Of a DNA stretch of 64,000 nt, positions 1 through 64,000 are shown one piece after another. Below the pieces are notes generated by a model that was not told the origin of the DNA, ran no database searches, and saw nothing but the letters and a program-made list of their open reading frames with translations. The stretch lies in contig NZ_SPQR01000001.1 in NCBI RefSeq assembly GCF_004766055.1, positions 310,001 through 374,000 of the forward strand, in the 5' to 3' direction. The DNA comes from Desulfosporosinus sp. Sb-LF (GTDB lineage: Bacteria > Bacillota > Desulfitobacteriia > Desulfitobacteriales > Desulfitobacteriaceae). Within the stretch, counting starts at the first letter, position 1, and every line of letters starts with the position of its first letter. Position numbers and translations under genes: made by a program.

Positions 1-2
1 CG

Positions 3-518
3 AAGATCGTTGTTGGTCTTGGTTGGGACGTCAATAAATATGACGGCGGAAAGGATTTTGACTTAGATTCCGCTGCCTTTATGCTTAATACTGAAGGAAA
101 AGTTGTCAATGATAAGGACTTTGTTTTTTACAATAACTCCACGAGCTCAGATGGTTCTGTCCTGCATACGGGTGACAATCGTTCTGGTGCTGGAGAAGGG
201 GATGATGAACAAATAAAGGTTGACCTCTCTACAGTACCTAGTAGCATTGCTAAGATCTCCTTTGGCATTACGATCCATGAGGCAAGAGAACGTAATCAGA
301 ACTTCGGGCAGGTTTCCAATGCTTATGTACGCGTTTTAAATGAAGCATCCGGAGAAGAAATCATACGCTACGACCTTGGTGAAGACTTCTCAGTTGAGAC
401 AGCTGTGGTGGTTGGAGAGTTATATCGTAACAATACAGAGTGGAAATTTAATGCGATTGGTAGTGGCTATCAAAACGGTTTAGCAGGTTTGTGTAAAGAT
501 TTCGGGTTGGATGTTTAA
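3..518 (+). CDS. TerD family protein (5' end outside window)
   Basis: TerD-domain protein of the tellurite-resistance/stress family. The reading frame is open from base 3, so the start lies before the window; the first visible residues (KIVVGLGWD) match residues about 20-28 of the next gene. The acidic motif HTGDN...[12 protein letters not shown] (near bases 165-230) is the calcium-binding signature known for TerD proteins. It is a close paralogue of the downstream gene and ends 76 bases before it, so the two look like a tandem duplication, probably cotranscribed. Family role: calcium-binding cytoplasmic proteins linked to tellurite, phage and oxidative stress; the exact function is not known. 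The family call is firm, the role is not. Confidence 0.9.
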
Positions 519-594
519 TCGATACATGTTCGTTTTTGGACCTTGTTATTATAGTCTATGGGCTCTATCTACTAGAATGAAAGAGGTGTTTTAG

Positions 595-1173
595 TTGATC
601 AGTCTGCAAAAAGGACAAAAGATTGACCTTACCAAAGGAAACCCTGGGCTTGCAAAGATTATTGTTGGATTAGGTTGGGATACAAATAAGTACTCCGGTG
701 GTTCGGATTTTGACCTAGATGCCTCAGCTTTTTTACTCGATAAGAGTAGTCGAGCAGGTGGGATTGAAGACTTTATTTATTACAATAATCTGGTCGGTGG
801 AGACGGTTCAGTTAAACATACGGGTGATAACCTTACTGGAGACGGTGAGGGAGATGATGAACAAATCAAGGTTGATCTAGCTGCAGTGCCTGTTCATGTT
901 GATAAAATTGCGATCACAGTTACAATTCATGAGGCGATACAACGAGGGCAGAACTTTGGACAGGTATCGAATGCATTTGTTCGCGTAGTCAATGAAGTCA
1001 ACGGACAAGAAGTTATGCGGTATGATTTGGGCGAGGATTTTTCCGTAGAAACTGCATTGGTTGTTTGCGAACTATATCGCCATCAAGGGGAATGGAAGTT
1101 CAATGCAGTGGGTAGTGGTTTTTCTGGTGGTTTAGCAGCTCTTTGTTCGAACTATGGTTTACAAGTAGGCTAA
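595..1173 (+). CDS. TerD family calcium-binding stress protein
   Basis: Complete 192-residue TerD-domain protein, the usual length for the family. It starts at TTG, seven bases after a clear AAAGAGGTG ribosome binding site. It carries the GLGWD motif near the N-terminus and the acidic calcium-binding stretch HTGDN...[14 protein letters not shown] in the middle. It is about 60% identical by eye to the partial gene just upstream, with the same C-terminal pattern of WKFNA-GSG. An intrinsic terminator follows within 10 bases of the stop, so it closes the operon. No other ter genes are visible in the window, so tellurite resistance itself cannot be claimed. Confidence 0.9.
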
Positions 1174-1182
1174 TTGCTTTTT

Positions 1183-1216
1183 AAGAGGCGCTTCAATATT
1201 TTGAGGCGCCTCTTTT
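1183..1216 (+). terminator. intrinsic terminator after terD pair
   Basis: Perfect 9-bp stem AAGAGGCGC (1183-1191) with GCGCCTCTT (1206-1214), extended by TCAA/TTGA inside the loop, followed by a short T run. It lies ten bases past the TerD stop. Confidence 0.8.
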
Positions 1217-1269
1217 GTATACACTTTAAAGGGCCAGAGCGTAATCTAATCGAAGAATCTTGTAGATCG

Positions 1270-1683
1270 CTAAAGGCACATATTTTTAGATTCTTGTAAA
1301 ATCGAACTATGTTTTCTGGGTGTTATGATCACGGCTGTATCTTTAAATATGTAAGCTGAGACTTCATGGCCAGGAAAATAAGCGTTTAATGGCTCAAAGG
1401 TTGTTAAAAAACCTTCTCTACCTTGTTCAGTATACCCAAGGATTTGCAAGCGGGAGTTTAATTTATCAATGTAGTGTTCTCGGTTATCGAAGGAGACCGT
1501 GATTCGATCTTTTCTTAGATTCCAAGCAAGATAAAAACTCGCCAAGACTGAGAAGACATAACCATAAACTGTTAGCTCGATATTTATGGGAATGAACAGA
1601 TTACTAAAGGAGAGAAGAAGAAATGGTGAAGCAATGATAACAAAAAATATAGTGTAAGTTTTTAGGAAGCCTCTGATTTTCAT
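1270..1683 (-). CDS. small membrane protein of unknown function
   Basis: I do not recognise this protein. The start is set at 1683 because AGGAGG sits seven bases upstream of that ATG; a longer frame begins at 1743 but has no ribosome binding site. The resulting 137-residue protein has two hydrophobic segments near the N-terminus (about residues 10-30 and 37-55), then a basic hinge and a soluble C-terminal half of about 80 residues. This resembles many small two-helix bacterial membrane proteins with a cytoplasmic tail. It stands alone, convergent to the terD pair and divergent from the hydrogenase operon. Function unknown. Confidence 0.6.
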   Translation of the reverse strand: MKIRGFLKTYTIFFVIIASPFLLLSFSNLFIPINIELTVYGYVFSVLASFYLAWNLRKDRITVSFDNREHYIDKLNSRLQILGYTEQGREGFLTTFEPLNAYFPGHEVSAYIFKDTAVIITPRKHSSILQESKNMCL

Positions 1684-1952
1684 ACTGTTCCTCCTAGCTG
1701 GACCAGTGTGGTCAGTTTGGTAATTTAGATTATTCTCCAACACGGTTGAAAGTTACATTTACATATAATTCTTAAAACTTTGTATTTCGGTTAAATACAT
1801 CGAAATATGACTTTTATTGCTAAGTATCGTGCAATGGGCTGTTCTTAGCCGCTTGATATTTACAAAGTTATTGCTTATGATTAAATCGGAGTTCATCCGT
1901 CTGAATGACTTAGTACATAATGACACATAAAGGTGATCAGGGGGTAGCATCT

Positions 1953-3887
1953 ATGATTAATAAGGGAGGCCAATCCGTTCGTAAATTGCTCATGACTTTA
2001 AGTTTGGCATTGGCTGGAGCGGGACTCATCTGGGGAATTGTGATGACTCGAGGTGGGGAATGGATTAAAACAGGGTTTAGGTTCTTTACTGGAGAAGGAG
2101 CAGGACTTTCACTCACTTGGAAAGTGGATGGCCTAACGGTATTCTTCCTTTTTATTTTGCTTTTAGGTCAGGGTTTATCGTCTCTTTATTCAATTGGATA
2201 TCTCAAAGAATATGAAGAAAAGAAAAAGTCTCTTTGGCCTTTTTTTACGGGTTGGTTTCTATTTCTTGGCAGCATGTTTGGTGTGTTGCTAGCGGATGAT
2301 GGTTTTTCGTTTTTATTAATGTGGGAAATGATGTCTCTGTTCTCATTTTTCTTAGTTCTCTATGAGCACGAAGACCCTCAAAATAGAAAGTCTGCTTACA
2401 TTTATTTAGTAATGACTCACGTTGCAACGGTCTTTTTAACTGCTGCGACCATGTTCTTATACTCTAAAACAGGAAGCTTTGCTTTTGAGGTATGGGCGGG
2501 TGTCGTTCCAATGTTAACGACAGTCCAACTTAATTTGCTTTTTCTAGCTTTCTTTGTAGGCTTAGGCTCTAAAGCAGGTTTTGTTCCGTTTCATATTTGG
2601 TTACCGTATGCTCATTCGGCTGCACCTAGTCCAGTGTCTACTTTAATGTCCGGAGTCATGGTTAAAGTTGCGCTTTATCTCTTCTTCAGATTAGTTTGGT
2701 TGATGTTGGGACCTGGTCCGGTTTGGTGGGGCTGGTTATTTTTGCTGATCGGAGCACTCTCAGCGCTCGTTGGGATACTCTTTGCTTCAGTTCAGTCAGA
2801 CCTAAAAAAACTGCTTGCTTATTCGACGATAGAAAACGTGGGTATTCTAGGGATGGCTTTGGGAAGTGCTTTTTTGGCAAGATCTTGGCAAAACGATTGG
2901 GCGATGAATTTAGCTCTTGTCGCTTTCTTTTGGCATGCTTTGCAACATATGCTTTTTAAATCCCTGCTCTTTATGGGTGCAGGAAATATCATACAGGCAA
3001 CGCATACTCGAAATTTAGAGCGTTTAGGTGGATTGCTTAGACGGATGCCGAAAACGGGTCTTGCTGCCTTAGTTGGAATCGTAGGTATCACTGCCTTACC
3101 TCCATTGGGAGGATTCTGGGGAGAGTTAATCCTTTTTCAATCTCTTTGGCTAAATACTTTGGAGTTGACAGGCGGTTGGAGTAAAGTTTTTTTACCGATA
3201 TCCATTGGAATTCTCGCCCTCGTCGGAGGGTTGTCTCTCGCAACATTTGTCAAGTGGTTTGGAATCGCCTTCCTCGGACAAGCTCGTTCCAATGTGGCGG
3301 AAAGGGCTGAAGAGGCACACCCTGTTCAATTTATTACTCCATTATTAGTAGGTGGATTAGCAATCTTAAGTGTACTTTGGCCGGCAGCAACTTTAGAGTT
3401 TATCAACTTGCCCATGTCGGTTTTGAGAACAGGTGAAGTGATCAGTATAGGGTCAAATTTGGGAAAACCGCTTTTCATGACGTCGGTTTATTTAATCCTA
3501 ATTAGTCTACTGACTGTTGTTGTAGTGGTTCTAACTAAACGAGGAACGCGAAGAGTTACGGCAACTTGGAATTGCGGTACGCCCCTCACTTCGAGAATGC
3601 AATATTCTGCTACCGGCTTAACAAAACCCATTCGCATCCTCTTTTCTAAAGCAGTGGGTTCTCATAGGCATGTGGAACGGAATTTCGTGGAATCGAGTTA
3701 CAGTTTGCGTTCTTTAAGATATGAAGGAAGAAGTAAGGAAGTTTTCGAGGATGTTTTCTATCGGCCCTTAATTCATGGATTGTTTTGGGTGGCGTCTCAA
3801 ATCCGTAAATTGCAGGAGGGGAGCATTCATCTATACATTGGCTACCTGCTGATTACAGTTATCGTCGTACTAATTTTAGGGCGTTAG
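1953..3887 (+). CDS. hyfB: hydrogenase-4 component B, NuoL/antiporter-like membrane subunit
   Basis: Large proton-pumping membrane subunit of a group 4 [NiFe] hydrogenase or complex I-like enzyme. The body has about 14 hydrophobic helices and the Proton_antipo_M core, including KAGFVPFHIWLPYAHSAAPSPVS and a lysine-rich IQSDLKKLLAYST-like stretch (VQSDLKKLLAYST) that mark this family. A hydrophilic C-terminal extension with WNCG and a last helix is typical of HyfB/HycC rather than NuoL. I place the start at ATG 1953, preceded by a purine-rich GGGGG; an upstream ATG at 1920 has no ribosome binding site. It opens a tight six-gene operon. Expected location: cytoplasmic membrane. Confidence 0.9.
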   Translation: MINKGGQSVRKLLMTLSLALAGAGLIWGIVMTRGGEWIKTGFRFFTGEGAGLSLTWKVDGLTVFFLFILLLGQGLSSLYSIGYLKEYEEKKKSLWPFFTGWFLFLGSMFGVLLADDGFSFLLMWEMMSLFSFFLVLYEHEDPQNRKSAYIYLVMTHVATVFLTAATMFLYSKTGSFAFEVWAGVVPMLTTVQLNLLFLAFFVGLGSKAGFVPFHIWLPYAHSAAPSPVSTLMSGVMVKVALYLFFRLVWLMLGPGPVWWGWLFLLIGALSALVGILFASVQSDLKKLLAYSTIENVGILGMALGSAFLARSWQNDWAMNLALVAFFWHALQHMLFKSLLFMGAGNIIQATHTRNLERLGGLLRRMPKTGLAALVGIVGITALPPLGGFWGELILFQSLWLNTLELTGGWSKVFLPISIGILALVGGLSLATFVKWFGIAFLGQARSNVAERAEEAHPVQFITPLLVGGLAILSVLWPAATLEFINLPMSVLRTGEVISIGSNLGKPLFMTSVYLILISLLTVVVVVLTKRGTRRVTATWNCGTPLTSRMQYSATGLTKPIRILFSKAVGSHRHVERNFVESSYSLRSLRYEGRSKEVFEDVFYRPLIHGLFWVASQIRKLQEGSIHLYIGYLLITVIVVLILGR

Positions 3888-3898
3888 GAGGAGAAAGG

Positions 3899-4867
3899 AT
3901 GGACGAATTATCAATAAGTATACCCCGTCTGCTGATGGGATTTGGACATTTGGCCTTGATTTTAGCTGCAGCCCCGTTACTTCAGGGATTTATTAAAAAA
4001 AGCAAAGCGTTCTGGCAGATGAGACAAGGCCCCTCAATCCTTCAACCGTACCGGGATCTAAGAAAATTGCTAAAGAAGGAGGAACTGATTTCAGAACATG
4101 CTTCCTGGATCTTTTTGCTAGCGCCAAGGATTGGAATAGCGGCAACCATAATGGCTGGGCTTGTTATTCCGAATGCTTGGGGTTGGGCGCCATTAAGTGG
4201 CTGGGGAGATCTTTTTCTATTTGGAGCAAGCCTCGGCTTAGTGCGTTTGTTTATAACACTTTCGGGATTAGAAGGAGCAGGAACGTTTGGAGGGATGGGG
4301 TCAAGCAGAGAACTTTTTTTAGGGTTATTAACTGAACCTGCTTTGCTTCTAGGACTCATCGTTTTAGCTTTTATAACTCAGACAACCTCTCTACAAGGGA
4401 TTACCTCTGGCTTGGAAACTATATCACCAATTTTTATTCCCCGCATTTTAGCCTTACTAACCTTAGGGATAGTGAGCATTGCGGAGATGGGGCGAATTCC
4501 TGTGGATAATCCTGATACCCATTTGGAATTAACGATGATCCATGAAGGAATGTTGATAGAGTATTCCGGGCCTTCACTCGCTCTTCTGAATTTTGCTGAG
4601 CAGGTCAAGCAACTCTTACTGATTAGTTTATTGGCCCAAATCGTTTGGCCTAGCGGACTGATTTCTGGGAGTAACGGGTTACTAGGATTACTCTGGGCTT
4701 TAGGCTTTGCTGGAGTTAAAGTTGCTGTTCTAGGATTCTTTTTTGCTACAGTAGAAAGTCTCTTTGTTAAGAGGCGACTTTTCTTACTACCAAATTATTT
4801 GGCGACAAGCACTGCCTCGGCCATTTTGGCCTTAGTATCACTCTGGTTTATAAGGGGGCAGATTTAA
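3899..4867 (+). CDS. hyfC: hydrogenase-4 component C, NuoH-like membrane subunit
   Basis: NuoH/HyfC/HycD-family subunit of 322 residues, the membrane arm protein that docks the peripheral hydrogenase module. Diagnostic stretches are QGPSILQPYRDLRKLLKKE near residue 50, FGGMGSSREL near residue 135, and IPVDNPDTHLELTMIHEGM near residue 205, the last being the best-conserved HyfC/NuoH loop. About eight transmembrane helices are visible. The ATG lies eleven bases after the hyfB stop, with a GGAGAAAGG ribosome binding site; the next gene starts immediately after its stop. It forms the coupling site between electron transfer and ion translocation. Confidence 0.92.
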   Translation: MDELSISIPRLLMGFGHLALILAAAPLLQGFIKKSKAFWQMRQGPSILQPYRDLRKLLKKEELISEHASWIFLLAPRIGIAATIMAGLVIPNAWGWAPLSGWGDLFLFGASLGLVRLFITLSGLEGAGTFGGMGSSRELFLGLLTEPALLLGLIVLAFITQTTSLQGITSGLETISPIFIPRILALLTLGIVSIAEMGRIPVDNPDTHLELTMIHEGMLIEYSGPSLALLNFAEQVKQLLLISLLAQIVWPSGLISGSNGLLGLLWALGFAGVKVAVLGFFFATVESLFVKRRLFLLPNYLATSTASAILALVSLWFIRGQI

Positions 4868-5524
4868 GTGGTAGGTATTCCTGAGAATGAGCTTAATCTA
4901 TTAGTATTTGTGCTTTTGACGTGCGGACTGTGCGTTGTCTATAGCTCACGGGTGGAAAAAGCTCTGTTTTGGTGGACTTTACAAACATTCGCTGTTTCCT
5001 TTCTTGTTTTAGTTCAAGGACTTTATAGCCGCGAATTGGAGGTTATCATAGTCGGTGCGTTGTTATTAATCGGCAAGGTCGGAATCATCCCCGTGCTTTT
5101 AGGACGTGTTTTGCGTGATTCAAAGACAGAATGGGTGGGCGAAATCTACTTAAAACGCACTTCTTCGTTAGTGGTAGCTGGTGCTTTAACTCTCATAGCC
5201 TATGAAGTGACAAAACCCTTGATGGCACTACCGCTGCCAGGCTTTCGCAACGGTTTAGCCGTTGGTATAGCCCTGATTTTTTACGGCCTGCTACTTATGA
5301 TGGTCCGTAAGGTCGCTATAGTACAAGTCTTGGGAATTTTGCTGATTGATAATGGGATATTCCTAGCGGGGTTCTTTCTAACTCAAGGGATGCCTTTGTT
5401 AGTGGAGATGGGGAGTATGTTCGATATTTTAGTGGGGATTGTCATTATAGTGATCCTATCAAGACAAATGTTGGAGAATTATAATTCCCTGAATGTTGAT
5501 CACATGAGGTCATTGAAAGGATAG
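4868..5524 (+). CDS. hyfE: hydrogenase-4 component E, NuoK-like membrane subunit
   Basis: HyfE-family membrane protein of 218 residues with six to seven hydrophobic segments. It begins at GTG directly after the hyfC TAA, with GGGGGCAG as the ribosome binding site. Features that fit HyfE are the internal IVQVLGILLIDNGIFLAGFF segment (about residues 155-175) with the conserved NGI, and the C-terminal MGSMFDILVGIVIIVILSRQM helix. Its N-terminal half is poorly conserved in the family. Its partners are the adjacent HyfB, HyfC and HyfF subunits; together they form the ion-pumping membrane arm. Confidence 0.85.
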   Translation: MVGIPENELNLLVFVLLTCGLCVVYSSRVEKALFWWTLQTFAVSFLVLVQGLYSRELEVIIVGALLLIGKVGIIPVLLGRVLRDSKTEWVGEIYLKRTSSLVVAGALTLIAYEVTKPLMALPLPGFRNGLAVGIALIFYGLLLMMVRKVAIVQVLGILLIDNGIFLAGFFLTQGMPLLVEMGSMFDILVGIVIIVILSRQMLENYNSLNVDHMRSLKG

Positions 5525-5530
5525 TATGCG

Positions 5531-6985
5531 ATGTTTATTGGAGTAGCTGTAATCGCGGCGGTGGGAATGCTAATTTCGGCAAAGGACACCTACTTAAAAC
5601 TATTGAACTGTGTGGCTCTTATCTTATTAACAGTAAGTGGTGGGTGGACTATTCGGAAAACATTAACACAAGGGGCTCACGGATATGCATCAGGCGCATT
5701 TTATTGGGATGCCCTGAGTGCCTTGTTGCTGACGGTCATTGTCATTATTTCTGTCTATGTTATTCTATATTCTTTAGGGTATATGGAAAGGGAAGTCCAT
5801 GAGAAGAAGCTGCCGAGAAAGAGTCTGAAGTGGTACTATTTTTGGATATGGGTTTTTATCGCAACCATGCTTTTAGTTGTTAGCACACCTAATCTTGGGA
5901 TTATCTGGGTAGGTATAGAAGGGACGACTTTAGCAACAACTCTCTTGGTTGGCTTTTATCGCAACAAGAAGGCCGTTGAAGCCGCGTGGAAATATGTGAT
6001 TTTATGTACGGTAGGTATCAGTTTTGCGTTGCTGGGTACCATGTTGCTTTTTGCTGCAGCAGCACCGCATTTGGGTCAAAGTATAACGGCTTTGGATTGG
6101 CGTATGCTACCGAAGGTAGCCCATCAATTAGATTCTAACCTAGTTCGCCTAGGTGTTATATTCACAGTCGTTGGCTACGGGGCAAAGGTTGGTTTTGTAC
6201 CCATGCATGCTTGGCTTCCGGATGCTCATAGTCAGGCCCCTTCTCCAGTCAGTGCTTTGTTATCGGCTGTCTTACTTAATTGTGCACTTTATGCGATTTT
6301 ACGCTGGTACAGCCTGGCTCGTCTAACTACATTGGGGCCGGATTTTGTCGGGAAGATACTGATGATTTTTGGACTTTTGTCATTGGCACTTATGGTAGGA
6401 TTTATCATAATGCAAAAAGATATCAAACGTCTATTGGCCTATTCGAGTGTAGAGCACATGGGGATTTTAGCGTTAGGTTTTGGCTTGGGAACTCAGCTAG
6501 CTGTCTGGGGGGCATCGTTGCACCTCTTACTTCATGCTCTCACTAAAGCAAATCTCTTTGTGATTATCGGAAGCTTGGTTCAAAAAACGGGCACAAGACA
6601 AATTCCGAGGATCCGTGGGATCTTCAAAGTTTGGCCTTATACTGGTGTAATCATGGTTTTGGGTTTATTGGGAATTACGGGAACACCACCATTTGGAACG
6701 TTTCGTTCAGAGCTAAGCATCTTAACGGGTCTGTATAAAACTGGGCATCCATTACTGGGCTTTTTAACGATTTTATTTCTGACTTTAATCTTTGCGGGGT
6801 TTCTCTATCATTTCCTTCAGATGCTCTTTGGGCAACCCAGGGGCCGTTATCAAGCTGGAGAAAGTGTAAGCACGCTAGCCCTTGCCTTCCCTCTTTTGGT
6901 GGTCCTTTTCTTGGGCTTGTTCATTCCTCAAAGTTTGAATGAGGCGCTAAATCAGGTCGTTAAAGTGATATTGGGGGGCGTATAA
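5531..6985 (+). CDS. hyfF: hydrogenase-4 component F, NuoL/M/N-like membrane subunit
   Basis: Second antiporter-like subunit, 484 residues and about 14 helices. It has the Proton_antipo_M core with VGFVPMHAWLPDAHSQAPSPVSALLSAVLLN (about residues 220-250), MQKDIKRLLAYSSVEHMGI (about 293-312) and LLHALTKANLF near residue 335. The length and the absence of a long C-terminal extension fit HyfF. It starts at ATG six bases after hyfE and ends two bases before hyfG, so translation is likely coupled. Role: one of two proton or sodium channels of the complex. The coupling ion cannot be told from sequence. Confidence 0.9.
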   Translation: MFIGVAVIAAVGMLISAKDTYLKLLNCVALILLTVSGGWTIRKTLTQGAHGYASGAFYWDALSALLLTVIVIISVYVILYSLGYMEREVHEKKLPRKSLKWYYFWIWVFIATMLLVVSTPNLGIIWVGIEGTTLATTLLVGFYRNKKAVEAAWKYVILCTVGISFALLGTMLLFAAAAPHLGQSITALDWRMLPKVAHQLDSNLVRLGVIFTVVGYGAKVGFVPMHAWLPDAHSQAPSPVSALLSAVLLNCALYAILRWYSLARLTTLGPDFVGKILMIFGLLSLALMVGFIIMQKDIKRLLAYSSVEHMGILALGFGLGTQLAVWGASLHLLLHALTKANLFVIIGSLVQKTGTRQIPRIRGIFKVWPYTGVIMVLGLLGITGTPPFGTFRSELSILTGLYKTGHPLLGFLTILFLTLIFAGFLYHFLQMLFGQPRGRYQAGESVSTLALAFPLLVVLFLGLFIPQSLNEALNQVVKVILGGV

Positions 6986-6986
6986 G

Positions 6987-8579
6987 ATGCTGGGTTTACG
7001 GGAGTCTTTACAGAATTATAATCCGGATATTGAGATTGTAGAGTGGGAGAAACATGAGGGTATGATTGATGTGCCTTCTAGAGATCTTCCGGATTTATTG
7101 ACATTCTGTTTGTCAATGTCACCACGCCCTATTTGGTTGACTCATGTTGTTAATGATGAGCGTCAACTGGGAAATGGGTTTTGTCTTTACTTAGTACTTC
7201 ATTTTCCGGGGAACGATTTCTCTGTTACACTTGTGGCAAAAGATATCAAAGAAGATTTTCCTTCGCTAACTTTGATCTATCCAGCCCTGAATTGGTCGGA
7301 GAGAGAAGCTCAAGATTTATTTGGTTTAAATGCAGTCGGACATCCTGACCCGCGTTCTTTGGTTTTACATCCGGGTTGGTCCAAAGAATTTTATCCTTTG
7401 CGAAAGGATCACAAAGTGGGGAAAGAAGCGAAGGCCTTTAAAGTAGCCCCTTTAGAGTTCCCTCAGGCTCATGGGGAAGGAATATTTGAGGTTCCTGTAG
7501 GACCAATTCATGCCGGAATCATTGAACCTGGACATTTTCGCTTTTATACCATTGGAGAAGCGGTGCTTCATCTGGAGGCACAACTCTTTTTTACACACAA
7601 AGGAATTGAGAAACTCCTCGAAGGAAAAAGTATCGAAGAAGGGCTACGCATCATCGAACGGGTTTGTGGAGTTTGCACTGTGAGTCATGCTCTTGCTTAT
7701 AGTGAAGCAGTGGAAAAACTCGCCGCAATTGAAGTTCCGCGTCAAGTCTTATTATGGAGAACGATCCTTGCTGAATTAGAGCGAGCTTATAACCATGTGG
7801 GCGATATTGGCAATATGTGTGCTGGAGTAGGCTTTGCCTTGGGAAACGCTAATGGTTCGCAATGTAAGGAAAAGCTTCAACGACTTAATTCTGACTTCTT
7901 TGGCCATCGGTTCTTGAGGGGAATAGTTGTTCCAGGGGGGCTCAGGTCAATCCCTAGTCAAAAGGATAGCCAGGCCATACTAGACCGTCTTCATGAACTA
8001 GCCTATGATTTCGAAGAATGGATCCCCCTTCTATTAAACCATGATGGCTTTAGACAGCGTGCTGTCAACACTGGAGTTTTAAATCCTGTGAGTGCGATTG
8101 ATCTGGGAGTTACAGGACCAGCTGCACGCGCTTCAGGTATTGCAAATGACTGGCGAGAACTCCATGCTCACCTTTTATATCCTGAACTGAAAGTGAATTC
8201 AATGATTGAGCACGGTGGTGATGCTTGGTCTCGTTTAGTGGTTCGCGTAAAAGAAGCTAGGGAGAGTTTTCGGTTCCTAAAGAACTTATTGCAAGAAGGG
8301 ACGAAGGGACCTGTTTACGAGTATGAAAATTCTAAGCTGTTTTTAGAACAGAAGCTCAGACCTTGGCAACCTGCATGGGGATGTGTAGAGTCTCCGCGAG
8401 GGACAGATGTAATCTGGTTGATGATGGATGACGAAAATAAGATTTATCGCTGTCGGATTCGATCCGCAAGCTATGCCAACTGGCCAGCGGTCCCGCTGAC
8501 AGTACCGGGTAATATTGTACCTGATTTTCCATTAATCAATAAGAGTTTTGAATTATGTTATAGTTGTTGTGACCGTTAA
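6987..8579 (+). CDS. hyfG: group 4 [NiFe] hydrogenase large subunit fused to NuoC-like domain
   Basis: Catalytic large subunit of 530 residues. Residues 1-150 are a NuoC-like 30-kDa domain (WSEREAQDLFGL, FYPLRKD); residues 165-530 are the NuoD/HycE-like hydrogenase domain. Both nickel-binding CxxC pairs are present: C227/C230 in ERVCGVCTVSHA and C524/C527 at the very end (FELCYSCCDR). Two oddities: the usual DP before the second pair is EL, and the protein stops exactly at the arginine where the maturation protease normally cuts, so there is no C-terminal propeptide. The cysteines argue for an active hydrogenase rather than a complex I subunit. It may oxidise H2 or evolve it with an unknown donor. 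Confidence 0.88.
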   Translation: MLGLRESLQNYNPDIEIVEWEKHEGMIDVPSRDLPDLLTFCLSMSPRPIWLTHVVNDERQLGNGFCLYLVLHFPGNDFSVTLVAKDIKEDFPSLTLIYPALNWSEREAQDLFGLNAVGHPDPRSLVLHPGWSKEFYPLRKDHKVGKEAKAFKVAPLEFPQAHGEGIFEVPVGPIHAGIIEPGHFRFYTIGEAVLHLEAQLFFTHKGIEKLLEGKSIEEGLRIIERVCGVCTVSHALAYSEAVEKLAAIEVPRQVLLWRTILAELERAYNHVGDIGNMCAGVGFALGNANGSQCKEKLQRLNSDFFGHRFLRGIVVPGGLRSIPSQKDSQAILDRLHELAYDFEEWIPLLLNHDGFRQRAVNTGVLNPVSAIDLGVTGPAARASGIANDWRELHAHLLYPELKVNSMIEHGGDAWSRLVVRVKEARESFRFLKNLLQEGTKGPVYEYENSKLFLEQKLRPWQPAWGCVESPRGTDVIWLMMDDENKIYRCRIRSASYANWPAVPLTVPGNIVPDFPLINKSFELCYSCCDR

Positions 8580-8597
8580 CCGAAAAGAGGAGATAAC

Positions 8598-9089
8598 ATG
8601 TTGAGTTTGCTGCTCCGGAAACTAAAAATGGGTCGGCTCACGGAGAAGGATGGGAATTTGTTATCATCGCAAAAATCCTCCAAATTGCCATCGAGTTTTA
8701 CAAAGTCCCTTCAAATTCGGCACCTTGATTGTGGTTCCTGTAATGGGTGTGATTGGGAACTTACAGCCATAGGTAATTCCTTATATGATCATCAGCATTT
8801 CGGAATTGACTTCGTAGCGTCACCCCGTCATGCAGATCTATTAATGTGCACAGGGCCTGGTTCTACACAATTGTTGTATGCTGCCCATGAAACTTATGAA
8901 GCAATGCCTAAGCCGAAATGGGTCGTGGCAGTCGGAGATTGTGCCATTAATGGTGGTGTATTCAAAGGGGCTTATGCCAGCGCAGAAGGAATTGGTAATG
9001 TATTGCCAGTGGATATTAAGATTCCGGGATGCCCACCTTCACCAGATAATATAATGAAAGCTTTACTGGAGGTCATGGGAAAGAGTTGA
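8598..9089 (+). CDS. hyfI: group 4 [NiFe] hydrogenase small subunit, NuoB-like
   Basis: Small iron-sulfur subunit of 163 residues carrying the single proximal [4Fe-4S] cluster. The four expected ligands are present: CNGC in HLDCGSCNGCDWEL, the cysteine in VAVGDCAINGG, and the cysteine in IPGCPPSP. The SPRHADLLMCTGP stretch is also typical of NuoB/HycG/HyfI. The first 40 residues are a basic, weakly conserved extension. It follows hyfG by 18 bases with a good GAGGAG site and is the last gene of the operon. No HyfA or HyfH polyferredoxin gene follows, so how electrons reach this cluster is not explained by the locus. Confidence 0.9.
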   Translation: MLSLLLRKLKMGRLTEKDGNLLSSQKSSKLPSSFTKSLQIRHLDCGSCNGCDWELTAIGNSLYDHQHFGIDFVASPRHADLLMCTGPGSTQLLYAAHETYEAMPKPKWVVAVGDCAINGGVFKGAYASAEGIGNVLPVDIKIPGCPPSPDNIMKALLEVMGKS

Positions 9090-9343
9090 AGGAGTCAATT
9101 CAACCAAATTACTTCTCTAAACTTAAAAACTTCCTCGGGCTGTTGTCGACGGGATAAGTTATGATGAGGCTTAATAATAAGTGAAATAATCCCTGGACCC
9201 GAAATAATGATTTGCTCTCCTTTAGGTAGACAGGTTAAATAATTAATCTCGTTACTGAACAGGGGAGTATTTTTATGTGAAGAAGTACTATCCAATTGAT
9301 TCGCTGTCGTTATTTTGAAAACAATAAGCTTCGTTGTAAACGT

Positions 9344-9370
9344 AAAAAAAGAGCCTAAGGGCTCTTTTTT
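9344..9370. terminator. bidirectional intrinsic terminator
   Basis: GAGCC (9351-9355), TAAG loop, GGCTC (9360-9364), with seven A before and six T after. It can end both the hyf operon (plus strand) and the sigma-54 regulator (minus strand). The 255 bases between hyfI and this hairpin hold no convincing gene. Confidence 0.88.
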
Positions 9371-9375
9371 ACAAG

Positions 9376-11235
9376 TTAGAGTTTGATATCTAAATCTTTT
9401 ATCTTTCTGTAGAGCGTATTTCGGCCAATACCCAGTAGTTTTGCAGCAGGTGCGATTTTTCCTTTGGTCTGATTGAGCGCATAGAGGATTGTTTGTTTGG
9501 TCTGCTGGTTCAGTAAGGGTTCGGGTTTGGCGGTGGTCTGATGAAGTTCATCAGGTAAGTCTGCTGTAGTCAAAACGGTGCCATCTGCCATGGCCACCAT
9601 ACTCTCGATACAGTTCTCTAGTTCTCGGACATTGCCAGGCCACGGGTGGGCTAGGAAGTGAGCGTAAACTTCTGCATCAACTCCTAATATTGGCCTGCCC
9701 AAAGATTCACAAATTCTGCGGATGAAGTGGGGAACTAAATCTCCAATGTCTTCGGGCCGTTCGCGTAGGGGGGGGAGTTCTAAGGTGATGACTTTCAGAC
9801 GGTAGAATAAATCTAAGCGGAAACGCTCCGCAGTAACAAGGTCGGAGAGGTTTTTGTGTGTTGCAGCAATGATTCGTACGTCGATTTTCACAGCTTTTGT
9901 ATCGCCGATTCGAGAGACCTCTTTTTCTTGAAGTACTCTGAGGAGGGCGACTTGAACATTTAAAGGCATATCTCCAATTTCATCAAGGAAAATTGTCCCT
10001 TTATTGGCTAATTCGAACTTTCCAGGTTTTCCACCACGGCGTGCTCCAGTAAAGGCACCGTCAACATAGCCGAACAACTCACTCTCAATAAGTGAAGGTG
10101 GTAATGAGGCACAGTTCAAAGCGACAAAAGGACCTTCACGCCGGGGACTAAGTTGATGAATAGTTTGGGCAATGATTTCTTTTCCAGTCCCACTTTCCCC
10201 GTGGATGAGTACGGAAGAGTGAGTGTTAGCAACTTTTGAGGCTCGTTCCAGTATCCGCTGAGTAGAAAGGCTATGTCCGATCCACAATGTGTCAGTGGGG
10301 GGGGGATTGCTTGCAAGTTGAATTGTTCCTATAGTTCCGAGTGATTGGCCAGTTTCATTGACTACGCGGTTTAAGTGGGAGGACATCTCTTTTCCAGAGC
10401 GTTCTTTAATCTCGAGATCCAGAGAGTGACCACTTAACATCCACCCTTTTGGGGAGCTAAAGATGTTGCCTACGAGTTGACCGATGATGTCTTCCGATCT
10501 GCGACCCAGCAGTGCTGCGCCGAGAGGGTTAATGTCCGTAATGATGCCGTCTTTATCAATAGCGAGAAATCCTTGTTGTAAAAGTGAGGATGCCAATTTG
10601 AATCCCTCTCGGTAAAATCTCAGTTGATTTTCCAACTCAATAAGCCGCAAATTTTTCTCGATCATACTTGCGCCCATCCTTGCAATTGTTAGGATTCTAT
10701 GACGATCTCGTTCTGCTTCTCCACTGATATCTAAAACACCGATCGGGGCACCTTGACTATTTTGTATTGGAGCAGCCCAGCAGGCCAAAAAGTGATTGTC
10801 ACGCAAGTAATGCTCCCAACCAAACACAGAAGTGGGGGCATTATCGCGGAGAGCCGTCCCGATGGCATTCGTTCCTCGAATTTCTTCACTCCAACTCGCG
10901 CCTGGACTCAAATTTACCTTCTGAGCTTTATTCATGAAGGGGGCGTCCCCCATGGCTTCCATGATGTAGCCCTCTTTGTCACTCAACAAAACAGTATAGT
11001 CGGTGCTCCCAAGTAGGCTGAATATATAAGGCAAAACATGTTCTCCCGCTCGAATTAGAGATTCTTGAGCATCTCTGCGCTCGCAGAGATGCGGAGTGGA
11101 GAGTATGTCCTGCCTAGACACTAGAGTATGGTCTACTTGATACTCTAAGCTTCTTTGCCAAGAACGATAAATAGAAGGAGTTACCTCCGCTTCAACGCTC
11201 TCTCCTTTGATAAAACGTTCCCAATGATTACCCAT
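9376..11235 (-). CDS. sigma-54-dependent activator, AcoR type (GAF-PAS-AAA+-Fis HTH)
   Basis: Enhancer-binding protein of 619 residues that activates sigma-54 RNA polymerase. Domains in order: a GAF-like sensory region (about 65-190), PAS (about 210-300), AAA+ ATPase (about 320-545) with Walker A GESGTGKE (346-353), the sigma-54 contact loop GAFTGA (393-398) and Walker B FLDEIGD (416-422), and a Fis-type helix-turn-helix (580-619). The layout matches AcoR, the acetoin regulator, whose relatives often control alcohol and aldehyde catabolism. It is divergent from the tungsten aldehyde oxidoreductase, which has a sigma-54 promoter and two dyad sites between the genes. The likely signal is an alcohol or aldehyde, but this is inferred only from context. 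Confidence 0.93.
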   Translation of the reverse strand: MGNHWERFIKGESVEAEVTPSIYRSWQRSLEYQVDHTLVSRQDILSTPHLCERRDAQESLIRAGEHVLPYIFSLLGSTDYTVLLSDKEGYIMEAMGDAPFMNKAQKVNLSPGASWSEEIRGTNAIGTALRDNAPTSVFGWEHYLRDNHFLACWAAPIQNSQGAPIGVLDISGEAERDRHRILTIARMGASMIEKNLRLIELENQLRFYREGFKLASSLLQQGFLAIDKDGIITDINPLGAALLGRRSEDIIGQLVGNIFSSPKGWMLSGHSLDLEIKERSGKEMSSHLNRVVNETGQSLGTIGTIQLASNPPPTDTLWIGHSLSTQRILERASKVANTHSSVLIHGESGTGKEIIAQTIHQLSPRREGPFVALNCASLPPSLIESELFGYVDGAFTGARRGGKPGKFELANKGTIFLDEIGDMPLNVQVALLRVLQEKEVSRIGDTKAVKIDVRIIAATHKNLSDLVTAERFRLDLFYRLKVITLELPPLRERPEDIGDLVPHFIRRICESLGRPILGVDAEVYAHFLAHPWPGNVRELENCIESMVAMADGTVLTTADLPDELHQTTAKPEPLLNQQTKQTILYALNQTKGKIAPAAKLLGIGRNTLYRKIKDLDIKL

Positions 11236-11342
11236 ACATCTCTTGCCCCTTCCTCTCTAGGTATAGAGACTGCTTGTCTTTTATTAACAATAACATACAT
11301 ATTTCATTGAAACAACTGGTTAGTAATAACCAGCCCGTTCAG

Positions 11343-11359
11343 TGTTCGATATTGGAACA
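11343..11359. promoter_or_regulatory. upstream activator site 1 (TGTTC-N7-GAACA)
   Basis: Perfect inverted repeat TGTTC/GAACA with a 7-bp spacer, about 180 bp before the -24 element of the aor promoter. Its centre is 33 bp, about three helical turns, from an identical dyad at 11376-11392. It is probably bound by the adjacent AcoR-like protein (inference). Confidence 0.75.
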
Positions 11360-11375
11360 GAATAAAAAGACAAAA

Positions 11376-11392
11376 TGTTCAAACATGGAACA
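11376..11392. promoter_or_regulatory. upstream activator site 2 (TGTTC-N7-GAACA)
   Basis: Second perfect copy of the 5-7-5 dyad, on the same face of the helix as site 1 and about 145 bp before the sigma-54 promoter, the usual enhancer distance. The other 416 bases between the regulator and aor are AT-rich and hold no gene. Confidence 0.75.
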
Positions 11393-11536
11393 GATGTAAT
11401 CCCAGATAGTTGAAATGTCCTGTAATAATTCCTTCATAACTAATGTTGGTGTGAGTTTTAGTTTGTTTTAATTTGTTCTAACTTGTTGTTTTTAGATAAA
11501 TTAGATAATTCAATCTTTTCTAGTGATTTAAATAAT

Positions 11537-11552
11537 TGGCACGATAATTGCT
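11537..11552 (+). promoter_or_regulatory. sigma-54 promoter of aor
   Basis: TGGCACG-N4-TTGCT is an exact match to the sigma-54 -24/-12 consensus (GG at 11538-11539, GC at 11550-11551). It lies about 100 bases before the aor start codon. Confidence 0.92.
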
Positions 11553-11652
11553 ATATAATTAAGCAAACTACTGTTTACGGATAAGTATGGTAAGTTAAGT
11601 CTCTAAAGAAAATGTGTGACGAAATAAGAAGTAGAAAATAGGAGGAATATTA

Positions 11653-13446
11653 ATGGGTGGGTATACTGGAAAAATTTTGCGGATTAATCTTACGGACGGA
11701 AAAACTAGTTCAGAACCTTTAAATATGGAACTTGCGAAGAAATATTTAAGTGGGCGCGGACTTGCGGGGAAAATGTTTTATGATGAGGTAGCCGCAGATG
11801 TTGATGCGCTTTCTCCAGAAAACACAATGTATATTGCTACAGGAGCACTCACTGGAACGAACGCTCCAACCTCGGGACGATTTATGGTTGTTACAAAATC
11901 TCCGTTAAATGGAGTTATCGCTTCTTCGAATTCAGGAGGATATTGGGGAGCACAGCTTAAGTTTGCAGGATATGATATGGTTATATTGGAAGGCAAGGCA
12001 GAGCATCCAGTATATATTTCCATTAACGATGACAAGGTGGAGATTAAAGACGCTACCCATGTTTGGGGTAAGGATGTTTACGCTACAACTGACGCCTTAA
12101 AGCAGGAATTTGGGGATGACAAAGCGAAAGTTTTGACTATTGGGCCCGCGGGTGAAAAGCTTTCTTTGATGGCAGCTATTATGAACGATCTCTATCGGGC
12201 GGCAGGGCGCAGTGGCGTTGGTGCTGTTATGGGGTCCAAGAACCTTAAGGCTATTATCGTTCGCGGAACTGGAAAGGTCGAAAATAATAATCCTGATGAG
12301 ATGAAGAAAGTCCTAAGTGCGGCTTTGGGCAAACTTAAAGAAAATGGCGTAACAGGTCAAGGACTTGGAATGTATGGTACAGCCGTGCTTGTAAATATTA
12401 TTAATGAGAGCGGAATCTACCCAGTCAATAACTTTCAAGAATCCTATGATCCGGATGCAGATACTATCAGTGGGGAAACCATGACCGCAAATCACTTGAT
12501 CAAAAAAGATGCTTGCTATCGCTGTCCAATCGCTTGTGGGCGCCATAATAAATGGGAAGGCGGCGAAGGCGCTGGCCCTGAGTATGAAGCAGTATGGTGT
12601 TTTGGTTCCGACTGTGGCATCCATGATTATGACGCGATTCATGCAGCTAATGATCTATGCAACAAATTAGGGATGGATTCGATCTCAGTTGGCTGTACCA
12701 TTGCAGCAGGTATGGAACTAGCTCAACGCGGATATATTAAGCCAGAAGAACTTGATGGGACACCACTTGAGTTCGGTAATGCCAAAGGTATGGTAGAATG
12801 GGTACGTAAAATAGCCTACGGAGAAGGAATTGGCGCTAAGATGGCCATGGGTTCCTATCGCTTTGCTGAAAGCTATGGTCATCCTGAGCTGTCCATGACG
12901 GTGAAAAAGCTAGAGATTCCAGCGTATGATCCTCGGGGCATCCAAGGTCACGGCCTTCAATATGCTACCAATAACCGTGGCGGTTGTCACGTTCGTGGGT
13001 ACATGGTTTCTCCGGAAATTTTAGGACTTCCCGAAAAACTTGACAAGGACTCACTTGAAGGAAAAGCAACCTGGGTCAAGATCTTCCAAGATCTCACGGC
13101 TGTTATTGACTCAGTGGGGATGTGCTTGTTCACGTCGTTTGCCTTGGGTCTTTCGGACTACACTGCTATTGTCAATGCAGTGACCGGCTTCAATTATACT
13201 GATGCCGAGCTTCTGGCTTGTGGCGATCGTATTTGGAACGTTGAACGCTTACAAAACTTACGGATCGGTATGACCACAGCGGATGACACACTTCCTGAAC
13301 GTTTATTAAAAGTTGCAATTCCTACAGGGCCTTCAAAAGGAAGTGTACACAGATTGCCAGAACTGCTACCTCAGTATTATACTGAACGTGGTTGGGATGA
13401 TGCGGGTGTTCCAACGCCTGAATGTCTCAAAAACCTAGGGATTTAG
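11653..13446 (+). CDS. aor: tungsten-containing aldehyde:ferredoxin oxidoreductase
   Basis: Oxidises aldehydes to acids with ferredoxin as acceptor, or reduces acids with low-potential electrons, using a bis-pyranopterin tungsten cofactor and one [4Fe-4S] cluster. The length of 597 residues is typical. Cluster ligands are C288, C291 and C295 in CYRCPIACG, with the fourth probably C491 (GMCLF), essentially the positions of the Pyrococcus enzyme. N-terminal GGRGLAGKMF-like pattern and the pterin-binding MGSKNLKA (about 194-201) are also seen. It has an AGGAGG site and a sigma-54 promoter. Four cofactor genes follow. The nearby tupABC operon supplies tungstate. Cytoplasmic. Confidence 0.95.
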   Translation: MGGYTGKILRINLTDGKTSSEPLNMELAKKYLSGRGLAGKMFYDEVAADVDALSPENTMYIATGALTGTNAPTSGRFMVVTKSPLNGVIASSNSGGYWGAQLKFAGYDMVILEGKAEHPVYISINDDKVEIKDATHVWGKDVYATTDALKQEFGDDKAKVLTIGPAGEKLSLMAAIMNDLYRAAGRSGVGAVMGSKNLKAIIVRGTGKVENNNPDEMKKVLSAALGKLKENGVTGQGLGMYGTAVLVNIINESGIYPVNNFQESYDPDADTISGETMTANHLIKKDACYRCPIACGRHNKWEGGEGAGPEYEAVWCFGSDCGIHDYDAIHAANDLCNKLGMDSISVGCTIAAGMELAQRGYIKPEELDGTPLEFGNAKGMVEWVRKIAYGEGIGAKMAMGSYRFAESYGHPELSMTVKKLEIPAYDPRGIQGHGLQYATNNRGGCHVRGYMVSPEILGLPEKLDKDSLEGKATWVKIFQDLTAVIDSVGMCLFTSFALGLSDYTAIVNAVTGFNYTDAELLACGDRIWNVERLQNLRIGMTTADDTLPERLLKVAIPTGPSKGSVHRLPELLPQYYTERGWDDAGVPTPECLKNLGI

Positions 13447-13493
13447 GGCCATATCTATTGCAAACCTAGAAAAATAAGGATAAAATTGTTAAT

Positions 13494-13515
13494 GGGGGAC
13501 CTTTTGGGGTCCCCC
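13494..13515 (+). other. intergenic hairpin between aor and moaD-like gene
   Basis: GGGGGACC/GGTCCCCC stem with a six-base loop and no T run. It is more likely a processing or partial attenuation hairpin that lowers expression of the cofactor genes relative to aor than a full terminator. Confidence 0.55.
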
Positions 13516-13553
13516 TTCGAAGTCTCATGGCAAGAGAGAAAGGAGGAATCTGA

Positions 13554-13778
13554 GTGCATGTGACCGTTAAATTATTCGCGACGTTTCGAGATGGTCGTTT
13601 TAAGGTGGAAGAATGGGATCTTCCGGACGAAAGTCGCGTTCTGAACATCCTCCAAACGCTGGGCATAAAGACAGAGGAAGTTGCTATTTGTCTTGTTAAT
13701 GGGCGGAATGTTAATGAACAGCACGTCTTAAAAGATGGAGATACTCTTGCACTCTTTCCACCAGTGGGAGGGGGTTAA
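13554..13778 (+). CDS. MoaD/ThiS-family sulfur carrier protein
   Basis: Small ubiquitin-like carrier of 74 residues ending in the obligatory Gly-Gly (PPVGGG), which is adenylated and then thiocarboxylated to supply sulfur for the pterin dithiolene. It starts at GTG 13554 with an AGGAGG site. The FATFRDGR and LFPPVGGG segments match MoaD-like proteins found next to tungsten AORs. Its stop abuts the ATG of the E1-like gene, so the two are translationally coupled and probably work as a pair. Dedicated use for the tungsten pterin of AOR is inferred from position. Confidence 0.88.
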   Translation: MHVTVKLFATFRDGRFKVEEWDLPDESRVLNILQTLGIKTEEVAICLVNGRNVNEQHVLKDGDTLALFPPVGGG

Positions 13779-14465
13779 ATGAACTTAGAAGGTCGTTATT
13801 TACGGAATAGAAAAACCTTGTCAGAGCTGGATCAACTCAAGCTCGCTACAACACGTGTGGCGATTGTTGGATGTGGAGGGCTTGGAGGGTATATAGCCGA
13901 AGAACTCGCGCGGATCGGGGTTGGAAAGCTAGTACTTATTGACGGTGACCGTCTGGAAGTTAGCAATCTCAACCGACAGATTCTGGCGACAGAACTGAAT
14001 ATGGGGCAATGGAAAGTGGAAGCGGCACAGGAAAGACTCAGGAGTGTAAACTCAGAGGTAACGGTCGATGCTGTAAGAGGATGGTTTGATGAAGAAAAGG
14101 GTCCGGAATTGCTTCGGGAAGTCGACTTAGTGTTTGACGCTCTTGACTCGATGAACATACGTGTGGTGTTGGAACGAGTCTGTCATCAAATGAATCTACC
14201 GTTAGTCTTTGCAAGTATCGCAGGCTGGTTTGGTCAACTAGGCGTAAGTCTGCCGGGGGATTTTAGCGTTTTGAGCATTTTTGGGAGAGGGGAACGGGGG
14301 GTTGAAAACACATGGGGAAATCCTGCGTTTACTCCTGCCGTCTTGGCGAGCCTCAGTGTGGCTGAGGGTGTAAAATTACTTGTCGGACGACCCCCGTCTT
14401 TGCGACATGCTTGGTTGCAAGTGGATCTGCTAACTATGGAGTTTGAACGATTTGAGATCTGCTGA
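13779..14465 (+). CDS. HesA/MoeB/ThiF family E1-like adenylyltransferase
   Basis: Activates the C-terminal glycine of the preceding MoaD-like protein with ATP. The nucleotide-binding VGCGGLGGYIAEELARIGVG motif (about residues 28-47), the DGDRLEVSNLNRQ segment (about 54-66) and the K-x-x-A helix that follows are the E1 signature. At 228 residues it is shorter than MoeB and lacks the CxxC pairs of the structural zinc site and the rhodanese domain, like other short ThiF/HesA proteins beside AOR genes. It begins one base after the MoaD-like stop. The specific partner is inferred from adjacency. Confidence 0.87.
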   Translation: MNLEGRYLRNRKTLSELDQLKLATTRVAIVGCGGLGGYIAEELARIGVGKLVLIDGDRLEVSNLNRQILATELNMGQWKVEAAQERLRSVNSEVTVDAVRGWFDEEKGPELLREVDLVFDALDSMNIRVVLERVCHQMNLPLVFASIAGWFGQLGVSLPGDFSVLSIFGRGERGVENTWGNPAFTPAVLASLSVAEGVKLLVGRPPSLRHAWLQVDLLTMEFERFEIC

Positions 14466-14586
14466 GATAATTAAGGGTAAATTAGGGTATATATTACGAT
14501 TAATTCTAAACCGTTGCATTCATACAAGAACATAGGAACTCTAACTTAATACTAATACAAAAAGATCACGAAAGGTGTTATGGAAC

Positions 14587-15828
14587 ATGGGAAGCAGTAG
14601 CGAATTATTCAAGGTCAAAACGTTGACGGAGGCCATCGATTCCTTAAAACCCTATGTTCTCTCATTTTATCAACGCGTTGAAACGATTCCCTTGGCTGAT
14701 TCGTTGGGACGTTATGTGACCCAGGATATCTCAGCGACCGGTGCTTTACCGCACTTTCGCAAATCTACCATGGATGGGATGGCTGTTCGGGCTACAGACA
14801 CGTTTGGGGCTAGTGAAAGTATGCCAGCGTTGGTTCAGTGTCATGGGGAAGTACGGATGGGTGAGGCTCCAACGGCACCGTTAGTGAAAGGTACAGGAAT
14901 GCTGATGCCTACGGGCGGGATGCTTCCCGAGGGCGCTGATGCTGTCGTGATGGTCGAACACCTCGAACACTTTGGAGAGGAACTCTATGGAGTAACGAAG
15001 GCCGTTGCGCCAGGGGAAAATCTCATCGAGATCGGGGAAGACGTGACCGAAGGGGAAGTCATTCTTCACAAGTTTACGCGAATTAGAGCCCAAGAAATGG
15101 GTTTGTTGGCTTCCCAGGGGCTAATAGATGTCCCGGTGTTGCCCCGCTTTAGAGTCGGAATTCTTTCCACAGGGGATGAAATTGTTCCTCCGGAACAAGA
15201 GCCACTTCCGGGCCAGTCAAGGGATATTAATGGTTACACTTTGCTAGGCCAGGCGCTGGCCTGTGGTGCCAAGGCTCGTCATTATGGGATTGTGAAAGAC
15301 GATCTGGAAGAACTTCGTTCAGTGCTAACAACGATGCTCGAAGAGAACGATATCGTTTTACTTTCCGGCGGGAGTTCAGTGGGGTCACGCGATTTGTCAG
15401 CTCAACTTATTGGTGAACTTGGAGATCCAGGATTACTTTTTCACGGTTTAGCACTCAGACCGGGTAAGCCTACGATCGGCGGAGTCGTGGATGGTAAACT
15501 CATCTTCGGACTACCGGGACACCCTGCCTCTGCGATGATCGTTTTCGACACAATTGTCCGACCTTGGCTAGACGTTTCTGTGTTACACTCACAAGTGGAT
15601 CCTTTGCCTAAGGGAAAACTAACTCAAAATTTATATTCCGGGAGCGGCCGGGAGGAATTTGTGCGTGTACGGCTGGTTCCTTATGGAGACGATTGGCAAG
15701 TTGAACCAATCCGAGGAAAATCCGGCTTGATTCGAACCATGGTGCTGGCTGACGCCTTAGTGCACATTAACATCGATACTGAGGGCATTGAAGCAGGGAA
15801 AGACGTCTTTTTCCGGCTATTGCGTTAA
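14587..15828 (+). CDS. moeA: molybdopterin molybdenumtransferase MoeA
   Basis: Inserts molybdate or tungstate into adenylated molybdopterin. Visible MoeA features: KSTMDGMAVRATDT near residue 60, PTGGMLPEGADAVVMVE near residue 105, ILSTGDE and the GGSSVGSRD loop of the MoCF domain, LRPGKPTIGG, and GLPGHPASA. I choose ATG 14587 because AAAGGTG lies nine bases upstream; a GTG at 14575 in the same frame has a poorer site. A second MoeA follows 42 bases later, and pairs of MoeA proteins are often split between molybdenum and tungsten. Which metal this one handles cannot be read from the sequence. Confidence 0.93.
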   Translation: MGSSSELFKVKTLTEAIDSLKPYVLSFYQRVETIPLADSLGRYVTQDISATGALPHFRKSTMDGMAVRATDTFGASESMPALVQCHGEVRMGEAPTAPLVKGTGMLMPTGGMLPEGADAVVMVEHLEHFGEELYGVTKAVAPGENLIEIGEDVTEGEVILHKFTRIRAQEMGLLASQGLIDVPVLPRFRVGILSTGDEIVPPEQEPLPGQSRDINGYTLLGQALACGAKARHYGIVKDDLEELRSVLTTMLEENDIVLLSGGSSVGSRDLSAQLIGELGDPGLLFHGLALRPGKPTIGGVVDGKLIFGLPGHPASAMIVFDTIVRPWLDVSVLHSQVDPLPKGKLTQNLYSGSGREEFVRVRLVPYGDDWQVEPIRGKSGLIRTMVLADALVHINIDTEGIEAGKDVFFRLLR

Positions 15829-15870
15829 CGTTATATACACAGAACTGTAGGAATGGGGAGGCAAAAGAAA

Positions 15871-17781
15871 GTGGAACGCCAAATATATCTTGAAAATAAG
15901 GCTTGGCAAGAAGGATTGGCTCTAATGACGGAAAAGCTTGCTGGGCGCTGTGTTCCCAAAAATGAGTTGGTCGATGTTCGCTCATCGCTTCATAGAATCA
16001 CAGGGACGATCGTTCGTGCCAAACGAAGTTCGCCTCATTTCGCTGCGTCTGCAATGGACGGATATGCTATTCGGGCTAAGGATACTCACGGAATTTCAGA
16101 GCGAGAGCCCCGTTGGTTAGAACTCGGAGTCCAAGCGATTCAAGTCGATACGGGAGATCCAGTCCCCGAGGGAATGGATGCCGTTGTGATGCTAGAAGAA
16201 GTCCTAGAATTGGGTGAGCGAGGAATCCTACTCCAGGCTCCCGTTGTACCCTGGAATCATGTCCGACCCGTAGGAGAGGACATCGTGGAAGGGGAAGTGC
16301 TTCTTCCGATCCATCACCGCATTCGTCCTCAAGACCAAGGGGCGTTACTCGCTGCAGGAGTATTAGAAGTCGAAGTTCGCTGTAAACCACGGGTGGGGAT
16401 CTTACCGACAGGAGACGAAATTCGATCACCGGGAGCATCCCTTCAGGTAGGAGACATTGTCGATAGTAACTCCACAGTTCTTGCTTCCTTAGTGGAGGAA
16501 TGGGGCGGAACCGCAACGATATGGCCCATAACTCCCGATAAACCAGAACAGTTAGAAGACGCTATTCTCAAGATGGCAGAATCCCAAGATATGTTGGTAA
16601 TTATCGCTGGATCATCTCAAGGACGGGATGATTACACTTCCCTCATGATAGAAAAGCACGGGACACTTTATTTGCATGGAGTCGCTATTAAACCAGGCAA
16701 ACCAGTAGCCTTAGGAGATGTTCAAGGAAAGCCCACATTTGGCATTCCAGGCTATCCCGTGTCTACCTATCTGACCGCTCATTTGTTCTTAGAGCCTTGG
16801 GTCTATCGATTGCAAGGGTTAAGTAAGGTCTCACCGAATACTTTGGATGCTGTCATCAGCAAGAAGGTCTTTTCCTCGTTGGGCAGTGAAGAGTTCGTTC
16901 GGGTCAAAGTGGGGAAAGTTGGAGAACGATGGGTAGCGGCTCCTTTAAATCGAGGCGCGGGTGTGACGATGAGCTTAGTGAGAGCGGATGGAATGCTTCG
17001 GGTTCCTCGCTTCCAGGAAGGCTTTCACGAGGGAGAAACAGTACCAGTTGAGCTATTGCGACCTGTTTCAGAACTTGAAGAAACTCTTGTATGTATTGGT
17101 TCCCACGATTTGACCTTGGACGTCTTGAGCAGCCATATGAAGGCAAGAGATGGGCATGGGGGGGGGATTGCCTCTGCACATGTCGGGAGTCTAGCTGGAA
17201 TTCTAGCCCTGCGCAAAGGGGAAGCCCACTTTGCAGGGATTCATCTGCTTGATCCTGAAACTGGAGAATACAATCACTCCTATTTGAAACGATTTTTGCC
17301 AGGACGAGAGATTGCTTTGATGAACTTAGTCTATCGAACGCAAGTTCTTATTGTACCAAAAGGAAACCCACTCAACCTTAAGACCCTTGAGGATTTAGCC
17401 AAGCCGGGAATACGATTCGTCAATCGTCAAGGTGGCTCCGGAACGCGCGTACTTTTTGATTATCTACTCCAAAAGCAAGGTCTTACCAACGAGCAAATTT
17501 TAGGTTATGAGAGGGAAGAATTTACGCACTTAGCGGTAGCAGTCGCAGTCGCCTCTGGATCAGCCGATGTTGGGCTGGGCATTCAGAGTGCCGCTGAAGC
17601 CCTAGGGCTTGATTTTGTGCTGATTGGGGAAGAGCGGTATGATCTGGCGATTCCACGGGAATTTCTTGAGGAGCCACGAATGAAAGCAATGATTTCCGTT
17701 ATTAAAAGCAAGGCTTTCCAGGAGGATGTGCTCGCGCTGGGCGGGTATGATGTCCGTGAGACTGGGGTATTTTACGTTTAA
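15871..17781 (+). CDS. MoeA fused to a C-terminal periplasmic-binding-protein-like domain
   Basis: Two-part protein of 636 residues. The first about 400 residues are MoeA (ASAMDGYAIRAKDT, PEGMDAVVMLEE, LPTGDEIRSPG, GSSQGRDDYTS, IKPGKPVALGD, GIPGYPVSTY). Residues about 420-636 form a PBP-like ligand-binding domain with RFVNRQGGSGTR and DVGLGIQSAAEALGLDF. The same domain is fused to a helix-turn-helix in the regulator at 36058-36975. I place the start at GTG 15871, after GGGGAGG; an in-frame ATG at 15853 has no site. No signal peptide is seen, so the binding domain is cytoplasmic. It may sense the oxyanion or bind pterin; that is inference. Confidence 0.88.
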   Translation: MERQIYLENKAWQEGLALMTEKLAGRCVPKNELVDVRSSLHRITGTIVRAKRSSPHFAASAMDGYAIRAKDTHGISEREPRWLELGVQAIQVDTGDPVPEGMDAVVMLEEVLELGERGILLQAPVVPWNHVRPVGEDIVEGEVLLPIHHRIRPQDQGALLAAGVLEVEVRCKPRVGILPTGDEIRSPGASLQVGDIVDSNSTVLASLVEEWGGTATIWPITPDKPEQLEDAILKMAESQDMLVIIAGSSQGRDDYTSLMIEKHGTLYLHGVAIKPGKPVALGDVQGKPTFGIPGYPVSTYLTAHLFLEPWVYRLQGLSKVSPNTLDAVISKKVFSSLGSEEFVRVKVGKVGERWVAAPLNRGAGVTMSLVRADGMLRVPRFQEGFHEGETVPVELLRPVSELEETLVCIGSHDLTLDVLSSHMKARDGHGGGIASAHVGSLAGILALRKGEAHFAGIHLLDPETGEYNHSYLKRFLPGREIALMNLVYRTQVLIVPKGNPLNLKTLEDLAKPGIRFVNRQGGSGTRVLFDYLLQKQGLTNEQILGYEREEFTHLAVAVAVASGSADVGLGIQSAAEALGLDFVLIGEERYDLAIPREFLEEPRMKAMISVIKSKAFQEDVLALGGYDVRETGVFYV

Positions 17782-17864
17782 GGAGTCAGTTTTTTATTTG
17801 CATGTTTGAGCACATCTTTCAATAATCTTAAGGAAATCGGCAATCATAAAATTAATGTAAAAAG

Positions 17865-17896
17865 CACCTACCCATTATCGGGTAGGTGTTTTTTTT
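17865..17896. terminator. intrinsic terminator between convergent genes
   Basis: CACCTACCC (17865-17873), six-base loop, GGGTAGGTG (17880-17888), then eight T. It ends the aor-moeA operon; the A-rich left flank lets it also serve the minus-strand gene. Confidence 0.9.
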
Positions 17897-17920
17897 GAGA
17901 ATTATTTGAGGGCGATGTGT

Positions 17921-18943
17921 TTATTTGCCGAAAGAACAATGCGGGTAAGTGCAGACCGGGCAGTCAAGACAAAGTCCACCGTGTCCTAGTTTGACAATGT
18001 CAAGGCGCGAAAGTCGCTCTCCTGTAAGCAGGCGTGGAGCGAATAAATCAAATGCTGTTGTTTTAGAATACATCACGCACCCGGGTAACCCCATGATTGG
18101 GACATCTCCGATGTAGGCCAGTAGAAACATGGCTCCTGGTAAAATCGGTGCGCCGTAAGTGATGAGCTCTGCTCCCATTTCTTTAATGGCTGTGGGGGTG
18201 ACATCGTCAGGATCGACGGACATGCCTCCGCTGACTAAGATCATGTTTGCCCCCTGACTTAGTTGGTCTTGAATGCTGCTTTGAATCAGAGGCACATCAT
18301 CGCTAGCAAACGTTTGATCTAGGACAACGGATCCCCAACCTTCAATTTTTGAGCGTAGTACTGGGCCGAACTTATCTTGGATCCGTCCATGATAGACTTC
18401 ACTTCCCGTTGTGACGATCCCAACCTTCAACTGCTTTAGAGGCCGCACCTCTAGAATAGGATTTGAAAACGTTTGGACAATTCGTTCCGCTTCGATAACC
18501 ACTTTTTCATCGATCATCAGAGGAACGACACGGGTCCCAGCGACTTTATCCCCTTTTTTCACAGGGCGATGATTGTGAAGCGTAGCGAGGACGATATATT
18601 CTAAAGTATTCAAGGCCAAAATGCCGTCTTCTGAGACATAAAGAAGACCGTCTTGGGCAGCGGTAAGTGTGACCTTTCCTTCTTTGGGCTCGTCAAGGGT
18701 TAGCCCTGAACCGGAGACTGCTTGGGCGAGGCGCTCTGCCGCTTCATTTTCATGAATAAGCCCGGGCGTTTGATCCCAGACGTAAATATGTTCTTTTCCC
18801 ATGCTCAGGAGAACAGGAATATCCTCTTCCCGGACGACATGCCCCTTGCGAAACCGGGGGCCTTTAATGACACCGGGGATAATTTGCGTCATGTCATGAA
18901 TTAGAATGGCACCAACAGAATCTTGCACTTTAATTTTTTCCAT
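17921..18943 (-). CDS. molybdopterin-binding protein (MoCF domain)
   Basis: A 340-residue protein with an N-terminal SAF-like region (DSVGAILIHDMTQIIPG...FRKGHVVREEDIPVLLSMGK) and a C-terminal MoCF domain (VGIVTTGSEVYHGRIQDKF near 170, LVSGGMSVDPDDVTPTAI near 245, GLPGCVMY near 290). It ends in a cysteine-rich tail, CLDCPVCTYPHC. This is the MoeA/MogA-like family often found with molybdenum hydroxylases. The start at 18943 is set by GGAGG eight bases upstream; the frame stays open to 19081 but has no site there. It is divergent from the Mop operon, suggesting a role in its cofactor. The exact reaction is not known. Confidence 0.82.
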   Translation of the reverse strand: MEKIKVQDSVGAILIHDMTQIIPGVIKGPRFRKGHVVREEDIPVLLSMGKEHIYVWDQTPGLIHENEAAERLAQAVSGSGLTLDEPKEGKVTLTAAQDGLLYVSEDGILALNTLEYIVLATLHNHRPVKKGDKVAGTRVVPLMIDEKVVIEAERIVQTFSNPILEVRPLKQLKVGIVTTGSEVYHGRIQDKFGPVLRSKIEGWGSVVLDQTFASDDVPLIQSSIQDQLSQGANMILVSGGMSVDPDDVTPTAIKEMGAELITYGAPILPGAMFLLAYIGDVPIMGLPGCVMYSKTTAFDLFAPRLLTGERLSRLDIVKLGHGGLCLDCPVCTYPHCSFGK

Positions 18944-19098
18944 AGCGATAGCCTCCAATACATCATGGAAGGCGTGTTTATTATTAAACACACCCTGGCG
19001 TGGGATTGAAACTGTCAGAGGTTCATGGGCAGACTGAGGGGAAAACAATCTATCCCACTTGAATGGTATCGTATTCTTCACACAAGGTCAAGTATGAG

Positions 19099-19115
19099 TA
19101 ACATTCCCGATGTTA
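19099..19115. promoter_or_regulatory. candidate activator site upstream of the Mop promoter
   Basis: Inverted repeat TAACAT-N5-ATGTTA about 110 bp before the sigma-54 promoter, a suitable enhancer position. It does not match the TGTTC-N7-GAACA sites before aor, so either a different activator is used or this is chance. Confidence 0.4.
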
Positions 19116-19222
19116 AGATTTAAATTGAGCAATAAAATACTTTACAAATTATTACAACAAAAGAATGTGGTTTGAGTTTCAAAATTAAGCAGAACAGTAA
19201 GTATTGGAATTATCCGAATTGT

Positions 19223-19238
19223 TGGCACGAATTTTGCA
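19223..19238 (+). promoter_or_regulatory. sigma-54 promoter of the Mop operon
   Basis: TGGCACG-N4-TTGCA, an exact -24/-12 match (GG 19224-19225, GC 19236-19237). The start codon of mop is 260 bases away, leaving a long 5' leader that contains a small reading frame. Confidence 0.92.
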
Positions 19239-19329
19239 TATTTTATTGATCGAGCCAAGTAAAGCAAAGCCAATCAAATCAAAACAATCTAGACCAAATT
19301 AAACACAAAAAAGAATGGGAGGAACAGAT

Positions 19330-19404
19330 TTGTCAGTTGTTCATCAGATGGATGGGTGGGGAAATTGCTTTACTGACGATCGATACTTTGCTCAACATAA
19401 GTAG
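19330..19404 (+). CDS. possible 24-residue leader peptide
   Basis: A short frame TTG to TAG with a strong GGGAGG site about seven bases upstream, inside the leader between the sigma-54 promoter and mop. The peptide would be MSVVHQMDGWGNCFTDDRYF followed by AQHK. A GTCAGT/ACTGAC inverted repeat spans most of it. It could be a regulatory leader peptide or a chance frame; nothing else in the 18944-19497 interval looks coding. Confidence 0.35.
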   Translation: MSVVHQMDGWGNCFTDDRYFAQHK

Positions 19405-19497
19405 AAGTGGTATGAGAATTTGTAACTCAAGATAACCGGAAGAACGCATGCAGTAACCTTGTAGAGAATGAATTGAATCAAAAAGGAGCGAAAAAAA

Positions 19498-22224
19498 TTG
19501 CTTAAAAAAAATGTAGTCATTAACGGTGTCCCCCAAACGTTACTTGTCGATGGAGAAGTTACCCTAGCCAATGTGTTGAGGGGACAACTGCATATGACCG
19601 GAACTAAAATAGGATGTGGAAAAGCTCAATGTGGTGCATGTTCTGTTATTGTGAATGGAAAAGTCATCCGCTCCTGCGTTACCAAAATGAAACGGGTTGC
19701 TGATGATGCACAAATCACCACTATTGAAGGAGTGGGCACCAAGGAACACTTACATCCCTTGCAGCTAGCTTGGATGATCCATGGAGCTGCTCAATGTGGT
19801 TTCTGTAGTCCTGGATTCATTGTTTCAGCTAAACAACTTTTAGAGGAAAATGTCAATCCAACTAGAGAAGATGTCCGGGATTGGTTCCAAAAACACAGAA
19901 ATGCGTGCAGATGCACTGGGTATAAGCCTTTAGTTGACTCTGTCATGGAAGCTGCTCGGTTAATTCGGGGTGAGGTTACTGTTGAAGAGTTATTCGTAAA
20001 ATTACCTGCTGATGGCAAAATCATTGGAACTGAATACATTCGTCCGTCCGCTATGGCTAAGGTTACCGGTACCTGGGACTTTGGTGCTGATGCCGGACTC
20101 AAAATGCCTTGCGGAACTCTGCAACTTAAACTGGTTCAGGCCAAGGTTTCTCATGCCAATATTCTTTCTATCGACACATCTGAGGCTGAAAAAATGCCTG
20201 GCGTATATAAAGTTATTACTTATAAAGATGTTGTCGGCAAAAATCAAATTACTGGTTTAATCACTTTTCCAACGAACAAAGGGGATGGATGGGACCGTCC
20301 GATCCTATGCGAGAAAAAAGTGTTCCAATTTGGTGATGCCATAGCCATTGTTGCAGCCGATACTGCTGCACATGCTCAGGCTGCCGTTGAAAAAGTAAAG
20401 GTGGAGCTCGAATTACTTCCTGAATATATGAGCGCTCCTGCCGCTATGGCAGATGACGCTATTGAAATTCATCCTGGAACACCGAACGTTTATTTTGAAA
20501 CCAAGGTGGTAAAAGGCGAAGATACTGCGCCTTTAATGAAGGCAGCAGATGTAGTAGTTGAAGATAGTTTTTATGTCGGACGTCAGCCTCACCTACCCAT
20601 TGAGCCAGATGTCGGATTTGCCTTCTACGATGAAGATGGCAAATTGATCATCCATTCTAAAAGTATTGCAATTCATCTCCACCAGGCTATGATTGCTGCA
20701 GGAATCGGAATTGAATCAGAAAAACTGATTCTGGTACAGAACCCAACCGGCGGAACCTTTGGTTATAAGTTCAGCCCAACAATTGAAGCCTTATTAGGGG
20801 TTGCCGCAGTTGCTACAGGTAAACCTGTATACCTAGAGTTTGACTATTTCCAACAAACGACTTATACCGGAAAACGTTCGCCTTTCTTTATTGACCTTAA
20901 ACTAGGGGCCACTAAAGAAGGTAAATTAACGGCTATGGAATCTGATTGGACAGTAGACCATGGTCCATATTCCGAATTTGGTGACTTGCTCACCATGCGG
21001 GGCACTCAGTTTATAGGCTGTGGTTATAACATCCCTAATATTCGCGGTAATGGACGAACCGTATGTACGAACCATGCTTGGGGTTCAGCTTTCCGGGGTT
21101 ATGGATCTCCTCAAAGTACCTTCTCGTCTGAGGTTTTGATGGATGAACTAGCAGAAAAACTGGGCATAGATCCATTTGAACTGCGTTATAAAAACGTCTA
21201 CAGACCTGGTGACACTACACCTACCGGTTGTGAACCAGATGTTTACTGCATGGTGGAGATCATGGATAAACTTAAACCTGCTTACACAAAAGCACAAGAA
21301 TGGGCAAAACAGCCAGCATCAGCTGCTGACAAGAAACGCGGAATTGGAATGTCCATCGGTGTCTATGGATCAGGTCTAGACGGAGCGGACAGTTCTGCAG
21401 TCAATGCTGAGCTAACTGCAACGGGCGTTACAATTTATTCTTCATGGGAAGATCATGGTCAAGGCGCGGATATGGGAACATTAACGATCGCTCATGAGGC
21501 TTTGCGTCCGTTGGGAATTAAACCGGAAGATATTAAACTTGTTATGTGTGACATGGCATTAACCCCCAACAGCGGACCTGCCGGCGGAAGTCGTTCTAAT
21601 GTTTTGTGCGGTAATGCTACTCGGGTTGCTTGCGAAATGCTGTTGAAAGGGATCACGAAAGCGGATGGATCCTTCCGAACCTATGAAGAAATGATTGCTG
21701 AAAAGTTACCAGTATATTTTGAAGGTGTTTGGACCGCTCCTGCTAAAGATTGCGATGTAGAGACTGGACAAGGGAATCCCTTTGCTGTTTATATGTATGG
21801 AGCCTTCCTGTCTCAAGTTGAAGTCGACATCACGACAGGTAAGACTGAAGTTGTAAAAATGACGATGGTAGCCGATGTGGGTAAAATTATTAATAAACTG
21901 GTAGTAGACGGACAACTCTATGGTGGGTTGATTCAAGGTCTTGGTCTAGCCCTGAGTGAGGATTTCGAGGACCTGAAGAAACATACAGATTTGATCGGCT
22001 GCGGACTACCCTTTATCAAAGATGCCCCGGACAATATTGAACTTCTCTATGTAGAAACCTTAAGACCTCATGGTCCTTTCGGTGCTGCAGGCTCGGGAGA
22101 ATTGCCGCTGACATCCCCTCATGCTTCTATTATTAATGCTATTTACAATGCCTGCGGAGCACGGATTACTCATTTACCTGCTCGTCCTGAAAAAGTACTT
22201 GCTGCACTTGATGCTAAAAAATAA
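19498..22224 (+). CDS. mop: Mop-type molybdenum aldehyde oxidoreductase (xanthine oxidase family)
   Basis: Hydroxylates aldehydes to carboxylic acids with a molybdopterin cytosine dinucleotide centre and two [2Fe-2S] clusters. At 908 residues it aligns along its length with Desulfovibrio gigas Mop (907 residues, from memory). Plant-type cluster ligands are C40, C45, C48 and C60; the second cluster uses the CGFC pair (about 100-103) and CRC (about 137-139). The molybdenum domain shows GGTFGYKFSP, WGSAFRGYG, GQGADMGT, GGSRSNV, and near the C-terminus GAAGSGELPLTSP with the catalytic glutamate. There is no FAD domain, as in Mop. TTG start with an AAGGAG site. It heads the operon and is sigma-54 driven. 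Confidence 0.95.
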   Translation: MLKKNVVINGVPQTLLVDGEVTLANVLRGQLHMTGTKIGCGKAQCGACSVIVNGKVIRSCVTKMKRVADDAQITTIEGVGTKEHLHPLQLAWMIHGAAQCGFCSPGFIVSAKQLLEENVNPTREDVRDWFQKHRNACRCTGYKPLVDSVMEAARLIRGEVTVEELFVKLPADGKIIGTEYIRPSAMAKVTGTWDFGADAGLKMPCGTLQLKLVQAKVSHANILSIDTSEAEKMPGVYKVITYKDVVGKNQITGLITFPTNKGDGWDRPILCEKKVFQFGDAIAIVAADTAAHAQAAVEKVKVELELLPEYMSAPAAMADDAIEIHPGTPNVYFETKVVKGEDTAPLMKAADVVVEDSFYVGRQPHLPIEPDVGFAFYDEDGKLIIHSKSIAIHLHQAMIAAGIGIESEKLILVQNPTGGTFGYKFSPTIEALLGVAAVATGKPVYLEFDYFQQTTYTGKRSPFFIDLKLGATKEGKLTAMESDWTVDHGPYSEFGDLLTMRGTQFIGCGYNIPNIRGNGRTVCTNHAWGSAFRGYGSPQSTFSSEVLMDELAEKLGIDPFELRYKNVYRPGDTTPTGCEPDVYCMVEIMDKLKPAYTKAQEWAKQPASAADKKRGIGMSIGVYGSGLDGADSSAVNAELTATGVTIYSSWEDHGQGADMGTLTIAHEALRPLGIKPEDIKLVMCDMALTPNSGPAGGSRSNVLCGNATRVACEMLLKGITKADGSFRTYEEMIAEKLPVYFEGVWTAPAKDCDVETGQGNPFAVYMYGAFLSQVEVDITTGKTEVVKMTMVADVGKIINKLVVDGQLYGGLIQGLGLALSEDFEDLKKHTDLIGCGLPFIKDAPDNIELLYVETLRPHGPFGAAGSGELPLTSPHASIINAIYNACGARITHLPARPEKVLAALDAKK

Positions 22225-22257
22225 TTAGTTCGTTTTTGGCCCACAAAACTAAAAATC

Positions 22258-22292
22258 GGAACCTAAAATTGGTTTATCCAATTTTAGGTTCC
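22258..22292 (+). terminator. strong hairpin after mop
   Basis: A perfect 15-bp stem (22258-22272 with 22278-22292, GGAACCTAAAATTGG and its complement) with a five-base loop and a weak T tract. It probably ends or attenuates mop transcription so that the accessory genes are made at a lower level. Confidence 0.75.
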
Positions 22293-22386
22293 CGTTTATA
22301 CCAGGGTAGAATGTATAACTTCCTGGTGGGCCCGTTCTCGCCAGCTCAAGCGCCTTGCCATCATGGCATCTAGCCATCCCGGCGAT

Positions 22387-22458
22387 GCTCTAATCTTAAA
22401 CATCTTTGTTTGAGTCTTGGCGGCGCTCTAACCTCGAACGTCCTGTTCGAGTCATGGC
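22387..22458. repeat. two tandem imperfect hairpin units, 38-bp period
   Basis: Unit A (22387-22421) and unit B (22425-22458) both read GCTCTAA-YC...GTTYGAGTC-TGGC. Each folds into a hairpin: CTTAAAC/GTTTGAG with one GU pair in A, and CTCGAAC/GTTCGAG perfect in B. More degenerate material of the same GC-rich character (GCCATCATGGC) lies at 22330-22386. It looks like a small intergenic palindromic repeat element; no ORF is present. Confidence 0.55.
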
Positions 22459-22497
22459 CAGCGCATATCAGTGCTACTAAGGCGACCGCCTACGAAA

Positions 22498-22516
22498 GGG
22501 CTTGGCGCTAGCCAAG
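22498..22516. repeat. palindromic element shared with the tup locus
   Basis: CTTGGC-GCTA-GCCAAG preceded by GGG. An identical 18-bp stretch occurs in reverse orientation at 35030-35047, between tupA and tupB. A reading frame entered here (MALAK) is an artefact of the repeat; the next gene's real start is downstream. Confidence 0.6.
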
Positions 22517-22561
22517 TATTCTATACCCGCACGCAATAACTTAAGGAAGTGGGTGTTGCTT

Positions 22562-24865
22562 ATGGAACAGGACGAATTAAAAAGACAAGAAGATAAGTGT
22601 ACCCAAGAGAATCCCCCTGCTTGTACAGCAGGTTGTCCAATCCACGTAGATGCTCGGAAATTGATGCTGGATATTCAAAATCAGGACTTGAAAAGTGCCT
22701 TAGCAACACTGCAAAAAAAACAGCCCTTTCCCGGAATTATTGGTCGGGTTTGTGATCATCCCTGTGAGGATGTCTGTAAACGCAAAGAGGTTGGAACGAC
22801 TATCGCTATTTCAGCCCTGGAGAGATTTTGCGTGCAAAACCAAGCTGGAAAAATAGCCAAAGCAGGGATAGTTCCCCCAAAAAGCCAGACAGTTGCAGTC
22901 GTCGGGTCTGGACTAAGAGGCCTAACTGTAGCCTATGACTTGGCTAAAAAAGGATATAAGGTTAGTCTGTTTGAGAAAGCAGATCGCCTTGGTGGAAACC
23001 TGTGGAATTTTCCGGAACATCAATTGCCTCCAGAGGTTATTGTCGAGGAACTGTCCGTCTTGAACCGGCTTAACGTTCAAATAGAGTTAAAGACTGCAAT
23101 AACTGGGCAGGGTTTAGCCAAGCTTCAAGAAGACTTTAATGTAGTGTATCTTGGCCTTGCTGAGCAATCTAAAGAAGTCAGGGAGCTCTTGGGTGAACAG
23201 TTGTGGGTCGACCCAGTCACGTGTGCTACACAGATTCCAGGAATATTTAGCGGGGCACTTTTGGGGAATGATTCCCCCATTAAGTCTGTTGCCGATGGCC
23301 GTAAGGCTGCCGTTTCCATTGATAGATATTTGCAGGGCGTTTCCTTAACTGCCTCTCGTAAAGGCGAGGGGCCTATTGAGACTAAACTATTCGTCAATAC
23401 GAATGGGATTCCCCCTCTGCCAGTGGTGGCAATGAGTAACGAAACTGGGGGTTATACACCCGAAGAAGCCGTTCAGGAAGCAGGTAGGTGCCTGAATTGT
23501 CAATGTCTCGAATGTGTGAAGGCCTGTAAATATATGCAAGAATACGGTAGTTATCCCAAAAAGTATTTAAGACAAATTTACAATAATGATACGATCGTCA
23601 TGGGCATGCGCCACGGGAATAAAATGATCAATTCTTGCAGTTTGTGTGGGCAGTGTGCTGTAGTTTGTCCTCAAGGACTAGACCTTGGGGAGACCTGCAA
23701 AGCAACCCGGGAGAGCATGGTGAGCAAAGGAAAAATGCCCCCTTCAGCCCACGATTTTGCCCTGAGGGATATGGCATTTAACAACAGTGAAGAATTTTCC
23801 TTAACCAGACAACAACCTGGCCATAATTCTAGTAAGTATGTTTTCTTTCCCGGATGCCAATTAAGTGGCTCTTCACCGGAACAGGTTGAAAAAGTGTACG
23901 CATATTTAACTGAAAAGCTTTCTGGAGGAGTAGCCCTAATGTTACGTTGCTGCGGTGCTCCGGCCGATTGGGCTGGTAATCAAGACCTGTTCCAAAACAG
24001 TTTGAAGGTTTTGGTTGCGGAGTGGGAAACCTTAGGCAAACCGGAGCTGATCGTAGCTTGTTCCACCTGTCACAGTATGTTCCGAGAAAAGTTTCCAGGA
24101 GTAGTCTCTCTGTGGGAGTTGATGGCTGATTCGGATTTACCTGTGCAAGGTGCCAGCGTGAGTAGAGGCAAAGTAGCTGTCCAGGATGCTTGTACTACGA
24201 GACATGAACCAGTCATACAGGATGCCGTCCGAGACATCTTAACTAGGCTGGGTTACGAAGTTGAAGAATTGCCCTACAGCAAAGAACGAACCAAGTGTTG
24301 TGGCTTTGGAGGGCTGACGTCTTTTGCCAATCCGGGATTGGCGAAAAAGATCGTGGAAGATCGAATAAGTGAAAGCACAACAGACTATGTAGCCTACTGT
24401 GCCATGTGCAGAGATAATTTTGCGTCTAAGGGTAAACGCACGTTTCATTTATTAGATTTAATTTTTGGAACTGACCTTGAAAAAGCTGCCATCAGGCCAA
24501 GTGTAGGATTTTCCAATCGGCATGAGAACCGGGCAAAACTAAAAAGAAAGTTTTTACATTCGCTGTGGAAAGAAGCTCCACAAGAAAAGGAAGGAGCGTA
24601 TCGAATCATTAACCTCTTGTTAAATGAAAGCGTTCTGGAAGTAATGGAAGATCGACGTTTTCTTATAGAAGATATTCAACAGGTAATAGAACTTGCGGAG
24701 CGAACAGGAAGAAAGTTCATAAATCCGGACAATGGTCACAGTTTAGCTTATTATCGCCCTGTCAAGGTGACCTATTGGGTTGAATATCAACCACAGGAAA
24801 AAGGCTTTGTGGTCCTAAATGTGTATAGCCACCGCATGGAAATTGTGGAGGACAGTCATGAATAA
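22562..24865 (+). CDS. FAD/NAD- and FeS-binding oxidoreductase with CCG (HdrD-like) domains
   Basis: Likely electron-transfer partner of Mop. Domains in order over about 767 residues: a GltD-type cysteine-rich N-terminus (CTAGCPIHVDARK, CDHPCEDVCKR), a FAD-binding Rossmann motif VAVVGSGLRGLTVAYDL, a ferredoxin-like region (CLNCQCLECVKACKY, then SCSLCGQCAVVCPQG), and two CCG motifs as in heterodisulfide reductase D (FFPGCQLSG...RCCGAP and DACTTRHE...KCCGFGG). ATG 22562 is preferred, with AAGGAAG upstream. NCBI names this family, as I recall, pyridine nucleotide-disulfide oxidoreductase/dicluster-binding protein, next to Mop in Desulfovibrio. Direct transfer from Mop clusters is inferred. Confidence 0.85.
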   Translation: MEQDELKRQEDKCTQENPPACTAGCPIHVDARKLMLDIQNQDLKSALATLQKKQPFPGIIGRVCDHPCEDVCKRKEVGTTIAISALERFCVQNQAGKIAKAGIVPPKSQTVAVVGSGLRGLTVAYDLAKKGYKVSLFEKADRLGGNLWNFPEHQLPPEVIVEELSVLNRLNVQIELKTAITGQGLAKLQEDFNVVYLGLAEQSKEVRELLGEQLWVDPVTCATQIPGIFSGALLGNDSPIKSVADGRKAAVSIDRYLQGVSLTASRKGEGPIETKLFVNTNGIPPLPVVAMSNETGGYTPEEAVQEAGRCLNCQCLECVKACKYMQEYGSYPKKYLRQIYNNDTIVMGMRHGNKMINSCSLCGQCAVVCPQGLDLGETCKATRESMVSKGKMPPSAHDFALRDMAFNNSEEFSLTRQQPGHNSSKYVFFPGCQLSGSSPEQVEKVYAYLTEKLSGGVALMLRCCGAPADWAGNQDLFQNSLKVLVAEWETLGKPELIVACSTCHSMFREKFPGVVSLWELMADSDLPVQGASVSRGKVAVQDACTTRHEPVIQDAVRDILTRLGYEVEELPYSKERTKCCGFGGLTSFANPGLAKKIVEDRISESTTDYVAYCAMCRDNFASKGKRTFHLLDLIFGTDLEKAAIRPSVGFSNRHENRAKLKRKFLHSLWKEAPQEKEGAYRIINLLLNESVLEVMEDRRFLIEDIQQVIELAERTGRKFINPDNGHSLAYYRPVKVTYWVEYQPQEKGFVVLNVYSHRMEIVEDSHE

Positions 24866-25070
24866 CACACCAAAACAGACGCAGAAAACCCTTTGGAATT
24901 GTGGTAAATGCGGTGGAGAGCTCCAGCGTGGTTCGGTAAAGGCATCCTACTTGGGTAATGATTTTGTGGTGGAAGAATTAAAATGTCTTAACTGTGGCTT
25001 GGTATTGATTACGGAGGAACTGGCTTTAGGTAAGATGTTCGAAGTTGAACAAAGTTTAGAGGATAAGTAG
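24858..25070 (+). CDS. small zinc-ribbon/redox protein (DVU_1557-like)
   Basis: A 70-residue protein with two CxxC knuckles, NCGKCGG and KCLNCGL, separated by about 25 residues, so it should bind zinc or iron like a rubredoxin or zinc ribbon. ATG 24858 has a GTGGAGGA site and overlaps the end of the upstream gene by eight bases, which means translational coupling. The order matches the DVU_1559-1557 neighbourhood of Desulfovibrio as I remember it. The function is unknown; a redox or assembly role for Mop is suggested only by location. Confidence 0.75.
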   Translation: MNNTPKQTQKTLWNCGKCGGELQRGSVKASYLGNDFVVEELKCLNCGLVLITEELALGKMFEVEQSLEDK

Positions 25071-25081
25071 GAGGGAGTAAG

Positions 25082-25528
25082 ATGGCGGTCGATGCCTTTC
25101 GTATGTTTCAATTGGCCACACAGGGATTTTGTTGTAGCCAAATTATGTTAATTCTGGGTTTGGACGAACAAGGAAAGGAAAACTCCGATTTAATCAAAGC
25201 AATGCATGGTTTGTGTGGAGGAATAGGACGGTCGGGAAAAACCTGTGGTGCACTTACCGGGGGGGCATGTTTAATTGGTTTGAACGTTGGGAAAGGAAAT
25301 CTCCTCGAATTCGGTCACGCCAAAATAAACCTTATGATCAATGACTTGATGGAATGGTTTGAAAACACCCATGGCAGTATCGATTGCGATGGGATACTAG
25401 ACCACTCACTTGATGAGGGCAACGAGTATCCTGTGCAATGTGGCAATATTGTTGCAACGACCTTTAGTAAGGTGCAAGAGATTTTAGCAGCCTATTCAGA
25501 AGACCCTGAGTCCAATGATGAGGAATAA
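25082..25528 (+). CDS. C_GCAxxG_C_C family protein
   Basis: A 148-residue protein of the C_GCAxxG_C_C family (putative redox-active or metal-binding proteins). Motif residues visible: CC in GFCCSQIML (about 17-18), GLCGGIGRSGKTCGALTGG (about 48-66), and later single cysteines (CDG and CGN). Six to eight cysteines in a small soluble protein suggest an FeS cluster or disulfide chemistry. It begins 11 bases after the zinc-ribbon gene with an AGGAGGGAG site. It corresponds to the DVU_1555-type member of the Desulfovibrio Mop cluster (from memory). Function unknown. Confidence 0.8.
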   Translation: MAVDAFRMFQLATQGFCCSQIMLILGLDEQGKENSDLIKAMHGLCGGIGRSGKTCGALTGGACLIGLNVGKGNLLEFGHAKINLMINDLMEWFENTHGSIDCDGILDHSLDEGNEYPVQCGNIVATTFSKVQEILAAYSEDPESNDEE

Positions 25529-25533
25529 AAATT

Positions 25534-26277
25534 GTGAAAAACAATGTTTTTAAATTATATGAAAGTGACGTTCTGCGCCTTACTACAGGTGATACGTTAA
25601 GACCGGGTGGGTTTTCCTTAACCGACTTGGGAGTTGAAAGCTGTGATTTTCTTCCAGGCGCAAGGGTCTTAGATGTGGGCTGCGGCAGCGGTGCAACGGT
25701 AGAGCGTTTGGTTTCTCTTTATCAGCTCCGAGCCACAGGTTTAGACCCTTCAGAGGTGCTGTTAGAGAGTGGGAAAAAGAAGAATCCAGGCTTAAATCTG
25801 ATCCGAGGGCTAGGCGAAGACCTACCCTTTCCGGCTAACCACATGGATGGGGTATTAGCGGAGTGTGCCTTGTCTGTAATGGAGGACCTGGATCAGGTTC
25901 TGATAGAAATTTTCAGGGTTCTCAAACCTGGTGGGTTGTTGGTCGCTAATGATGTGTATGCTCGAAATCCTGACGGTATCAAAGGTCTTCAGGAACTCAA
26001 TCTCAATTCATGTATCAGAAGAGCGTTGCCAAAGGAGCAATTAATCAACAAACTTCTCAAACAGGGATTTAACATCGTTAATTGGAGTGATCATACAAAC
26101 CTATTAACACAACTAACGGTTAACCTAATCATGACTCATGGCTCTATGACAAAGTTTTGGCTTAAGTCTTCTTCATGTTCAGGATCTGTTGATCCTATCC
26201 TTGCCCAGGCTGCGATTAAGGAAGCCAAGATGGGATACTTTCAACTGATCGCAAAGAAAGAAGCAAGCTGTAGTTAG
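25534..26277 (+). CDS. class I SAM-dependent methyltransferase
   Basis: A 247-residue protein with a methyltransferase fold. SAM motif I is VLDVGCGSGATVERL (about residues 44-58), followed by ATGLDPSE and the later motif LKPGGLLVANDVY. It starts at GTG 25534 with a GAGGAATAAAA site five bases after the upstream stop. The last 80 residues are not typical of known small-molecule methyltransferases. Its substrate is unknown; in the context of Mop and a radical SAM protein it may modify a cofactor, protein or small metabolite. It corresponds to the DVU_1556-type family as I recall. Confidence 0.82.
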   Translation: MKNNVFKLYESDVLRLTTGDTLRPGGFSLTDLGVESCDFLPGARVLDVGCGSGATVERLVSLYQLRATGLDPSEVLLESGKKKNPGLNLIRGLGEDLPFPANHMDGVLAECALSVMEDLDQVLIEIFRVLKPGGLLVANDVYARNPDGIKGLQELNLNSCIRRALPKEQLINKLLKQGFNIVNWSDHTNLLTQLTVNLIMTHGSMTKFWLKSSSCSGSVDPILAQAAIKEAKMGYFQLIAKKEASCS

Positions 26278-26290
26278 AGAGGAATAGCAC

Positions 26291-27625
26291 ATGGAAGTAA
26301 TGGACGAACGCTTGATTTCCACAACAGAGAGCTTGTGTCCAGAATGTTTGAAGAGGATTTCGGCTCAAAGAGTGGTTAAAGGAGAAAAGGTTTATCTTGT
26401 GAAACGTTGCCCTGAACATGGAGCCTATCGAACACTGCTGTGGCGTGGTAGCCCTCAATGGGATGAATGGGTCAGGCCTATGATTCCAACCCCACCCAAG
26501 GAGTGTTTTACACCCGTTGAGAAAGGCTGTCCCTTTGATTGCGGCTTGTGCGAAAACCATTACCAGACGACTTGTACGGCTTTGATAGAGGTTACACAGC
26601 GTTGTAATTTAAACTGCAAATTTTGTTTTGCCAATGCAGGAACGGAGCTTGACGAACCTTCATTGGAGAGGATAGAAAAGTGGTACAAAAACGTACTTGC
26701 TGCCAGTGGCCCTGTCAATATCCAGTTGTCTGGCGGCGAGCCAACCCTCAGAGACGATCTGCCGGAAATAGTAGAAATGGGAAGAGCACAGGGCTTTAAC
26801 TTTATCCAACTTAACACGAATGGATTGCGACTGGCAGAAGATCCTATCTTTTTGAGCCGATTGAAAAAGGCTGGTCTCAGCTCCGTGTTTTTACAATTTG
26901 ACGGTACTGAGGACCAGATTTATCAGTCAATAAGGGGGCGTAGGCTTTTTGATGTTAAAGCCAAAGCTATAGAGTGCTGTGCACAACACGAGATTGGTGT
27001 TGTGTTAGTACCTACCTTGATACCAGGCATAAACACTCATAATATCGGAGGAATCATTAAGTTTGCCTTGAAAAATCATCCCGTCGTCAGAGGTGTGCAC
27101 TTCCAACCCGTAAGTTATTTCGGAAGAATACCTAAAGAACCCATGGATCAAGACCGGATCACACTCCCGGAAGTCATTCAAGCGATCGAGGAACAGACAG
27201 ATGGGCTCATTAAAGCAACGAACCTGAAACCCCACAATGGCCGATGCTCCTTTAGCGGCAACTTTACAAGACAACTGGATGGGAGTTTAAAGCCTATTGT
27301 AAACAGCTCGTGCTGTACCGGACCAGAGCGAGCGGATGAGTTGGCTAGAAAAACACGAACTTTTGTGGCGCGGCAGTGGTCAGGAACAGAAAAATCAACG
27401 ATTCAGTCTCCTAGCACCAATTCCTGGGACAATCTAATTCAACAGCTAAAGACCTATGCCTTTTCCATCAGCGGCATGGCCTTTCAAGATGTGTGGAATC
27501 TAGATATAGACAGGTTGAAGAATTGTTGTATACATGTGGTAAGCCCGGAAGGTAAGTTAATTCCTTTTTGCGCTTATAACCTTACAGATAAGTTTGGACA
27601 CTCAATATATCGGAGGGGGAGATAG
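26291..27625 (+). CDS. trsS: radical SAM protein of the TrsS/Tes-like group
   Basis: A 444-residue radical SAM enzyme. An N-terminal knuckle (CPEC at 16-19, CPEHG at 40-44) resembles a rubredoxin-like site. GCPFDCGLC (79-87) adds cysteines. The radical SAM cluster is C105, C109 and C112 (RCNLNCKFC), followed by LSGGEPTLRDDLPE and LQFDGTEDQIYQSIRG. C-terminal cysteines are at 319, 341, 342, 412, 413 and 427 (FCAYNLT). The pattern closely recalls archaeal tetraether lipid synthase (Tes, MJ0619), which joins unactivated carbons and holds several FeS clusters. NCBI calls this family radical SAM (seleno)protein TrsS, as I recall; here all positions are Cys and the gene has no in-frame TGA. Substrate unknown. 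Confidence 0.82.
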   Translation: MEVMDERLISTTESLCPECLKRISAQRVVKGEKVYLVKRCPEHGAYRTLLWRGSPQWDEWVRPMIPTPPKECFTPVEKGCPFDCGLCENHYQTTCTALIEVTQRCNLNCKFCFANAGTELDEPSLERIEKWYKNVLAASGPVNIQLSGGEPTLRDDLPEIVEMGRAQGFNFIQLNTNGLRLAEDPIFLSRLKKAGLSSVFLQFDGTEDQIYQSIRGRRLFDVKAKAIECCAQHEIGVVLVPTLIPGINTHNIGGIIKFALKNHPVVRGVHFQPVSYFGRIPKEPMDQDRITLPEVIQAIEEQTDGLIKATNLKPHNGRCSFSGNFTRQLDGSLKPIVNSSCCTGPERADELARKTRTFVARQWSGTEKSTIQSPSTNSWDNLIQQLKTYAFSISGMAFQDVWNLDIDRLKNCCIHVVSPEGKLIPFCAYNLTDKFGHSIYRRGR

Positions 27626-27628
27626 GGC

Positions 27629-28969
27629 TTGAATATAAAATCCACATCGCTTGAGCCCTGGATCAAACACAAAATTACCGGAGATAGTTCAGGACGCTTA
27701 ACCAGAAAGCAAATCGAGGACTATCAGTTGGCAAAATTGCAGGAAACCCTTGACTGGGCAATCAGTAAAAGCCGTTTCTATACACGTCTGTACTCAGGAT
27801 TAGATTGTAAGATATCAAGTTTTCAAGATGTGTTAAAACTGCCCTTTACCACGTCCGAAGAGTTGAAAGATAATCCTCTCGATTTCTTGTGTGTTTCCCA
27901 AAATGACATCAACAGGATCGTGACGTTACAGAGTTCCGGCACTACGGGAAAACCTAAACGCCTGTTCTTTACTCAGGCTGATCAAGAATTGACCATCGAT
28001 TTCTTTCATCATGGAATGTTAACTTTGGTGAGGCCTGAAGACAGGGTCTTGATAATGTTACCCGGGGAAACACCGGGCAGTGTCGGGGATTTACTGCGCT
28101 TAGGCTTAGAAAGGGCGGGTGTAATAGGGGTTGCCCACGGTCTGGTTACGAACCCAGAGGCAACCCTAAAGCAAATCAAACGGGACAATATTAATGTTTT
28201 AGTCGGGATACCCACACAAGTATTGAGCCTAGCAAGGTTTAAAGATTCCAAGGGCTCTTCTCCCCTTCTGAACTTAAGAAGTGTTTTACTGAGTACCGAT
28301 TATGTACCCCTTGCTATTGTGCAAGAAATCGAAAGGGCATGGAGTTGTAAGGTGTTTAATCACTATGGCATGACTGAGATGGGGCTAGGCGGCGGACTAG
28401 AATGTGAGGGTTTCTGTGGTTACCACCTCAGGGAAGCAGACCTCTATATTGAAATCGTCGATCCCAGTTCAGGAATGCCCGTTGTGGATGGGCAACCAGG
28501 AGAGGTAGTAGTTACTACTTTGACCAGAGCAGCTATGCCTTTAATTCGGTATCGCACCGGTGACATGTCGAGGTTTATTCCAGGCCTTTGTGCGTGCAAT
28601 ACGGTATTGAAGCGGCTGGAATTGATAAAGTCGAGAGACAGAGTTTATCTGACCCAGACCGATTACCTAACCATGGCGGACTTCGATGAGGTTCTGTTTG
28701 CGCTTAACAATGTTCTCGATTTTGAGGTAACCCTAACAGAGGGTATAGAAAAAGAAAACCAGTTACAACTTGATGTTCAGTTAAGGGGACCTCTTACCTG
28801 GGAAGCGAAAAGAAATGTTCAACAGGCATTAGATCAAATCCCTGTAGTAAGGGATGCTAGAAAAAACGGTAGCTTGAGGGCGTCCTTTTACCTTGTATCA
28901 AGCCCTGTAGTGATATCTAGAAGAAGTACAGCTAAACGGCAGATTCAAGATAAGAGAGGGAGTGTTTAA
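27629..28969 (+). CDS. phenylacetate-CoA ligase-like AMP-dependent enzyme (DVU_1553-like)
   Basis: Adenylate-forming enzyme of 446 residues, PaaK type. The ATP/AMP-binding P-loop is QSSGTTGKPKRL (101-112). HYGMTEMGLGG (about 247-257) is the adenine-binding A5 region, and RYRTGDMSRF (about 305-314) the hinge region. It starts at TTG after a GGAGGGGGAG site, three bases past the radical SAM gene. By family it would activate an aryl or alkyl carboxylate as the acyl-AMP and then the thioester. Because Mop makes carboxylic acids, the product of aldehyde oxidation is a natural guess for its substrate, but the short frame and the company of a methyltransferase also allow a biosynthetic role. Confidence 0.82.
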   Translation: MNIKSTSLEPWIKHKITGDSSGRLTRKQIEDYQLAKLQETLDWAISKSRFYTRLYSGLDCKISSFQDVLKLPFTTSEELKDNPLDFLCVSQNDINRIVTLQSSGTTGKPKRLFFTQADQELTIDFFHHGMLTLVRPEDRVLIMLPGETPGSVGDLLRLGLERAGVIGVAHGLVTNPEATLKQIKRDNINVLVGIPTQVLSLARFKDSKGSSPLLNLRSVLLSTDYVPLAIVQEIERAWSCKVFNHYGMTEMGLGGGLECEGFCGYHLREADLYIEIVDPSSGMPVVDGQPGEVVVTTLTRAAMPLIRYRTGDMSRFIPGLCACNTVLKRLELIKSRDRVYLTQTDYLTMADFDEVLFALNNVLDFEVTLTEGIEKENQLQLDVQLRGPLTWEAKRNVQQALDQIPVVRDARKNGSLRASFYLVSSPVVISRRSTAKRQIQDKRGSV

Positions 28970-28970
28970 A

Positions 28971-30125
28971 TTGTTGGCTGAACCAGAGAACAAACCGGGT
29001 GAGGCTTCCTTAGCAGCAATTATAGTTGCCGCAGGATACTCTTTTCGAATGAAACGTTTTAAACCGCTTTTATCGCTGGGCGGTGGCACAGTATTAGAAA
29101 AAGCTGTACACAGTTTTCAGAAGAGCGGAATTAGGGATATCCGGGTGGTCGTTGGGCATCGGGCGAATGAATTGTATCCTGTCTTAGATAGATTAGAAGT
29201 TCAGACTATCGTCAACCCCAATTTTTCCGAAGGAATGTTCTCATCAGTTACATCTGGGGTTAAAAGCTTATCACCAATGGTAAAAGGATTTTTTCTTTTA
29301 CCCGTCGATAATCCGATAGTGAACCGTGATACCTTGAAAAAGCTTCAGAACACGTTCTTTACAACGGAATTTGGTATTATATATCCGTCCCATCAGGGAA
29401 TGAGGGGACATCCCCCCTTAATTTCTTGCCGCTATGTGAACAATGTAATAACATGGAACAAACCGGGGGGAATGAGGGCCTTATTAGAACAGTATGAACA
29501 TGATGCCATAGATGTTGAGGTTGATGACCCAGGTATTTTGCTTGACATGGACACACCGGAGGACTACCATCAGATGCTGAAATACTGTGGACATATCCAG
29601 GTACCCTCAGAAGAAGAGTGTTATGTTATAATAAAAAATGCTAACACTCCTGTAAGGGTGTTTAATCACTGCAAGCAGGTTGCCCACTTAAGTAGTGCAA
29701 TGGGAAGCTATTTGATCAGGTCAGGTTGTCAAATGAACATTGAACTAATCAGGGCGGCTGCGCTGTTACATGACTTGGCCAAAGGTGAACCCCACCATGC
29801 CCAAGTTGGAGCCAAAATGCTCATCAATTATCCAGAGGTGGCAGAAATTGTCGCCGAACATACGGACATTTGCCTGAACCCTGACCAATCCTTAACAGAA
29901 AAAGAAATCGTCTATTTGGCTGATAAGCTTGTTATTGAAGACCAGATAATTTCACTCCAGGACAGATTCGCAGGTCCCTTGGAGCAGCACAAGAACGATC
30001 AAGAGGTGACGAAAAAGATTAGGCGTCGATTTAGTAATGCTGAAAGAATCCAGACAAGAATAGAAGAAATAATTAAGATGCCTTTACATGACCTATGGAA
30101 GGCTGATCTAGGGGGGCAAGGCTAG
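28971..30125 (+). CDS. MobA/MocA-like nucleotidyltransferase fused to HD domain (DVU_1551-like)
   Basis: Two-domain protein of about 384 residues. Residues 1-200 are a MobA/MocA/GlmU-type NTP transferase: AAIIVAAGYSFRMKRFKPLL, VDNPIVNRDTL, and GRGHPPL-like MRGHPPLIS with LDMDTPEDY. Residues about 215-380 are an HD domain (NHCKQVAHLS, LLHDLAKGEPHH, VAEHTD). MocA makes the cytosine dinucleotide form of the pterin that Mop-type enzymes need, so that is the likely job. The HD half suggests a built-in phosphohydrolase. I prefer TTG 28971, about ten bases past GAGAGGG; the GTG at 28962 is too close to that site. Confidence 0.83.
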   Translation: MLAEPENKPGEASLAAIIVAAGYSFRMKRFKPLLSLGGGTVLEKAVHSFQKSGIRDIRVVVGHRANELYPVLDRLEVQTIVNPNFSEGMFSSVTSGVKSLSPMVKGFFLLPVDNPIVNRDTLKKLQNTFFTTEFGIIYPSHQGMRGHPPLISCRYVNNVITWNKPGGMRALLEQYEHDAIDVEVDDPGILLDMDTPEDYHQMLKYCGHIQVPSEEECYVIIKNANTPVRVFNHCKQVAHLSSAMGSYLIRSGCQMNIELIRAAALLHDLAKGEPHHAQVGAKMLINYPEVAEIVAEHTDICLNPDQSLTEKEIVYLADKLVIEDQIISLQDRFAGPLEQHKNDQEVTKKIRRRFSNAERIQTRIEEIIKMPLHDLWKADLGGQG

Positions 30126-31237
30126 TGGAAAAAGAAATACAACTTGGGCTCAAAAAAGCATTTGATCAAAACTTGGAGGCAGCCCTGATTACTGTAACCA
30201 GTGTGCTTGGGTCAACACCTCGCAAGCCTGGAGCTAAAATGTTAGTTTTCGCTGATGGGACGACGGTTGGAACCATCGGAGGTGGATGTGGTGAGGCCGA
30301 GGCCAGGCGGGAGGCCTTTAATGTAATAGCAGCATACACCCCAAAGATACATTATTTAAATATGACCGCGGACATTGCCCAGGAGGAGGGAATGGTTTGC
30401 GGGGGTATCATGGGATTATTCATTGAATATTTGGGTTCTCAAAGCCCCGTGGAACAGACCAATCTCAACAAAGATTATCTGTCATCTTTAGAGAACTACA
30501 AAAACCCCATACTTATAACAGTGATTGAATCGGTTGAGGAACAATTGATAGGAAAAAAGCTATTCATCAAGAATAACGGAGACGTCGTAGGTGATTATAG
30601 TTTAGAAAAATTAAATAGAGTTGCACTAGAGAGTGCTAAAACAGGGGGGAGAAGATGCCAACCGTTATTAATTAGTTTGGATTCCGAGTTTGAGCCATGT
30701 GAAACCTCAGTGACAAAAGCGCCTTTCCGGTTACTAATTGAGCCCCCAACGTCTGTCGTACAATTGCTGATTTTAGGTGCAGGACATATTGCGCTTCCCC
30801 TTGCAACCATGGCCAAAATCGTTGGATATGAGGTTACTGTAGTCGATGATCGGCCATCTTTTGCTAATTCTGCTCGATTTAGCACTGCTGATACGATTAT
30901 ATGCAATAATTTTGAACGAGCATTAGATGGGATAAATATTAATCCGCAGACATTTGTTGTGATTATAACTAGGGGGCATCGCTATGACAAAGTATGTCTG
31001 CAGAAAGTGATTAATCAACCAGCTTCATATATTGGCATGATCGGTAGTCGCAAAAGGGTTAAAGCATTGATCGCTGAATTGGAGGAGGAAGGAGTCTCGA
31101 GTGAATCGTTGCAAAAACTGTATTCTCCAATCGGTCTAAAAATTGGGGCAGAAACTCCTGAAGAAATAGCCGTGAGCATTCTCAGTGAGCTGATTAAAGT
31201 TCAAAGGGAGTTGGATCAGAATGGGAAACTACGATGA
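30125..31237 (+). CDS. xdhC: XdhC/CoxI family molybdenum hydroxylase maturation factor
   Basis: Binds the molybdenum cofactor, helps sulfurate it and inserts it into xanthine oxidase-family enzymes. The 370-residue protein has the XdhC N-terminal motif (VLGSTPRKPGAKMLV, TVGTIGGGCGEAEAR) and a C-terminal Rossmann domain (LLILGAGHIALPLATMAKIVGYEVTVVDDR, ITRGHRYD, YIGMIGSRKR). It starts at GTG overlapping the previous stop by one base. Its place in the mop operon strongly suggests it matures Mop. Length and motifs are normal for the family. Confidence 0.93.
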   Translation: MEKEIQLGLKKAFDQNLEAALITVTSVLGSTPRKPGAKMLVFADGTTVGTIGGGCGEAEARREAFNVIAAYTPKIHYLNMTADIAQEEGMVCGGIMGLFIEYLGSQSPVEQTNLNKDYLSSLENYKNPILITVIESVEEQLIGKKLFIKNNGDVVGDYSLEKLNRVALESAKTGGRRCQPLLISLDSEFEPCETSVTKAPFRLLIEPPTSVVQLLILGAGHIALPLATMAKIVGYEVTVVDDRPSFANSARFSTADTIICNNFERALDGININPQTFVVIITRGHRYDKVCLQKVINQPASYIGMIGSRKRVKALIAELEEEGVSSESLQKLYSPIGLKIGAETPEEIAVSILSELIKVQRELDQNGKLR

Positions 31238-31249
31238 TCCTCAAAAACA

Positions 31250-31873
31250 ATGGGTAAAAAGCTTATTTATTTAGCTAGGCACGGCGATATCGGTCTTGGA
31301 AGAGATAAACGCTATATCGGTCAATCGGACCTTCCGTTAAGTGCTCTTGGAGTGAAGCAGGCTACCTTATTGAAAGAGATATTTAGTCGGATGCCCTTAG
31401 ATAACATATATTGCAGTGATCTAGAGCGAGCGCAACAAACAGCAGAGATTATTTCCTCGGCTCATTCAATCATTCCAACAGCTCGCGTTGAGTTACGTGA
31501 ATTGAATATGGGTGATTGGGAGGGGAAACTATTTTCTGAAATTCGAGCTAAGAATCCTCAGGAATTTGAAAAACGTGGTAAAGATATAGCGAATTACTGT
31601 TCACCAGAGGGAGAAAGCTTTTCCGACTGCTCCAAAAGGGTTATACCTATCTTTGAAAGCCTTGCCCAATCCAATGAAAATACCATTTTAATTATTGGAC
31701 ATGCAGGTATAAACCGAGTAATCTTATGTAGAGTACTCGGAATACCCTTAGAAAACGTCTTTCGTTTTGAACAAAGCTATGGTTGCGTAAACCTAATCTC
31801 CAAGGATGGTTTAATGTACCGGTTGAAATATCTTAACAATGAAGTGAATTGTGACCCAAACGGCATGGATTAA
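31250..31873 (+). CDS. histidine phosphatase family protein
   Basis: A 207-residue phosphoglycerate mutase-like enzyme. The catalytic RHG is in IYLARHGDIGLG near the N-terminus; SDLERAQQTAEII, ELNMGDWEG and the second histidine in ILIIGHAGINRVIL complete the site. Closest functional models are alpha-ribazole phosphatase (CobC) and small-molecule phosphatases. It follows xdhC by 12 bases without a strong ribosome binding site. A phosphatase at the end of a cofactor operon may act on a pterin or nucleotide intermediate; this is inference. Its stop codon lies inside a terminator hairpin. Confidence 0.85.
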   Translation: MGKKLIYLARHGDIGLGRDKRYIGQSDLPLSALGVKQATLLKEIFSRMPLDNIYCSDLERAQQTAEIISSAHSIIPTARVELRELNMGDWEGKLFSEIRAKNPQEFEKRGKDIANYCSPEGESFSDCSKRVIPIFESLAQSNENTILIIGHAGINRVILCRVLGIPLENVFRFEQSYGCVNLISKDGLMYRLKYLNNEVNCDPNGMD

Positions 31874-31897
31874 ATTGTTCGCAACAATTTAATCCAT
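31865..31897 (+). terminator. terminator of the Mop operon
   Basis: A perfect 15-bp stem (31865-31879 with 31883-31897) around a CGC loop, overlapping the stop codon of the phosphatase gene; followed by CTTTTATTT. Confidence 0.82.
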
Positions 31898-32102
31898 CTT
31901 TTATTTCAATAAGTTTAAATTTGCAATTCAAAGGCAATATGAAGAGTGTTCCGAAATAAAACGTTGTTCAGAGCAAAGTGCGTCAAATTAGGGCACGTAA
32001 AAGATCCGAAATTATTTACAAATCAGAATCTTATATTAAAAAGATACATAATTCGTTAGGGAGAATGCCTTGTGAATAGAATAACAAAAATATTCAGATT
32101 CT

Positions 32103-32118
32103 TGGCATGAATCTTGCT
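32103..32118 (+). promoter_or_regulatory. sigma-54 promoter of the alcohol dehydrogenase
   Basis: TGGCATG-N4-TTGCT, one mismatch from the -24/-12 consensus, with both invariant GG and GC present. It lies 50 bases before the start codon. I found no TGTTC-N7-GAACA dyad upstream, only two TGTTC half sites near 31950-31970. Confidence 0.85.
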
Positions 32119-32167
32119 ATATATAAAGACAACGATAAATATTAAATAGAAATGGGAGGAAACGAAT

Positions 32168-33331
32168 ATGTCGATCATTCATCAAGTATATGGGTATTAC
32201 ATGCCAACAGTAAACCTTATGGGAGCTGGGGCAGCTCAAGAAACAGGAAAACAAGCCAAATTACTGGGTGGAAAAAAGGTACTATTGGTAACCGATGCCT
32301 ATCTCGAAAAAGTTGGAATGGCTCAAGAAATTGCAGACATTATTAATAAAGAAGGCGTCAAAGTTGTTATTTATGGCGGTGCTGAACCGAATCCAACAGA
32401 TAAAAACGTGCATGATGGGTTTGACATCTATACTAAAGAGGGTTGTGACCTGATTGTATCCGTAGGCGGAGGATCTTCCCATGACTGCGCAAAAGGAATT
32501 GGCCTTGTTGCAGGTAATGGCGGAAGAATTAATGATTATGAAGGCGTCGATAAATCCCCACTACCAATGGCTCCTATGATTGCTATTAACACAACAGCTG
32601 GTACTGCCGCTGAAATGACCAGATTCTGTATTATCACAGATGCTGCAAGGCATATTAAAATGGCCATCGTTGATTGGCATGTAACCCCGAATGTCTCGAT
32701 TAATGATCCCTTGTTGATGATGAAACAACCGCCTAGCTTAACCGCTGCCACAGGAATGGATGCACTCACTCATGCTGTCGAAGCGTATGTTTCCACAGCT
32801 GCTACACCAGTGACTGATTCGGCTGCTTTAATGGCTTTTAAATTAATCCCTAGGTACTTACGTCGTGCCGTAGCAAATGGCGATGATTTCGAGGCTCGTG
32901 ACAAAATGGCTTATGCGCAATTATTAGCTGGTATGGCGTTTAATAATGCCAGTTTAGGTTATGTTCATGCAATGGCTCATCAATTAGGTGGATTCTATAA
33001 TTTGCCTCATGGTGTATGTAACGCAATCCTTCTGCCCCACGTTTCACGCTTTAACATGATTGGTAATCTCGATCGTTTTGCTGAGATCGCTGTAGCAATG
33101 GGAGAAAATGTTGACGGACTTTCTGTACGGGATGCTGCTGAAAAATGCTTAACCGCAATCGCCACCTTGTCTCAAGATGTCGGAATTCCTTCAGGGCTAA
33201 GTGAACTGAATGTAAAAGAAGAAGACTTCGCTCTGATGGCTGGAAATGCGAAATTAGATGCTTGTCAATTCACCAATCCTCGCACAGCAACGCTTGAACA
33301 AGTCATTCAAATCTATAAAAATGCTATGTAA
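32168..33331 (+). CDS. iron-containing alcohol dehydrogenase
   Basis: Group III alcohol dehydrogenase of 387 residues, oxidising primary alcohols with NAD(P). The NAD-binding GGGSSHDCAKGIG (about 97-109) and the iron-binding D/H set are visible: D in ATGMDALTHAVEAYVS, H in VHAMAHQLGGFYNLPHGVCNAILLPHV. It starts with GGGAGGA and ATG, and a strong terminator follows. With AOR and Mop under similar promoters it would supply aldehydes from alcohols, or remove them in reverse. The natural alcohol cannot be deduced. Confidence 0.93.
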   Translation: MSIIHQVYGYYMPTVNLMGAGAAQETGKQAKLLGGKKVLLVTDAYLEKVGMAQEIADIINKEGVKVVIYGGAEPNPTDKNVHDGFDIYTKEGCDLIVSVGGGSSHDCAKGIGLVAGNGGRINDYEGVDKSPLPMAPMIAINTTAGTAAEMTRFCIITDAARHIKMAIVDWHVTPNVSINDPLLMMKQPPSLTAATGMDALTHAVEAYVSTAATPVTDSAALMAFKLIPRYLRRAVANGDDFEARDKMAYAQLLAGMAFNNASLGYVHAMAHQLGGFYNLPHGVCNAILLPHVSRFNMIGNLDRFAEIAVAMGENVDGLSVRDAAEKCLTAIATLSQDVGIPSGLSELNVKEEDFALMAGNAKLDACQFTNPRTATLEQVIQIYKNAM

Positions 33332-33401
33332 TTTGAGATTTGCCTACTACCTAGGTGAAAATTCTCAAAAGTAGACCAATAAAAAGATACTCATGAAGAT
33401 A

Positions 33402-33446
33402 GCATAAGAAAAGGCTCGGATTCCGGGCCTTTTTCTTATGCTCTTT
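33402..33446 (+). terminator. terminator after alcohol dehydrogenase
   Basis: A long stem (GCATAAGAAAAGGC pairing with GCCTTTTTCTTATGC, one bulged T) followed by CTCTTTT. It is 70 bases past the stop. Confidence 0.85.
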
Positions 33447-33530
33447 TGTCGAGTGGTGGGCGTGTTATTAATGAGGACTTTTATCGTGACATTCGTTCCG
33501 ATGAGAATTAGTAACTAGAATAACTTGAAA

Positions 33531-33559
33531 AGAAAAACCTAGGCGATATAGCCTAGGTT
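33531..33559 (-). terminator. terminator of the tup operon
   Basis: AACCTAGGC/GCCTAGGTT, six-base loop. Read on the minus strand the hairpin runs into TTTTTCTTTTC, 15 bases after the tupC stop. Confidence 0.85.
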
Positions 33560-33573
33560 GGACGAAAGCCGAG

Positions 33574-34290
33574 TTAAGAAGCAAAGTGAGCAAGAAAACG
33601 ATTTACATCTTCCTTTTGAGGATTCGATAGAAGTTCTGATGGAGAGCCTTCAGCCAAGACTTGCCCATTCAAGAGAATTAAGGCGCGGTTTGTCAACTGT
33701 GCAATGTCTTTGAAGTCATGACTTACGAGGACGGTAGTTGTTCGAGTGGAATTAAAAACTTGCGCAAGGTCAATGCGTAGTCCTTCTTTAGTGGGAGCAT
33801 CTAAAGCGGAGAAAGGCTCATCCAAAAAAAGAACGTCTGGCTCCATAGCAAAGGCTCGTGCTAAACTGACACGTTGCGCTTCACCCCCGGAAAGCGATCG
33901 CGCAGATTGCTGAGAAAGGTGGATTACCCCAAATTGTTCTAACCAATAGTCTACCTGTTTCCGAATCTTTTCTTTAGGAAGGTGCCGGATCTTTAAGCCA
34001 ATGGCAACGTTGTCAAAAACGCGTGTGTTTAATAAGAGGGCTTCCTGAAAAACTATAGCAATTTTACGACGCATAGCAAGCGGAACGTTCTTTGGTATGG
34101 GTTGGCCCTGGAAATAGAGTTGTCCGGAGGTTGGAGATTCCAAAAAAGCAAGGATTTTCAACAAACTGCTTTTACCAGATCCGTTTGGCCCGATTAGTCC
34201 TACACATTCTCCAGGGGAAATATGAAAATGAATATTTCGCAAGATGATTTTATGTTCCTTTGTCCAGGTTATATCTCGGGCTTCAAGCAC
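33574..34290 (-). CDS. tupC: tungstate ABC transporter ATPase
   Basis: ABC ATPase of 238 residues energising oxyanion import. Walker A is GPNGSGKSS (about 36-44), the signature is LSGGEAQRVSLARA (about 137-150) and Walker B VLFLDEPFSALD (about 158-169). It starts two bases after the permease stop, so the two are translationally coupled. The assignment to tungstate rather than molybdate rests on the TupA-type binding protein upstream. Tungsten AOR in the same window fits this. No C-terminal TOBE oxyanion sensing domain, unlike ModC. Confidence 0.87.
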   Translation of the reverse strand: MLEARDITWTKEHKIILRNIHFHISPGECVGLIGPNGSGKSSLLKILAFLESPTSGQLYFQGQPIPKNVPLAMRRKIAIVFQEALLLNTRVFDNVAIGLKIRHLPKEKIRKQVDYWLEQFGVIHLSQQSARSLSGGEAQRVSLARAFAMEPDVLFLDEPFSALDAPTKEGLRIDLAQVFNSTRTTTVLVSHDFKDIAQLTNRALILLNGQVLAEGSPSELLSNPQKEDVNRFLAHFAS

Positions 34291-34291
34291 A

Positions 34292-34993
34292 TTATTGCCC
34301 TCCTTGCTGTTTCTGCTGGAGTAGGGTCAAGCCTAATGTAGCCCCATATGCTAGTATGCATAAGATAATGCTCAAGGCAATAGCGATGTCGAAGTTACCC
34401 TTGGAAACTTCCAGGACGGTGGCAGTTGTCAGAACACGAGTTTGTCCTTTGATGTTACCCCCTACCGCCATCGACGCCCCAATCTCGGAAACGATAGCCC
34501 CGAAACCAGCAATAATTGCAGCAAGGAGAGAAAAACGGACTTCTTTAAGAAGTAGCCAAATATACTGGAGGCGAGTTGTACCCAGCGCCTGGATTTGGAG
34601 CCTGAGTTTGGGGTCAGTTTGTTGAAGAGCAGCACAGGTTAAGGCGGCGATTATGGGAGAAGCGATGATGGCTTGGGCGATGATAATCGCGATAGGAGTA
34701 TACATAATATTTAAAAAGCCAAAAGGGCCGGAACGCCAAAGGAAAATTGAGACCCAAAGTCCAACGACCACTGGGGGTAAGCCCATCCCGGTATTAACAA
34801 CGCTTAAAACGAATTGCCGCCCTGGAAAGGGTTTCAAAGCTAGGAGCGTGCCGAACGGAATCCCGATAAGTAAGCTTATGAACGTTCCAGTGAAAGAGAC
34901 TTTGAGGGTGAGGAGCGTAATATCGATCACCTCGGGATCCCCGGTTATAAGGAGGCGGATAGCGGCTAGGACACCTTGCCAGATCATTTCCAT
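34292..34993 (-). CDS. tupB: tungstate ABC transporter permease
   Basis: Inner-membrane permease of 233 residues with five to six helices and the binding-protein-dependent transport motif region (ALGTTRLQYIWLLLKEVRFSLLAAIIAGFGAIVSEIGASMAVGGNIKG). I set the start at ATG 34993, with GGTAGG upstream. A longer frame to 35044 (MALAK...) is read through a palindromic repeat and is not likely translated. The partner proteins are TupA and TupC on either side. Length and helix pattern match TupB. Confidence 0.87.
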   Translation of the reverse strand: MEMIWQGVLAAIRLLITGDPEVIDITLLTLKVSFTGTFISLLIGIPFGTLLALKPFPGRQFVLSVVNTGMGLPPVVVGLWVSIFLWRSGPFGFLNIMYTPIAIIIAQAIIASPIIAALTCAALQQTDPKLRLQIQALGTTRLQYIWLLLKEVRFSLLAAIIAGFGAIVSEIGASMAVGGNIKGQTRVLTTATVLEVSKGNFDIAIALSIILCILAYGATLGLTLLQQKQQGGQ

Positions 34994-35022
34994 ACTGTTA
35001 CCTACCCGTTTCAATTTAGATG

Positions 35023-35049
35023 AAAAAGGCTTGGCTAGCGCCAAGCCTT
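35023..35049 (-). terminator. tupA-tupB intergenic palindrome/attenuator
   Basis: AAGGCTTGGC/GCCAAGCCTT with a four-base loop, followed on the minus strand by TTTTT. It should lower permease and ATPase expression relative to the binding protein. Eighteen bases are identical to the element at 22499-22516. Confidence 0.8.
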
Positions 35050-35077
35050 AACTGCTTTAATAAGTTATTAGCAATAA

Positions 35078-35986
35078 TTATTTAAGATCCTCCATCTTTT
35101 TTCCTGCATCAGCGAAGAAGAGGGGCTGGCCGTATTTGTCTTGACCAAAGGATCCGATGAGTTTTTGAGTGTCAGCATCAATCATGAAATCTACGAAGGC
35201 TTTGGCGCCAACAGCATTGACTTTTGGGAATTTTTCAGGGTTAACCTGCATGACGTGATAAATATTCAAGAGAGAAGTTTCCCCTTGAAGGAGAATATCA
35301 AGCTTTAAGTTTTTCTTTGTAGCAAGATAGGTCGCGCGGTCTGTAAGGGTGTAACCCTCTTTGTCCGAGGCAATGGTGAGTGTTTGTCCCATGCCTTGAC
35401 CTGTCGACTGATACTTAGTTCCGGCAGGTTTAATAGAAGCCTTTGTCCATAAAGCTTTTTCCATTTTATCCGTTCCAGAATCGTCTCCACGTGAGACAAA
35501 GATTGAAGGGCTTGCATAAATGGCCTTTAAGGCATCGACCGCTGTTTTTGTTTCTTTTACTTTGGCAGGGTCTGTTGCAGGTCCAACTAAGACAAAATCG
35601 TTATGCATCACAAGCTGATAGTTAATGGCTGTTTTGTTATCCACTAATTTTTTTTCTGAGGCAAAGGCATGCACTAGTAAAACGTCAGCATCCCCTTTTT
35701 CCCCCATGGCTAAAGCGGCTCCTGTACCGACGGCAACTGTTTTGACTTTATAGCCTGTTTTTTTCTCGAAGGCAGGGATGAGAACATCGAGTAGACCGCT
35801 ATCTTGAGTACTTGTGGTGGTCGCTAAAATTAGGTCAGGATTAGCTGGCTTGGGAACTTCGGTTTTTTGTGCTGCTGCAGGAGTTGTGGGAGTTGCAGAT
35901 TTACCACATCCGACGACAACTACTAATAGGGCAATTATAAGGAGTGCAAAACCAAAATTAAGTCTAAATCTAAAATTCTTTTTCAC
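35078..35986 (-). CDS. tupA: tungstate-binding lipoprotein
   Basis: Extracellular solute-binding protein of about 302 residues. A lipoprotein signal is clear: basic start, hydrophobic helix, then VVVVGC as the lipobox. The mature part opens with the TupA hallmark ATTTSTQDSGLLDVLIPAFEKKTGY, whose threonine/serine cluster binds tungstate, and has GDADVLLVHA and FVSRGDDSGTDKME. The start is probably GTG 35986, eight bases after GGAGG; the ATG at 36001 lies within that site. It is the highest-affinity component for tungstate in this family; molybdate binding is usually weaker. It is followed by an attenuator. Confidence 0.9.
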   Translation of the reverse strand: MKKNFRFRLNFGFALLIIALLVVVVGCGKSATPTTPAAAQKTEVPKPANPDLILATTTSTQDSGLLDVLIPAFEKKTGYKVKTVAVGTGAALAMGEKGDADVLLVHAFASEKKLVDNKTAINYQLVMHNDFVLVGPATDPAKVKETKTAVDALKAIYASPSIFVSRGDDSGTDKMEKALWTKASIKPAGTKYQSTGQGMGQTLTIASDKEGYTLTDRATYLATKKNLKLDILLQGETSLLNIYHVMQVNPEKFPKVNAVGAKAFVDFMIDADTQKLIGSFGQDKYGQPLFFADAGKKMEDLK

Positions 35987-36057
35987 ATTTATTTCCTCCA
36001 TCTCATCTTTCTAAAAAACGAACGACCTCTCTGTTCCTTTCCGTACCATCTCGTTCT

Positions 36058-36975
36058 TTAAACATCTAATAGAACTTTTCCTGTTAGAGAAGTATCATAC
36101 CCATTCTGCTGGTGAATGGCTTGGATAAATCCGGAAGATCTCAGTACACTCATGAGCTGTTGCCAAACATCGGTTTTGGCGGTTTTACCTAAACAAACCA
36201 GATCATACCGCTCTTGGAACAGAGGGATAAAATCCAGTCCAAGTCGTTGAGCGGCAGCCTTCACTCCGACGCCGACATCGACCTGCCCATTTGCAACGAG
36301 GCAAGCAACACCGGAGTGTGTGGTTTCTTCATCTTCATAACCCAGAATTTGACCAGGTGATATCTTTGCTGCTTGTAGGTATGCATCCAAGCGTAGACGG
36401 GTTCCTGATCCCTTCTGACGGTTGATGAAATGTAGTCCTTCAAGGGTGATATCTGCCCAGTTACGAAGCTGCAGAGGGTTGCCAGGAGCCACAATGAAAC
36501 CCTGTTCCCGTTGGACTAAATTGACAAGGCGAACGGGTTCTCCGGGGATAACATGTTTGACGAAGGAAATGTTATAGTCCTTTGACAATTCATCCCAAAG
36601 ATGTACCCCTGAAATTTCCGCTTCCCCACGATAAAGTGCGATGAGTCCGTCCATACTACCTTTGAATGAAAGCGAGGATTTGATGGGTACGGGTGTATGT
36701 TTAAGAAACTCAAAAAGTAGCTCGACGATTGGATCGTGGCTACCAACGAAGCGAATGATAGGCAATTCAGGAGTCTCAGAGGGTATGTCTGAATGAACTG
36801 AAATATGGGTTCCAAGAGTTCCGTGCAGATAGTGATTTAGGACAGCCGGATCAATGCGGAGTTGGCGACCGATGTGATGAGCGGGAATCTCTCCCCGTTT
36901 AACAAGTTCATAGAGGGTATATTTCGAAATCTTGAGAATTTTTGCCGCTTCAGCAGCTGTTAAGGTTAGGCTCAA
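36058..36975 (-). CDS. HTH regulator with PBP-like ligand domain, first gene of tup operon
   Basis: Likely transcriptional regulator of tungstate uptake, about 305 residues. Residues 1-55 are an excisionase/MerR-type helix-turn-helix (LTAAEAAKILKISKYTLYELVKRGEIPAHHIGRQLRI). Residues about 80-300 are a cytoplasmic PBP-like domain with HFINRQKGSGTRLRLD and DVGVGVKAAAQRLGLDFIPLFQERYDL. It closely resembles the C-terminal domain of the MoeA fusion at 15871-17781. The start is TTG 36975, six bases after GGAGGTG; an upstream GTG at 36999 is less likely. It lies 71 bases before tupA on the same strand. The ligand is probably tungstate or molybdate, inferred. Confidence 0.85.
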   Translation of the reverse strand: MSLTLTAAEAAKILKISKYTLYELVKRGEIPAHHIGRQLRIDPAVLNHYLHGTLGTHISVHSDIPSETPELPIIRFVGSHDPIVELLFEFLKHTPVPIKSSLSFKGSMDGLIALYRGEAEISGVHLWDELSKDYNISFVKHVIPGEPVRLVNLVQREQGFIVAPGNPLQLRNWADITLEGLHFINRQKGSGTRLRLDAYLQAAKISPGQILGYEDEETTHSGVACLVANGQVDVGVGVKAAAQRLGLDFIPLFQERYDLVCLGKTAKTDVWQQLMSVLRSSGFIQAIHQQNGYDTSLTGKVLLDV

Positions 36976-37185
36976 ATAGTTCACCTCCACACCATTCACC
37001 TTACATTATTCAGTTTAGAATAGTGAGACTAGCAAGTCAATACAGATGTTGAAAACAGAGGGTTTTAATTTTGTTTAGTTTGTTGTATTTGGCGTTTTTA
37101 AATCTTTCGACAGAAATCTTCAATGCGTTTAACACAAGTTGAAGTGTGATAGAGTAAAATGATTGTATACAAGATATTATTTTTA

Positions 37186-37213
37186 TTGACAACACCGTAC
37201 TTTATGCTAAAAT
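37186..37213 (+). promoter_or_regulatory. sigma-A type promoter of speD
   Basis: TTGACA (37186-37191), 16-bp spacer, TAAAAT (37208-37213). It predicts a transcript start near 37220, just before the hairpin leader. Upstream of it, back to 36976, I see only AT-rich sequence. Confidence 0.75.
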
Positions 37214-37230
37214 TTAACCTGATGGAAATT

Positions 37231-37280
37231 TGGAGTAGTCGGTGGAAGAAATGACCGGCTCATACTCCATATTGTTTTTT
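37231..37280 (+). promoter_or_regulatory. candidate attenuator/leader RNA of speD
   Basis: TGGAGTA (37231-37237) pairs with TACTCCA (37263-37269), and an inner CGGT pairs with ACCG across a purine-rich loop; a T run (37275-37280) follows. As an intrinsic terminator in the 5' leader it could control speD in response to SAM, polyamines or a protein. It does not match any riboswitch I recognise. Confidence 0.5.
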
Positions 37281-37306
37281 AACAGAAAAGGGGGCAACGA
37301 TCACAA

Positions 37307-37684
37307 TTGGCAAATTCTCTTGGACGTCATGTGTTGGCTGAAATTTATGGGTGTAGTTTCGACATTTTAAATGACCGTGAAAAAGTCGAAACCCTAATGG
37401 TCAATGCAGCTTTGGAAGCAGGTGCCGAGGTGCGTGAGGTAGTGTTTCATAAGTTTAGTCCTCAAGGGGTGAGCGGTGTTGTTGTTATTTCCGAATCACA
37501 CTTAGCCATCCACACGTGGCCAGAACTCGGATATGCTGCTGTAGACGTCTTTACTTGCGGGGACCGTGTCAATCCCTGGGATGCCTGTAACTATTTAACG
37601 GATCATTTCAAAGCAGGTCATATGACTGCAACGGAAATAAAGCGGGGAATTGTTGAGGATCCAAAGGAAGCGGTAAATATTTAG
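37307..37684 (+). CDS. speD: S-adenosylmethionine decarboxylase proenzyme
   Basis: Makes decarboxylated SAM, the aminopropyl donor for spermidine. This is the short prokaryotic form, 125 residues, which self-cleaves to create a pyruvoyl group. The cleavage serine is S64 in [13 protein letters not shown], with H69 and C84 (VFTCGD) as the expected processing and catalytic residues. TTG start after AAAAGGGGGC. It stands alone between its own promoter and terminator; no spermidine synthase is nearby. Confidence 0.95.
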
Positions 37685-37760
37685 GAGGGATATTTATTTT
37701 ACTCCGGACTAAGATAAGTACGGATAATGGAGACAAGTTATATTTTCTGACTGGTCCTAG

Positions 37761-37795
37761 ATAGACCTTGTGACTGAAAAAGTTGCAAGGTCTAT
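37761..37795 (+). terminator. terminator after speD
   Basis: ATAGACCTTG (37761-37770) pairs with CAAGGTCTAT (37786-37795), with inner GACT/AGTT pairing; TGTATTT follows. The remaining bases to 37936 hold nothing recognisable. Confidence 0.7.
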
Positions 37796-37936
37796 TGTAT
37801 TTCAGGATTGATTACATATTCTATCAATAATAATGTCATATTATCAAGGTGCAGTATATTAAAGAAGGCAGGACTTTTAATAAGTATCTCGAATACATAA
37901 TAGGTTAATGTTCTATGATAGACAAGGAGCGATAAG

Positions 37937-38722
37937 ATGGTTCCGGTAGAATTCAGCTTCCTTGAGAAACTGAAAGCAGTGCAGGCGCGTTTGCGTCAAG
38001 AAATTAACTTTAAGCCAGCGGGCTTCGATGAATTGGTTCAGCTGGAGATGGATGAACTTGATCAAACAGTTCATCCGGCTATTGTCTTAGCCGTGAGTCG
38101 GGCTTGCGCAGAACATGGACAAAAATCAGAAGCGCTGGCAGTCATAATACAATTTATATTTATGGCCCATAAGGTTCATAAGTTAATAAAAGATGATCAT
38201 GATATTGCGGAAGAGCTTCGACAGTTTCCAGTGCTTGTCGGGGATTTATTATATGGAAAGTTCTTTTTAGAGCTCTGCCGTGAGAAGCTATTGTTCTTTC
38301 TCGACCCTCTAGCTCAAGTTATTGGAACGATGAGCGAGGGAGGGATATCTAGATGGCTTGCTCGTGACGAGAGACTCGGTATCGATGAGTGTCTTCATAT
38401 TGTTGAGATGGAGAGCGCATCATTAATGGCGTTAGCATCCCGTCTTAGTGCAGAACTTGCGGGTGCTTCACTTCCTGTCCAGGAACAGCTTGAAGCTTTT
38501 GGCTGGGAACTAGGATTAGCGTGGGGAGCGTGGAAGGAACAGTTGGAGAACACTGTTGTACAATCAATCCTTCAACGGGCAAATAATATTTTAAATGAGA
38601 CTTCCTTGAGCTCACAGCTAAAATTACATCCCCTCCGCGAGGTGTATCAATACATAGAAAAGCAAGTGAGCACAAATTATAAACCCCAAGTTGTGAACGG
38701 AGTAGGAGTATGCATAAACTAA
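37937..38722 (+). CDS. degenerate polyprenyl synthase-like protein (HepS-like candidate)
   Basis: A 261-residue all-helical protein that follows the trans-polyprenyl synthase pattern but lacks both catalytic DDxxD motifs. HPAIVLAVSRA, FPVLVGDLLYGKFF, GTMSEGGISRW and ESASLMALASRLSAELAG line up with the family; the first aspartate motif is replaced by KVHKLIKDDHD and the second by LAWGAWKEQ. Bacillus heptaprenyl diphosphate synthase has a non-catalytic component I (HepS, about 250 residues) and catalytic HepT; an intact HepT-like gene lies at 42517-43485. I infer a HepS-like partner. It overlaps the UbiA start by 13 bases. It could also be an unrelated pseudo-enzyme. Confidence 0.6.
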   Translation: MVPVEFSFLEKLKAVQARLRQEINFKPAGFDELVQLEMDELDQTVHPAIVLAVSRACAEHGQKSEALAVIIQFIFMAHKVHKLIKDDHDIAEELRQFPVLVGDLLYGKFFLELCREKLLFFLDPLAQVIGTMSEGGISRWLARDERLGIDECLHIVEMESASLMALASRLSAELAGASLPVQEQLEAFGWELGLAWGAWKEQLENTVVQSILQRANNILNETSLSSQLKLHPLREVYQYIEKQVSTNYKPQVVNGVGVCIN

Positions 38723-39564
38723 AGGTTTTTTTCGAAATGATCAAATTAGAACATACCCTTTTTGCCCTTCCTTTTGCTTACTTAGGTGCCTTTTTGGCGG
38801 CAGATGGAATTCCTTCGGCTTTTAAGCTTATATGGATTACGCTGGCTATGATTGGGGCTAGGACAGCCGCGATGTCCCTAAACCGTTTAATTGACAGGCA
38901 TATTGATGCGCGAAACCCCCGAACGGCCCAGAGGGCACTACCGGCAGGTCAGCTAAGAGTAAATGAAGTCTACATTTATACACTGCTCTCTTTCTTGCTT
39001 TTGGGGTTTTCGGCGTACAGGCTCAATCTTCTGGCCTTGTGGCTAATGCCAATTGCTGTTTTCTTCTTGGTCTTATATTCCTATACAAAACGATTTACAT
39101 GGGCGTGCCATCTCGTATTAGGAATTTCACTGGGCTTAGCCCCTGCTGGAGCCTGGATCGGGGTGACGGGTCATTGGGCTTTAGCCCCAATCCTATTAGG
39201 ATTGGGGGTCGTGACTTGGGTAGCTGGGTTTGATGTCGTTTATGCTTGTCAAGATGTGGAATTTGACCGCAAGGAGGGTCTGCATTCGATCCCGGCAATT
39301 TTTGGCTTGCGAAGAGGCTTGGAAATTTCGTCGTTCCTACATATGCTCGCACCACTCTTCTTTATCGCGGTTGGAGTGGTTATGTCCATGCATTGGCTGT
39401 ACTATGTGGGTGTTGCGATCGCGATTATATTACTCTTTCGCCAGCACCGCCTTGTTTCTGCAGACGATTTCTCAAAGATTGGAGTTGCTTTTTTCGATCT
39501 AAATGGCTACTTAAGTATCTTGCTTTTTGTATTCTCAATCTTGGATTTAACGTTATTGCGCTAA
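38710..39564 (+). CDS. mqnP: UbiA-family prenyltransferase (menaquinone, MqnP-like)
   Basis: Integral membrane aromatic prenyltransferase of 284 residues, eight to nine helices. Both aspartate motifs are clear: NRLIDRHIDARNPRT (about 57-71) and DVVYACQDVEFDRKEGLHSIP (about 176-196), which bind the Mg-diphosphate of the polyprenyl donor. In the company of MqnE- and MqnC-like genes it should prenylate the 1,4-dihydroxy-6-naphthoate of the futalosine route. It starts at ATG within the end of the upstream gene, with a GGAGTAGGAGT site. Confidence 0.88.
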   Translation: MHKLKVFFEMIKLEHTLFALPFAYLGAFLAADGIPSAFKLIWITLAMIGARTAAMSLNRLIDRHIDARNPRTAQRALPAGQLRVNEVYIYTLLSFLLLGFSAYRLNLLALWLMPIAVFFLVLYSYTKRFTWACHLVLGISLGLAPAGAWIGVTGHWALAPILLGLGVVTWVAGFDVVYACQDVEFDRKEGLHSIPAIFGLRRGLEISSFLHMLAPLFFIAVGVVMSMHWLYYVGVAIAIILLFRQHRLVSADDFSKIGVAFFDLNGYLSILLFVFSILDLTLLR

Positions 39565-39579
39565 AAAGGAGAGTATGCT

Positions 39580-40266
39580 ATGCCCTCACTATTTATTGAA
39601 AGTGAACTCAATGATCTGATTGAAAAAATTGAAAAGGGCGAGCGATTGGACTTTGATGCTGGGATTCGTATGATGGAAAGTCAAGACATCTTGGCTCTGG
39701 GGTATATGGCTAATCTTATGCGTGAACGAAAAAACGGTAATCGCACCTATTTTATTGTCAATCGGCCTATTAACTATGCAGATGTTTGTGGTGATCTCGA
39801 TAATAGCACAAATGCTACGATGCTTTATGGTTCTTTAGAGTCTTCAGAGGAACGAATTAACCATTTGTTGCAACTACGGGCGCTACAAGATCGGACTGGA
39901 GGGTTTCTAACATTCATCCCACTTCCTTTGTACCCTAAAAATACCAAAATAGAAGGAACCATGGGAGTGGGAAATACCACGGGTTTTGAAGATTTGAAAG
40001 TGCTTTCGATTTCACGAATCCTTTTAGATAATTTCGATCATATCAAAGCGTTTTGGATGATACTTGGTCCTAGATTGGCACAAGTTTCGTTGGCTTTTGG
40101 AGTGGATGATTTAGACGGAACAGTTGTGGAAGAACGCATAATTCATGTAACCGGGGCTGAAACAAGTCACGCTATGAGTAAACGAGCCATGGTCCACATG
40201 ATTCAAAAAGCAGGTCGAGATGCGGTAGAACGGGATACTCTCTATCGTGTCCTCAAGACCCATTAG
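39580..40266 (+). pseudogene. mqnE: aminofutalosine synthase MqnE with large in-frame internal deletion
   Basis: The frame encodes 228 residues, where MqnE is about 370. Residues 1-68 match the MqnE N-terminus (GERLDFDAGIRMMESQDILALG, then INYADVC). The text then jumps to TNATMLYGSLESSEERINHLLQLRALQDRTGGF, which belongs about 145 residues further on. The missing block holds two of three radical SAM cysteines and most of the barrel, including the GLDSLPGGGAEI region. The rest of the C-terminus is intact (DDLDGTVVEERI) and no frameshift or stop is seen. The junction lies near 39781-39807. It has a good AGGAGAG site. It cannot do MqnE chemistry as read; it is a fresh deletion, an assembly fault, or a repurposed remnant. 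Confidence 0.82.
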
Positions 40267-40288
40267 TACGTGTTGGGGGGAGAAGAAT

Positions 40289-41371
40289 GTGCCAATAGAG
40301 ACCATAAAAATCATTGAGAAACGTCTAGCGGGTGGGCGATTATCTGTCGCAGATGGGGTCAAACTATTACAAGATGCCGATCTTCTCTCATTGGGACAAG
40401 GAGCGGATCTCGTCCGAAAGCAAATGCATCCGAAAAGAATAGTGTCGTTTGTTATTGACCGGAATATTAATTATACTAATGTCTGTTCCTGTCAATGTAA
40501 GTTTTGTGCCTTCTATTGTAAACCAGGAGACCCCGAGGGGTATATTTTGTCACGCGACTTATTACATGCTAAAATTAAAGAGACTATTGCAGTTGGGGGG
40601 ACTCAACTATTGATTCAAGGGGGATTACATCCCGATTTGGATCTTGAGTACTTTGAGAATCTCCTGAGAGATATTAAAGCTCATTTCCCCATTCACATTC
40701 ATTCGTTTAGCCCTCCTGAAATATGGGATCTTGCGAACAAGTCCCAGTTGGCACTCGAGGAAGTCATTCGCCGTCTACGAGAGGCTGGTTTAGATTCGAT
40801 CCCCGGGGGAGGGGCGGAAATTCTTGATGATCGCGTGCGTCATCTGATCAGCCCTAACAAAATTGGTTGGCAGCAATGGATGGATGTGATGATCACAGCA
40901 CACAAACAAGGTATGAAAACCACTGCGACCATGATGTTTGGACATGTAGAGACGTTTGAAGAGCGAGTTCTGCACATGGTTCGTGTGCGAGATGTTCAGG
41001 ATCAAACGGGTGGGTTTACGGCCTTTATTCCTTGGAGTTTTGCCCCTACGAACACTGAACTTGGTGGAGAAGGAAGTACGGGTGTTGAGTATTTGAGGAC
41101 ACTTGCAGTAGCACGCCTGATGATCGATAATGTCCCAAATATTCAAGCGTCTTGGGTCACTCAAGGCGCGAAGATGGCACAGGTTGCTTTACGTTTTGGA
41201 GCGAATGATTTTGGCAGTACCATGTTAGAGGAAAATGTGGTGCGAGCTGCTGGTGTACAAACACGTGTCCCATTACAGGAAATTATTCGTTGTATTGAAG
41301 ATGCAGGTTATCAGGCTGTTCAACGCAATACGCACTACGAATGGCTAAAGGTGTACGGGAAGGAAGTGTAG
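40289..41371 (+). CDS. mqnC: cyclic dehypoxanthine futalosine synthase
   Basis: Radical SAM enzyme of the futalosine menaquinone pathway, about 360 residues. The cluster motif is NVCSCQCKFCAFY (CxxxCxxC). GLDSIPGGGAEILDDRVR, TATMMFGHVET and DQTGGFTAFIPWSFAP are diagnostic for MqnC. It is full length, which makes the shortened MqnE just upstream stand out. Start at GTG 40289 after GGGGGGAGA; the frame extends further upstream to 40247 but overlaps mqnE and lacks a site. Cytoplasmic; acts after MqnE and futalosine hydrolase. Confidence 0.93.
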   Translation: MPIETIKIIEKRLAGGRLSVADGVKLLQDADLLSLGQGADLVRKQMHPKRIVSFVIDRNINYTNVCSCQCKFCAFYCKPGDPEGYILSRDLLHAKIKETIAVGGTQLLIQGGLHPDLDLEYFENLLRDIKAHFPIHIHSFSPPEIWDLANKSQLALEEVIRRLREAGLDSIPGGGAEILDDRVRHLISPNKIGWQQWMDVMITAHKQGMKTTATMMFGHVETFEERVLHMVRVRDVQDQTGGFTAFIPWSFAPTNTELGGEGSTGVEYLRTLAVARLMIDNVPNIQASWVTQGAKMAQVALRFGANDFGSTMLEENVVRAAGVQTRVPLQEIIRCIEDAGYQAVQRNTHYEWLKVYGKEV

Positions 41372-41375
41372 AGCG

Positions 41376-42140
41376 ATGCGCAGGCGCAAGCGACCGCTCG
41401 ATGAGGGCAATTTGCCGCTAATGGAACATATCATAGCCCTGCGTAAAGTTCTGGTTATCGCGGCATATGCTATTGCACTGGGTACAATCATTGGATGGTT
41501 TATCAGTGATCTAACGTTTGCATACTTGGCTACTCCAGTTACTCGCTTGCAAAAAATCATGTTCATTACAACAACTCCAATGGAGCCTATGCTAGTCAAA
41601 TTTAAAGTTTCTGTGTTCATTGGTGTTGCCCTTTCGCTTCCGGTAATTATGTGGCAAATTTGGAGTTTCGTGTTACCAGCATTAAAGCAAAATGAACGGA
41701 AATACTTATATATGATTGTGCCAAGCTCGGTACTTCTCTTTCTAGGTGGGGCCGCTCTGTGTTTCTATGTGGTATTACCTATTGGGATCAAGTTTTTGCT
41801 TTTAACTGGTGGTGGGGGAGTTCAATCGACGCCATTTGTGACCAAAACATCTTACCTTGGTTTTCTGTTGACGTTTCTTTTAACGTTTGGGTTGGTGTTT
41901 CAACTTCCAATTGTCTTATTGATTTTGATTCGGATAGGATTGTTATCTCCTCAGACTTTAGCAAAGAAACGACGCTGGGCGATCTTGACAATTGTCATCA
42001 TGGCTGCTGTGGTTTCCCCAACACCAGATCTGTTTACGCAGCTTCTCATGGCTGGGCCGATGTATCTCCTCTATGAAATGAGTATCTGGCTAGGGTATCT
42101 CGTCTCACGCAGAAGAGAAAAAGAACTAGCTGCGAAATAA
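41376..42140 (+). CDS. tatC: twin-arginine translocase subunit TatC
   Basis: Six-helix membrane protein of 254 residues, the receptor for folded proteins with twin-arginine signals. The N-terminus LPLMEHIIALRKVL matches the conserved TatC LxEL-RxR segment; the periplasmic LPALKQNERKY region and VVSPTPDLFTQLLMAGPMYLLYE near the C-terminus also match. It starts five bases after mqnC. It pairs with the TatA gene 12 bases downstream. No obvious Tat substrate lies in the window. Confidence 0.93.
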   Translation: MRRRKRPLDEGNLPLMEHIIALRKVLVIAAYAIALGTIIGWFISDLTFAYLATPVTRLQKIMFITTTPMEPMLVKFKVSVFIGVALSLPVIMWQIWSFVLPALKQNERKYLYMIVPSSVLLFLGGAALCFYVVLPIGIKFLLLTGGGGVQSTPFVTKTSYLGFLLTFLLTFGLVFQLPIVLLILIRIGLLSPQTLAKKRRWAILTIVIMAAVVSPTPDLFTQLLMAGPMYLLYEMSIWLGYLVSRRREKELAAK

Positions 42141-42152
42141 GGGGGCAAAGAC

Positions 42153-42509
42153 GTGGGCTTTACTGAGATTCTAATGATATTGGCTCTTGCTCTGATTTTA
42201 TTTGGGCCGGAGGATCTGCCGGATATCGCTCGGACAATAGGTAAGGTAGTTTTTGAAATTCGTAAAGCGACCCATGAATTAACCAAAGAATTTCAAAGCT
42301 CAATAAATCTTCCTACTGATGTTCTGAACAAAGCATTTGAACAAACCACTTCATCACGAGTAGCCAAGCCACACTCGCCGCAAACTGTGGCGATAAATAG
42401 TAAGGCTGACGAAGAACTTTTAACGTATGAAGACGAAATCCCAGATGATCCACTAGCGGAACTACCATCAGATATGGTATCTTATGAAGAAAAGGGTGCG
42501 AGCAGGTGA
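42153..42509 (+). CDS. tatA: TatA/TatB family translocase subunit
   Basis: A 118-residue protein with one short N-terminal helix, the FGPEDLPDIARTIGK hinge and an amphipathic helix (VVFEIRKATHELTKEF), then a hydrophilic tail. E in place of the usual K after FGP is common in TatB-like forms. Starts at GTG after AGGGGGCAAAG. With TatC it forms a minimal TatAC system as in other Gram-positives. Its stop lies just before the start of the polyprenyl synthase gene. Confidence 0.88.
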   Translation: MGFTEILMILALALILFGPEDLPDIARTIGKVVFEIRKATHELTKEFQSSINLPTDVLNKAFEQTTSSRVAKPHSPQTVAINSKADEELLTYEDEIPDDPLAELPSDMVSYEEKGASR

Positions 42510-42516
42510 ACCGGTT

Positions 42517-43485
42517 TTGAAACAACTCTGGCTCTTCAATCAGATAAATTCAGATCTACAACGGGTTGAAAAAGAACTGACAAAATTCGTAGAGACGGAT
42601 TACCCGATTCTCAATGAATCGGCCGTCCATTTATTGGCTGCTGGAGGCAAACGGCTGCGCCCAGCTTTTACACTCTTAGCCGGTAAATTCTACGGCTATA
42701 ACTTAGAAAAGCTAATGCCTGTGGCAATGGCTTTAGAGCTCATACATATGTCTTCACTTGTCCATGATGATGTTGTGGACGCGTCGATGACTCGAAGAGG
42801 ACGGCCAACGGTTAAAGCTAATTGGGGAAATATAGTTTCTATTGAAACGGGTGACTACCTGTTTGCGAAATCATTTGTTCTAATATCAAAGATTGACCAT
42901 CCGGAAGTTGCACGAATCTTAGCAGAAATCAGCGTTGAAATGTGCCAAGGCGAGATTCAACAGATCAAATCTTCTTTTGATGTAGAACAAAACTTAAAAC
43001 AGTACTATTATCGTATTAAACGAAAAACTGCGTTGCTAATCTCTGCCTGTTGTAAGTTAGGATCCTTAGTTTCAGGCGCTCCTCGGCGACAAGTATGGGC
43101 ATTGGGTGCTTATGGACATTCACTGGGTATGGCCTTTCAGATTGTCGATGATGTATTGGATATTACGGCCAAGCCCTCTGAGTTTGGGAAACCCATCGGG
43201 GGAGATTTGCGCCAGGGAATTATGACATTACCTATGATCCTTGCTCTCCAATCGTCACCAGAGCCTTATCGCTTGCGGGCCTTACTTGGGAAATTGGACA
43301 AAACAGATGAGGATGTAGCGATAACCATTGGGCTTATCAAGTCCACCGGAGCCATCGATAAGTCGATGCAGCTTGTCGATTTATATGTTCTAAAGGCTAA
43401 AAAGCATCTCCAAGATCTTCCTAAGGTCCCAACACGAAAGGCCTTGGAAGAGCTGGCTGAGTTTATTCGAGTTCGGAAGTTTTAG
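42517..43485 (+). CDS. polyprenyl diphosphate synthase (HepT-like)
   Basis: Chain-elongating trans-prenyl synthase of 322 residues for the menaquinone side chain. Both aspartate motifs are present: SSLVHDDVVDASMTRRGRPT and FQIVDDVLDIT. GGKRLRPAF and the GDYLFAKSF segment also match. I choose TTG 42517, eight bases after GAGCAGGTG; an ATG at 42484 lies inside tatA and lacks a site. Length and motifs fit hepta- or octaprenyl synthases; chain length is not clear from sequence. It is the last gene of the mqn/tat group. Confidence 0.9.
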   Translation: MKQLWLFNQINSDLQRVEKELTKFVETDYPILNESAVHLLAAGGKRLRPAFTLLAGKFYGYNLEKLMPVAMALELIHMSSLVHDDVVDASMTRRGRPTVKANWGNIVSIETGDYLFAKSFVLISKIDHPEVARILAEISVEMCQGEIQQIKSSFDVEQNLKQYYYRIKRKTALLISACCKLGSLVSGAPRRQVWALGAYGHSLGMAFQIVDDVLDITAKPSEFGKPIGGDLRQGIMTLPMILALQSSPEPYRLRALLGKLDKTDEDVAITIGLIKSTGAIDKSMQLVDLYVLKAKKHLQDLPKVPTRKALEELAEFIRVRKF

Positions 43486-43509
43486 AAAGAAAAAAACCAA
43501 TCTGTAAAA

Positions 43510-43546
43510 GAAATCTGTAATTTATAAATTACGGGTTTCTTTTTTT
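43510..43546 (+). terminator. terminator of the mqn-tat operon
   Basis: A 13-bp stem with two GU pairs (GAAATCTGTAATT with AATTACGGGTTTC), a TATA loop and nine T. Confidence 0.9.
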
Positions 43547-43895
43547 GTTCAGTAAAATAACACTACGTTCAAATAACTAACGTCGAGTTAATATAGTGAC
43601 GTTTACTATCTGCGGAATTGAAAATGTCTTCCAGTAGTGATGTCTAGGCAAACTGACTGCTCCCATATATCAATTTAGTGCCATAATTTGGACTGATACA
43701 TGCTATATTCAAAACAAATAACGTATGCTAATATGATGTTAAGAAATTTAGTACATTATAAGAAATTTTAGCGAACAATGTCGCAGCTTGTCTATTCCGT
43801 CCGCGAGTCTCCGTGCTTGTGAAAATTTACAGAATGTTATTTAAAGGTTCGAGACGGAAAAAATGAATTTTTGCACGAACGGGGGACAACCTAAA
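43547..43895. other. gene-free interval before the cytochrome cluster
   Basis: About 350 AT-rich bases with no reading frame of note. It should hold the promoter of the cytochrome cluster, but no clear -35/-10 or sigma-54 pair stands out. An in-frame ATG at 43863 has no ribosome binding site. Confidence 0.5.
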
Positions 43896-45152
43896 ATGAT
43901 TTTCAAGAAAATAGGGAGCTGGGTCAGACGACTTTTGGCTACCATTGGGCGCTTTTTCTCCAACGGGAAGAAGAGATTGTTTAGCATGAACCGCAAAAAG
44001 CTGTTGTTGATCGCTTTGGGAGGTGTCGTGGCGATTTCTTTACTGACCGGAGTGGCCCTAAAAGCTACCTCAACTCCCCAATTCTGTAGTAGTTGCCATG
44101 AAATGTCGCCGGAATTCGCTACTTGGGAAACAAGCTCTCATTCTAAGATAGCTTGTGTTACCTGTCACATCGAACCTGGAACTATGAGTTTTGTCGAGCA
44201 TAAAATAAGTTCACTTAACCAATTATATCTTCACCTTACCGGAAAGGTCCCCAATACAATTGTTATGCCCGATCCGATAAAAAATGAAGTGTGCGAACAA
44301 TGCCACAGTACGGCACGCAAAGTAACGGCCTCGGGGGATATCAACATCCCTCATGATAAACACCTCCAGCAAGGAATTGCCTGCGTAGCATGTCATGCAG
44401 GAGTAGTACATGGTTTTGTTGCCGAACGGGGCTTAACCCAGAAAAAAGATTTTCAGACTTGGACTGAATCCAAGGCGGAAAAAATGATGACCTTTGATGA
44501 TACAAAACTGGCGATGGAAGTATGTCTGAACTGTCATGAACAAGTGAACCAAGGGAAAAAGCCCTGGTTGGAGAATTCAGGTCAGGGGCAGACAGAAAAG
44601 CAGAGAGTGGAAGAACAGGGGCAATTAAAAGAAAAAGCTGCGAATGCAACAGGAAAGCTTCTTGAGCCCGCTAAGCCTGCTACGACAGCAAACGCTAGCG
44701 GACTACATCCCCCTATGAATTGTAGTGCTTGTCACACAGCGATCAAGACCCCTACTTCTCACCAGACGGATGGCTGGAAAACAACGCACGGAATTACAGC
44801 TAGACAGGATGTCACTTATTGCGCATCATGCCATTCTCGAGAAAAAGAGCGTGTTTTGGTGACAAAGAATACCGACGTTAAAGATTACGCCCGTAGTAAC
44901 ACATTTTGTGCGGATTGCCATGCTAAGCGTCCCGACGGGCACTTAGCTGGGAAAGAAGAGTGGCTACCGGCTCACCCATTGGTCATTCAAGATAAAGGTC
45001 CTACTAGTTGTCTAACTTGCCATGATATAGAGAAGCCAACGCCGAAGCCTCAATCTCCCACACAGATTCCATTACCAGGGCAAGCTCTTCCTAGTCCCAA
45101 TCCAGTCAACTGCAACCAGTGCCACTGGTTCAAAAACAATAAGGTATCTTAA
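43896..45152 (+). CDS. membrane-anchored decaheme c-type cytochrome (NapC/NirT-like N-terminus)
   Basis: A 418-residue cytochrome with one N-terminal helix (about 36-57) as signal anchor. Ten CxxCH motifs are present in order: CSSCH, CVTCH, CEQCH, CVACH, CLNCH, CSACH, CASCH, CADCH, CLTCH, CNQCH. The first motif, CSSCHEMSPE with the following methionine, is the NapC/NrfH-type quinol-facing heme. A charged, heme-free linker of about 60 residues separates hemes 5 and 6, so there may be two modules. ATG 43896 follows GGGGGACAAC. It probably oxidises menaquinol and passes electrons outward; the terminal acceptor is unknown. Confidence 0.9.
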   Translation: MIFKKIGSWVRRLLATIGRFFSNGKKRLFSMNRKKLLLIALGGVVAISLLTGVALKATSTPQFCSSCHEMSPEFATWETSSHSKIACVTCHIEPGTMSFVEHKISSLNQLYLHLTGKVPNTIVMPDPIKNEVCEQCHSTARKVTASGDINIPHDKHLQQGIACVACHAGVVHGFVAERGLTQKKDFQTWTESKAEKMMTFDDTKLAMEVCLNCHEQVNQGKKPWLENSGQGQTEKQRVEEQGQLKEKAANATGKLLEPAKPATTANASGLHPPMNCSACHTAIKTPTSHQTDGWKTTHGITARQDVTYCASCHSREKERVLVTKNTDVKDYARSNTFCADCHAKRPDGHLAGKEEWLPAHPLVIQDKGPTSCLTCHDIEKPTPKPQSPTQIPLPGQALPSPNPVNCNQCHWFKNNKVS

Positions 45153-45562
45153 AACTGGAAATAAACACAAACGGTGTATAACCCCGTTGAGGTAACAGCA
45201 ATGCGCAGTGTAAGAAATTCAATCTTCTAAGTGAAAGGAATCAAATGCATTCTCGTTCGCAAAGAAGTCTTCTTACACTGCAATACTTTTCTCTCGTACT
45301 ATTGCTTAACGATATGTCCTTCCGTATGGTCGGACTGTCGACTCCCAGAGACATTATCCATACGGTTAAACAAAGATGTTATCGTGTTATAGACTACGTT
45401 TTAGATACCATATTATGTGAGGTTCACTACAGAATCACTTCATATGGTGGGACGTCTCATGTTCATCACAGTGATCAATGGGATATGAAAGTGCCATGAA
45501 GCTTTGCCATGTGGCCTTCAATAAGGGTAATACCCTAAGAGAATGGGTAGGAGGGCTGCTAT
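45153..45562. other. gene-poor interval with an inverted repeat
   Basis: About 410 bases between two cytochrome genes. A 12-bp inverted repeat GCAGTGTAAGAA/TTCTTACACTGC (45205-45216 and 45270-45281) brackets a plausible ribosome site. An 84-codon frame (45245-45499) follows, but its composition is not protein-like and it resembles nothing I know. I see no promoter that I would defend and no riboswitch I recognise. Confidence 0.45.
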
Positions 45563-46708
45563 ATGAGCATCAAATCTTTCAAAATAAATAAGAAATTCTT
45601 ACTAACCATTCTGTTGATATTAGTGGGTGTGGTAGCCCTTTTCTGGGGGACATTTCAGAAAACATCCCAAACTTCCTATTGTTCTTCGTGTCATATGATG
45701 AAGCCTGAGTTTTATACCTTAAAGGCTTCGTCACATAGTCAACTGGAATGTGTCGCCTGCCATGTCGAGCCAGGAATCCTGACAAAAGTCAAATATAAAC
45801 TCGTTACAGTGGAGGAGTTGTTTGCTTCCCTAACCGGTAATTATGGGATCGCGATTACATCGACTACGCCGATTCCAGATGCAACCTGTACTCAATGCCA
45901 CGACATGAATACACGGAAGGTTACGCCTTCCGGAGATCTTATCATCCCGCATAGCAAACATACCCAAGCGGGCGTCAGTTGTACAGAGTGCCACACTGGA
46001 ATTGCTCACGGTAATATCGCAGAAAAACGAGCGACCTTTATAACTGATTACGGAAAATGGGATGAATCTACAGGGAAAAGTTTCATGTCAGATTTAAATA
46101 GCATCAGACCAAACATGGATGTCTGCCTTAATTGCCACAAAGTAAGAAAAGAGCCTTTGAATTGTAGCGCTTGCCATACAACCTCTATGAAACCTAGTAA
46201 TCACAACGACGACGCCTTTAAAAACGGGGGACATGGAGAATTGGCAAAAAAGGATATCTTGAACTGTGATTCTTGTCACTCTTATATGAGTAAGGACCCA
46301 GTAGAAGTTTCCACAGGGAACGGTGGAGCATTCCAAAAGTTTCTTGCAAAGGATAGCGGAAAAACAGCGACGATATCGGCAAGCGACTATGCGAAAGCCA
46401 ACACGTTTTGCAAGGATTGTCACTCCAAAAAACCTCCAAGCCATACCGAAAATTGGCAAGAAACTCACGGGGCCATAGCTGACCAAAACAAAGACAAGTG
46501 TTTTACCTGTCATGACAATACTCCACGGGGAAATTCACCCGTGACAACAATTACTTGTGCTTCCTGCCACCCGTCAATACACGCTGATGTTCCCTGGCAA
46601 CAGAGACATCCTATTCAATTACCTGATAAACCACAAGTATCTGAGTTTTGTTATACCTGCCACAGTCAAAATACGTGCGGTAAGTGCCATTCAACAGGGG
46701 GAAAATAG
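45563..46708 (+). CDS. membrane-anchored dodecaheme c-type cytochrome
   Basis: A 381-residue cytochrome with an N-terminal anchor helix (about 12-30) and twelve CxxCH motifs: CSSCH, CVACH, CTQCH, CTECH, CLNCH, CSACH, CDSCH, CKDCH, CFTCH, CASCH, CYTCH, CGKCH. The first, CSSCHMMKPEF, again has the NapC/NrfH look. The N-terminal half parallels the decaheme protein (the IPHSKHTQAGVSCTECH stretch matches its IPHDKHLQQGIACVACH), so the two are paralogues. It starts with an AGGAGGG site. Expected outside the membrane, tethered; likely part of the same electron conduit. Confidence 0.9.
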   Translation: MSIKSFKINKKFLLTILLILVGVVALFWGTFQKTSQTSYCSSCHMMKPEFYTLKASSHSQLECVACHVEPGILTKVKYKLVTVEELFASLTGNYGIAITSTTPIPDATCTQCHDMNTRKVTPSGDLIIPHSKHTQAGVSCTECHTGIAHGNIAEKRATFITDYGKWDESTGKSFMSDLNSIRPNMDVCLNCHKVRKEPLNCSACHTTSMKPSNHNDDAFKNGGHGELAKKDILNCDSCHSYMSKDPVEVSTGNGGAFQKFLAKDSGKTATISASDYAKANTFCKDCHSKKPPSHTENWQETHGAIADQNKDKCFTCHDNTPRGNSPVTTITCASCHPSIHADVPWQQRHPIQLPDKPQVSEFCYTCHSQNTCGKCHSTGGK

Positions 46709-46735
46709 AAGCGTTTAATTTAGGAGGAAATCAAA

Positions 46736-47431
46736 ATGATAGATAACAACTTGGTAGTCAATGCAGCGGTTGGGAAGGTAAAGGTACCACAACCACAATC
46801 CCCAAAATCTAAAAAAGATAGTTTCACACCTTTGACAAGTGCAGTCTTGATCCTTTTAACCCTAGTGATTAGTGTGGGAGGATGGTATGGAGTCGGAAAA
46901 TACTTCTTCTGGAGCGACCTCGACATGAAGCGCGTTAATCAACAGTTGGAATTCTATAAACAAAAAGTACAGACCGATCCCAATAACACCCAAGCAAGAG
47001 TTGATCTTGGACACACCTACTTCTTAAAAGGAAATGACGGACAAGCAATTCAAGAGTTTAATCAAGCGTTGATTATTGATCCAAAAGATTTTGACGCCTA
47101 TTACAACCTTAGCTTGGTCCTTATTAAAGAAAAAAGATTTAATGAAGCATTAGAAAAGTTGAATAAAGCAGGTGAACTTTCTCCCAGGGATTACAAGGTG
47201 CCCTTTCAGAAGGGTATTGTCTATAGAAATCTAAAAATGTACAAAGAAGCGACAGATTCGTTAAATATGGCCAATACACTAATGCCGACAAATACCGATA
47301 TTATTTTTGAAATTGGTATGGTAGCGGAAGCGCAAGGGCAAAAAGATAACGCTATCCAGATCTATAAACAAGTTCTTTCGTACGATCCACTTTACAAACC
47401 TGCCATTGCAGCATTGGAACGTCTAAAGTAA
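46736..47431 (+). CDS. membrane-anchored TPR protein
   Basis: A 231-residue protein with a short N-terminal tail, one helix (about 33-53) and four tetratricopeptide repeats (about 85-228: ARVDLGHTYFLKGNDGQAIQEFNQAL, AYYNLSLVLIKEKRFNEALEKL and two more). TPRs are scaffolds for protein contacts. Placed between multiheme cytochrome genes, with AGGAGGAAATC as its site, it may assist assembly of the cytochromes or heme loading (TPR proteins such as CcmI do so in system I), but that is inference. No heme motif. Confidence 0.85.
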   Translation: MIDNNLVVNAAVGKVKVPQPQSPKSKKDSFTPLTSAVLILLTLVISVGGWYGVGKYFFWSDLDMKRVNQQLEFYKQKVQTDPNNTQARVDLGHTYFLKGNDGQAIQEFNQALIIDPKDFDAYYNLSLVLIKEKRFNEALEKLNKAGELSPRDYKVPFQKGIVYRNLKMYKEATDSLNMANTLMPTNTDIIFEIGMVAEAQGQKDNAIQIYKQVLSYDPLYKPAIAALERLK

Positions 47432-47449
47432 AAGGGGTGGAGTGAAATA

Positions 47450-48430
47450 ATGAAAAAATATAAAGTGTACCTTAGCATGTTGGCAACGTTTATCGCGGTA
47501 ACCTGTGTGTTCAGCTACTTTTTCTTATACAAAGACACCAATTTATCTGCTCAGGTACAGAGGGTGGTAAATAGTAAGGCCCAACCAGCCTTTAATCAGA
47601 TGATATATGGTGGTTTTGGACCTGATGCATTAAACAAACCTATGGATGTGGCTGTTATAAATCAGTTTGTGTATGTAACAGATACAAATAATAAACGTGT
47701 GCAAGTTTTTGACCTTGGAGGAACACCCTTCTTCAAATTTGGAAAAGAAGGAGAAGGAAAAGGAGAATTCAAGTTCCCCTATGGGATTGCTGGGGATAAA
47801 CAAGGTCAAGTATATGTTTCGGATCTCTACAATGGTTGTATTTCCGTATTTGATAGTAAAGGAAAATTTATTAAGTATTTTGCAGAGAAAGATCCCAAAG
47901 AAACGATCATCGAAGCTCCCGGTGGACTGAGAATTGTTGGTGACAAACTTTATGTCACAGATATCAAGAAAAGCAAAGTTCTAGTCTTCGACCTGGAAGG
48001 AAAGCTGCTCAAGGAAATCGGGAGCTTAGGACAGAAGCCAGGGCAGTTCCAAGCACCAAACGCACTCACACTTGATAAAGACGGTAACCTGTATGTAGTC
48101 GATACAGGAAATCAAAGAGTGGAAGTTTTCGACAAGGATTATAAATATGTTCGTTCGATTAACGGATCTTTAAATGGCGCTGGCGATTCTATATTCGTGA
48201 ACCCACGAGGGATTGGGATTGACTCTCGCGGTATCCTCTACGTTGTAAGTAATCTTACTCATTTCGTTTATGGGTTTGACCTTAGTGACAAGGATAAGAA
48301 ACTTTTCACTTTTGGTGGCAATGGGGAATCCAATACACAGTTTTCTCTGCCAAACGGGCTCTTTGTAGACCAAAACGATAACGTCTACATTACAGACTCG
48401 TCGAATCAAAGGGTAGCAGTGTATAAGTAA
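47450..48430 (+). CDS. membrane-anchored NHL-repeat beta-propeller protein
   Basis: A 326-residue protein with an N-terminal helix (about 7-27) and about six NHL repeats, each ending in the pattern (V)YVTDTNNKRVQVFD: residues near 75, 120, 165, 215, 260 and 315. These fold into a six-bladed beta-propeller outside the membrane. NHL proteins with cytochromes occur in metal- and humic-respiring bacteria and may serve as docking scaffolds. It starts 18 bases after the TPR gene. A second NHL protein is at 50596. Function unproven. Confidence 0.88.
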   Translation: MKKYKVYLSMLATFIAVTCVFSYFFLYKDTNLSAQVQRVVNSKAQPAFNQMIYGGFGPDALNKPMDVAVINQFVYVTDTNNKRVQVFDLGGTPFFKFGKEGEGKGEFKFPYGIAGDKQGQVYVSDLYNGCISVFDSKGKFIKYFAEKDPKETIIEAPGGLRIVGDKLYVTDIKKSKVLVFDLEGKLLKEIGSLGQKPGQFQAPNALTLDKDGNLYVVDTGNQRVEVFDKDYKYVRSINGSLNGAGDSIFVNPRGIGIDSRGILYVVSNLTHFVYGFDLSDKDKKLFTFGGNGESNTQFSLPNGLFVDQNDNVYITDSSNQRVAVYK

Positions 48431-48536
48431 TAAGGATTCATCAAGGGGTTTTGTTGAGGGGGGGGATCCTATAGGCAAGGCTAAAAAGGCATATAGGAAG
48501 AAAAAGATGTTCTACGCAAAACAAGGAGGGTAACAG

Positions 48537-50279
48537 ATGAAGAAAAGGTTTTTGTTCTTAGTGCTTGGTCTGACAATGGTATTATCTTTGTCAATGGCTA
48601 GCGTTGCTTTCGCAGCCAATACTAGTGGTGATGGCACTAACACCGCTGGAGGAACGTACCCTATAACTTATCCTAATGGTGATCAGGTACCGGGAAATGA
48701 TCTCACAACCACTATTTCTACGACTGACGCAGCCCACGACAATGGTCTTGTCAATGCCAACCAAACTGGGGTAGGTGTAGGTACTAATAATGGTACTACA
48801 GCAACTTCAACAGTCAAGGTTAAACCCAGTGAGAGAGTACACGGAGAATACCAAAACAACACCGACTCCTGTGCAAGCTGTCACCAAACACATACCGCGG
48901 CAGCTGCTAACTTACTCTTCAAAGACGGCGTGTATGATACCTGTATAGCTTGTCATGATGGTACACTTGGTGTCTTGAACGTTTTTCAAGGTTCTACAGC
49001 GGGTACCTTTGGTGGTAACGCAGCTGGAAACGCTTCAATGCATTTATCGACCGGTGCCATGGAAACCAAAGCAGCTCCTGGCGGTAACCATTCGGATACA
49101 AGCGCTAATGCCCCGGGTGGAACAGGCTGGAACTCAGAATTTAACTGTGCTAGCTGCCATTCTCCACACGGTTCGTACAGTGACCGTTTGCTTAATTACA
49201 ACCCGAACAGCATTGGTAGCACAGATATGTACTTCAGAGCAGCTGACGGAAGTTATACAGATAAAGATGGTAAAGCTTCGGCTACTCCTGTAAGTACAGG
49301 TAGTCTGAAAGTAGGTGGGGCAACTGTATTAGATACACTGCCAACTCCTGTCGATGCCTCGGCTCCAAACTATGTTGTTTACAGAACAACTTCTGATAGC
49401 GCTACCTTAGATACTAAAGTGACTCAAGAAGCCGCTGGTACACCAGTTATCGTTCTGATGAAGAAATCCGGTACTACGTATAAACGTGACCTGACTCCTT
49501 GGATTAACGATTCCGCTTCCAGCTCGAGAGCTAATTTTACTAACTTCTTTAGTGCCTACACGTATAATGGAACCAAAACTAAGCTTGCATTCTCCGCAGA
49601 TCCTGCAGCTGCAACCAATCAAATAGTTCTTAAGATTGGCTATGCTTATGCCAAAAATGGTGCTTTAAATGGTCTCGCATCTGCCGTCGCAGCGGACATC
49701 TCTCGTGCCGTTGTCGTCAAATTCGACTTCATGGCAACCGATGAAGGGACCTTCAATGGTCTGCCAATCAAACAAGTTGACATTAGCAGCTACGCCAAGA
49801 GTGGATATGGCGTACAAATAGCTCAATACTGTGCCGCCTGCCATACGGATTACCTCGCTCAATCCGGAACCGCAACTGGTGTATGGTCTACTGCATTCCG
49901 TCATACCACGACTAGCGACACCTATACTTGCTTGAAATGTCACTTTGCCCATGGTACGGACGTCAGTGTAATGCTCGATTCCAAAGATCAATCTATTAAA
50001 ACATTGACTGCTCCAGGCGGACAATTTGATGGCAATGTGGCAGCCGCTACAGCTTACCTGCTCGATGTTAACCCGTCTTCAGCACTCAAACGATACACTA
50101 ACATGTCAATTTGTTGGAAGTGCCATACCAGCTCACACTCTGGAGACTTTATCAACAACACTTATGTAAGTGGTGTCAATTCAAGTGTTAAATCTTCGAC
50201 TGAATACAGCACTCAGGGCACAAATGTTCCTAGTGGCTGGGTAGACCCAACTCAAAGTACTCTTCCTTACGGTAAATAA
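48537..50279 (+). CDS. secreted hexaheme cytochrome with doubled CXXCH motifs
   Basis: A 580-residue exported protein with a classical signal peptide (cleavage near VAFA-A, residue 27). Six CxxCH motifs: CASCH and CIACH spaced as a doubled-CXXCH pair, CASCHSPHG, CAACH, CLKCHFAHG and CWKCH. Between hemes 3 and 4 is a heme-free insert of about 210 residues rich in Ser, Thr and Ala, possibly a binding or surface-exposed domain. Only six hemes in 580 residues suggests a long extended or surface protein. AGGAGGG site upstream. It has no C-terminal anchor. Confidence 0.88.
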   Translation: MKKRFLFLVLGLTMVLSLSMASVAFAANTSGDGTNTAGGTYPITYPNGDQVPGNDLTTTISTTDAAHDNGLVNANQTGVGVGTNNGTTATSTVKVKPSERVHGEYQNNTDSCASCHQTHTAAAANLLFKDGVYDTCIACHDGTLGVLNVFQGSTAGTFGGNAAGNASMHLSTGAMETKAAPGGNHSDTSANAPGGTGWNSEFNCASCHSPHGSYSDRLLNYNPNSIGSTDMYFRAADGSYTDKDGKASATPVSTGSLKVGGATVLDTLPTPVDASAPNYVVYRTTSDSATLDTKVTQEAAGTPVIVLMKKSGTTYKRDLTPWINDSASSSRANFTNFFSAYTYNGTKTKLAFSADPAAATNQIVLKIGYAYAKNGALNGLASAVAADISRAVVVKFDFMATDEGTFNGLPIKQVDISSYAKSGYGVQIAQYCAACHTDYLAQSGTATGVWSTAFRHTTTSDTYTCLKCHFAHGTDVSVMLDSKDQSIKTLTAPGGQFDGNVAAATAYLLDVNPSSALKRYTNMSICWKCHTSSHSGDFINNTYVSGVNSSVKSSTEYSTQGTNVPSGWVDPTQSTLPYGK

Positions 50280-50360
50280 TAATTACAAAGAAGTCTGAAT
50301 CAACAATACCACATTAATGATCATAGAGGTCGTATCCCCTAAGACTTCGAAAAAGTTTCA

Positions 50361-50395
50361 GAAAGGCCGATCGCCTTCGGGTGGTCGGCTCTTTC
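50361..50395 (+). terminator. hairpin terminator after the hexaheme gene
   Basis: GCCGATCGCC-TTCG-GGTGGTCGGC, an extended stem with a stable UUCG tetraloop, and outer GAAAG/CTTTC pairs. There is only a weak T run. The rest of 50280-50595 is AT-rich with no gene. Confidence 0.7.
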
Positions 50396-50595
50396 AACGT
50401 TTTGTCTGAAATTATACGAGGAAGTTTTTCTAGTGTTTCCAAAGGGTTTTAGAAAGAGCACAGTTCATATTGACGAGAATCAAACTTGGTGATATTTGTA
50501 CTAAATTATGCAAATGCTATAGGTGTAATGAACTGAAGTTGAATATTTTACATTTTTTATAATGTATTTAAATAGTTTTAGGCTAAGGAAGAAGG

Positions 50596-51609
50596 TTGAA
50601 GAAAATTATTACTAAGAAAAATCGCTTATTCGCTGTTATTCTCTTAGTATTGTTGTCCGTTGCAGGAATCAGCGGATATTGGTGGATGAAAGTTCATACT
50701 GGCCCCTCGGTCGCTCCCTTAACTGCGGAAAAGGTGAGAGCAGGTCTGCCTCATTATATTTTTACGATCGATGGAAGACTTAATGCTTCTGATCCCATCA
50801 ATACTGTTAAAGCGCTAGAGGGACCGTTAGCAGTAGCAGTTTCTTCTGATCGAGTTTTTGTGGCTGATACAGGTCGTTCTCAGATACAGGTGTATAGCCG
50901 TGAAGGTAAATGGATCTCTTCTTGGGGGAAAGGAAAGTTAAATTATCCTTTTGCTCTGGCATTCGGTAATAATAAACTTTATATTGCTGATCCAAACCTC
51001 ATGGAACTATTTACCTACGATATAAAGGGCAATGAGCAGACAGCGCTTTTAAATAAACAGAGGTTAAAATTAACGAGTGGTAAACAAGGAGAAATTATTC
51101 GCCCAACAGCGGTTCAAGTTGGGGCGGATAACCTTATATATGTAGCTGATGTAGGCAATCAAGTAGTCTTAGTTATGGATACTAGTGGCAAAATTATTCG
51201 CTACTTTGGTGGTGCCGGTATAACAGATGGAAAGTTTCAATATCCTAATGCCTTATACGTTGCGAAAAACGGCAAGGTCTACGTGTCAGACACCAATAAT
51301 GGCCGGATTCAGGTTTTCGATCAGCAGGGACAGTTTCTGCTCAAGATTACTGGTACTCAAGGAAAAAGCGGCGCATTAGCTCTACCGAGAGGTTTGGCAG
51401 TGACAGACTCTGGAATTATTTTTGTAGTTGATGTTTTTACACATAGTTTGCGGGCTTATAATGAGAAGGGTAATGAGTTATGGTCTTTCGGTGGTAACGG
51501 TAATGGTAATGAAAAGTTCAACTTCCCTAATGGGCTTTGTATCGATTCAGAGGGAAGAATTTATGTGACTGACCGTGAGAATAACAGGGTGCAGGTTTTA
51601 GGCTACTAA
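50596..51609 (+). CDS. second NHL-repeat beta-propeller protein
   Basis: A 337-residue paralogue of the protein at 47450. N-terminal anchor helix (about 10-28), then about six NHL blades with VFVADTGRSQIQVYS, IYVADVGNQVVLVMD, VYVSDTNNGRIQVFD and IYVTDRENNRVQVLG. The last blade is closest to that of the first paralogue. TTG start after AAGGAAG. It lies in its own transcription unit after a terminator and before the next cytochrome. Likely an extracellular scaffold or sensor; no catalytic residues are recognised. Confidence 0.86.
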   Translation: MKKIITKKNRLFAVILLVLLSVAGISGYWWMKVHTGPSVAPLTAEKVRAGLPHYIFTIDGRLNASDPINTVKALEGPLAVAVSSDRVFVADTGRSQIQVYSREGKWISSWGKGKLNYPFALAFGNNKLYIADPNLMELFTYDIKGNEQTALLNKQRLKLTSGKQGEIIRPTAVQVGADNLIYVADVGNQVVLVMDTSGKIIRYFGGAGITDGKFQYPNALYVAKNGKVYVSDTNNGRIQVFDQQGQFLLKITGTQGKSGALALPRGLAVTDSGIIFVVDVFTHSLRAYNEKGNELWSFGGNGNGNEKFNFPNGLCIDSEGRIYVTDRENNRVQVLGY

Positions 51610-51734
51610 ACGTTGGCAATACCACACCGCTAGTAAAATGATTTGGAAGAACGGGTTTTGAGCTGTAATATACCATAACCATTCTCTGACGAACCTGTTC
51701 AATGTGTATTTATAAAGAAGAAGGTGTTGTTAAT

Positions 51735-53201
51735 ATGAGTATCTTCTCAAAACGTTGTTTGTTGCTCATGTTTTTTGGCGGTATTATATGCCTATCTATC
51801 TTTTGGTCGGATCAACTTGTTAAAGCAGCAGATGGTACAGAGGGCATTAACGATGTCTCAGTCGAAATTGGGGCGCTTCAGAGCGACACAAGTCAAATCA
51901 CACTTAGCTGGCGATTAGTGCCACCTGCTAACGGTGGAACAATCAGCTATGATATAGAGAAGAGTACTGACGGTGGGTTAACATTTGTGCCCATAGCAAA
52001 TATTTCTGTTACAACCTGGACAGATAATAATGGAGGCAACGGAGTGCCGAATTACACTAATGTCATTTACCGCCTCAGGAGTGAAGAGACAGTTGGTGGA
52101 ACTTCTACCCCTAGCCCCTATGGTTGGCCTGTTAAAGTCTTTCCTCCTAACATAAATATCCATGACAACTACATGAGCAATACTAATCTCTGCAGTAATT
52201 GTCACTCTACTCATAACGGAAAAGCAGACCAACTCCTGACCCTGAATAATGTTACGACGACATCAGCATTATGTCTTACTTGCCATGAGGGGGCAACTAA
52301 TTCAAAATACGATGTAAACAATGGCTATACTAAGACTGAAAATGGTATTGTGCGTTCATTAGGAGGGGCATTTGCTCATAACGGTAACGGAGACGCAGGG
52401 GAGCCTTGGGGAGGAGTTTCAACTACGTCTGCCCATAAAGTCGATGAGACTACGGCTGAACCAGCTCCTGGATACGGTGGGACGAATGCTAGCCAACCTA
52501 TGACTTTGGGGTGTACATCTTGTCACAGTGCGCATGGGACTGGTAACTACCGCATGTTGAAAAACACCATTGCTGTGCCAACTGCGCCGGATACCTCGAC
52601 CTCTTACGATGTCAGCGTGGTTGCGGGTGCGGTGACGAAAAATCCAAGTTCGGGTGAAAACCCTGTGTATTTTTCCGGCGCAGAAACACTTTGTCAGAGT
52701 TGTCATGGCGACTATACAACGGGTAAGAGTGGCCACCCTGTCAATGCTACTCTTGGAGCATTGACAACCTCACTGCCTTTAGAAGGAACAACGACTGACA
52801 GGGATAACAATACCCTTAAGATGACGTGTCTTACTTGCCACTATTCGCATGGCTCAACATCAGACAATATTACGGTTAGTTCCGGCAATGATTTGTGTTG
52901 GAAGTGTCATGTCCCCGCACAATATGGAATGCCGAGTGATCCTGATACCACAACTTCTGGTTTCTCTAATACTTCGCAACAAAACCTGCATAACTTTTCA
53001 GGCACTTCTGGAGGGCATTTAGGAACCTGCTCTTCATGTCATATAACCCATGGAGATAACGTGAAGGGGTTGTTAGTTGGTGCCAGCAATCCGATCACAG
53101 CTATTGATAATAAAGCAGGAACAGGTCAGTGGGAATATTCTTCATGTACAACATCCTGTCATCAGGCTGTATCCGAGCCTGCACCTGATTCGGGTGCATA
53201 A
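51735..53201 (+). CDS. secreted fibronectin III-like multiheme cytochrome
   Basis: A 488-residue exported protein. After a signal peptide (about residues 1-32) comes a fibronectin type III-like domain (about 35-125: LSWRLVPPANGGTISYDIEKSTDGG). Seven CxxCH motifs follow: CSNCH, CLTCH, CTSCH, CQSCH, CLTCH, CWKCH, CSSCH. Near the C-terminus CTTSCH is a CX3CH variant that may hold an eighth heme. Spacing of pairs is like doubled-CXXCH cytochromes. ATG 51735 follows GAAGAAGGTG. Fibronectin III domains often bind polymers or other proteins, so a surface terminal reductase or a cell-wall conduit is possible. No sorting signal. Confidence 0.88.
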   Translation: MSIFSKRCLLLMFFGGIICLSIFWSDQLVKAADGTEGINDVSVEIGALQSDTSQITLSWRLVPPANGGTISYDIEKSTDGGLTFVPIANISVTTWTDNNGGNGVPNYTNVIYRLRSEETVGGTSTPSPYGWPVKVFPPNINIHDNYMSNTNLCSNCHSTHNGKADQLLTLNNVTTTSALCLTCHEGATNSKYDVNNGYTKTENGIVRSLGGAFAHNGNGDAGEPWGGVSTTSAHKVDETTAEPAPGYGGTNASQPMTLGCTSCHSAHGTGNYRMLKNTIAVPTAPDTSTSYDVSVVAGAVTKNPSSGENPVYFSGAETLCQSCHGDYTTGKSGHPVNATLGALTTSLPLEGTTTDRDNNTLKMTCLTCHYSHGSTSDNITVSSGNDLCWKCHVPAQYGMPSDPDTTTSGFSNTSQQNLHNFSGTSGGHLGTCSSCHITHGDNVKGLLVGASNPITAIDNKAGTGQWEYSSCTTSCHQAVSEPAPDSGA

Positions 53202-53232
53202 AATAACTCTTACTCACTAAGTAAGAGTTATT
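53202..53232 (+). terminator. hairpin after the last cytochrome gene
   Basis: AATAACTCTTACT (53202-53214) pairs with AGTAAGAGTTATT (53220-53232). It starts at the stop codon. It has no clear T run but a stable 13-bp stem. Confidence 0.7.
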
Positions 53233-53273
53233 ACAACAAGGGTTGGTTACTTTCTGATATCCTCACTAGTGAG

Positions 53274-53357
53274 ATGAATCTGTTCATTTTTTATTGACAA
53301 CATCATTATTCGTGGTTAAAATAAAAATGAACAGATTCATTAAATGATCGGATTCAT
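53274..53357 (+). promoter_or_regulatory. promoter flanked by three palindromic operators
   Basis: TTGACA (53294-53299), 17-bp spacer, TAAAAT (53317-53322): a good sigma-A promoter. A 14-bp palindrome-like site ATGAA-N4-TTCAT lies before it (53274-53287), and the same site in inverse orientation lies after it (53327-53340). A third, imperfect copy is at 53344-53357. The TetR gene 200 bases downstream probably binds them and represses its own promoter. Confidence 0.75.
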
Positions 53358-53427
53358 TTTTTATAGGAAAAAAATAAAGGTCTGTTCTGAAAAGCCTCTT
53401 ATATTTACTGTTTAGTGACAATAATAA

Positions 53428-53465
53428 GTGCATACCTAAAAAATTCCGATAAATTAGGTATGCAC
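53428..53465 (+). other. leader hairpin upstream of tetR
   Basis: GTGCATACCTAA (53428-53439) pairs with TTAGGTATGCAC (53454-53465), a 12-bp perfect stem with a 14-base loop, between the promoter and the TetR start. It has no T run. Confidence 0.5.
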
Positions 53466-53555
53466 CTATTTATTTCTCAACGAATTTTGACTAAGAACCT
53501 GTTCCTGATCAATGTGAATATATTCATAAATGGCTGACTCTCTGGGGGGGCAAAA

Positions 53556-54161
53556 ATGCAGCAAGAAATAGGTAAGCGTGAAAGAAAAAGGCTTCGGACA
53601 AAAAAGACAATATCAGAAATAGCGGTAAAGTTATTTTTCAACAAAGGACTTAATGAAACTACAGTTGCGGAAATTATGGAGGAAGCAGATCTTGGAACAG
53701 GCACTTTTTATAATTACTTCGAATCTAAGGAAGCTATTCTAAAATACTGCCTTGCTGAAAGAATTGTCAGTGCTCAACAAACTCCTGAAGATATACAGAC
53801 ATCACCCATAAATGCAACCCAGAAATTGTTTCAAATGTTACAAGCCGTAGGAAAAACTTATGAAGAAAACCAGCCACTAATAAGTTTATACATGAAATTT
53901 TATCATAATCACGATAAAGTCGATAGGAAGGCACCCCATGGAGCCAGGTTTAAGGAGATTCTAACTAGTATCATTCGAGAAGGACAAGACACAAATGAGT
54001 TCCGAAAAGATATTCCGCCCGAAATAATCAATGAGATGTTTTCTGGTATTTTAAACTCCACAATGTGTAGCAACCTTGAACTTCGCTTTATGGATAATAT
54101 CAATTATAAACTTTCTTTGCTATTAGAAGGTGTTGTTAAGAAGAAAGAGGGCGAGGTGTGA
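53556..54161 (+). CDS. TetR family transcriptional regulator
   Basis: A 201-residue repressor. The N-terminal helix-turn-helix is clear (TKKTISEIAVKLFFNKGLNETTVAEIMEEADLGTGTFYNYFESKEAIL, about residues 17-63). The C-terminal ligand domain is divergent, as usual. ATG follows a run of G about five bases upstream. Three palindromic sites around the promoter before it point to autorepression. Its targets beyond itself are not visible; ResB and CcsA downstream are candidates, but there is a 165-base gap. Ligand unknown. Confidence 0.9.
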   Translation: MQQEIGKRERKRLRTKKTISEIAVKLFFNKGLNETTVAEIMEEADLGTGTFYNYFESKEAILKYCLAERIVSAQQTPEDIQTSPINATQKLFQMLQAVGKTYEENQPLISLYMKFYHNHDKVDRKAPHGARFKEILTSIIREGQDTNEFRKDIPPEIINEMFSGILNSTMCSNLELRFMDNINYKLSLLLEGVVKKKEGEV

Positions 54162-54326
54162 TAATCTCTTATTTTTCAGTTCTGAGTTCAACCCTACCAG
54201 ATCGGAATTCAATGTCCGAATAGGTTTAAATATAGTTAAGACTTGTCGATCTTCCGGCGTCGCATATTACGATATATTTGTGTAAATAATACTTGAATTA
54301 GGTCATAGACTGGGAGGGTAAAATTG

Positions 54327-55640
54327 ATGGAGGAAAATGAAAATTCGAAGGATTGGGTTGATCGAATTTGGAGGGCCTTTAGTTCCATGAAGATGGGACT
54401 AGCTCTTTTAGGGATCATTGCTCTTGTGTCCGGGATTGGAACACTAATTCCTCAGTCAGAGCAGGACCCTGAGAAGGCTAAAGCAGTCGGACAATTATGG
54501 CAAACGTTGGGATTGACACATCTTTTTAGTACCGTTTGGTTTCGTTTGTTGCTGGGTCTATTGTGTATTAATCTCATCGTGTGTAGCCTGCAGAGGTTTA
54601 GAGGTATTTATCGACAGACGTTTAAGCTGAGTCCACCGTCAAATTTGGCAAGAGTACCACAGAAAAATCGAAGGGTAGTCAAAGGAGAGGGTACAGTACT
54701 TCGGGAATCCGTACAGGAGTTCTTGAAACAAAAAGGATACCGATTTATGTTTAGTGACCAATCTGATCAATGGAGTTTTACTGCCATCAAACGTCGATTC
54801 GGAAACTGGGGATCATTTATCACCCATCTTTCATTTGTAGTTTTAGTGCTTGGGGCCTTGTTAGGATCTGTCCTAGGCTTTAAAGGATACTTTATGGAAG
54901 GAGCCGGAAAGACTTTTCCAATACAAGGAATCGAGCTCTCCAAAGGGAACGTGTCCGAAACGTTTAGTGTTCGCATAAATTCTGCAGAGGATCGACTTTT
55001 GCCCAACGGCGAACGGGATAATTGGTATACAGATATGAGTATTTTAGAAAATGGACAAGAAGTGGCAAGGAAGACCTTGTCGGTGAACCATCCGTTTAAT
55101 TATAAGGGAATTACCTTCTATCAAGCGAATTTCGCCAATGGTGCCCATTTCACGGCAGACATGAACGGTCAAAAGACCCCAGTTGTTTTGCGTGAGCAGG
55201 GACAAAATTACTTTCAAGCCCCAGGAACGGAACTTTATCTCATAGCAACGACTATTATGAAAACAAGTTCTTCACAGAAGGCGGGTGTTCTGTACCAGGT
55301 ATACAAAGGCACTGGGGCAGAGCCAGTCCAATCCGGTCAGCTCACGTCTGGACAAACAATTGATGTACAAGGAACCTATCGATTAACGTTTGACGGCACT
55401 GCTGGATTTACTGGGTTACAAGTCAAAAAGGATCCAGGGGTCGTTATTATCTGGTTGGGGTGTGCGTTATTGGTAGGTGGGTTGTTACTTGCCTTTTATT
55501 GGCAGCCTGTGGTTATCTCTGGAATTCTAATACCCGAAAACGGAACCCAAGGAACCCTTACAGTGGGAGCGTTATCAGGGAAGGCGACGAGTAGTTCTCA
55601 CGATGCACTGGAACAATTTGTTAATTATGTCGCAAATTGA
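54327..55640 (+). CDS. resB: ResB-like cytochrome c biogenesis protein
   Basis: System II cytochrome c synthetase subunit, 437 residues. Three N-terminal helices (about 20-40, 65-90, 150-175) bracket WRAFSSMKMGLALLGIIALVSGIGTLIPQ, the typical ResB opening. The large external domain (about 180-370) includes NHPFNYKGITFYQANF, and a last helix lies near 375-400. ATG 54327 lies nine bases after GGGAGGG. With the CcsA gene 22 bases downstream it would attach heme to the many CxxCH motifs encoded just upstream. No CcdA or thioredoxin (ResA) gene is in the window. Confidence 0.92.
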   Translation: MEENENSKDWVDRIWRAFSSMKMGLALLGIIALVSGIGTLIPQSEQDPEKAKAVGQLWQTLGLTHLFSTVWFRLLLGLLCINLIVCSLQRFRGIYRQTFKLSPPSNLARVPQKNRRVVKGEGTVLRESVQEFLKQKGYRFMFSDQSDQWSFTAIKRRFGNWGSFITHLSFVVLVLGALLGSVLGFKGYFMEGAGKTFPIQGIELSKGNVSETFSVRINSAEDRLLPNGERDNWYTDMSILENGQEVARKTLSVNHPFNYKGITFYQANFANGAHFTADMNGQKTPVVLREQGQNYFQAPGTELYLIATTIMKTSSSQKAGVLYQVYKGTGAEPVQSGQLTSGQTIDVQGTYRLTFDGTAGFTGLQVKKDPGVVIIWLGCALLVGGLLLAFYWQPVVISGILIPENGTQGTLTVGALSGKATSSSHDALEQFVNYVAN

Positions 55641-55661
55641 CGGGAACAAGGAGGGTACTGT

Positions 55662-56513
55662 ATGTTAGAAAGTCTTGAAACAGCCATGTTTTACATTGTA
55701 GTAATGGCCTGTACCTTATGTACGCTGTTGTATTGGATTTGGATTGGCTCAAAAAAAGAAATCGTTGGGCGTTTTGCGACATATCTTACCGTCGTCGCCT
55801 TGATTGCTAATATCACTGCTATCATCTTAAGAATGATCACTTCGGGGCATGCGCCACTTTCTAATGGGTATGAATTTCTTCTGACGTTCGTAGGAGGGAT
55901 TTTAGCTGTTTATCTGTTTGCCGAGTTCCGCTATAAGCTAAGGTCCCTCGGCGCTTTTGTCATGCCGATTCCATTCTTGCTGTTGATGTTTATTATAATG
56001 ACAATGGGACCCGAGGAGCGAATTGCCCAGGCCATACCTCCGGCGCTTAAGAGCCAATGGCTCACATTTCATGTGCTAACGGCAATGTTTGCTTACGGCG
56101 CGTTTGCAGTATCCTTCGGACTAGGAATTATGTATTTGCTTAAATTAAGTAAAGGTGACAACGGGAATAAATCGAATCCACAGGGGATTGTGTCTCGTTT
56201 CCCCTCGCTGGAGGTATTGGATGAACTGTCCTACAAGGTTGTCGGATTTGCGTTTCCGCTCTTGACACTCTGTATTATAACGGGCGCAATATGGGCGGAT
56301 TATGCCTGGGGTACGTACTGGTCATGGGATCCTAAGGAGACGTGGTCTTTAATCACTTGGATTATTTACGCTGGATTTTTGCATGCAAGGTTGATGTATG
56401 GTTGGAAAGGGAAAAGGGCGGCATGGATGGCGGTTTTCGGTTTTCTAGCAGTGCTATTTACCTTCTTCGGTGTCAATTACCTTCTACCCGGGCTACATTC
56501 TTATGCCCAATGA
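55662..56513 (+). CDS. ccsA: CcsA-like cytochrome c biogenesis heme handler
   Basis: Integral membrane protein of 283 residues, eight helices, the heme-handling half of system II. The WWD motif is WADYAWGTYWSWDPKETWSL (about 210-229), and conserved histidines are in SGHAPLSNGYE, TFHVLTAM and GFLHARL. It moves heme across the membrane and presents it to apocytochromes together with ResB. Fits the cytochrome cluster and heme synthesis genes on either side. Confidence 0.93.
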   Translation: MLESLETAMFYIVVMACTLCTLLYWIWIGSKKEIVGRFATYLTVVALIANITAIILRMITSGHAPLSNGYEFLLTFVGGILAVYLFAEFRYKLRSLGAFVMPIPFLLLMFIIMTMGPEERIAQAIPPALKSQWLTFHVLTAMFAYGAFAVSFGLGIMYLLKLSKGDNGNKSNPQGIVSRFPSLEVLDELSYKVVGFAFPLLTLCIITGAIWADYAWGTYWSWDPKETWSLITWIIYAGFLHARLMYGWKGKRAAWMAVFGFLAVLFTFFGVNYLLPGLHSYAQ

Positions 56514-56639
56514 TTAAAATTGCATAAATAGCATGAGCTAATTATTGGATAATTAGAAGATATTTCATTTATTACAAGGAAAATGTTAAACTAAGACGAA
56601 TAAAAAGAGAATAAAAGTTGGAGAAGGAGACTATAGTTC

Positions 56640-57278
56640 ATGTCGCAGTATTATCCAATATTTATGGACTTAAAAGCTCAGCCGATTTTGGTCGTCGGAG
56701 GAGGGATCGTGGCTTTACGCAAAGTGCAGACCCTCTTGCATCATGAAGCTATTGTTAATATTGTCTCTCCTCGGCTTATTCCAGAGCTTAAGGAGCTGAT
56801 CGACGACAAAGCATGTTTTTGGTTAGAGAAGGAATATTCCGCAGAAGATATTCAAGAGGCTGTTCTTGTTTTTTCATGCACTGAAAAAGAGGACGTTAAT
56901 GCTCATGTGTCTTTTGATGCTATAGCACATCATCGACCAGTGAATGTCGTAGATGACCCTGAAAAATGTAGTTTTATTGTTCCATCGATGATGGAACGAG
57001 GGGATTTGAAAATTGCAGTATCTACGGGAGGAAGCAGTCCCATTGTAGCGCGGCAAGTCCGAGTTGAATTAGAAAATTTGTACGGCCACGAAATGGCAGA
57101 ATATCTCTGCTTGCTTAAAACTTGGCGGAACCTTGCTAAGAGTAAGTTATCGCTCGAAAAGCGGGGTATTTTTTGGAATCGTGCTACGGATGGTGAAGTG
57201 AAGGAACTCATAAAAGCCGACCGTTTAGCCGAGGCGGAAGGAGTGGTAGAGCGGTGTTTCCTGTCGCTATTGGATTAA
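56640..57278 (+). CDS. precorrin-2 dehydrogenase (siroheme synthase N-terminal domain)
   Basis: Oxidises precorrin-2 to sirohydrochlorin with NAD; Met8/SirC type, 212 residues. The NAD-binding motif VVGGGIVALRKVQTLL is at about residues 17-32, and PVNVVDDPEKCSFIVPSMMERGDLKIAVSTGGSSPIVAR is the diagnostic middle. No C-terminal methyltransferase is present; that activity is in the CobA-HemD fusion downstream. ATG with GGAGAAGGAG. Its end overlaps hemA by 25 bases. It feeds both siroheme and, through the Ahb route, heme. Confidence 0.92.
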   Translation: MSQYYPIFMDLKAQPILVVGGGIVALRKVQTLLHHEAIVNIVSPRLIPELKELIDDKACFWLEKEYSAEDIQEAVLVFSCTEKEDVNAHVSFDAIAHHRPVNVVDDPEKCSFIVPSMMERGDLKIAVSTGGSSPIVARQVRVELENLYGHEMAEYLCLLKTWRNLAKSKLSLEKRGIFWNRATDGEVKELIKADRLAEAEGVVERCFLSLLD

Positions 57279-58591
57279 ATCACCGGAGCGCGCCAGTTGA
57301 AATTCGAGAAAAGATGAGCTTTCATCCCTCCCAAATGAAGGAAGTTTTAAGAGAACTTAAAAGTTATCCAGGACTTGAGGGGGTTGTAATTCTCAGTACC
57401 TGTAATCGTACAGAGGTCTATGCTGCCACAACAAATGTAGAAGTAGGAATTATTTCGATTAAAAAATTCTTGGCCGACCACCATGGCATTGAAGAAAAAC
57501 TTCTTGATCAGTATCTATATGTACACACCTTGTATGATGCAGTGCGTCATCTATTTCGTGTAACTTCCGGTTTGGATTCGATGGTTCGTGGTGAGACACA
57601 GATCCTCGGACAGGTCGCCAATGCTTATGAACAAGCGAGTCATGCGGAAGTCACTAATAAAGCGATCAATGTATTTTTTCAGACTGCTTTGGCGGTTGGT
57701 AAACGGATTCGTACGGAAACGTTGATTGACCAACACCCTGTTTCAATCAGTTATACTGCAGTCGAGCTCGCCAAACAACAATTTGGAGAACTAAACGGCA
57801 AAGGGATTTTAATTATGGGAGCAGGGGAGATGAGTACTCTAACTGCTAAGAATTTGGTTGCTGCAGGAGCTTCAACCGTCTTGGTTTCGAATCGCTCATA
57901 TGAAAAAGCCATTATCTTGGCTAATGAATTTTCTGGGCGCGCCGTGCGCTTTGATGATATGGATCAGTACCTCGAAGAAGTGGATATCGTGATTTCCGCA
58001 ACAGCTTCAACCCATTTTGTCCTCTTGCCGGAACGAATGCAGGAGGTCATGAGCAAGCGGCAGGGGCGACCTATGCTGTTGATTGATATAGCAGTGCCAC
58101 GCGATATCCACCCTGAAGTAGGGGATATTCCACTCATAACGTTATTTGATATTGATGATTTACGTGGAGTTATTGATCGCCATCATCAGGAACGAGAAAT
58201 TGCAGCTCTAAGTGCAGAGAAGATTGTTGATGAGGAAATGCATCTTTTTCTTAAATGGCATAATTCATTGTTTGTTGTTCCAACAATTGTTGCCCTACAG
58301 CAAAAAGGGCAACAAATTAAAGAATTGCAGCTAAATCGTGCGCTTGAGCGTTTAGGTGGATTAACGCCGAAACAGGAAAAGCACGTACGTTCCATGGCGA
58401 ACTCCATTGTTAACCATCTCCTTCATATACCAATTACGAACCTTAAAGAGTATGCCACGACAAGTCAAGGCCATCTTTATACAGAAATTTTACAAAACCT
58501 TTTTGATTTGGATGTTGAAGAAGAAACCAAACGTCAGGTCTCAGTAGTGAATCAGCATCCAGGACAAGTGCGTCATGGGAGGGCAGAATGA
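57254..58591 (+). CDS. hemA: glutamyl-tRNA reductase
   Basis: First committed step of tetrapyrrole synthesis by the C5 route. 445 residues, normal length. The catalytic cysteine lies in [13 protein letters not shown] (about residue 50); [16 protein letters not shown] and the NADPH domain [17 protein letters not shown] are clear. GTG start inside the end of the preceding gene; stop overlaps hemC by four bases. Tight coupling with the siroheme dehydrogenase and hemC makes a single hem operon. Confidence 0.96.
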
Positions 58592-59502
58592 AAAACATTC
58601 GTATTGGGACTCGGGATAGTCAATTGGCCATGTGGCAAGCCGAGTGGGTTAAAAATCAACTAACGATCGTTTATCCTCATCTTCAATTTGAACTTGTTCC
58701 CATGAAGACCAAAGGGGATAAGATTTTGGATGTTCCACTTGCTAAAATCGGTGACAAAGGATTATTCACCAAAGAGTTGGAAAATGGTTTGCTGAATCAT
58801 GAGCTTGATATGGCAATCCATAGTCTCAAAGACATGCCAACCTTGTTGCCAAAAGGGTTAATGATTTGTACCTTTTGCGAACGAGAAGAGCCGAGAGACG
58901 TTTTTTTGAGTAGGAATGGAACCCGTCTTGAAGAACTGCCCCCTGGGGCCGTTATTGGCACAAGTAGCCTACGGCGGAAAGCGCAACTCAAACACTATCG
59001 CCCAGACCTTGACTTTATGGATTTGCGTGGGAATCTTCAAACGCGGTGGAGGAAGTTACAAGAGTCTAATATGGATGGAATTGTTCTTGCTGCTGCTGGT
59101 GTGAAACGGTTAGGGTGGGAAGAGCGAATTACTCAGATACTACCGGAAGACATGATGCTTTCTGCAGTTGGACAAGGTTCTATTGCGATAGAAATTGACG
59201 AGAAGCGTTTGGACATTATGGAATTACTTTTGCCGCTTAATCATCGTGCCACTGAACAAGCAGTGCGAGCGGAACGTGCTCTAATGCGTAAACTCGAAGG
59301 GGGATGCCAAGTCCCCATAGGAGCTTTGGCGCGAGTGGTTGAAGAAGAACAGATTATTCTCCGAGGAATGGTGGCGAGCGTAGATGGGGTTCGCCTGATT
59401 CGTGCAGAAGCTCAGGGAACCGATCCGGAAGCAGTAGGTTTCGAAGTCGCCGACCGGCTGATTGACTTAGGCGCTACCTCAATATTAGCGGAAATACGAT
59501 AA
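58588..59502 (+). CDS. hemC: porphobilinogen deaminase (hydroxymethylbilane synthase)
   Basis: Polymerises four porphobilinogens. 304 residues; [15 protein letters not shown] at the start, [25 protein letters not shown] and LKDMPT are the family blocks, and the dipyrromethane cofactor cysteine is in [11 protein letters not shown] (about residue 240). It starts at ATG overlapping hemA by four bases. After it comes a 188-base gap before cobA-hemD. Confidence 0.96.
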
Positions 59503-59608
59503 GCACCTGCACTACAACGCTCACCTCGTAATGTCGTGTGCCAATTAGGGAGTTTGAAGGGGCTGCGCCATGAGAGCAGTTCACGAAGTCGGATTTTGTG
59601 GAACTATT

Positions 59609-59636
59609 TGACAAGGAGAAAGTTATTTATAAATAC
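59609..59636 (+). promoter_or_regulatory. possible internal promoter before cobA-hemD
   Basis: TTGACA (59609-59614), 16-bp spacer, TAAATA (59631-59636), in the gap after hemC. A small dyad ACAAT-N4-ATTGT lies just downstream. Weak but plausible. Confidence 0.4.
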
Positions 59637-59690
59637 TTTAAAATAGTATACAATCTATATTGTGAGATAATTGAATAGGAGTGTTCAGCT

Positions 59691-61205
59691 TTGAATAAAG
59701 GATATGTATTTTTAGTGGGTGCTGGTCCAGGAGACCCGAAGCTAATCACCATTAAAGGATCAGAATGTATTGCCAAGGCAGATGTCTTAGTTTATGATCG
59801 CTTAGCTTCGCGGCGTCTTTTAACGTTAGCCCGTCCGGATTGTGAGCTTATCTATGTGGGGAAATCTCCCGATCGCCATACACTAAAACAAGATGAAATT
59901 AACCAATTGCTCGTGGATAAAGGACTGGAAGGGAAAGTTGTGACCCGCCTTAAAGGGGGAGATCCTTTTGTTTTTGGCCGGGGAGGAGAGGAAGCAGAAG
60001 CTTTACTCGACGCAGGTATTCAGTTCGAAGTCGTACCGGGCATTACTTCTGCCATCGCTGTTCCAGCTTACGCAGGTATCCCAGTGACGCATCGGGACTT
60101 AACCTCTTCGTTTGCAGTCATTACAGGGCACGAAGATCCTACTAAAAATGAAACAACCATTCACTGGGACCACCTTGCTAAGTCCCACGGAACGCTCGTT
60201 TTCCTCATGGGTATGGAAAACCTACCTTTGATCGCACAAAAGTTGATAGAAAATGGTAAAAAGCCTAGCACTCCAGTGGGGATTATTCAATGGGGCACGC
60301 GGCCAGAACAACGCACGCTCGTTGGACAACTTGAGACGATAGCAACAGAGGTTAAAGAGCAGGGAATTACAAATCCGGCTATTATCATTGTCGGCGAAGT
60401 CGTCTCTTTGCGGGAAAAACTCCAGTGGTTTGAGAAGCAACCCTTGTTTGGGCAACGGATCGTTGTGACTCGGGCGCGGCATCAGGCGAGCGAGTTGTCC
60501 CAGGCTATTGAATCATTGGGTGGGGAAGCTTGGGAATTCCCGACTATTGAAATTGCCCCTCCCTCGGACAAGTCCTATTTTTTGAAAGCGATTAATAATC
60601 TCAACTGTTTTGACTGGCTCATCTTCACTAGTGTAAACGGAGTCGAAGCATTTTTTACTGAGCTAAAAATCCAAAAGCGAGACGTACGAGACCTAGTGGG
60701 ACTCGAAATAGTCGCTATTGGTCCCGCGACGCAAGCATCTTTAGAGAAAAGAGGGCTACGCGTTGCTTTCGTACCGGAAGAGTACCGGGCTGAAAAGATT
60801 GTTGAAGGTTTATCAAGCCGGGTTACATCTGGACAAAGAGTTTTACTGGCTCGGGCCGAGGAAGCGCGGAATATTTTGCCAGAGTCACTGAAGGCTATGG
60901 GCGTAGATGTGTGGGATGTACCGGTATATAAGACTGTGCTTGGTGGAGCAAATCGCGAAGAATTGCAACGCCTCCTTCGCGATAAAGAGATTCATTCAGT
61001 CACATTTACGAGTTCCTCGACGGTTAGGAATTTCATGACCCTATTGGATGGCGAGGTATCCCTATTAGACAATGTCGCTCTCTATTCCATTGGGCCCATC
61101 ACTAGTTCTACAGCTCGTAGACTTGGGTTAACAATTTATAAAGAAGCCACTCAATACACGATTAGCGGACTTGTCGAAGCATTACTGGAGGGAAATAAAA
61201 CATGA
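59691..61205 (+). CDS. cobA-hemD: uroporphyrinogen-III C-methyltransferase fused to uroporphyrinogen-III synthase
   Basis: Bifunctional protein of 504 residues. Residues 1-245 are the SAM-dependent methyltransferase (VGAGPGDPKLITIKG, VVTRLKGGDPFVFGRGGEE, VPGITSAIAVPAYAGIPVTHR) that makes precorrin-2. Residues about 250-504 are HemD (RIVVTRARHQASELSQAIESLG, FTSVNGVEAFF, TFTSSSTVRNF). The fusion is common in clostridia and related Bacillota. It starts at TTG seven bases after AGGAGTG and overlaps ahbC by four bases. Together with HemB and HemC it carries the path to precorrin-2 inside one operon. Confidence 0.95.
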   Translation: MNKGYVFLVGAGPGDPKLITIKGSECIAKADVLVYDRLASRRLLTLARPDCELIYVGKSPDRHTLKQDEINQLLVDKGLEGKVVTRLKGGDPFVFGRGGEEAEALLDAGIQFEVVPGITSAIAVPAYAGIPVTHRDLTSSFAVITGHEDPTKNETTIHWDHLAKSHGTLVFLMGMENLPLIAQKLIENGKKPSTPVGIIQWGTRPEQRTLVGQLETIATEVKEQGITNPAIIIVGEVVSLREKLQWFEKQPLFGQRIVVTRARHQASELSQAIESLGGEAWEFPTIEIAPPSDKSYFLKAINNLNCFDWLIFTSVNGVEAFFTELKIQKRDVRDLVGLEIVAIGPATQASLEKRGLRVAFVPEEYRAEKIVEGLSSRVTSGQRVLLARAEEARNILPESLKAMGVDVWDVPVYKTVLGGANREELQRLLRDKEIHSVTFTSSSTVRNFMTLLDGEVSLLDNVALYSIGPITSSTARRLGLTIYKEATQYTISGLVEALLEGNKT

Positions 61206-62377
61206 TTAGTGTTACGAAACTTTTATTTGGTACGGAATATTTTGGAGACTCTCTGCGTTATAACAAAGACTCTCATGGTGCGAGGAACGGAACAACGATC
61301 GGTTCTGGGCCTGTTGTCGTATGGAATTCGACCAAGACGTGTAACCTAAAATGTGCTCATTGTTATATGGAGTCTGATGCTCAAAAATACCAGGGAGAAA
61401 TGACGACAGAAGAAGCTAGGCAGTTTATCGATGATCTGGTAGAATTCAAGTCTCCCGTCCTTCTTTTTTCCGGCGGTGAACCGTTAATCCGACCCGACTT
61501 TTTCGAATTGGCTGAGTATGCAATCTCGAAAGGACTACGGGTAACACTTTCTACGAATGGTACGCTGATCACCCCTGAAGTGGCAAAGCGCATCAAAGAG
61601 ATTGGAATCTCCTATGTTGGAATCTCCCTCGACGGACTTGAAGATGTCAATGACAAGTTCAGGGGCAAAGAGGGAGCCTTTAAGGCGGCAATGCAAGGAA
61701 TTCAAAACTGTGTAGCTGTGGATCAAAGGGTGGGACTACGCTTTACCATTAATCATCACAATATAAAAGAATTAGATAAGATTTTCGACTTCATTGAAGC
61801 GGAAAATATTGATCGTGTTTGCTTTTACCATCTGGTCTACTCAGGCCGTGGCAACCAAATGATTGCAGAAGATGTGACTCCGGAAGAATCTCGTCAAGCC
61901 ATGGATACGATTATTCGAAGAACTCGTGACTTCGAAGAACGCGGTTTGAAAAAGGAAATATTAACGGTAGATAACCATTGTGATGGCGTCTATATGTACC
62001 TCCAGGCTTTGAAAGAAGACCCTGCGAGAGCTGAAAAAATCAAGGGCTTGATCGGTCTCAATGGGGGAAACCGTTCGGGAATTGCATTTGGAGAAGTTGA
62101 CCCGTTGGGAAACGTGCACCCGGACCAATTCACTCAGCACATCACATTCGGGAATGTCCGTGAACGTAAGATTGAGGATATCTGGACAGATTTGTCTCAC
62201 CCAACGCTAGCGGGTTTAAAAGAGCGCAAGACCTTGTTAAAAGGACGTTGCGCGGCTTGTCAGTACCTTGACATGTGTAATGGAAACTTCCGGACGCGTG
62301 CGGAAGCAGTGAGCGGGGATTTCTGGGAATCAGATCCAGCATGCTATTTGACAGATGAAGAGATTGGGATTAAATAG
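61202..62377 (+). CDS. ahbC: radical SAM 12,18-didecarboxysiroheme deacetylase (AhbC/NirJ1-like)
   Basis: Removes acetate groups from didecarboxysiroheme to give iron-coproporphyrin III in the alternative heme pathway of sulfate reducers and archaea. 391 residues. The cluster motif is KTCNLKCAHCYMESDA, followed by LLFSGGEPLIRPDF and GISLDGLEDVNDKFRG. The C-terminal SPASM-like cysteines are in LKGRCAACQYLDMCNGNFRTRAE and DPACYLTDEE. It is full length, unlike the AhbD-like gene downstream. NirJ proteins in heme d1 synthesis are very similar; context favours Ahb. Confidence 0.9.
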   Translation: MISVTKLLFGTEYFGDSLRYNKDSHGARNGTTIGSGPVVVWNSTKTCNLKCAHCYMESDAQKYQGEMTTEEARQFIDDLVEFKSPVLLFSGGEPLIRPDFFELAEYAISKGLRVTLSTNGTLITPEVAKRIKEIGISYVGISLDGLEDVNDKFRGKEGAFKAAMQGIQNCVAVDQRVGLRFTINHHNIKELDKIFDFIEAENIDRVCFYHLVYSGRGNQMIAEDVTPEESRQAMDTIIRRTRDFEERGLKKEILTVDNHCDGVYMYLQALKEDPARAEKIKGLIGLNGGNRSGIAFGEVDPLGNVHPDQFTQHITFGNVRERKIEDIWTDLSHPTLAGLKERKTLLKGRCAACQYLDMCNGNFRTRAEAVSGDFWESDPACYLTDEEIGIK

Positions 62378-62472
62378 GAACGGAAATAGGATGAACGGAA
62401 ATGAAATTGCACGTTTCATTCATTGGCTTAGCTACGACGAGGAGGAAGATTTAGTACTTGGGAGGTCGTATT

Positions 62473-63456
62473 ATGGAACTTATAAGGCGCCCGCGCCGTT
62501 TGCGGGCTAACGAGACGATTCGAAGTATGGTTCGAGAAAACCATCTTAGAGTTGAGGATTTAATATACCCTATGTTTGTCATGCCAGGAGAGAAAAAGAG
62601 GGTGGAGATTTCCTCCATGCCTGGAGTTTATAATTTTTCTCTGGATGAATTCGTCTTAGCCCTTCAGGACGTTGTCGACCTAGGGATTCCTGCAGTTTTG
62701 TTATTCGGAATTCCGGAGAGCAAAGATAGTATAGGGTCAGGGGCTTACCATGAGCATGGAATTGTTCAGGAAGCTGTACGCTTGGCCAAAAGACAATTCC
62801 CAGAACTCTATGTCATTACTGATGTTTGTCTGTGCGAATACACTGATCACGGGCATTGCGGATTGATTGATAATGGGCAAATCTTAAATGATCCGACCCT
62901 TGATCTACTTGCTCAGACCGCGGTTTCTCAGGCACGCGCTGGAGCGGATATGGTTGCCCCGTCGGATATGATGGATGGGCGTGTCGGCGCTATTAGGGAA
63001 ATGTTAGATAAAGAAGGATTTTCTCATATCCCTATTATGGCGTATTCGGCTAAGTTTGCCTCAGGATTTTATGGACCTTTCCGCGATGCGGCGGGTTCTA
63101 CCCCGCAATTTGGAGATCGTAGAACGTACCAGATGGACCCGGCGAACGGGGACGAAGCGATGCGGGAGACAACCTTGGATATTGAAGAGGGAGCTGACCT
63201 CATTATTGTGAAGCCGGCCTTATCCTATGGAGATATTATCTATCGAACTAAGGAAAAATTTGGCGTGCCGCTTGCCGCTTATAATGTCAGCGGGGAGTAC
63301 GCGATGGTGAAAGCGGCTGCAGCAAATGGGTGGATCGATGAGAAGCGTATTGTACTGGAAGCCTTGGTAGGCATGAAACGAGCTGGTGCGGATTTACTGA
63401 TCACTTATCATGCGTTGGATGTAGCGCGCTGGCTCAAAGAGGTGGGACAAACATGA
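62473..63456 (+). CDS. hemB: porphobilinogen synthase (delta-aminolevulinic acid dehydratase)
   Basis: Condenses two 5-aminolevulinates. 327 residues. The metal site [14 protein letters not shown] carries the three zinc-type cysteines; active-site lysines are in [18 protein letters not shown] and [17 protein letters not shown] 62473 follows GGGAGG by six bases; the frame is open from TTG 62458 but that lies upstream of the site. The stop overlaps the ATG of the next reading frame (ATGA). Confidence 0.96.
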
Positions 63457-63617
63457 TAGTTTCTTGGAATACAACAAACGACTGTAATATGTACTGTGAT
63501 CATTGTTACCGAGATGCCGCGTGCGGCGGTTGTCGTGCCCGCGCATCTTATTACAATGAAGGAGATTACATGGCGGAGGAGCCTTGGTGCTTATACCATG
63601 GAAGGAAGGGGAGTTAG
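63453..63617 (+). pseudogene. ahbD: heme synthase AhbD/NirJ2-like gene collapsed to 54 codons by in-frame deletion
   Basis: ATG overlaps the hemB stop. The 54 residues begin like AhbD: SWNTTNDCNMYCDHCYRDA, with the complete CxxxCxxC cluster motif at C11, C15 and C18. They then run straight into what is normally the far C-terminus, CGGCRARASYYNEGDYMAEE and PWC. About 280-300 internal residues of this family are absent, yet the frame is intact to a TAG, and the next gene follows at once with its own site. As read it cannot be a heme synthase. Real deletion, assembly fault, or a kept small FeS peptide are all possible; it is the second such case in the window. Confidence 0.8.
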
Positions 63618-63618
63618 T

Positions 63619-64000
63619 ATGGATTCAATCGATCGAGCCCTATTGAATGCCATCCAAAATCAATTCCCGATTGCCCTTCATCCCTATAAGATTCTCGGTG
63701 AAGCGGTAGGTGCGACGGAAGAAGATGCCTTTAAACGGATTCAACGTCTTCGGCAGGAAGGGATTATTCGTCGTTTAGGTGGCGTCTTCGATTCTCGTCG
63801 TTTAGGGTACTACAGTACCTTGTGTACGGGCAAAGTTCCAGAAGAAAAAATCCCCCTTTTGGCGAAACTACTCAATGAGATCCCTGGTGTGACCCATAAC
63901 TATATTCGTAACCACGAGTATAACAGCTGGTTTACGCTCATTGCCCGCTCTCAGGCCGAAGCAGAACGTATTCTGCAGACTATCCGCGATGCGATAGGGA
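63619..64000 (+). CDS. siroheme decarboxylase subunit (AhbA/AhbB-like), 3' end outside window
   Basis: Lrp/AsnC-like protein that decarboxylates siroheme at C12 and C18. The visible 127 residues open with an HTH-like region (IDRALLNAIQNQFPIALHPYKILGEAVGATEEDAFKRIQRLRQEGIIRRLGGVFDSRRLGY), which matches AhbA/AhbB and NirDLGH proteins, and continue into the GVTHNYIRNHEYNSWFTL beta-strand. It starts one base after the AhbD-like stop with GGAAGGGGAG. It runs off the window. Which of the A or B subunits it is cannot be settled here. Confidence 0.87.
   Translation, partial: MDSIDRALLNAIQNQFPIALHPYKILGEAVGATEEDAFKRIQRLRQEGIIRRLGGVFDSRRLGYYSTLCTGKVPEEKIPLLAKLLNEIPGVTHNYIRNHEYNSWFTLIARSQAEAERILQTIRDAIG

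Follow-up and report, generated by a model that had tools for sequence, protein, structure and literature searches.

A conserved accessory gene set around the aldehyde oxidoreductase Mop as a candidate maturation or activation system for particular molybdenum and tungsten pterin enzymes

In the window, that is, the whole stretch of 64,000 nucleotides analyzed here, which belongs to a Desulfosporosinus-like genome, the aldehyde oxidoreductase Mop heads an operon whose other genes include a dedicated and conserved accessory set, a conclusion strongly supported by comparison across genomes. This set splits in two: a block composed of XdhC, a MocA-HD fusion and a phosphatase, and a steadier core composed of a methyltransferase, the radical SAM protein TrsS, a CoA-ligase-like enzyme, a C-GCAxxG protein and a zinc ribbon. 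We tentatively take the core to serve the maturation or activation of certain Mo/W-pterin enzymes, with a product that may be transient or lost on purification, and place the chance of this reading just short of even; neither a lasting change to the cofactor nor a route devoted purely to the substrate agrees with the data as well. The gene set, its co-inheritance, its modular loss, its changes of partner, the homology of TrsS and the conservation of its ligands were all obtained directly.

The Mop Operon and Its Products

An earlier note, made from this DNA, had described ten genes in a given order and on one strand, and all ten were located in the window accordingly (table 1), with Mop followed by nine genes spanning 22562-31873. 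The spacing among these nine ranges from -8 to +13 nt, and the sole long gap, of 337 nt between Mop and gene 2, contains a hairpin. The consensus sigma-54 promoter proposed by the same note was also recovered as a predicted promoter, since an exact GG-N10-GC (-24/-12) motif begins at 19223 and three of the four other Desulfosporosinus Mop loci examined (L045, L046 and L047) have it too, at 215-284 nt upstream of Mop; the fourth, L049, has no such site and its Mop is only 47% identical. Four such motifs turn up in the window when one mismatch is allowed, a number unremarkable by itself (17 of 100 shuffles reach it). Of 46 Mop upstream regions overall, 5 contain the motif, versus 26 of 4000 random 500-nt stretches.

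Table 1. Features of the Mop operon and its surroundings in the window
Feature	Position	Strand	Evidence or remark
Sigma-54 activator gene	9379..11235	-	
Sigma-54 (-24/-12) promoter-like site TGGCACGAATTTTGCA of the Mop operon	19223..19238	+	exact consensus match; recurs in L045, L046, L047
Mop, pterin-dependent (molybdenum) aldehyde oxidoreductase, 908 aa, TTG start	19498..22224	+	NF045668
15-bp inverted repeat, Mop/gene 2 gap	22258..22292	.	T-run on minus strand only; similar hairpin in L046
FAD/dicluster/CCG oxidoreductase ("diclust_near_Sec")	22562..24865	+	NF045663 1072 bits; Fer4_20, NAD_binding_8, Fer4_17, CCG
DVU_1557-family zinc-ribbon/rubredoxin-like protein, ~70 aa	24858..25070	+	NF045645 92 bits, DUF7479
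DVU_1555-family C-GCAxxG-C-C protein	25082..25528	+	NF045669 167 bits, PF09719
DVU_1556-family SAM methyltransferase	25534..26277	+	NF045667 243 bits
TrsS radical SAM protein, relative of tetraether lipid synthase	26291..27625	+	NF045646
DVU_1553-family PaaK-like adenylate-forming enzyme	27629..28969	+	NF045666 466 bits
DVU_1551-family MocA-like nucleotidyltransferase fused to HD domain	28962..30125	+	NF045665 448 bits; NTP_transf_3 + HD
XdhC-family maturation factor	30125..31237	+	XdhC_C, XdhC_CoxI (Pfam)
Histidine phosphatase, passes CobC model	31250..31873	+	TIGR03162 173 bits, cut-off 162.9
Intrinsic-terminator-like hairpin, operon end	31865..31897	+	
Near-consensus sigma-54 site, one mismatch, ahead of alcohol dehydrogenase	32103..32118	+	motif search
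Iron-containing alcohol dehydrogenase (eleventh gene, after operon)	32168..33331	+	PF00465, PF25137

The domain calls of the note held, as set-specific NCBIfam models exceeded their cut-offs for eight of the ten products and XdhC was recognized by its Pfam domains, its score on NF045664 (312.1 bits) lying below the cut-off of 350; the phosphatase passed a general alpha-ribazole phosphatase model, not a set-specific one. Mop belongs to NF045668 (1665.9 bits, cut-off 1100, residues 3-904), reaches 1390 and 1372 bits against the sequences of PDB 1SIJ/1VLB and 1DGJ, and has Fer2, Fer2_2 and Mo domains, from which aldehyde oxidation with molybdopterin cytosine dinucleotide and two [2Fe-2S] clusters is predicted. 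The PaaK-like enzyme carries the motifs SSGTTGKPK, YGMTE and YRTGD, and MoeA/MPT-binding genes lie upstream of the operon. The last ~85 residues of the FAD/dicluster/CCG oxidoreductase comprise a separable domain, here named DC90, which elsewhere forms its own ORF or is fused to DVU1557. Its predicted model (pLDDT 90) resembled RelE/BrnT-type small folds no more than moderately (best Z 7.7), and together with stray DUF4258/DUF2240 hits these similarities point to no function. The resemblance to Desulfovibrio vulgaris DVU_1551-1559, which the note put forward, was borne out by NCBIfam models of that type, which already exist for nine of the ten products; its word "uncharacterised" stands insofar as no functional study of this set was found in the literature searched, but the families had already been named by NCBI curators.

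Co-inheritance of Mop and Its Accessory Genes

Among 247 genomes of the Desulfovibrio order, and at the score thresholds used, 151 of the 160 with Mop have TrsS and 151 of the 158 with TrsS have Mop. Across 149 genomes of the window's phylum, Mop is present in every genome with TrsS (11/11), the methyltransferase (11/11), the CoA-ligase (8/8) or the C-GCAxxG protein (6/6), and a xanthine-oxidase-family protein of some kind (E<=1e-100) occurs in 59. In neither sample were the accessory genes widespread without Mop, the outcome that the note had named as speaking against its proposal. The nine Desulfovibrio-order genomes with Mop and without TrsS comprise three in which TrsS is split or enlarged and scores below threshold (G258, G307, G318), four that stop at a contig edge (G251, G255, G374, G396) and one real exception, G178 (G253 was left out). 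The seven with TrsS and without Mop include two cut at a contig start (G319, G411), one with two TrsS and a CoA-ligase where Mop is absent (G361) and two with distant TrsS relatives (G177, G222; loci L196, L197), G217 and G242 having been left out of the inspection. Two genomes of the window's phylum, G073 and G083, carry Mop without TrsS or methyltransferase, both Mop genes reaching a contig end. Mop appears truly alone in two cases, G178 (L139) and G073 (L125, with 8.9 kb downstream examined), which speaks against a maturation role. When 26 genomes picked because their TrsS locus lacked a visible Mop were searched (G175, also searched, is excluded from this count), 18 had Mop above cut-off elsewhere, three had a truncated Mop (G153, G155, G156) and five had none (G159, G165, G166, G169, G171).

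The best 80 of at least 567 TrsS relatives are labeled in the database as Bacillota, Desulfobacterota, Chloroflexota, Campylobacterales, Acidobacteriota, Rhodoferax and others, which upholds the conservation between distant phyla that had been proposed. This near one-to-one co-inheritance and adjacency with Mop over many phyla, in differing gene orders, makes it highly improbable that membrane lipids are the target of TrsS and the methyltransferase and that their link with Mo/W enzymes reflects nothing but a common anaerobic physiology, even though tetraether lipid synthase is the closest protein to TrsS by sequence and fold.

Two Modules and Their Partner Enzymes

The loci surveyed were the 80 closest to the query of at least 567 TrsS relatives, so that the contexts of distant TrsS are under-sampled; alignment A3, in which two domains were mixed, was left out. 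In the 40 loci with full flanks, we observed DC90/oxidoreductase in 40, the ribbon in 39, the C-GCAxxG protein and the CoA-ligase in 38 each, and Mop and the methyltransferase in 37 each, as against 29 for XdhC, 28 for MocA-HD and 25 for the phosphatase. XdhC is missing from 11 of the 40, and all 11 are also without MocA-HD and the phosphatase. A candidate maturation island apart from Mop, L131, was dropped, since the end of TrsS stands at its very start and the simplest view is that it continues locus L041 on another contig.

The core also accompanies other enzymes. In L103 and L112, one strand carries BamB(-BamC)-MoeA-[DC90+ribbon]-methyltransferase-TrsS-CoA-ligase, with a C-GCAxxG gene before TrsS in L112, and in L056 BamB is divergent from the core; BamB was identified through PDB 4Z3W (E 4e-301 and 5e-244) and BamC at E 4e-79. 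In a quick tree with SH-aLRT support only, BamB-linked TrsS fall at two places within Mop-linked TrsS, and the core appears to have gained this tungsten enzyme, which is no aldehyde oxidase, as a neighbor at least twice. Further afield, a DMSO-reductase-family enzyme adjoins clade B TrsS in all ten loci, with MoaA- or MoeA-like genes also in six. Several results at this level count against the maturation reading: none of 20 BamB loci examined more generally has any core gene, neither methyltransferase nor CoA-ligase was found beside clade B and C TrsS in the stretches read, and no Mo/W enzyme lies within ~10 kb of the TrsS relatives L196, L197 and L044. Another TrsS relative, in L090, adjoins cobalt-type transport genes.

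These neighbors weaken the suggestion that the set supplies a substrate for Mop, as the core also occurs beside an aryl-CoA reductase and TrsS relatives beside DMSO-reductase-family enzymes; what survives of the dedicated pathway proposed in the note is a dedicated, conserved accessory set that is not exclusive to Mop. A broader metabolic role seems unlikely to us, for example one in which an alcohol or aryl compound would be converted, oxidized to an acid by the alcohol dehydrogenase and Mop and activated by the CoA-ligase; BamB would in that case reduce the aryl-CoA. In its favor, the alcohol dehydrogenase is likely a functional partner of the operon, which it also follows in L045, L046 and L047, and DVU_1559 is listed under ethanol metabolism; the PaaK-like enzyme, with an aldehyde oxidase in some loci and an aryl-CoA reductase in others as its neighbor, would suit aromatic-acid metabolism too and to that extent opposes maturation. 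However, the dehydrogenase occurs in only 6 of the 80 loci surveyed, the CoA-ligase is absent where TrsS relatives accompany DMSO-reductase-family enzymes, genes for XdhC, MocA and MoeA are scattered among those of the core, and such a route has no use for the radical SAM protein, the ribbon or the C-GCAxxG protein.

Alternatively, the core might make a diffusible organic redox carrier, lost on purification and missed by dye assays, that takes electrons from Mop and other enzymes to the FAD/dicluster protein. Three of the steadiest genes encode redox proteins (the oxidoreductase, the C-GCAxxG protein and the ribbon), and the crystals and artificial assays of the D. gigas enzyme would miss such a compound. 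We nevertheless regard a carrier as rather unlikely: beside BamB the oxidoreductase has lost its FAD/Fe-S part, so that only DC90 and the ribbon remain, clade B TrsS pair with membrane-type enzymes without other core genes, and D. gigas Mop is reported to work with flavodoxin.

TrsS and Tetraether Lipid Synthase

TrsS of the window belongs to NF045646 (671.8 bits, cut-off 490) and falls outside the Tes model NF045702 (390 bits, cut-off 450), with full-length homology to PDB 7TOL (E 1e-119) and a predicted model (pLDDT 89.6) of TM 0.80 to that structure. It keeps the four metallocentre motifs described for Tes: C-X2-C-X20-C-X2-H, a C/C/C/H cluster, CX3CX2C and a C-terminal cluster with a labile Met. 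Eleven named ligands are invariant in the 51 clade-A rows of the alignment, the Met is kept in 49 and Cys412 in 50, with one gap; the cysteines of the C-terminal cluster are putatively assigned. Coupling of lipid tails is the activity of Tes. Selenocysteine was dropped as an active-site clue, with an in-frame TGA in none of the 80 closest TrsS matches (of at least 567 relatives). The L050 methyltransferase has a TGA close to its end, but this is its stop codon, and other methyltransferase tails end elsewhere.

The Mop Cofactor

D. gigas has nine of the ten operon genes around mop, and its natively purified, active Mop is described with ordinary molybdopterin cytosine dinucleotide, in structures at 1.57-1.75 A; no mononuclear Mo enzyme had been solved by crystallography before it. 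This disfavors a permanently altered cofactor and with it the modified Mop cofactor offered as an example in the note. Permanent modification of the pyranopterin or of a Mop residue by the core is therefore improbable, despite the tight co-inheritance, the clustering of TrsS relatives with Moco biosynthesis genes and the Pfam name (HMPTM) of the TrsS N-terminal ribbon, which recalls a proposed pterin methylase. Pterin methylation by TrsS was itself dropped as a lead because that assignment of MJ0619 is not corroborated, MJ0619 being a lipid enzyme. Purified D. gigas Mop is active in vitro, so that an artificial assay needs no core product, a point that also counts against the maturation reading.

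Discussion

Under the maturation/activation reading, the operon would encode Mop, its electron-transfer partner and a dedicated system of two modules. The first (MocA-HD, XdhC and phosphatase) would make and insert molybdopterin cytosine dinucleotide and be specific to Mop, as family knowledge and its absence beside BamB suggest. The second, the core together with the DC90 domain, would serve a need common to particular Mo/W-pterin enzymes: TrsS would perform tetraether-synthase-type radical chemistry with cluster-bound sulfur and, with the adenylating enzyme and the methyltransferase, build a small organic group used during assembly, protection or (re)activation of the metal-dithiolene center, without visible covalent change to the cofactor. 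That this module acts on the metal center is what we infer.

In some relatives, a labile selenium is lost on purification. It is correspondingly conceivable, if hardly probable, that Mop in vivo carries a labile extra ligand or group, organic or sulfur-containing, at its molybdenum-dithiolene center, which TrsS, the methyltransferase and the adenylating enzyme would build and which purification in air would remove. If so, the "oxo" form and batch-dependent activity of the classic D. gigas enzyme would reflect partly stripped protein, and some BamB and DMSO-reductase-family enzymes would depend on this chemistry as well.

D. gigas Mop serves as a model for xanthine oxidase, and the purpose of the gene set conserved around Mop has, judging from the literature searched, apparently never been put to experiment. 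Should the core mature or activate Mo/W-pterin enzymes, it would represent a new biogenesis step with tetraether-synthase-type radical chemistry, spanning several enzyme families and phyla.

Comparison with Known Systems

The window operon is of the DVU_1551-DVU_1559 type (NF045645, NF045646, NF045663-NF045669), as eight products exceed and one approaches the respective cut-offs and Mop adjoins TrsS, methyltransferase, CoA-ligase, C-GCAxxG, ribbon and dicluster proteins, but gene order varies between lineages, and the operon here includes the MocA-HD fusion and phosphatase and is followed by the alcohol dehydrogenase. It shares XdhC and MocA-like proteins, along with the upstream MoeA/MPT-binding genes, with the maturation of xanthine-oxidase-family enzymes, but goes beyond it in having radical SAM, methyltransferase, CoA-ligase, C-GCAxxG and ribbon proteins that are more constant in the loci than XdhC and MocA themselves. 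Class II benzoyl-CoA reductase BamBC is accompanied by the same core in L103, L112 and L056, yet differs from Mop in reaction and cofactor (W-bis-MPT), and most BamB loci are without the core. Finally, TrsS shares with Tes/GDGT-MAS (MJ0619, PDB 7TOL) the rubredoxin motif, the N-terminal cluster with His, the radical SAM motif and the positions of the C-terminal cluster cysteines and labile Met; unlike Tes, TrsS is bacterial, mostly carries an extra CC motif, scores on the Tes model at 44 to 56% of its own-family bits (390 vs 672 in the window) and has partner genes related to Mo/W rather than to lipids.

Organization of the operon and its surroundings

All ten gene products of the operon were identified by domain or family models, in the composition that the earlier note had given. 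Mop, the molybdenum aldehyde oxidoreductase, aligns over its full length (phmmer) with the D. gigas and D. desulfuricans structures, and the nine genes that follow, with intergenic spacing of -8 to +13 nt, encode in order a FAD/dicluster/CCG oxidoreductase, the DVU_1557 ribbon, a C-GCAxxG protein, a methyltransferase, the radical SAM protein TrsS, a PaaK-like adenylating enzyme (CoA-ligase), MocA-HD, XdhC and a phosphatase. The sigma-54 promoter predicted ahead of Mop is an exact -24/-12 match with counterparts in three further Desulfosporosinus loci. The structured gap behind Mop may govern how much Mop is made relative to the accessory proteins; its hairpin has a similar counterpart in the Desulfosporosinus locus L046 and a weak one in L045, which is the closest match to the window among the best 80 of at least 567 TrsS relatives (TrsS, 90%).

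A larger Mo/W island encloses the operon, in which the ABC ATPase, PBP_like_2 protein and HTH_17/PBP_like regulator look like a system for tungstate/molybdate uptake and control.

Features of the window and of compared loci (L-numbers)
Sequence	Feature	Position	Strand	Remark
Window	Mo/W island	9376-36999		
Window	Sigma-54 activator	9376-11235	minus	
Window	-24/-12 site	11537		exact; AOR-family gene
Window	AOR-family gene	11653-13446		closest solved relative 9G7J
Window	ThiF-family gene	13779-14465		
Window	MoeA-type genes	14575-15828, 15853-17781		
Window	MPT-binding protein	17921-19081		divergent
Window	-24/-12 site	19223		Mop
Window	Mop	19498-22224		domains of D. gigas enzyme
Window	Gap with hairpin	22225-22561		337 nt; Mop to gene 2
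Window	DC90	24608-24862		
Window	ABC ATPase	33574-34290		after alcohol dehydrogenase
Window	PBP_like_2 binding protein	35078-36001		
Window	HTH_17/PBP_like regulator	36058-36999		
L131	DUF364/DUF4213 genes	8287-10103		directly behind accessory set; FecCD-type transporter
L139	DUF364/DUF4213 genes	4506-10367		adjoining lone Mop; FecCD-type transporter
L192	DUF364/DUF4213 genes	14096-14839		
L127	Second hydroxylase type	5442-12609		also methyltransferase, CoA-ligase, phosphatase of Mop set
L206	Second hydroxylase type	14375-18540		
L148	Tandem TrsS pair, then CoA-ligase-like gene	8658-11257		no Mop within the stretch
L090	Third-clade TrsS relative	9968-12145		

Nine of the ten products have dedicated NCBIfam models, with names after DVU_1551, 1553, 1555, 1556, 1557 and TrsS, so the gene set had already been noticed by curators. 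The literature search, with most subscription papers outside its reach, returned no functional work on the DVU numbers or TrsS; in the portions of the sources consulted, DVU_1559 is a table row under ethanol metabolism (PMC10920352), and DVU_155x does not come up in the passages of a D. vulgaris fitness study (PMC10102598). The description of the set as uncharacterised needs qualifying, as its families are modelled and named.

Co-inheritance with Mop

In the order that contains Halodesulfovibrio, 247 genomes were compared (Mop called at E<=1e-250, TrsS at E<=1e-100). Mop was detected in 160 and TrsS in 158, with both in 151 and neither in 80 (Fisher p 1e-45, kinship ignored). Discordant genomes were on inspection mostly split genes or contig ends, and one (G178) harbors a genuine Mop without the accessory set. 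Within the window's phylum (149 genomes), TrsS was above the cut-off in ten and evident in an eleventh (G072), the methyltransferase was above the cut-off in the same 11, and Mop was found in all 11 (truncated in G076); the CoA-ligase (8/8) and C-GCAxxG protein (6/6) likewise occurred with Mop. Two genomes (G073, G083) conserve Mop and lack both TrsS and methyltransferase. Some xanthine-oxidase-family protein is present in 59 of the 149, and therefore the set tracks the Mop subfamily, not the superfamily. In these two samples the accessory genes are not widespread without Mop, so that this refuting condition of the earlier note did not arise.

Putative heavy-metal chelation genes (DUF364/DUF4213) recur in three compared loci. 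A second molybdenum hydroxylase type, about 38% identical to Mop, neighbors a DsrC/TusE-type sulfur-relay protein and a cysteine-desulfurase-like protein.

A core module and its changing partners

In the 40 loci that reach 9.5 kb or more to either side of TrsS (from the best 80 of at least 567 relatives), the core genes (methyltransferase, TrsS, CoA-ligase, C-GCAxxG, ribbon and DC90, a domain formed by the C-terminal ~85 residues of the oxidoreductase) were present in 37-40, and Mop in 37, or 38 with L071, whose Mop crosses the edge. That leaves L103 and L076, the latter being a second copy of the locus in a Sporomusa genome that encodes Mop at another place. XdhC (29/40), MocA-HD (28/40) and the phosphatase (25/40) were less constant, and all 11 loci without XdhC also lack the other two. 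The genes that the earlier note could not fit into simple maturation are thus bound more tightly to Mop than the ordinary maturation factors.

The core also occurs with other enzymes. In L103 and L112 it forms a single gene run with an AOR-family protein and MoeA, and in L056 the AOR-family gene is divergent from it. Among solved structures, the L103 and L056 proteins are closest to BamB of class II benzoyl-CoA reductase, which they match over the full length (PDB 4Z3W; E 4e-301 for L103, 5e-244 for L056); the L112 protein is 53% identical to that of L056, and the small Fe-S partner in L103 is closest to BamC (E 4e-79). Searches of these three loci gave no match to XdhC, MocA-HD or phosphatase; neither the L103 nor the L112 genome has a Mop above the cut-off, and that of L056 encodes one elsewhere. 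In a quick tree, TrsS of L103/L112 and of L056 occupy two separate positions inside the Mop-linked part. TrsS proteins of a second clade, about 35% identical, adjoin a DMSO-reductase-family enzyme in 10/10 loci, with MoaA- or MoeA-like genes in six, some of these gene labels being read by eye. Three third-clade loci (L193-L195) also have such an enzyme. Third-clade relatives (L090, L193-L195) span about 720 residues, and the one scanned, L090, has a C-terminal DUF5714 domain.

The feature common to the Mop, BamB and DMSO-reductase-family partners is a metal-pterin centre, not a substrate, and we regard a substrate pathway as unlikely. Counting against a shared metal-pterin role, core genes were found in 0/20 other BamB loci, and no Mo/W enzyme was found near several TrsS relatives.

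DC90 carries invariant W57, H75 and R76, stands beside BamB either alone or fused to the ribbon, and is modelled, with middling scores, as a small RelE/BrnT-like fold.

The D. gigas constraint

Mop encoded in the D. gigas genome G267 is 100% identical to the crystallised enzyme, and its gene is surrounded by those for an MPT-binding protein, oxidoreductase, ribbon, methyltransferase, C-GCAxxG, TrsS, CoA-ligase, XdhC and phosphatase; the 30 kb covered gave no match to MocA-HD. According to the parts of the publications consulted, the cofactor of the native enzyme is the ordinary pyranopterin cytosine dinucleotide (PMC10223205). The enzyme works with an oxo ligand, yields active and inactive batches of the same mass and Mo content, and is switched by the dithiolene redox state (PMC3877041). 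Since D. gigas has nearly the whole gene set and yet an ordinary cofactor, with batches equal in mass and Mo, a lasting alteration of cofactor or protein seems unlikely, save if the genes were silent or the group labile; a permanently modified Mop cofactor, as one form of the earlier suggestion, is thereby disfavored. We accordingly hold a stable modification to be quite improbable. A bolder reading, of similarly low probability, is that Mop would bear a labile extra group in vivo.

TrsS and the proposed role of the core

Tetraether lipid synthase (7TOL) is the top match of the TrsS profile (E 1e-119), with all other solved proteins far below, and the TrsS model (pLDDT 89.6) superposes on it with a TM of 0.80 (runner-up 0.45). 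Features described in the consulted part of PMC9433317 and retained in TrsS are a rubredoxin-type motif, the ligands of the N-terminal cluster, a His among them, the radical SAM motif and the labile-Met position; the same paper notes bacterial homologues of unknown role. Despite this kinship, unrelated lipid chemistry appears highly improbable. A diffusible redox carrier as the product of the core seems rather unlikely. On the grounds of co-inheritance, modules, partner changes, the TrsS relationship and the D. gigas constraint, we tentatively place the core, with somewhat less than even confidence, at the metal-dithiolene centre, whose assembly, protection or reactivation it would serve via an organic product. 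Because tetraether lipid synthase, as described in the part consulted, couples sp3 carbons via a bond to cluster sulfur (PMC9433317), our best guess by analogy is that TrsS would form a C-C or C-S bond.
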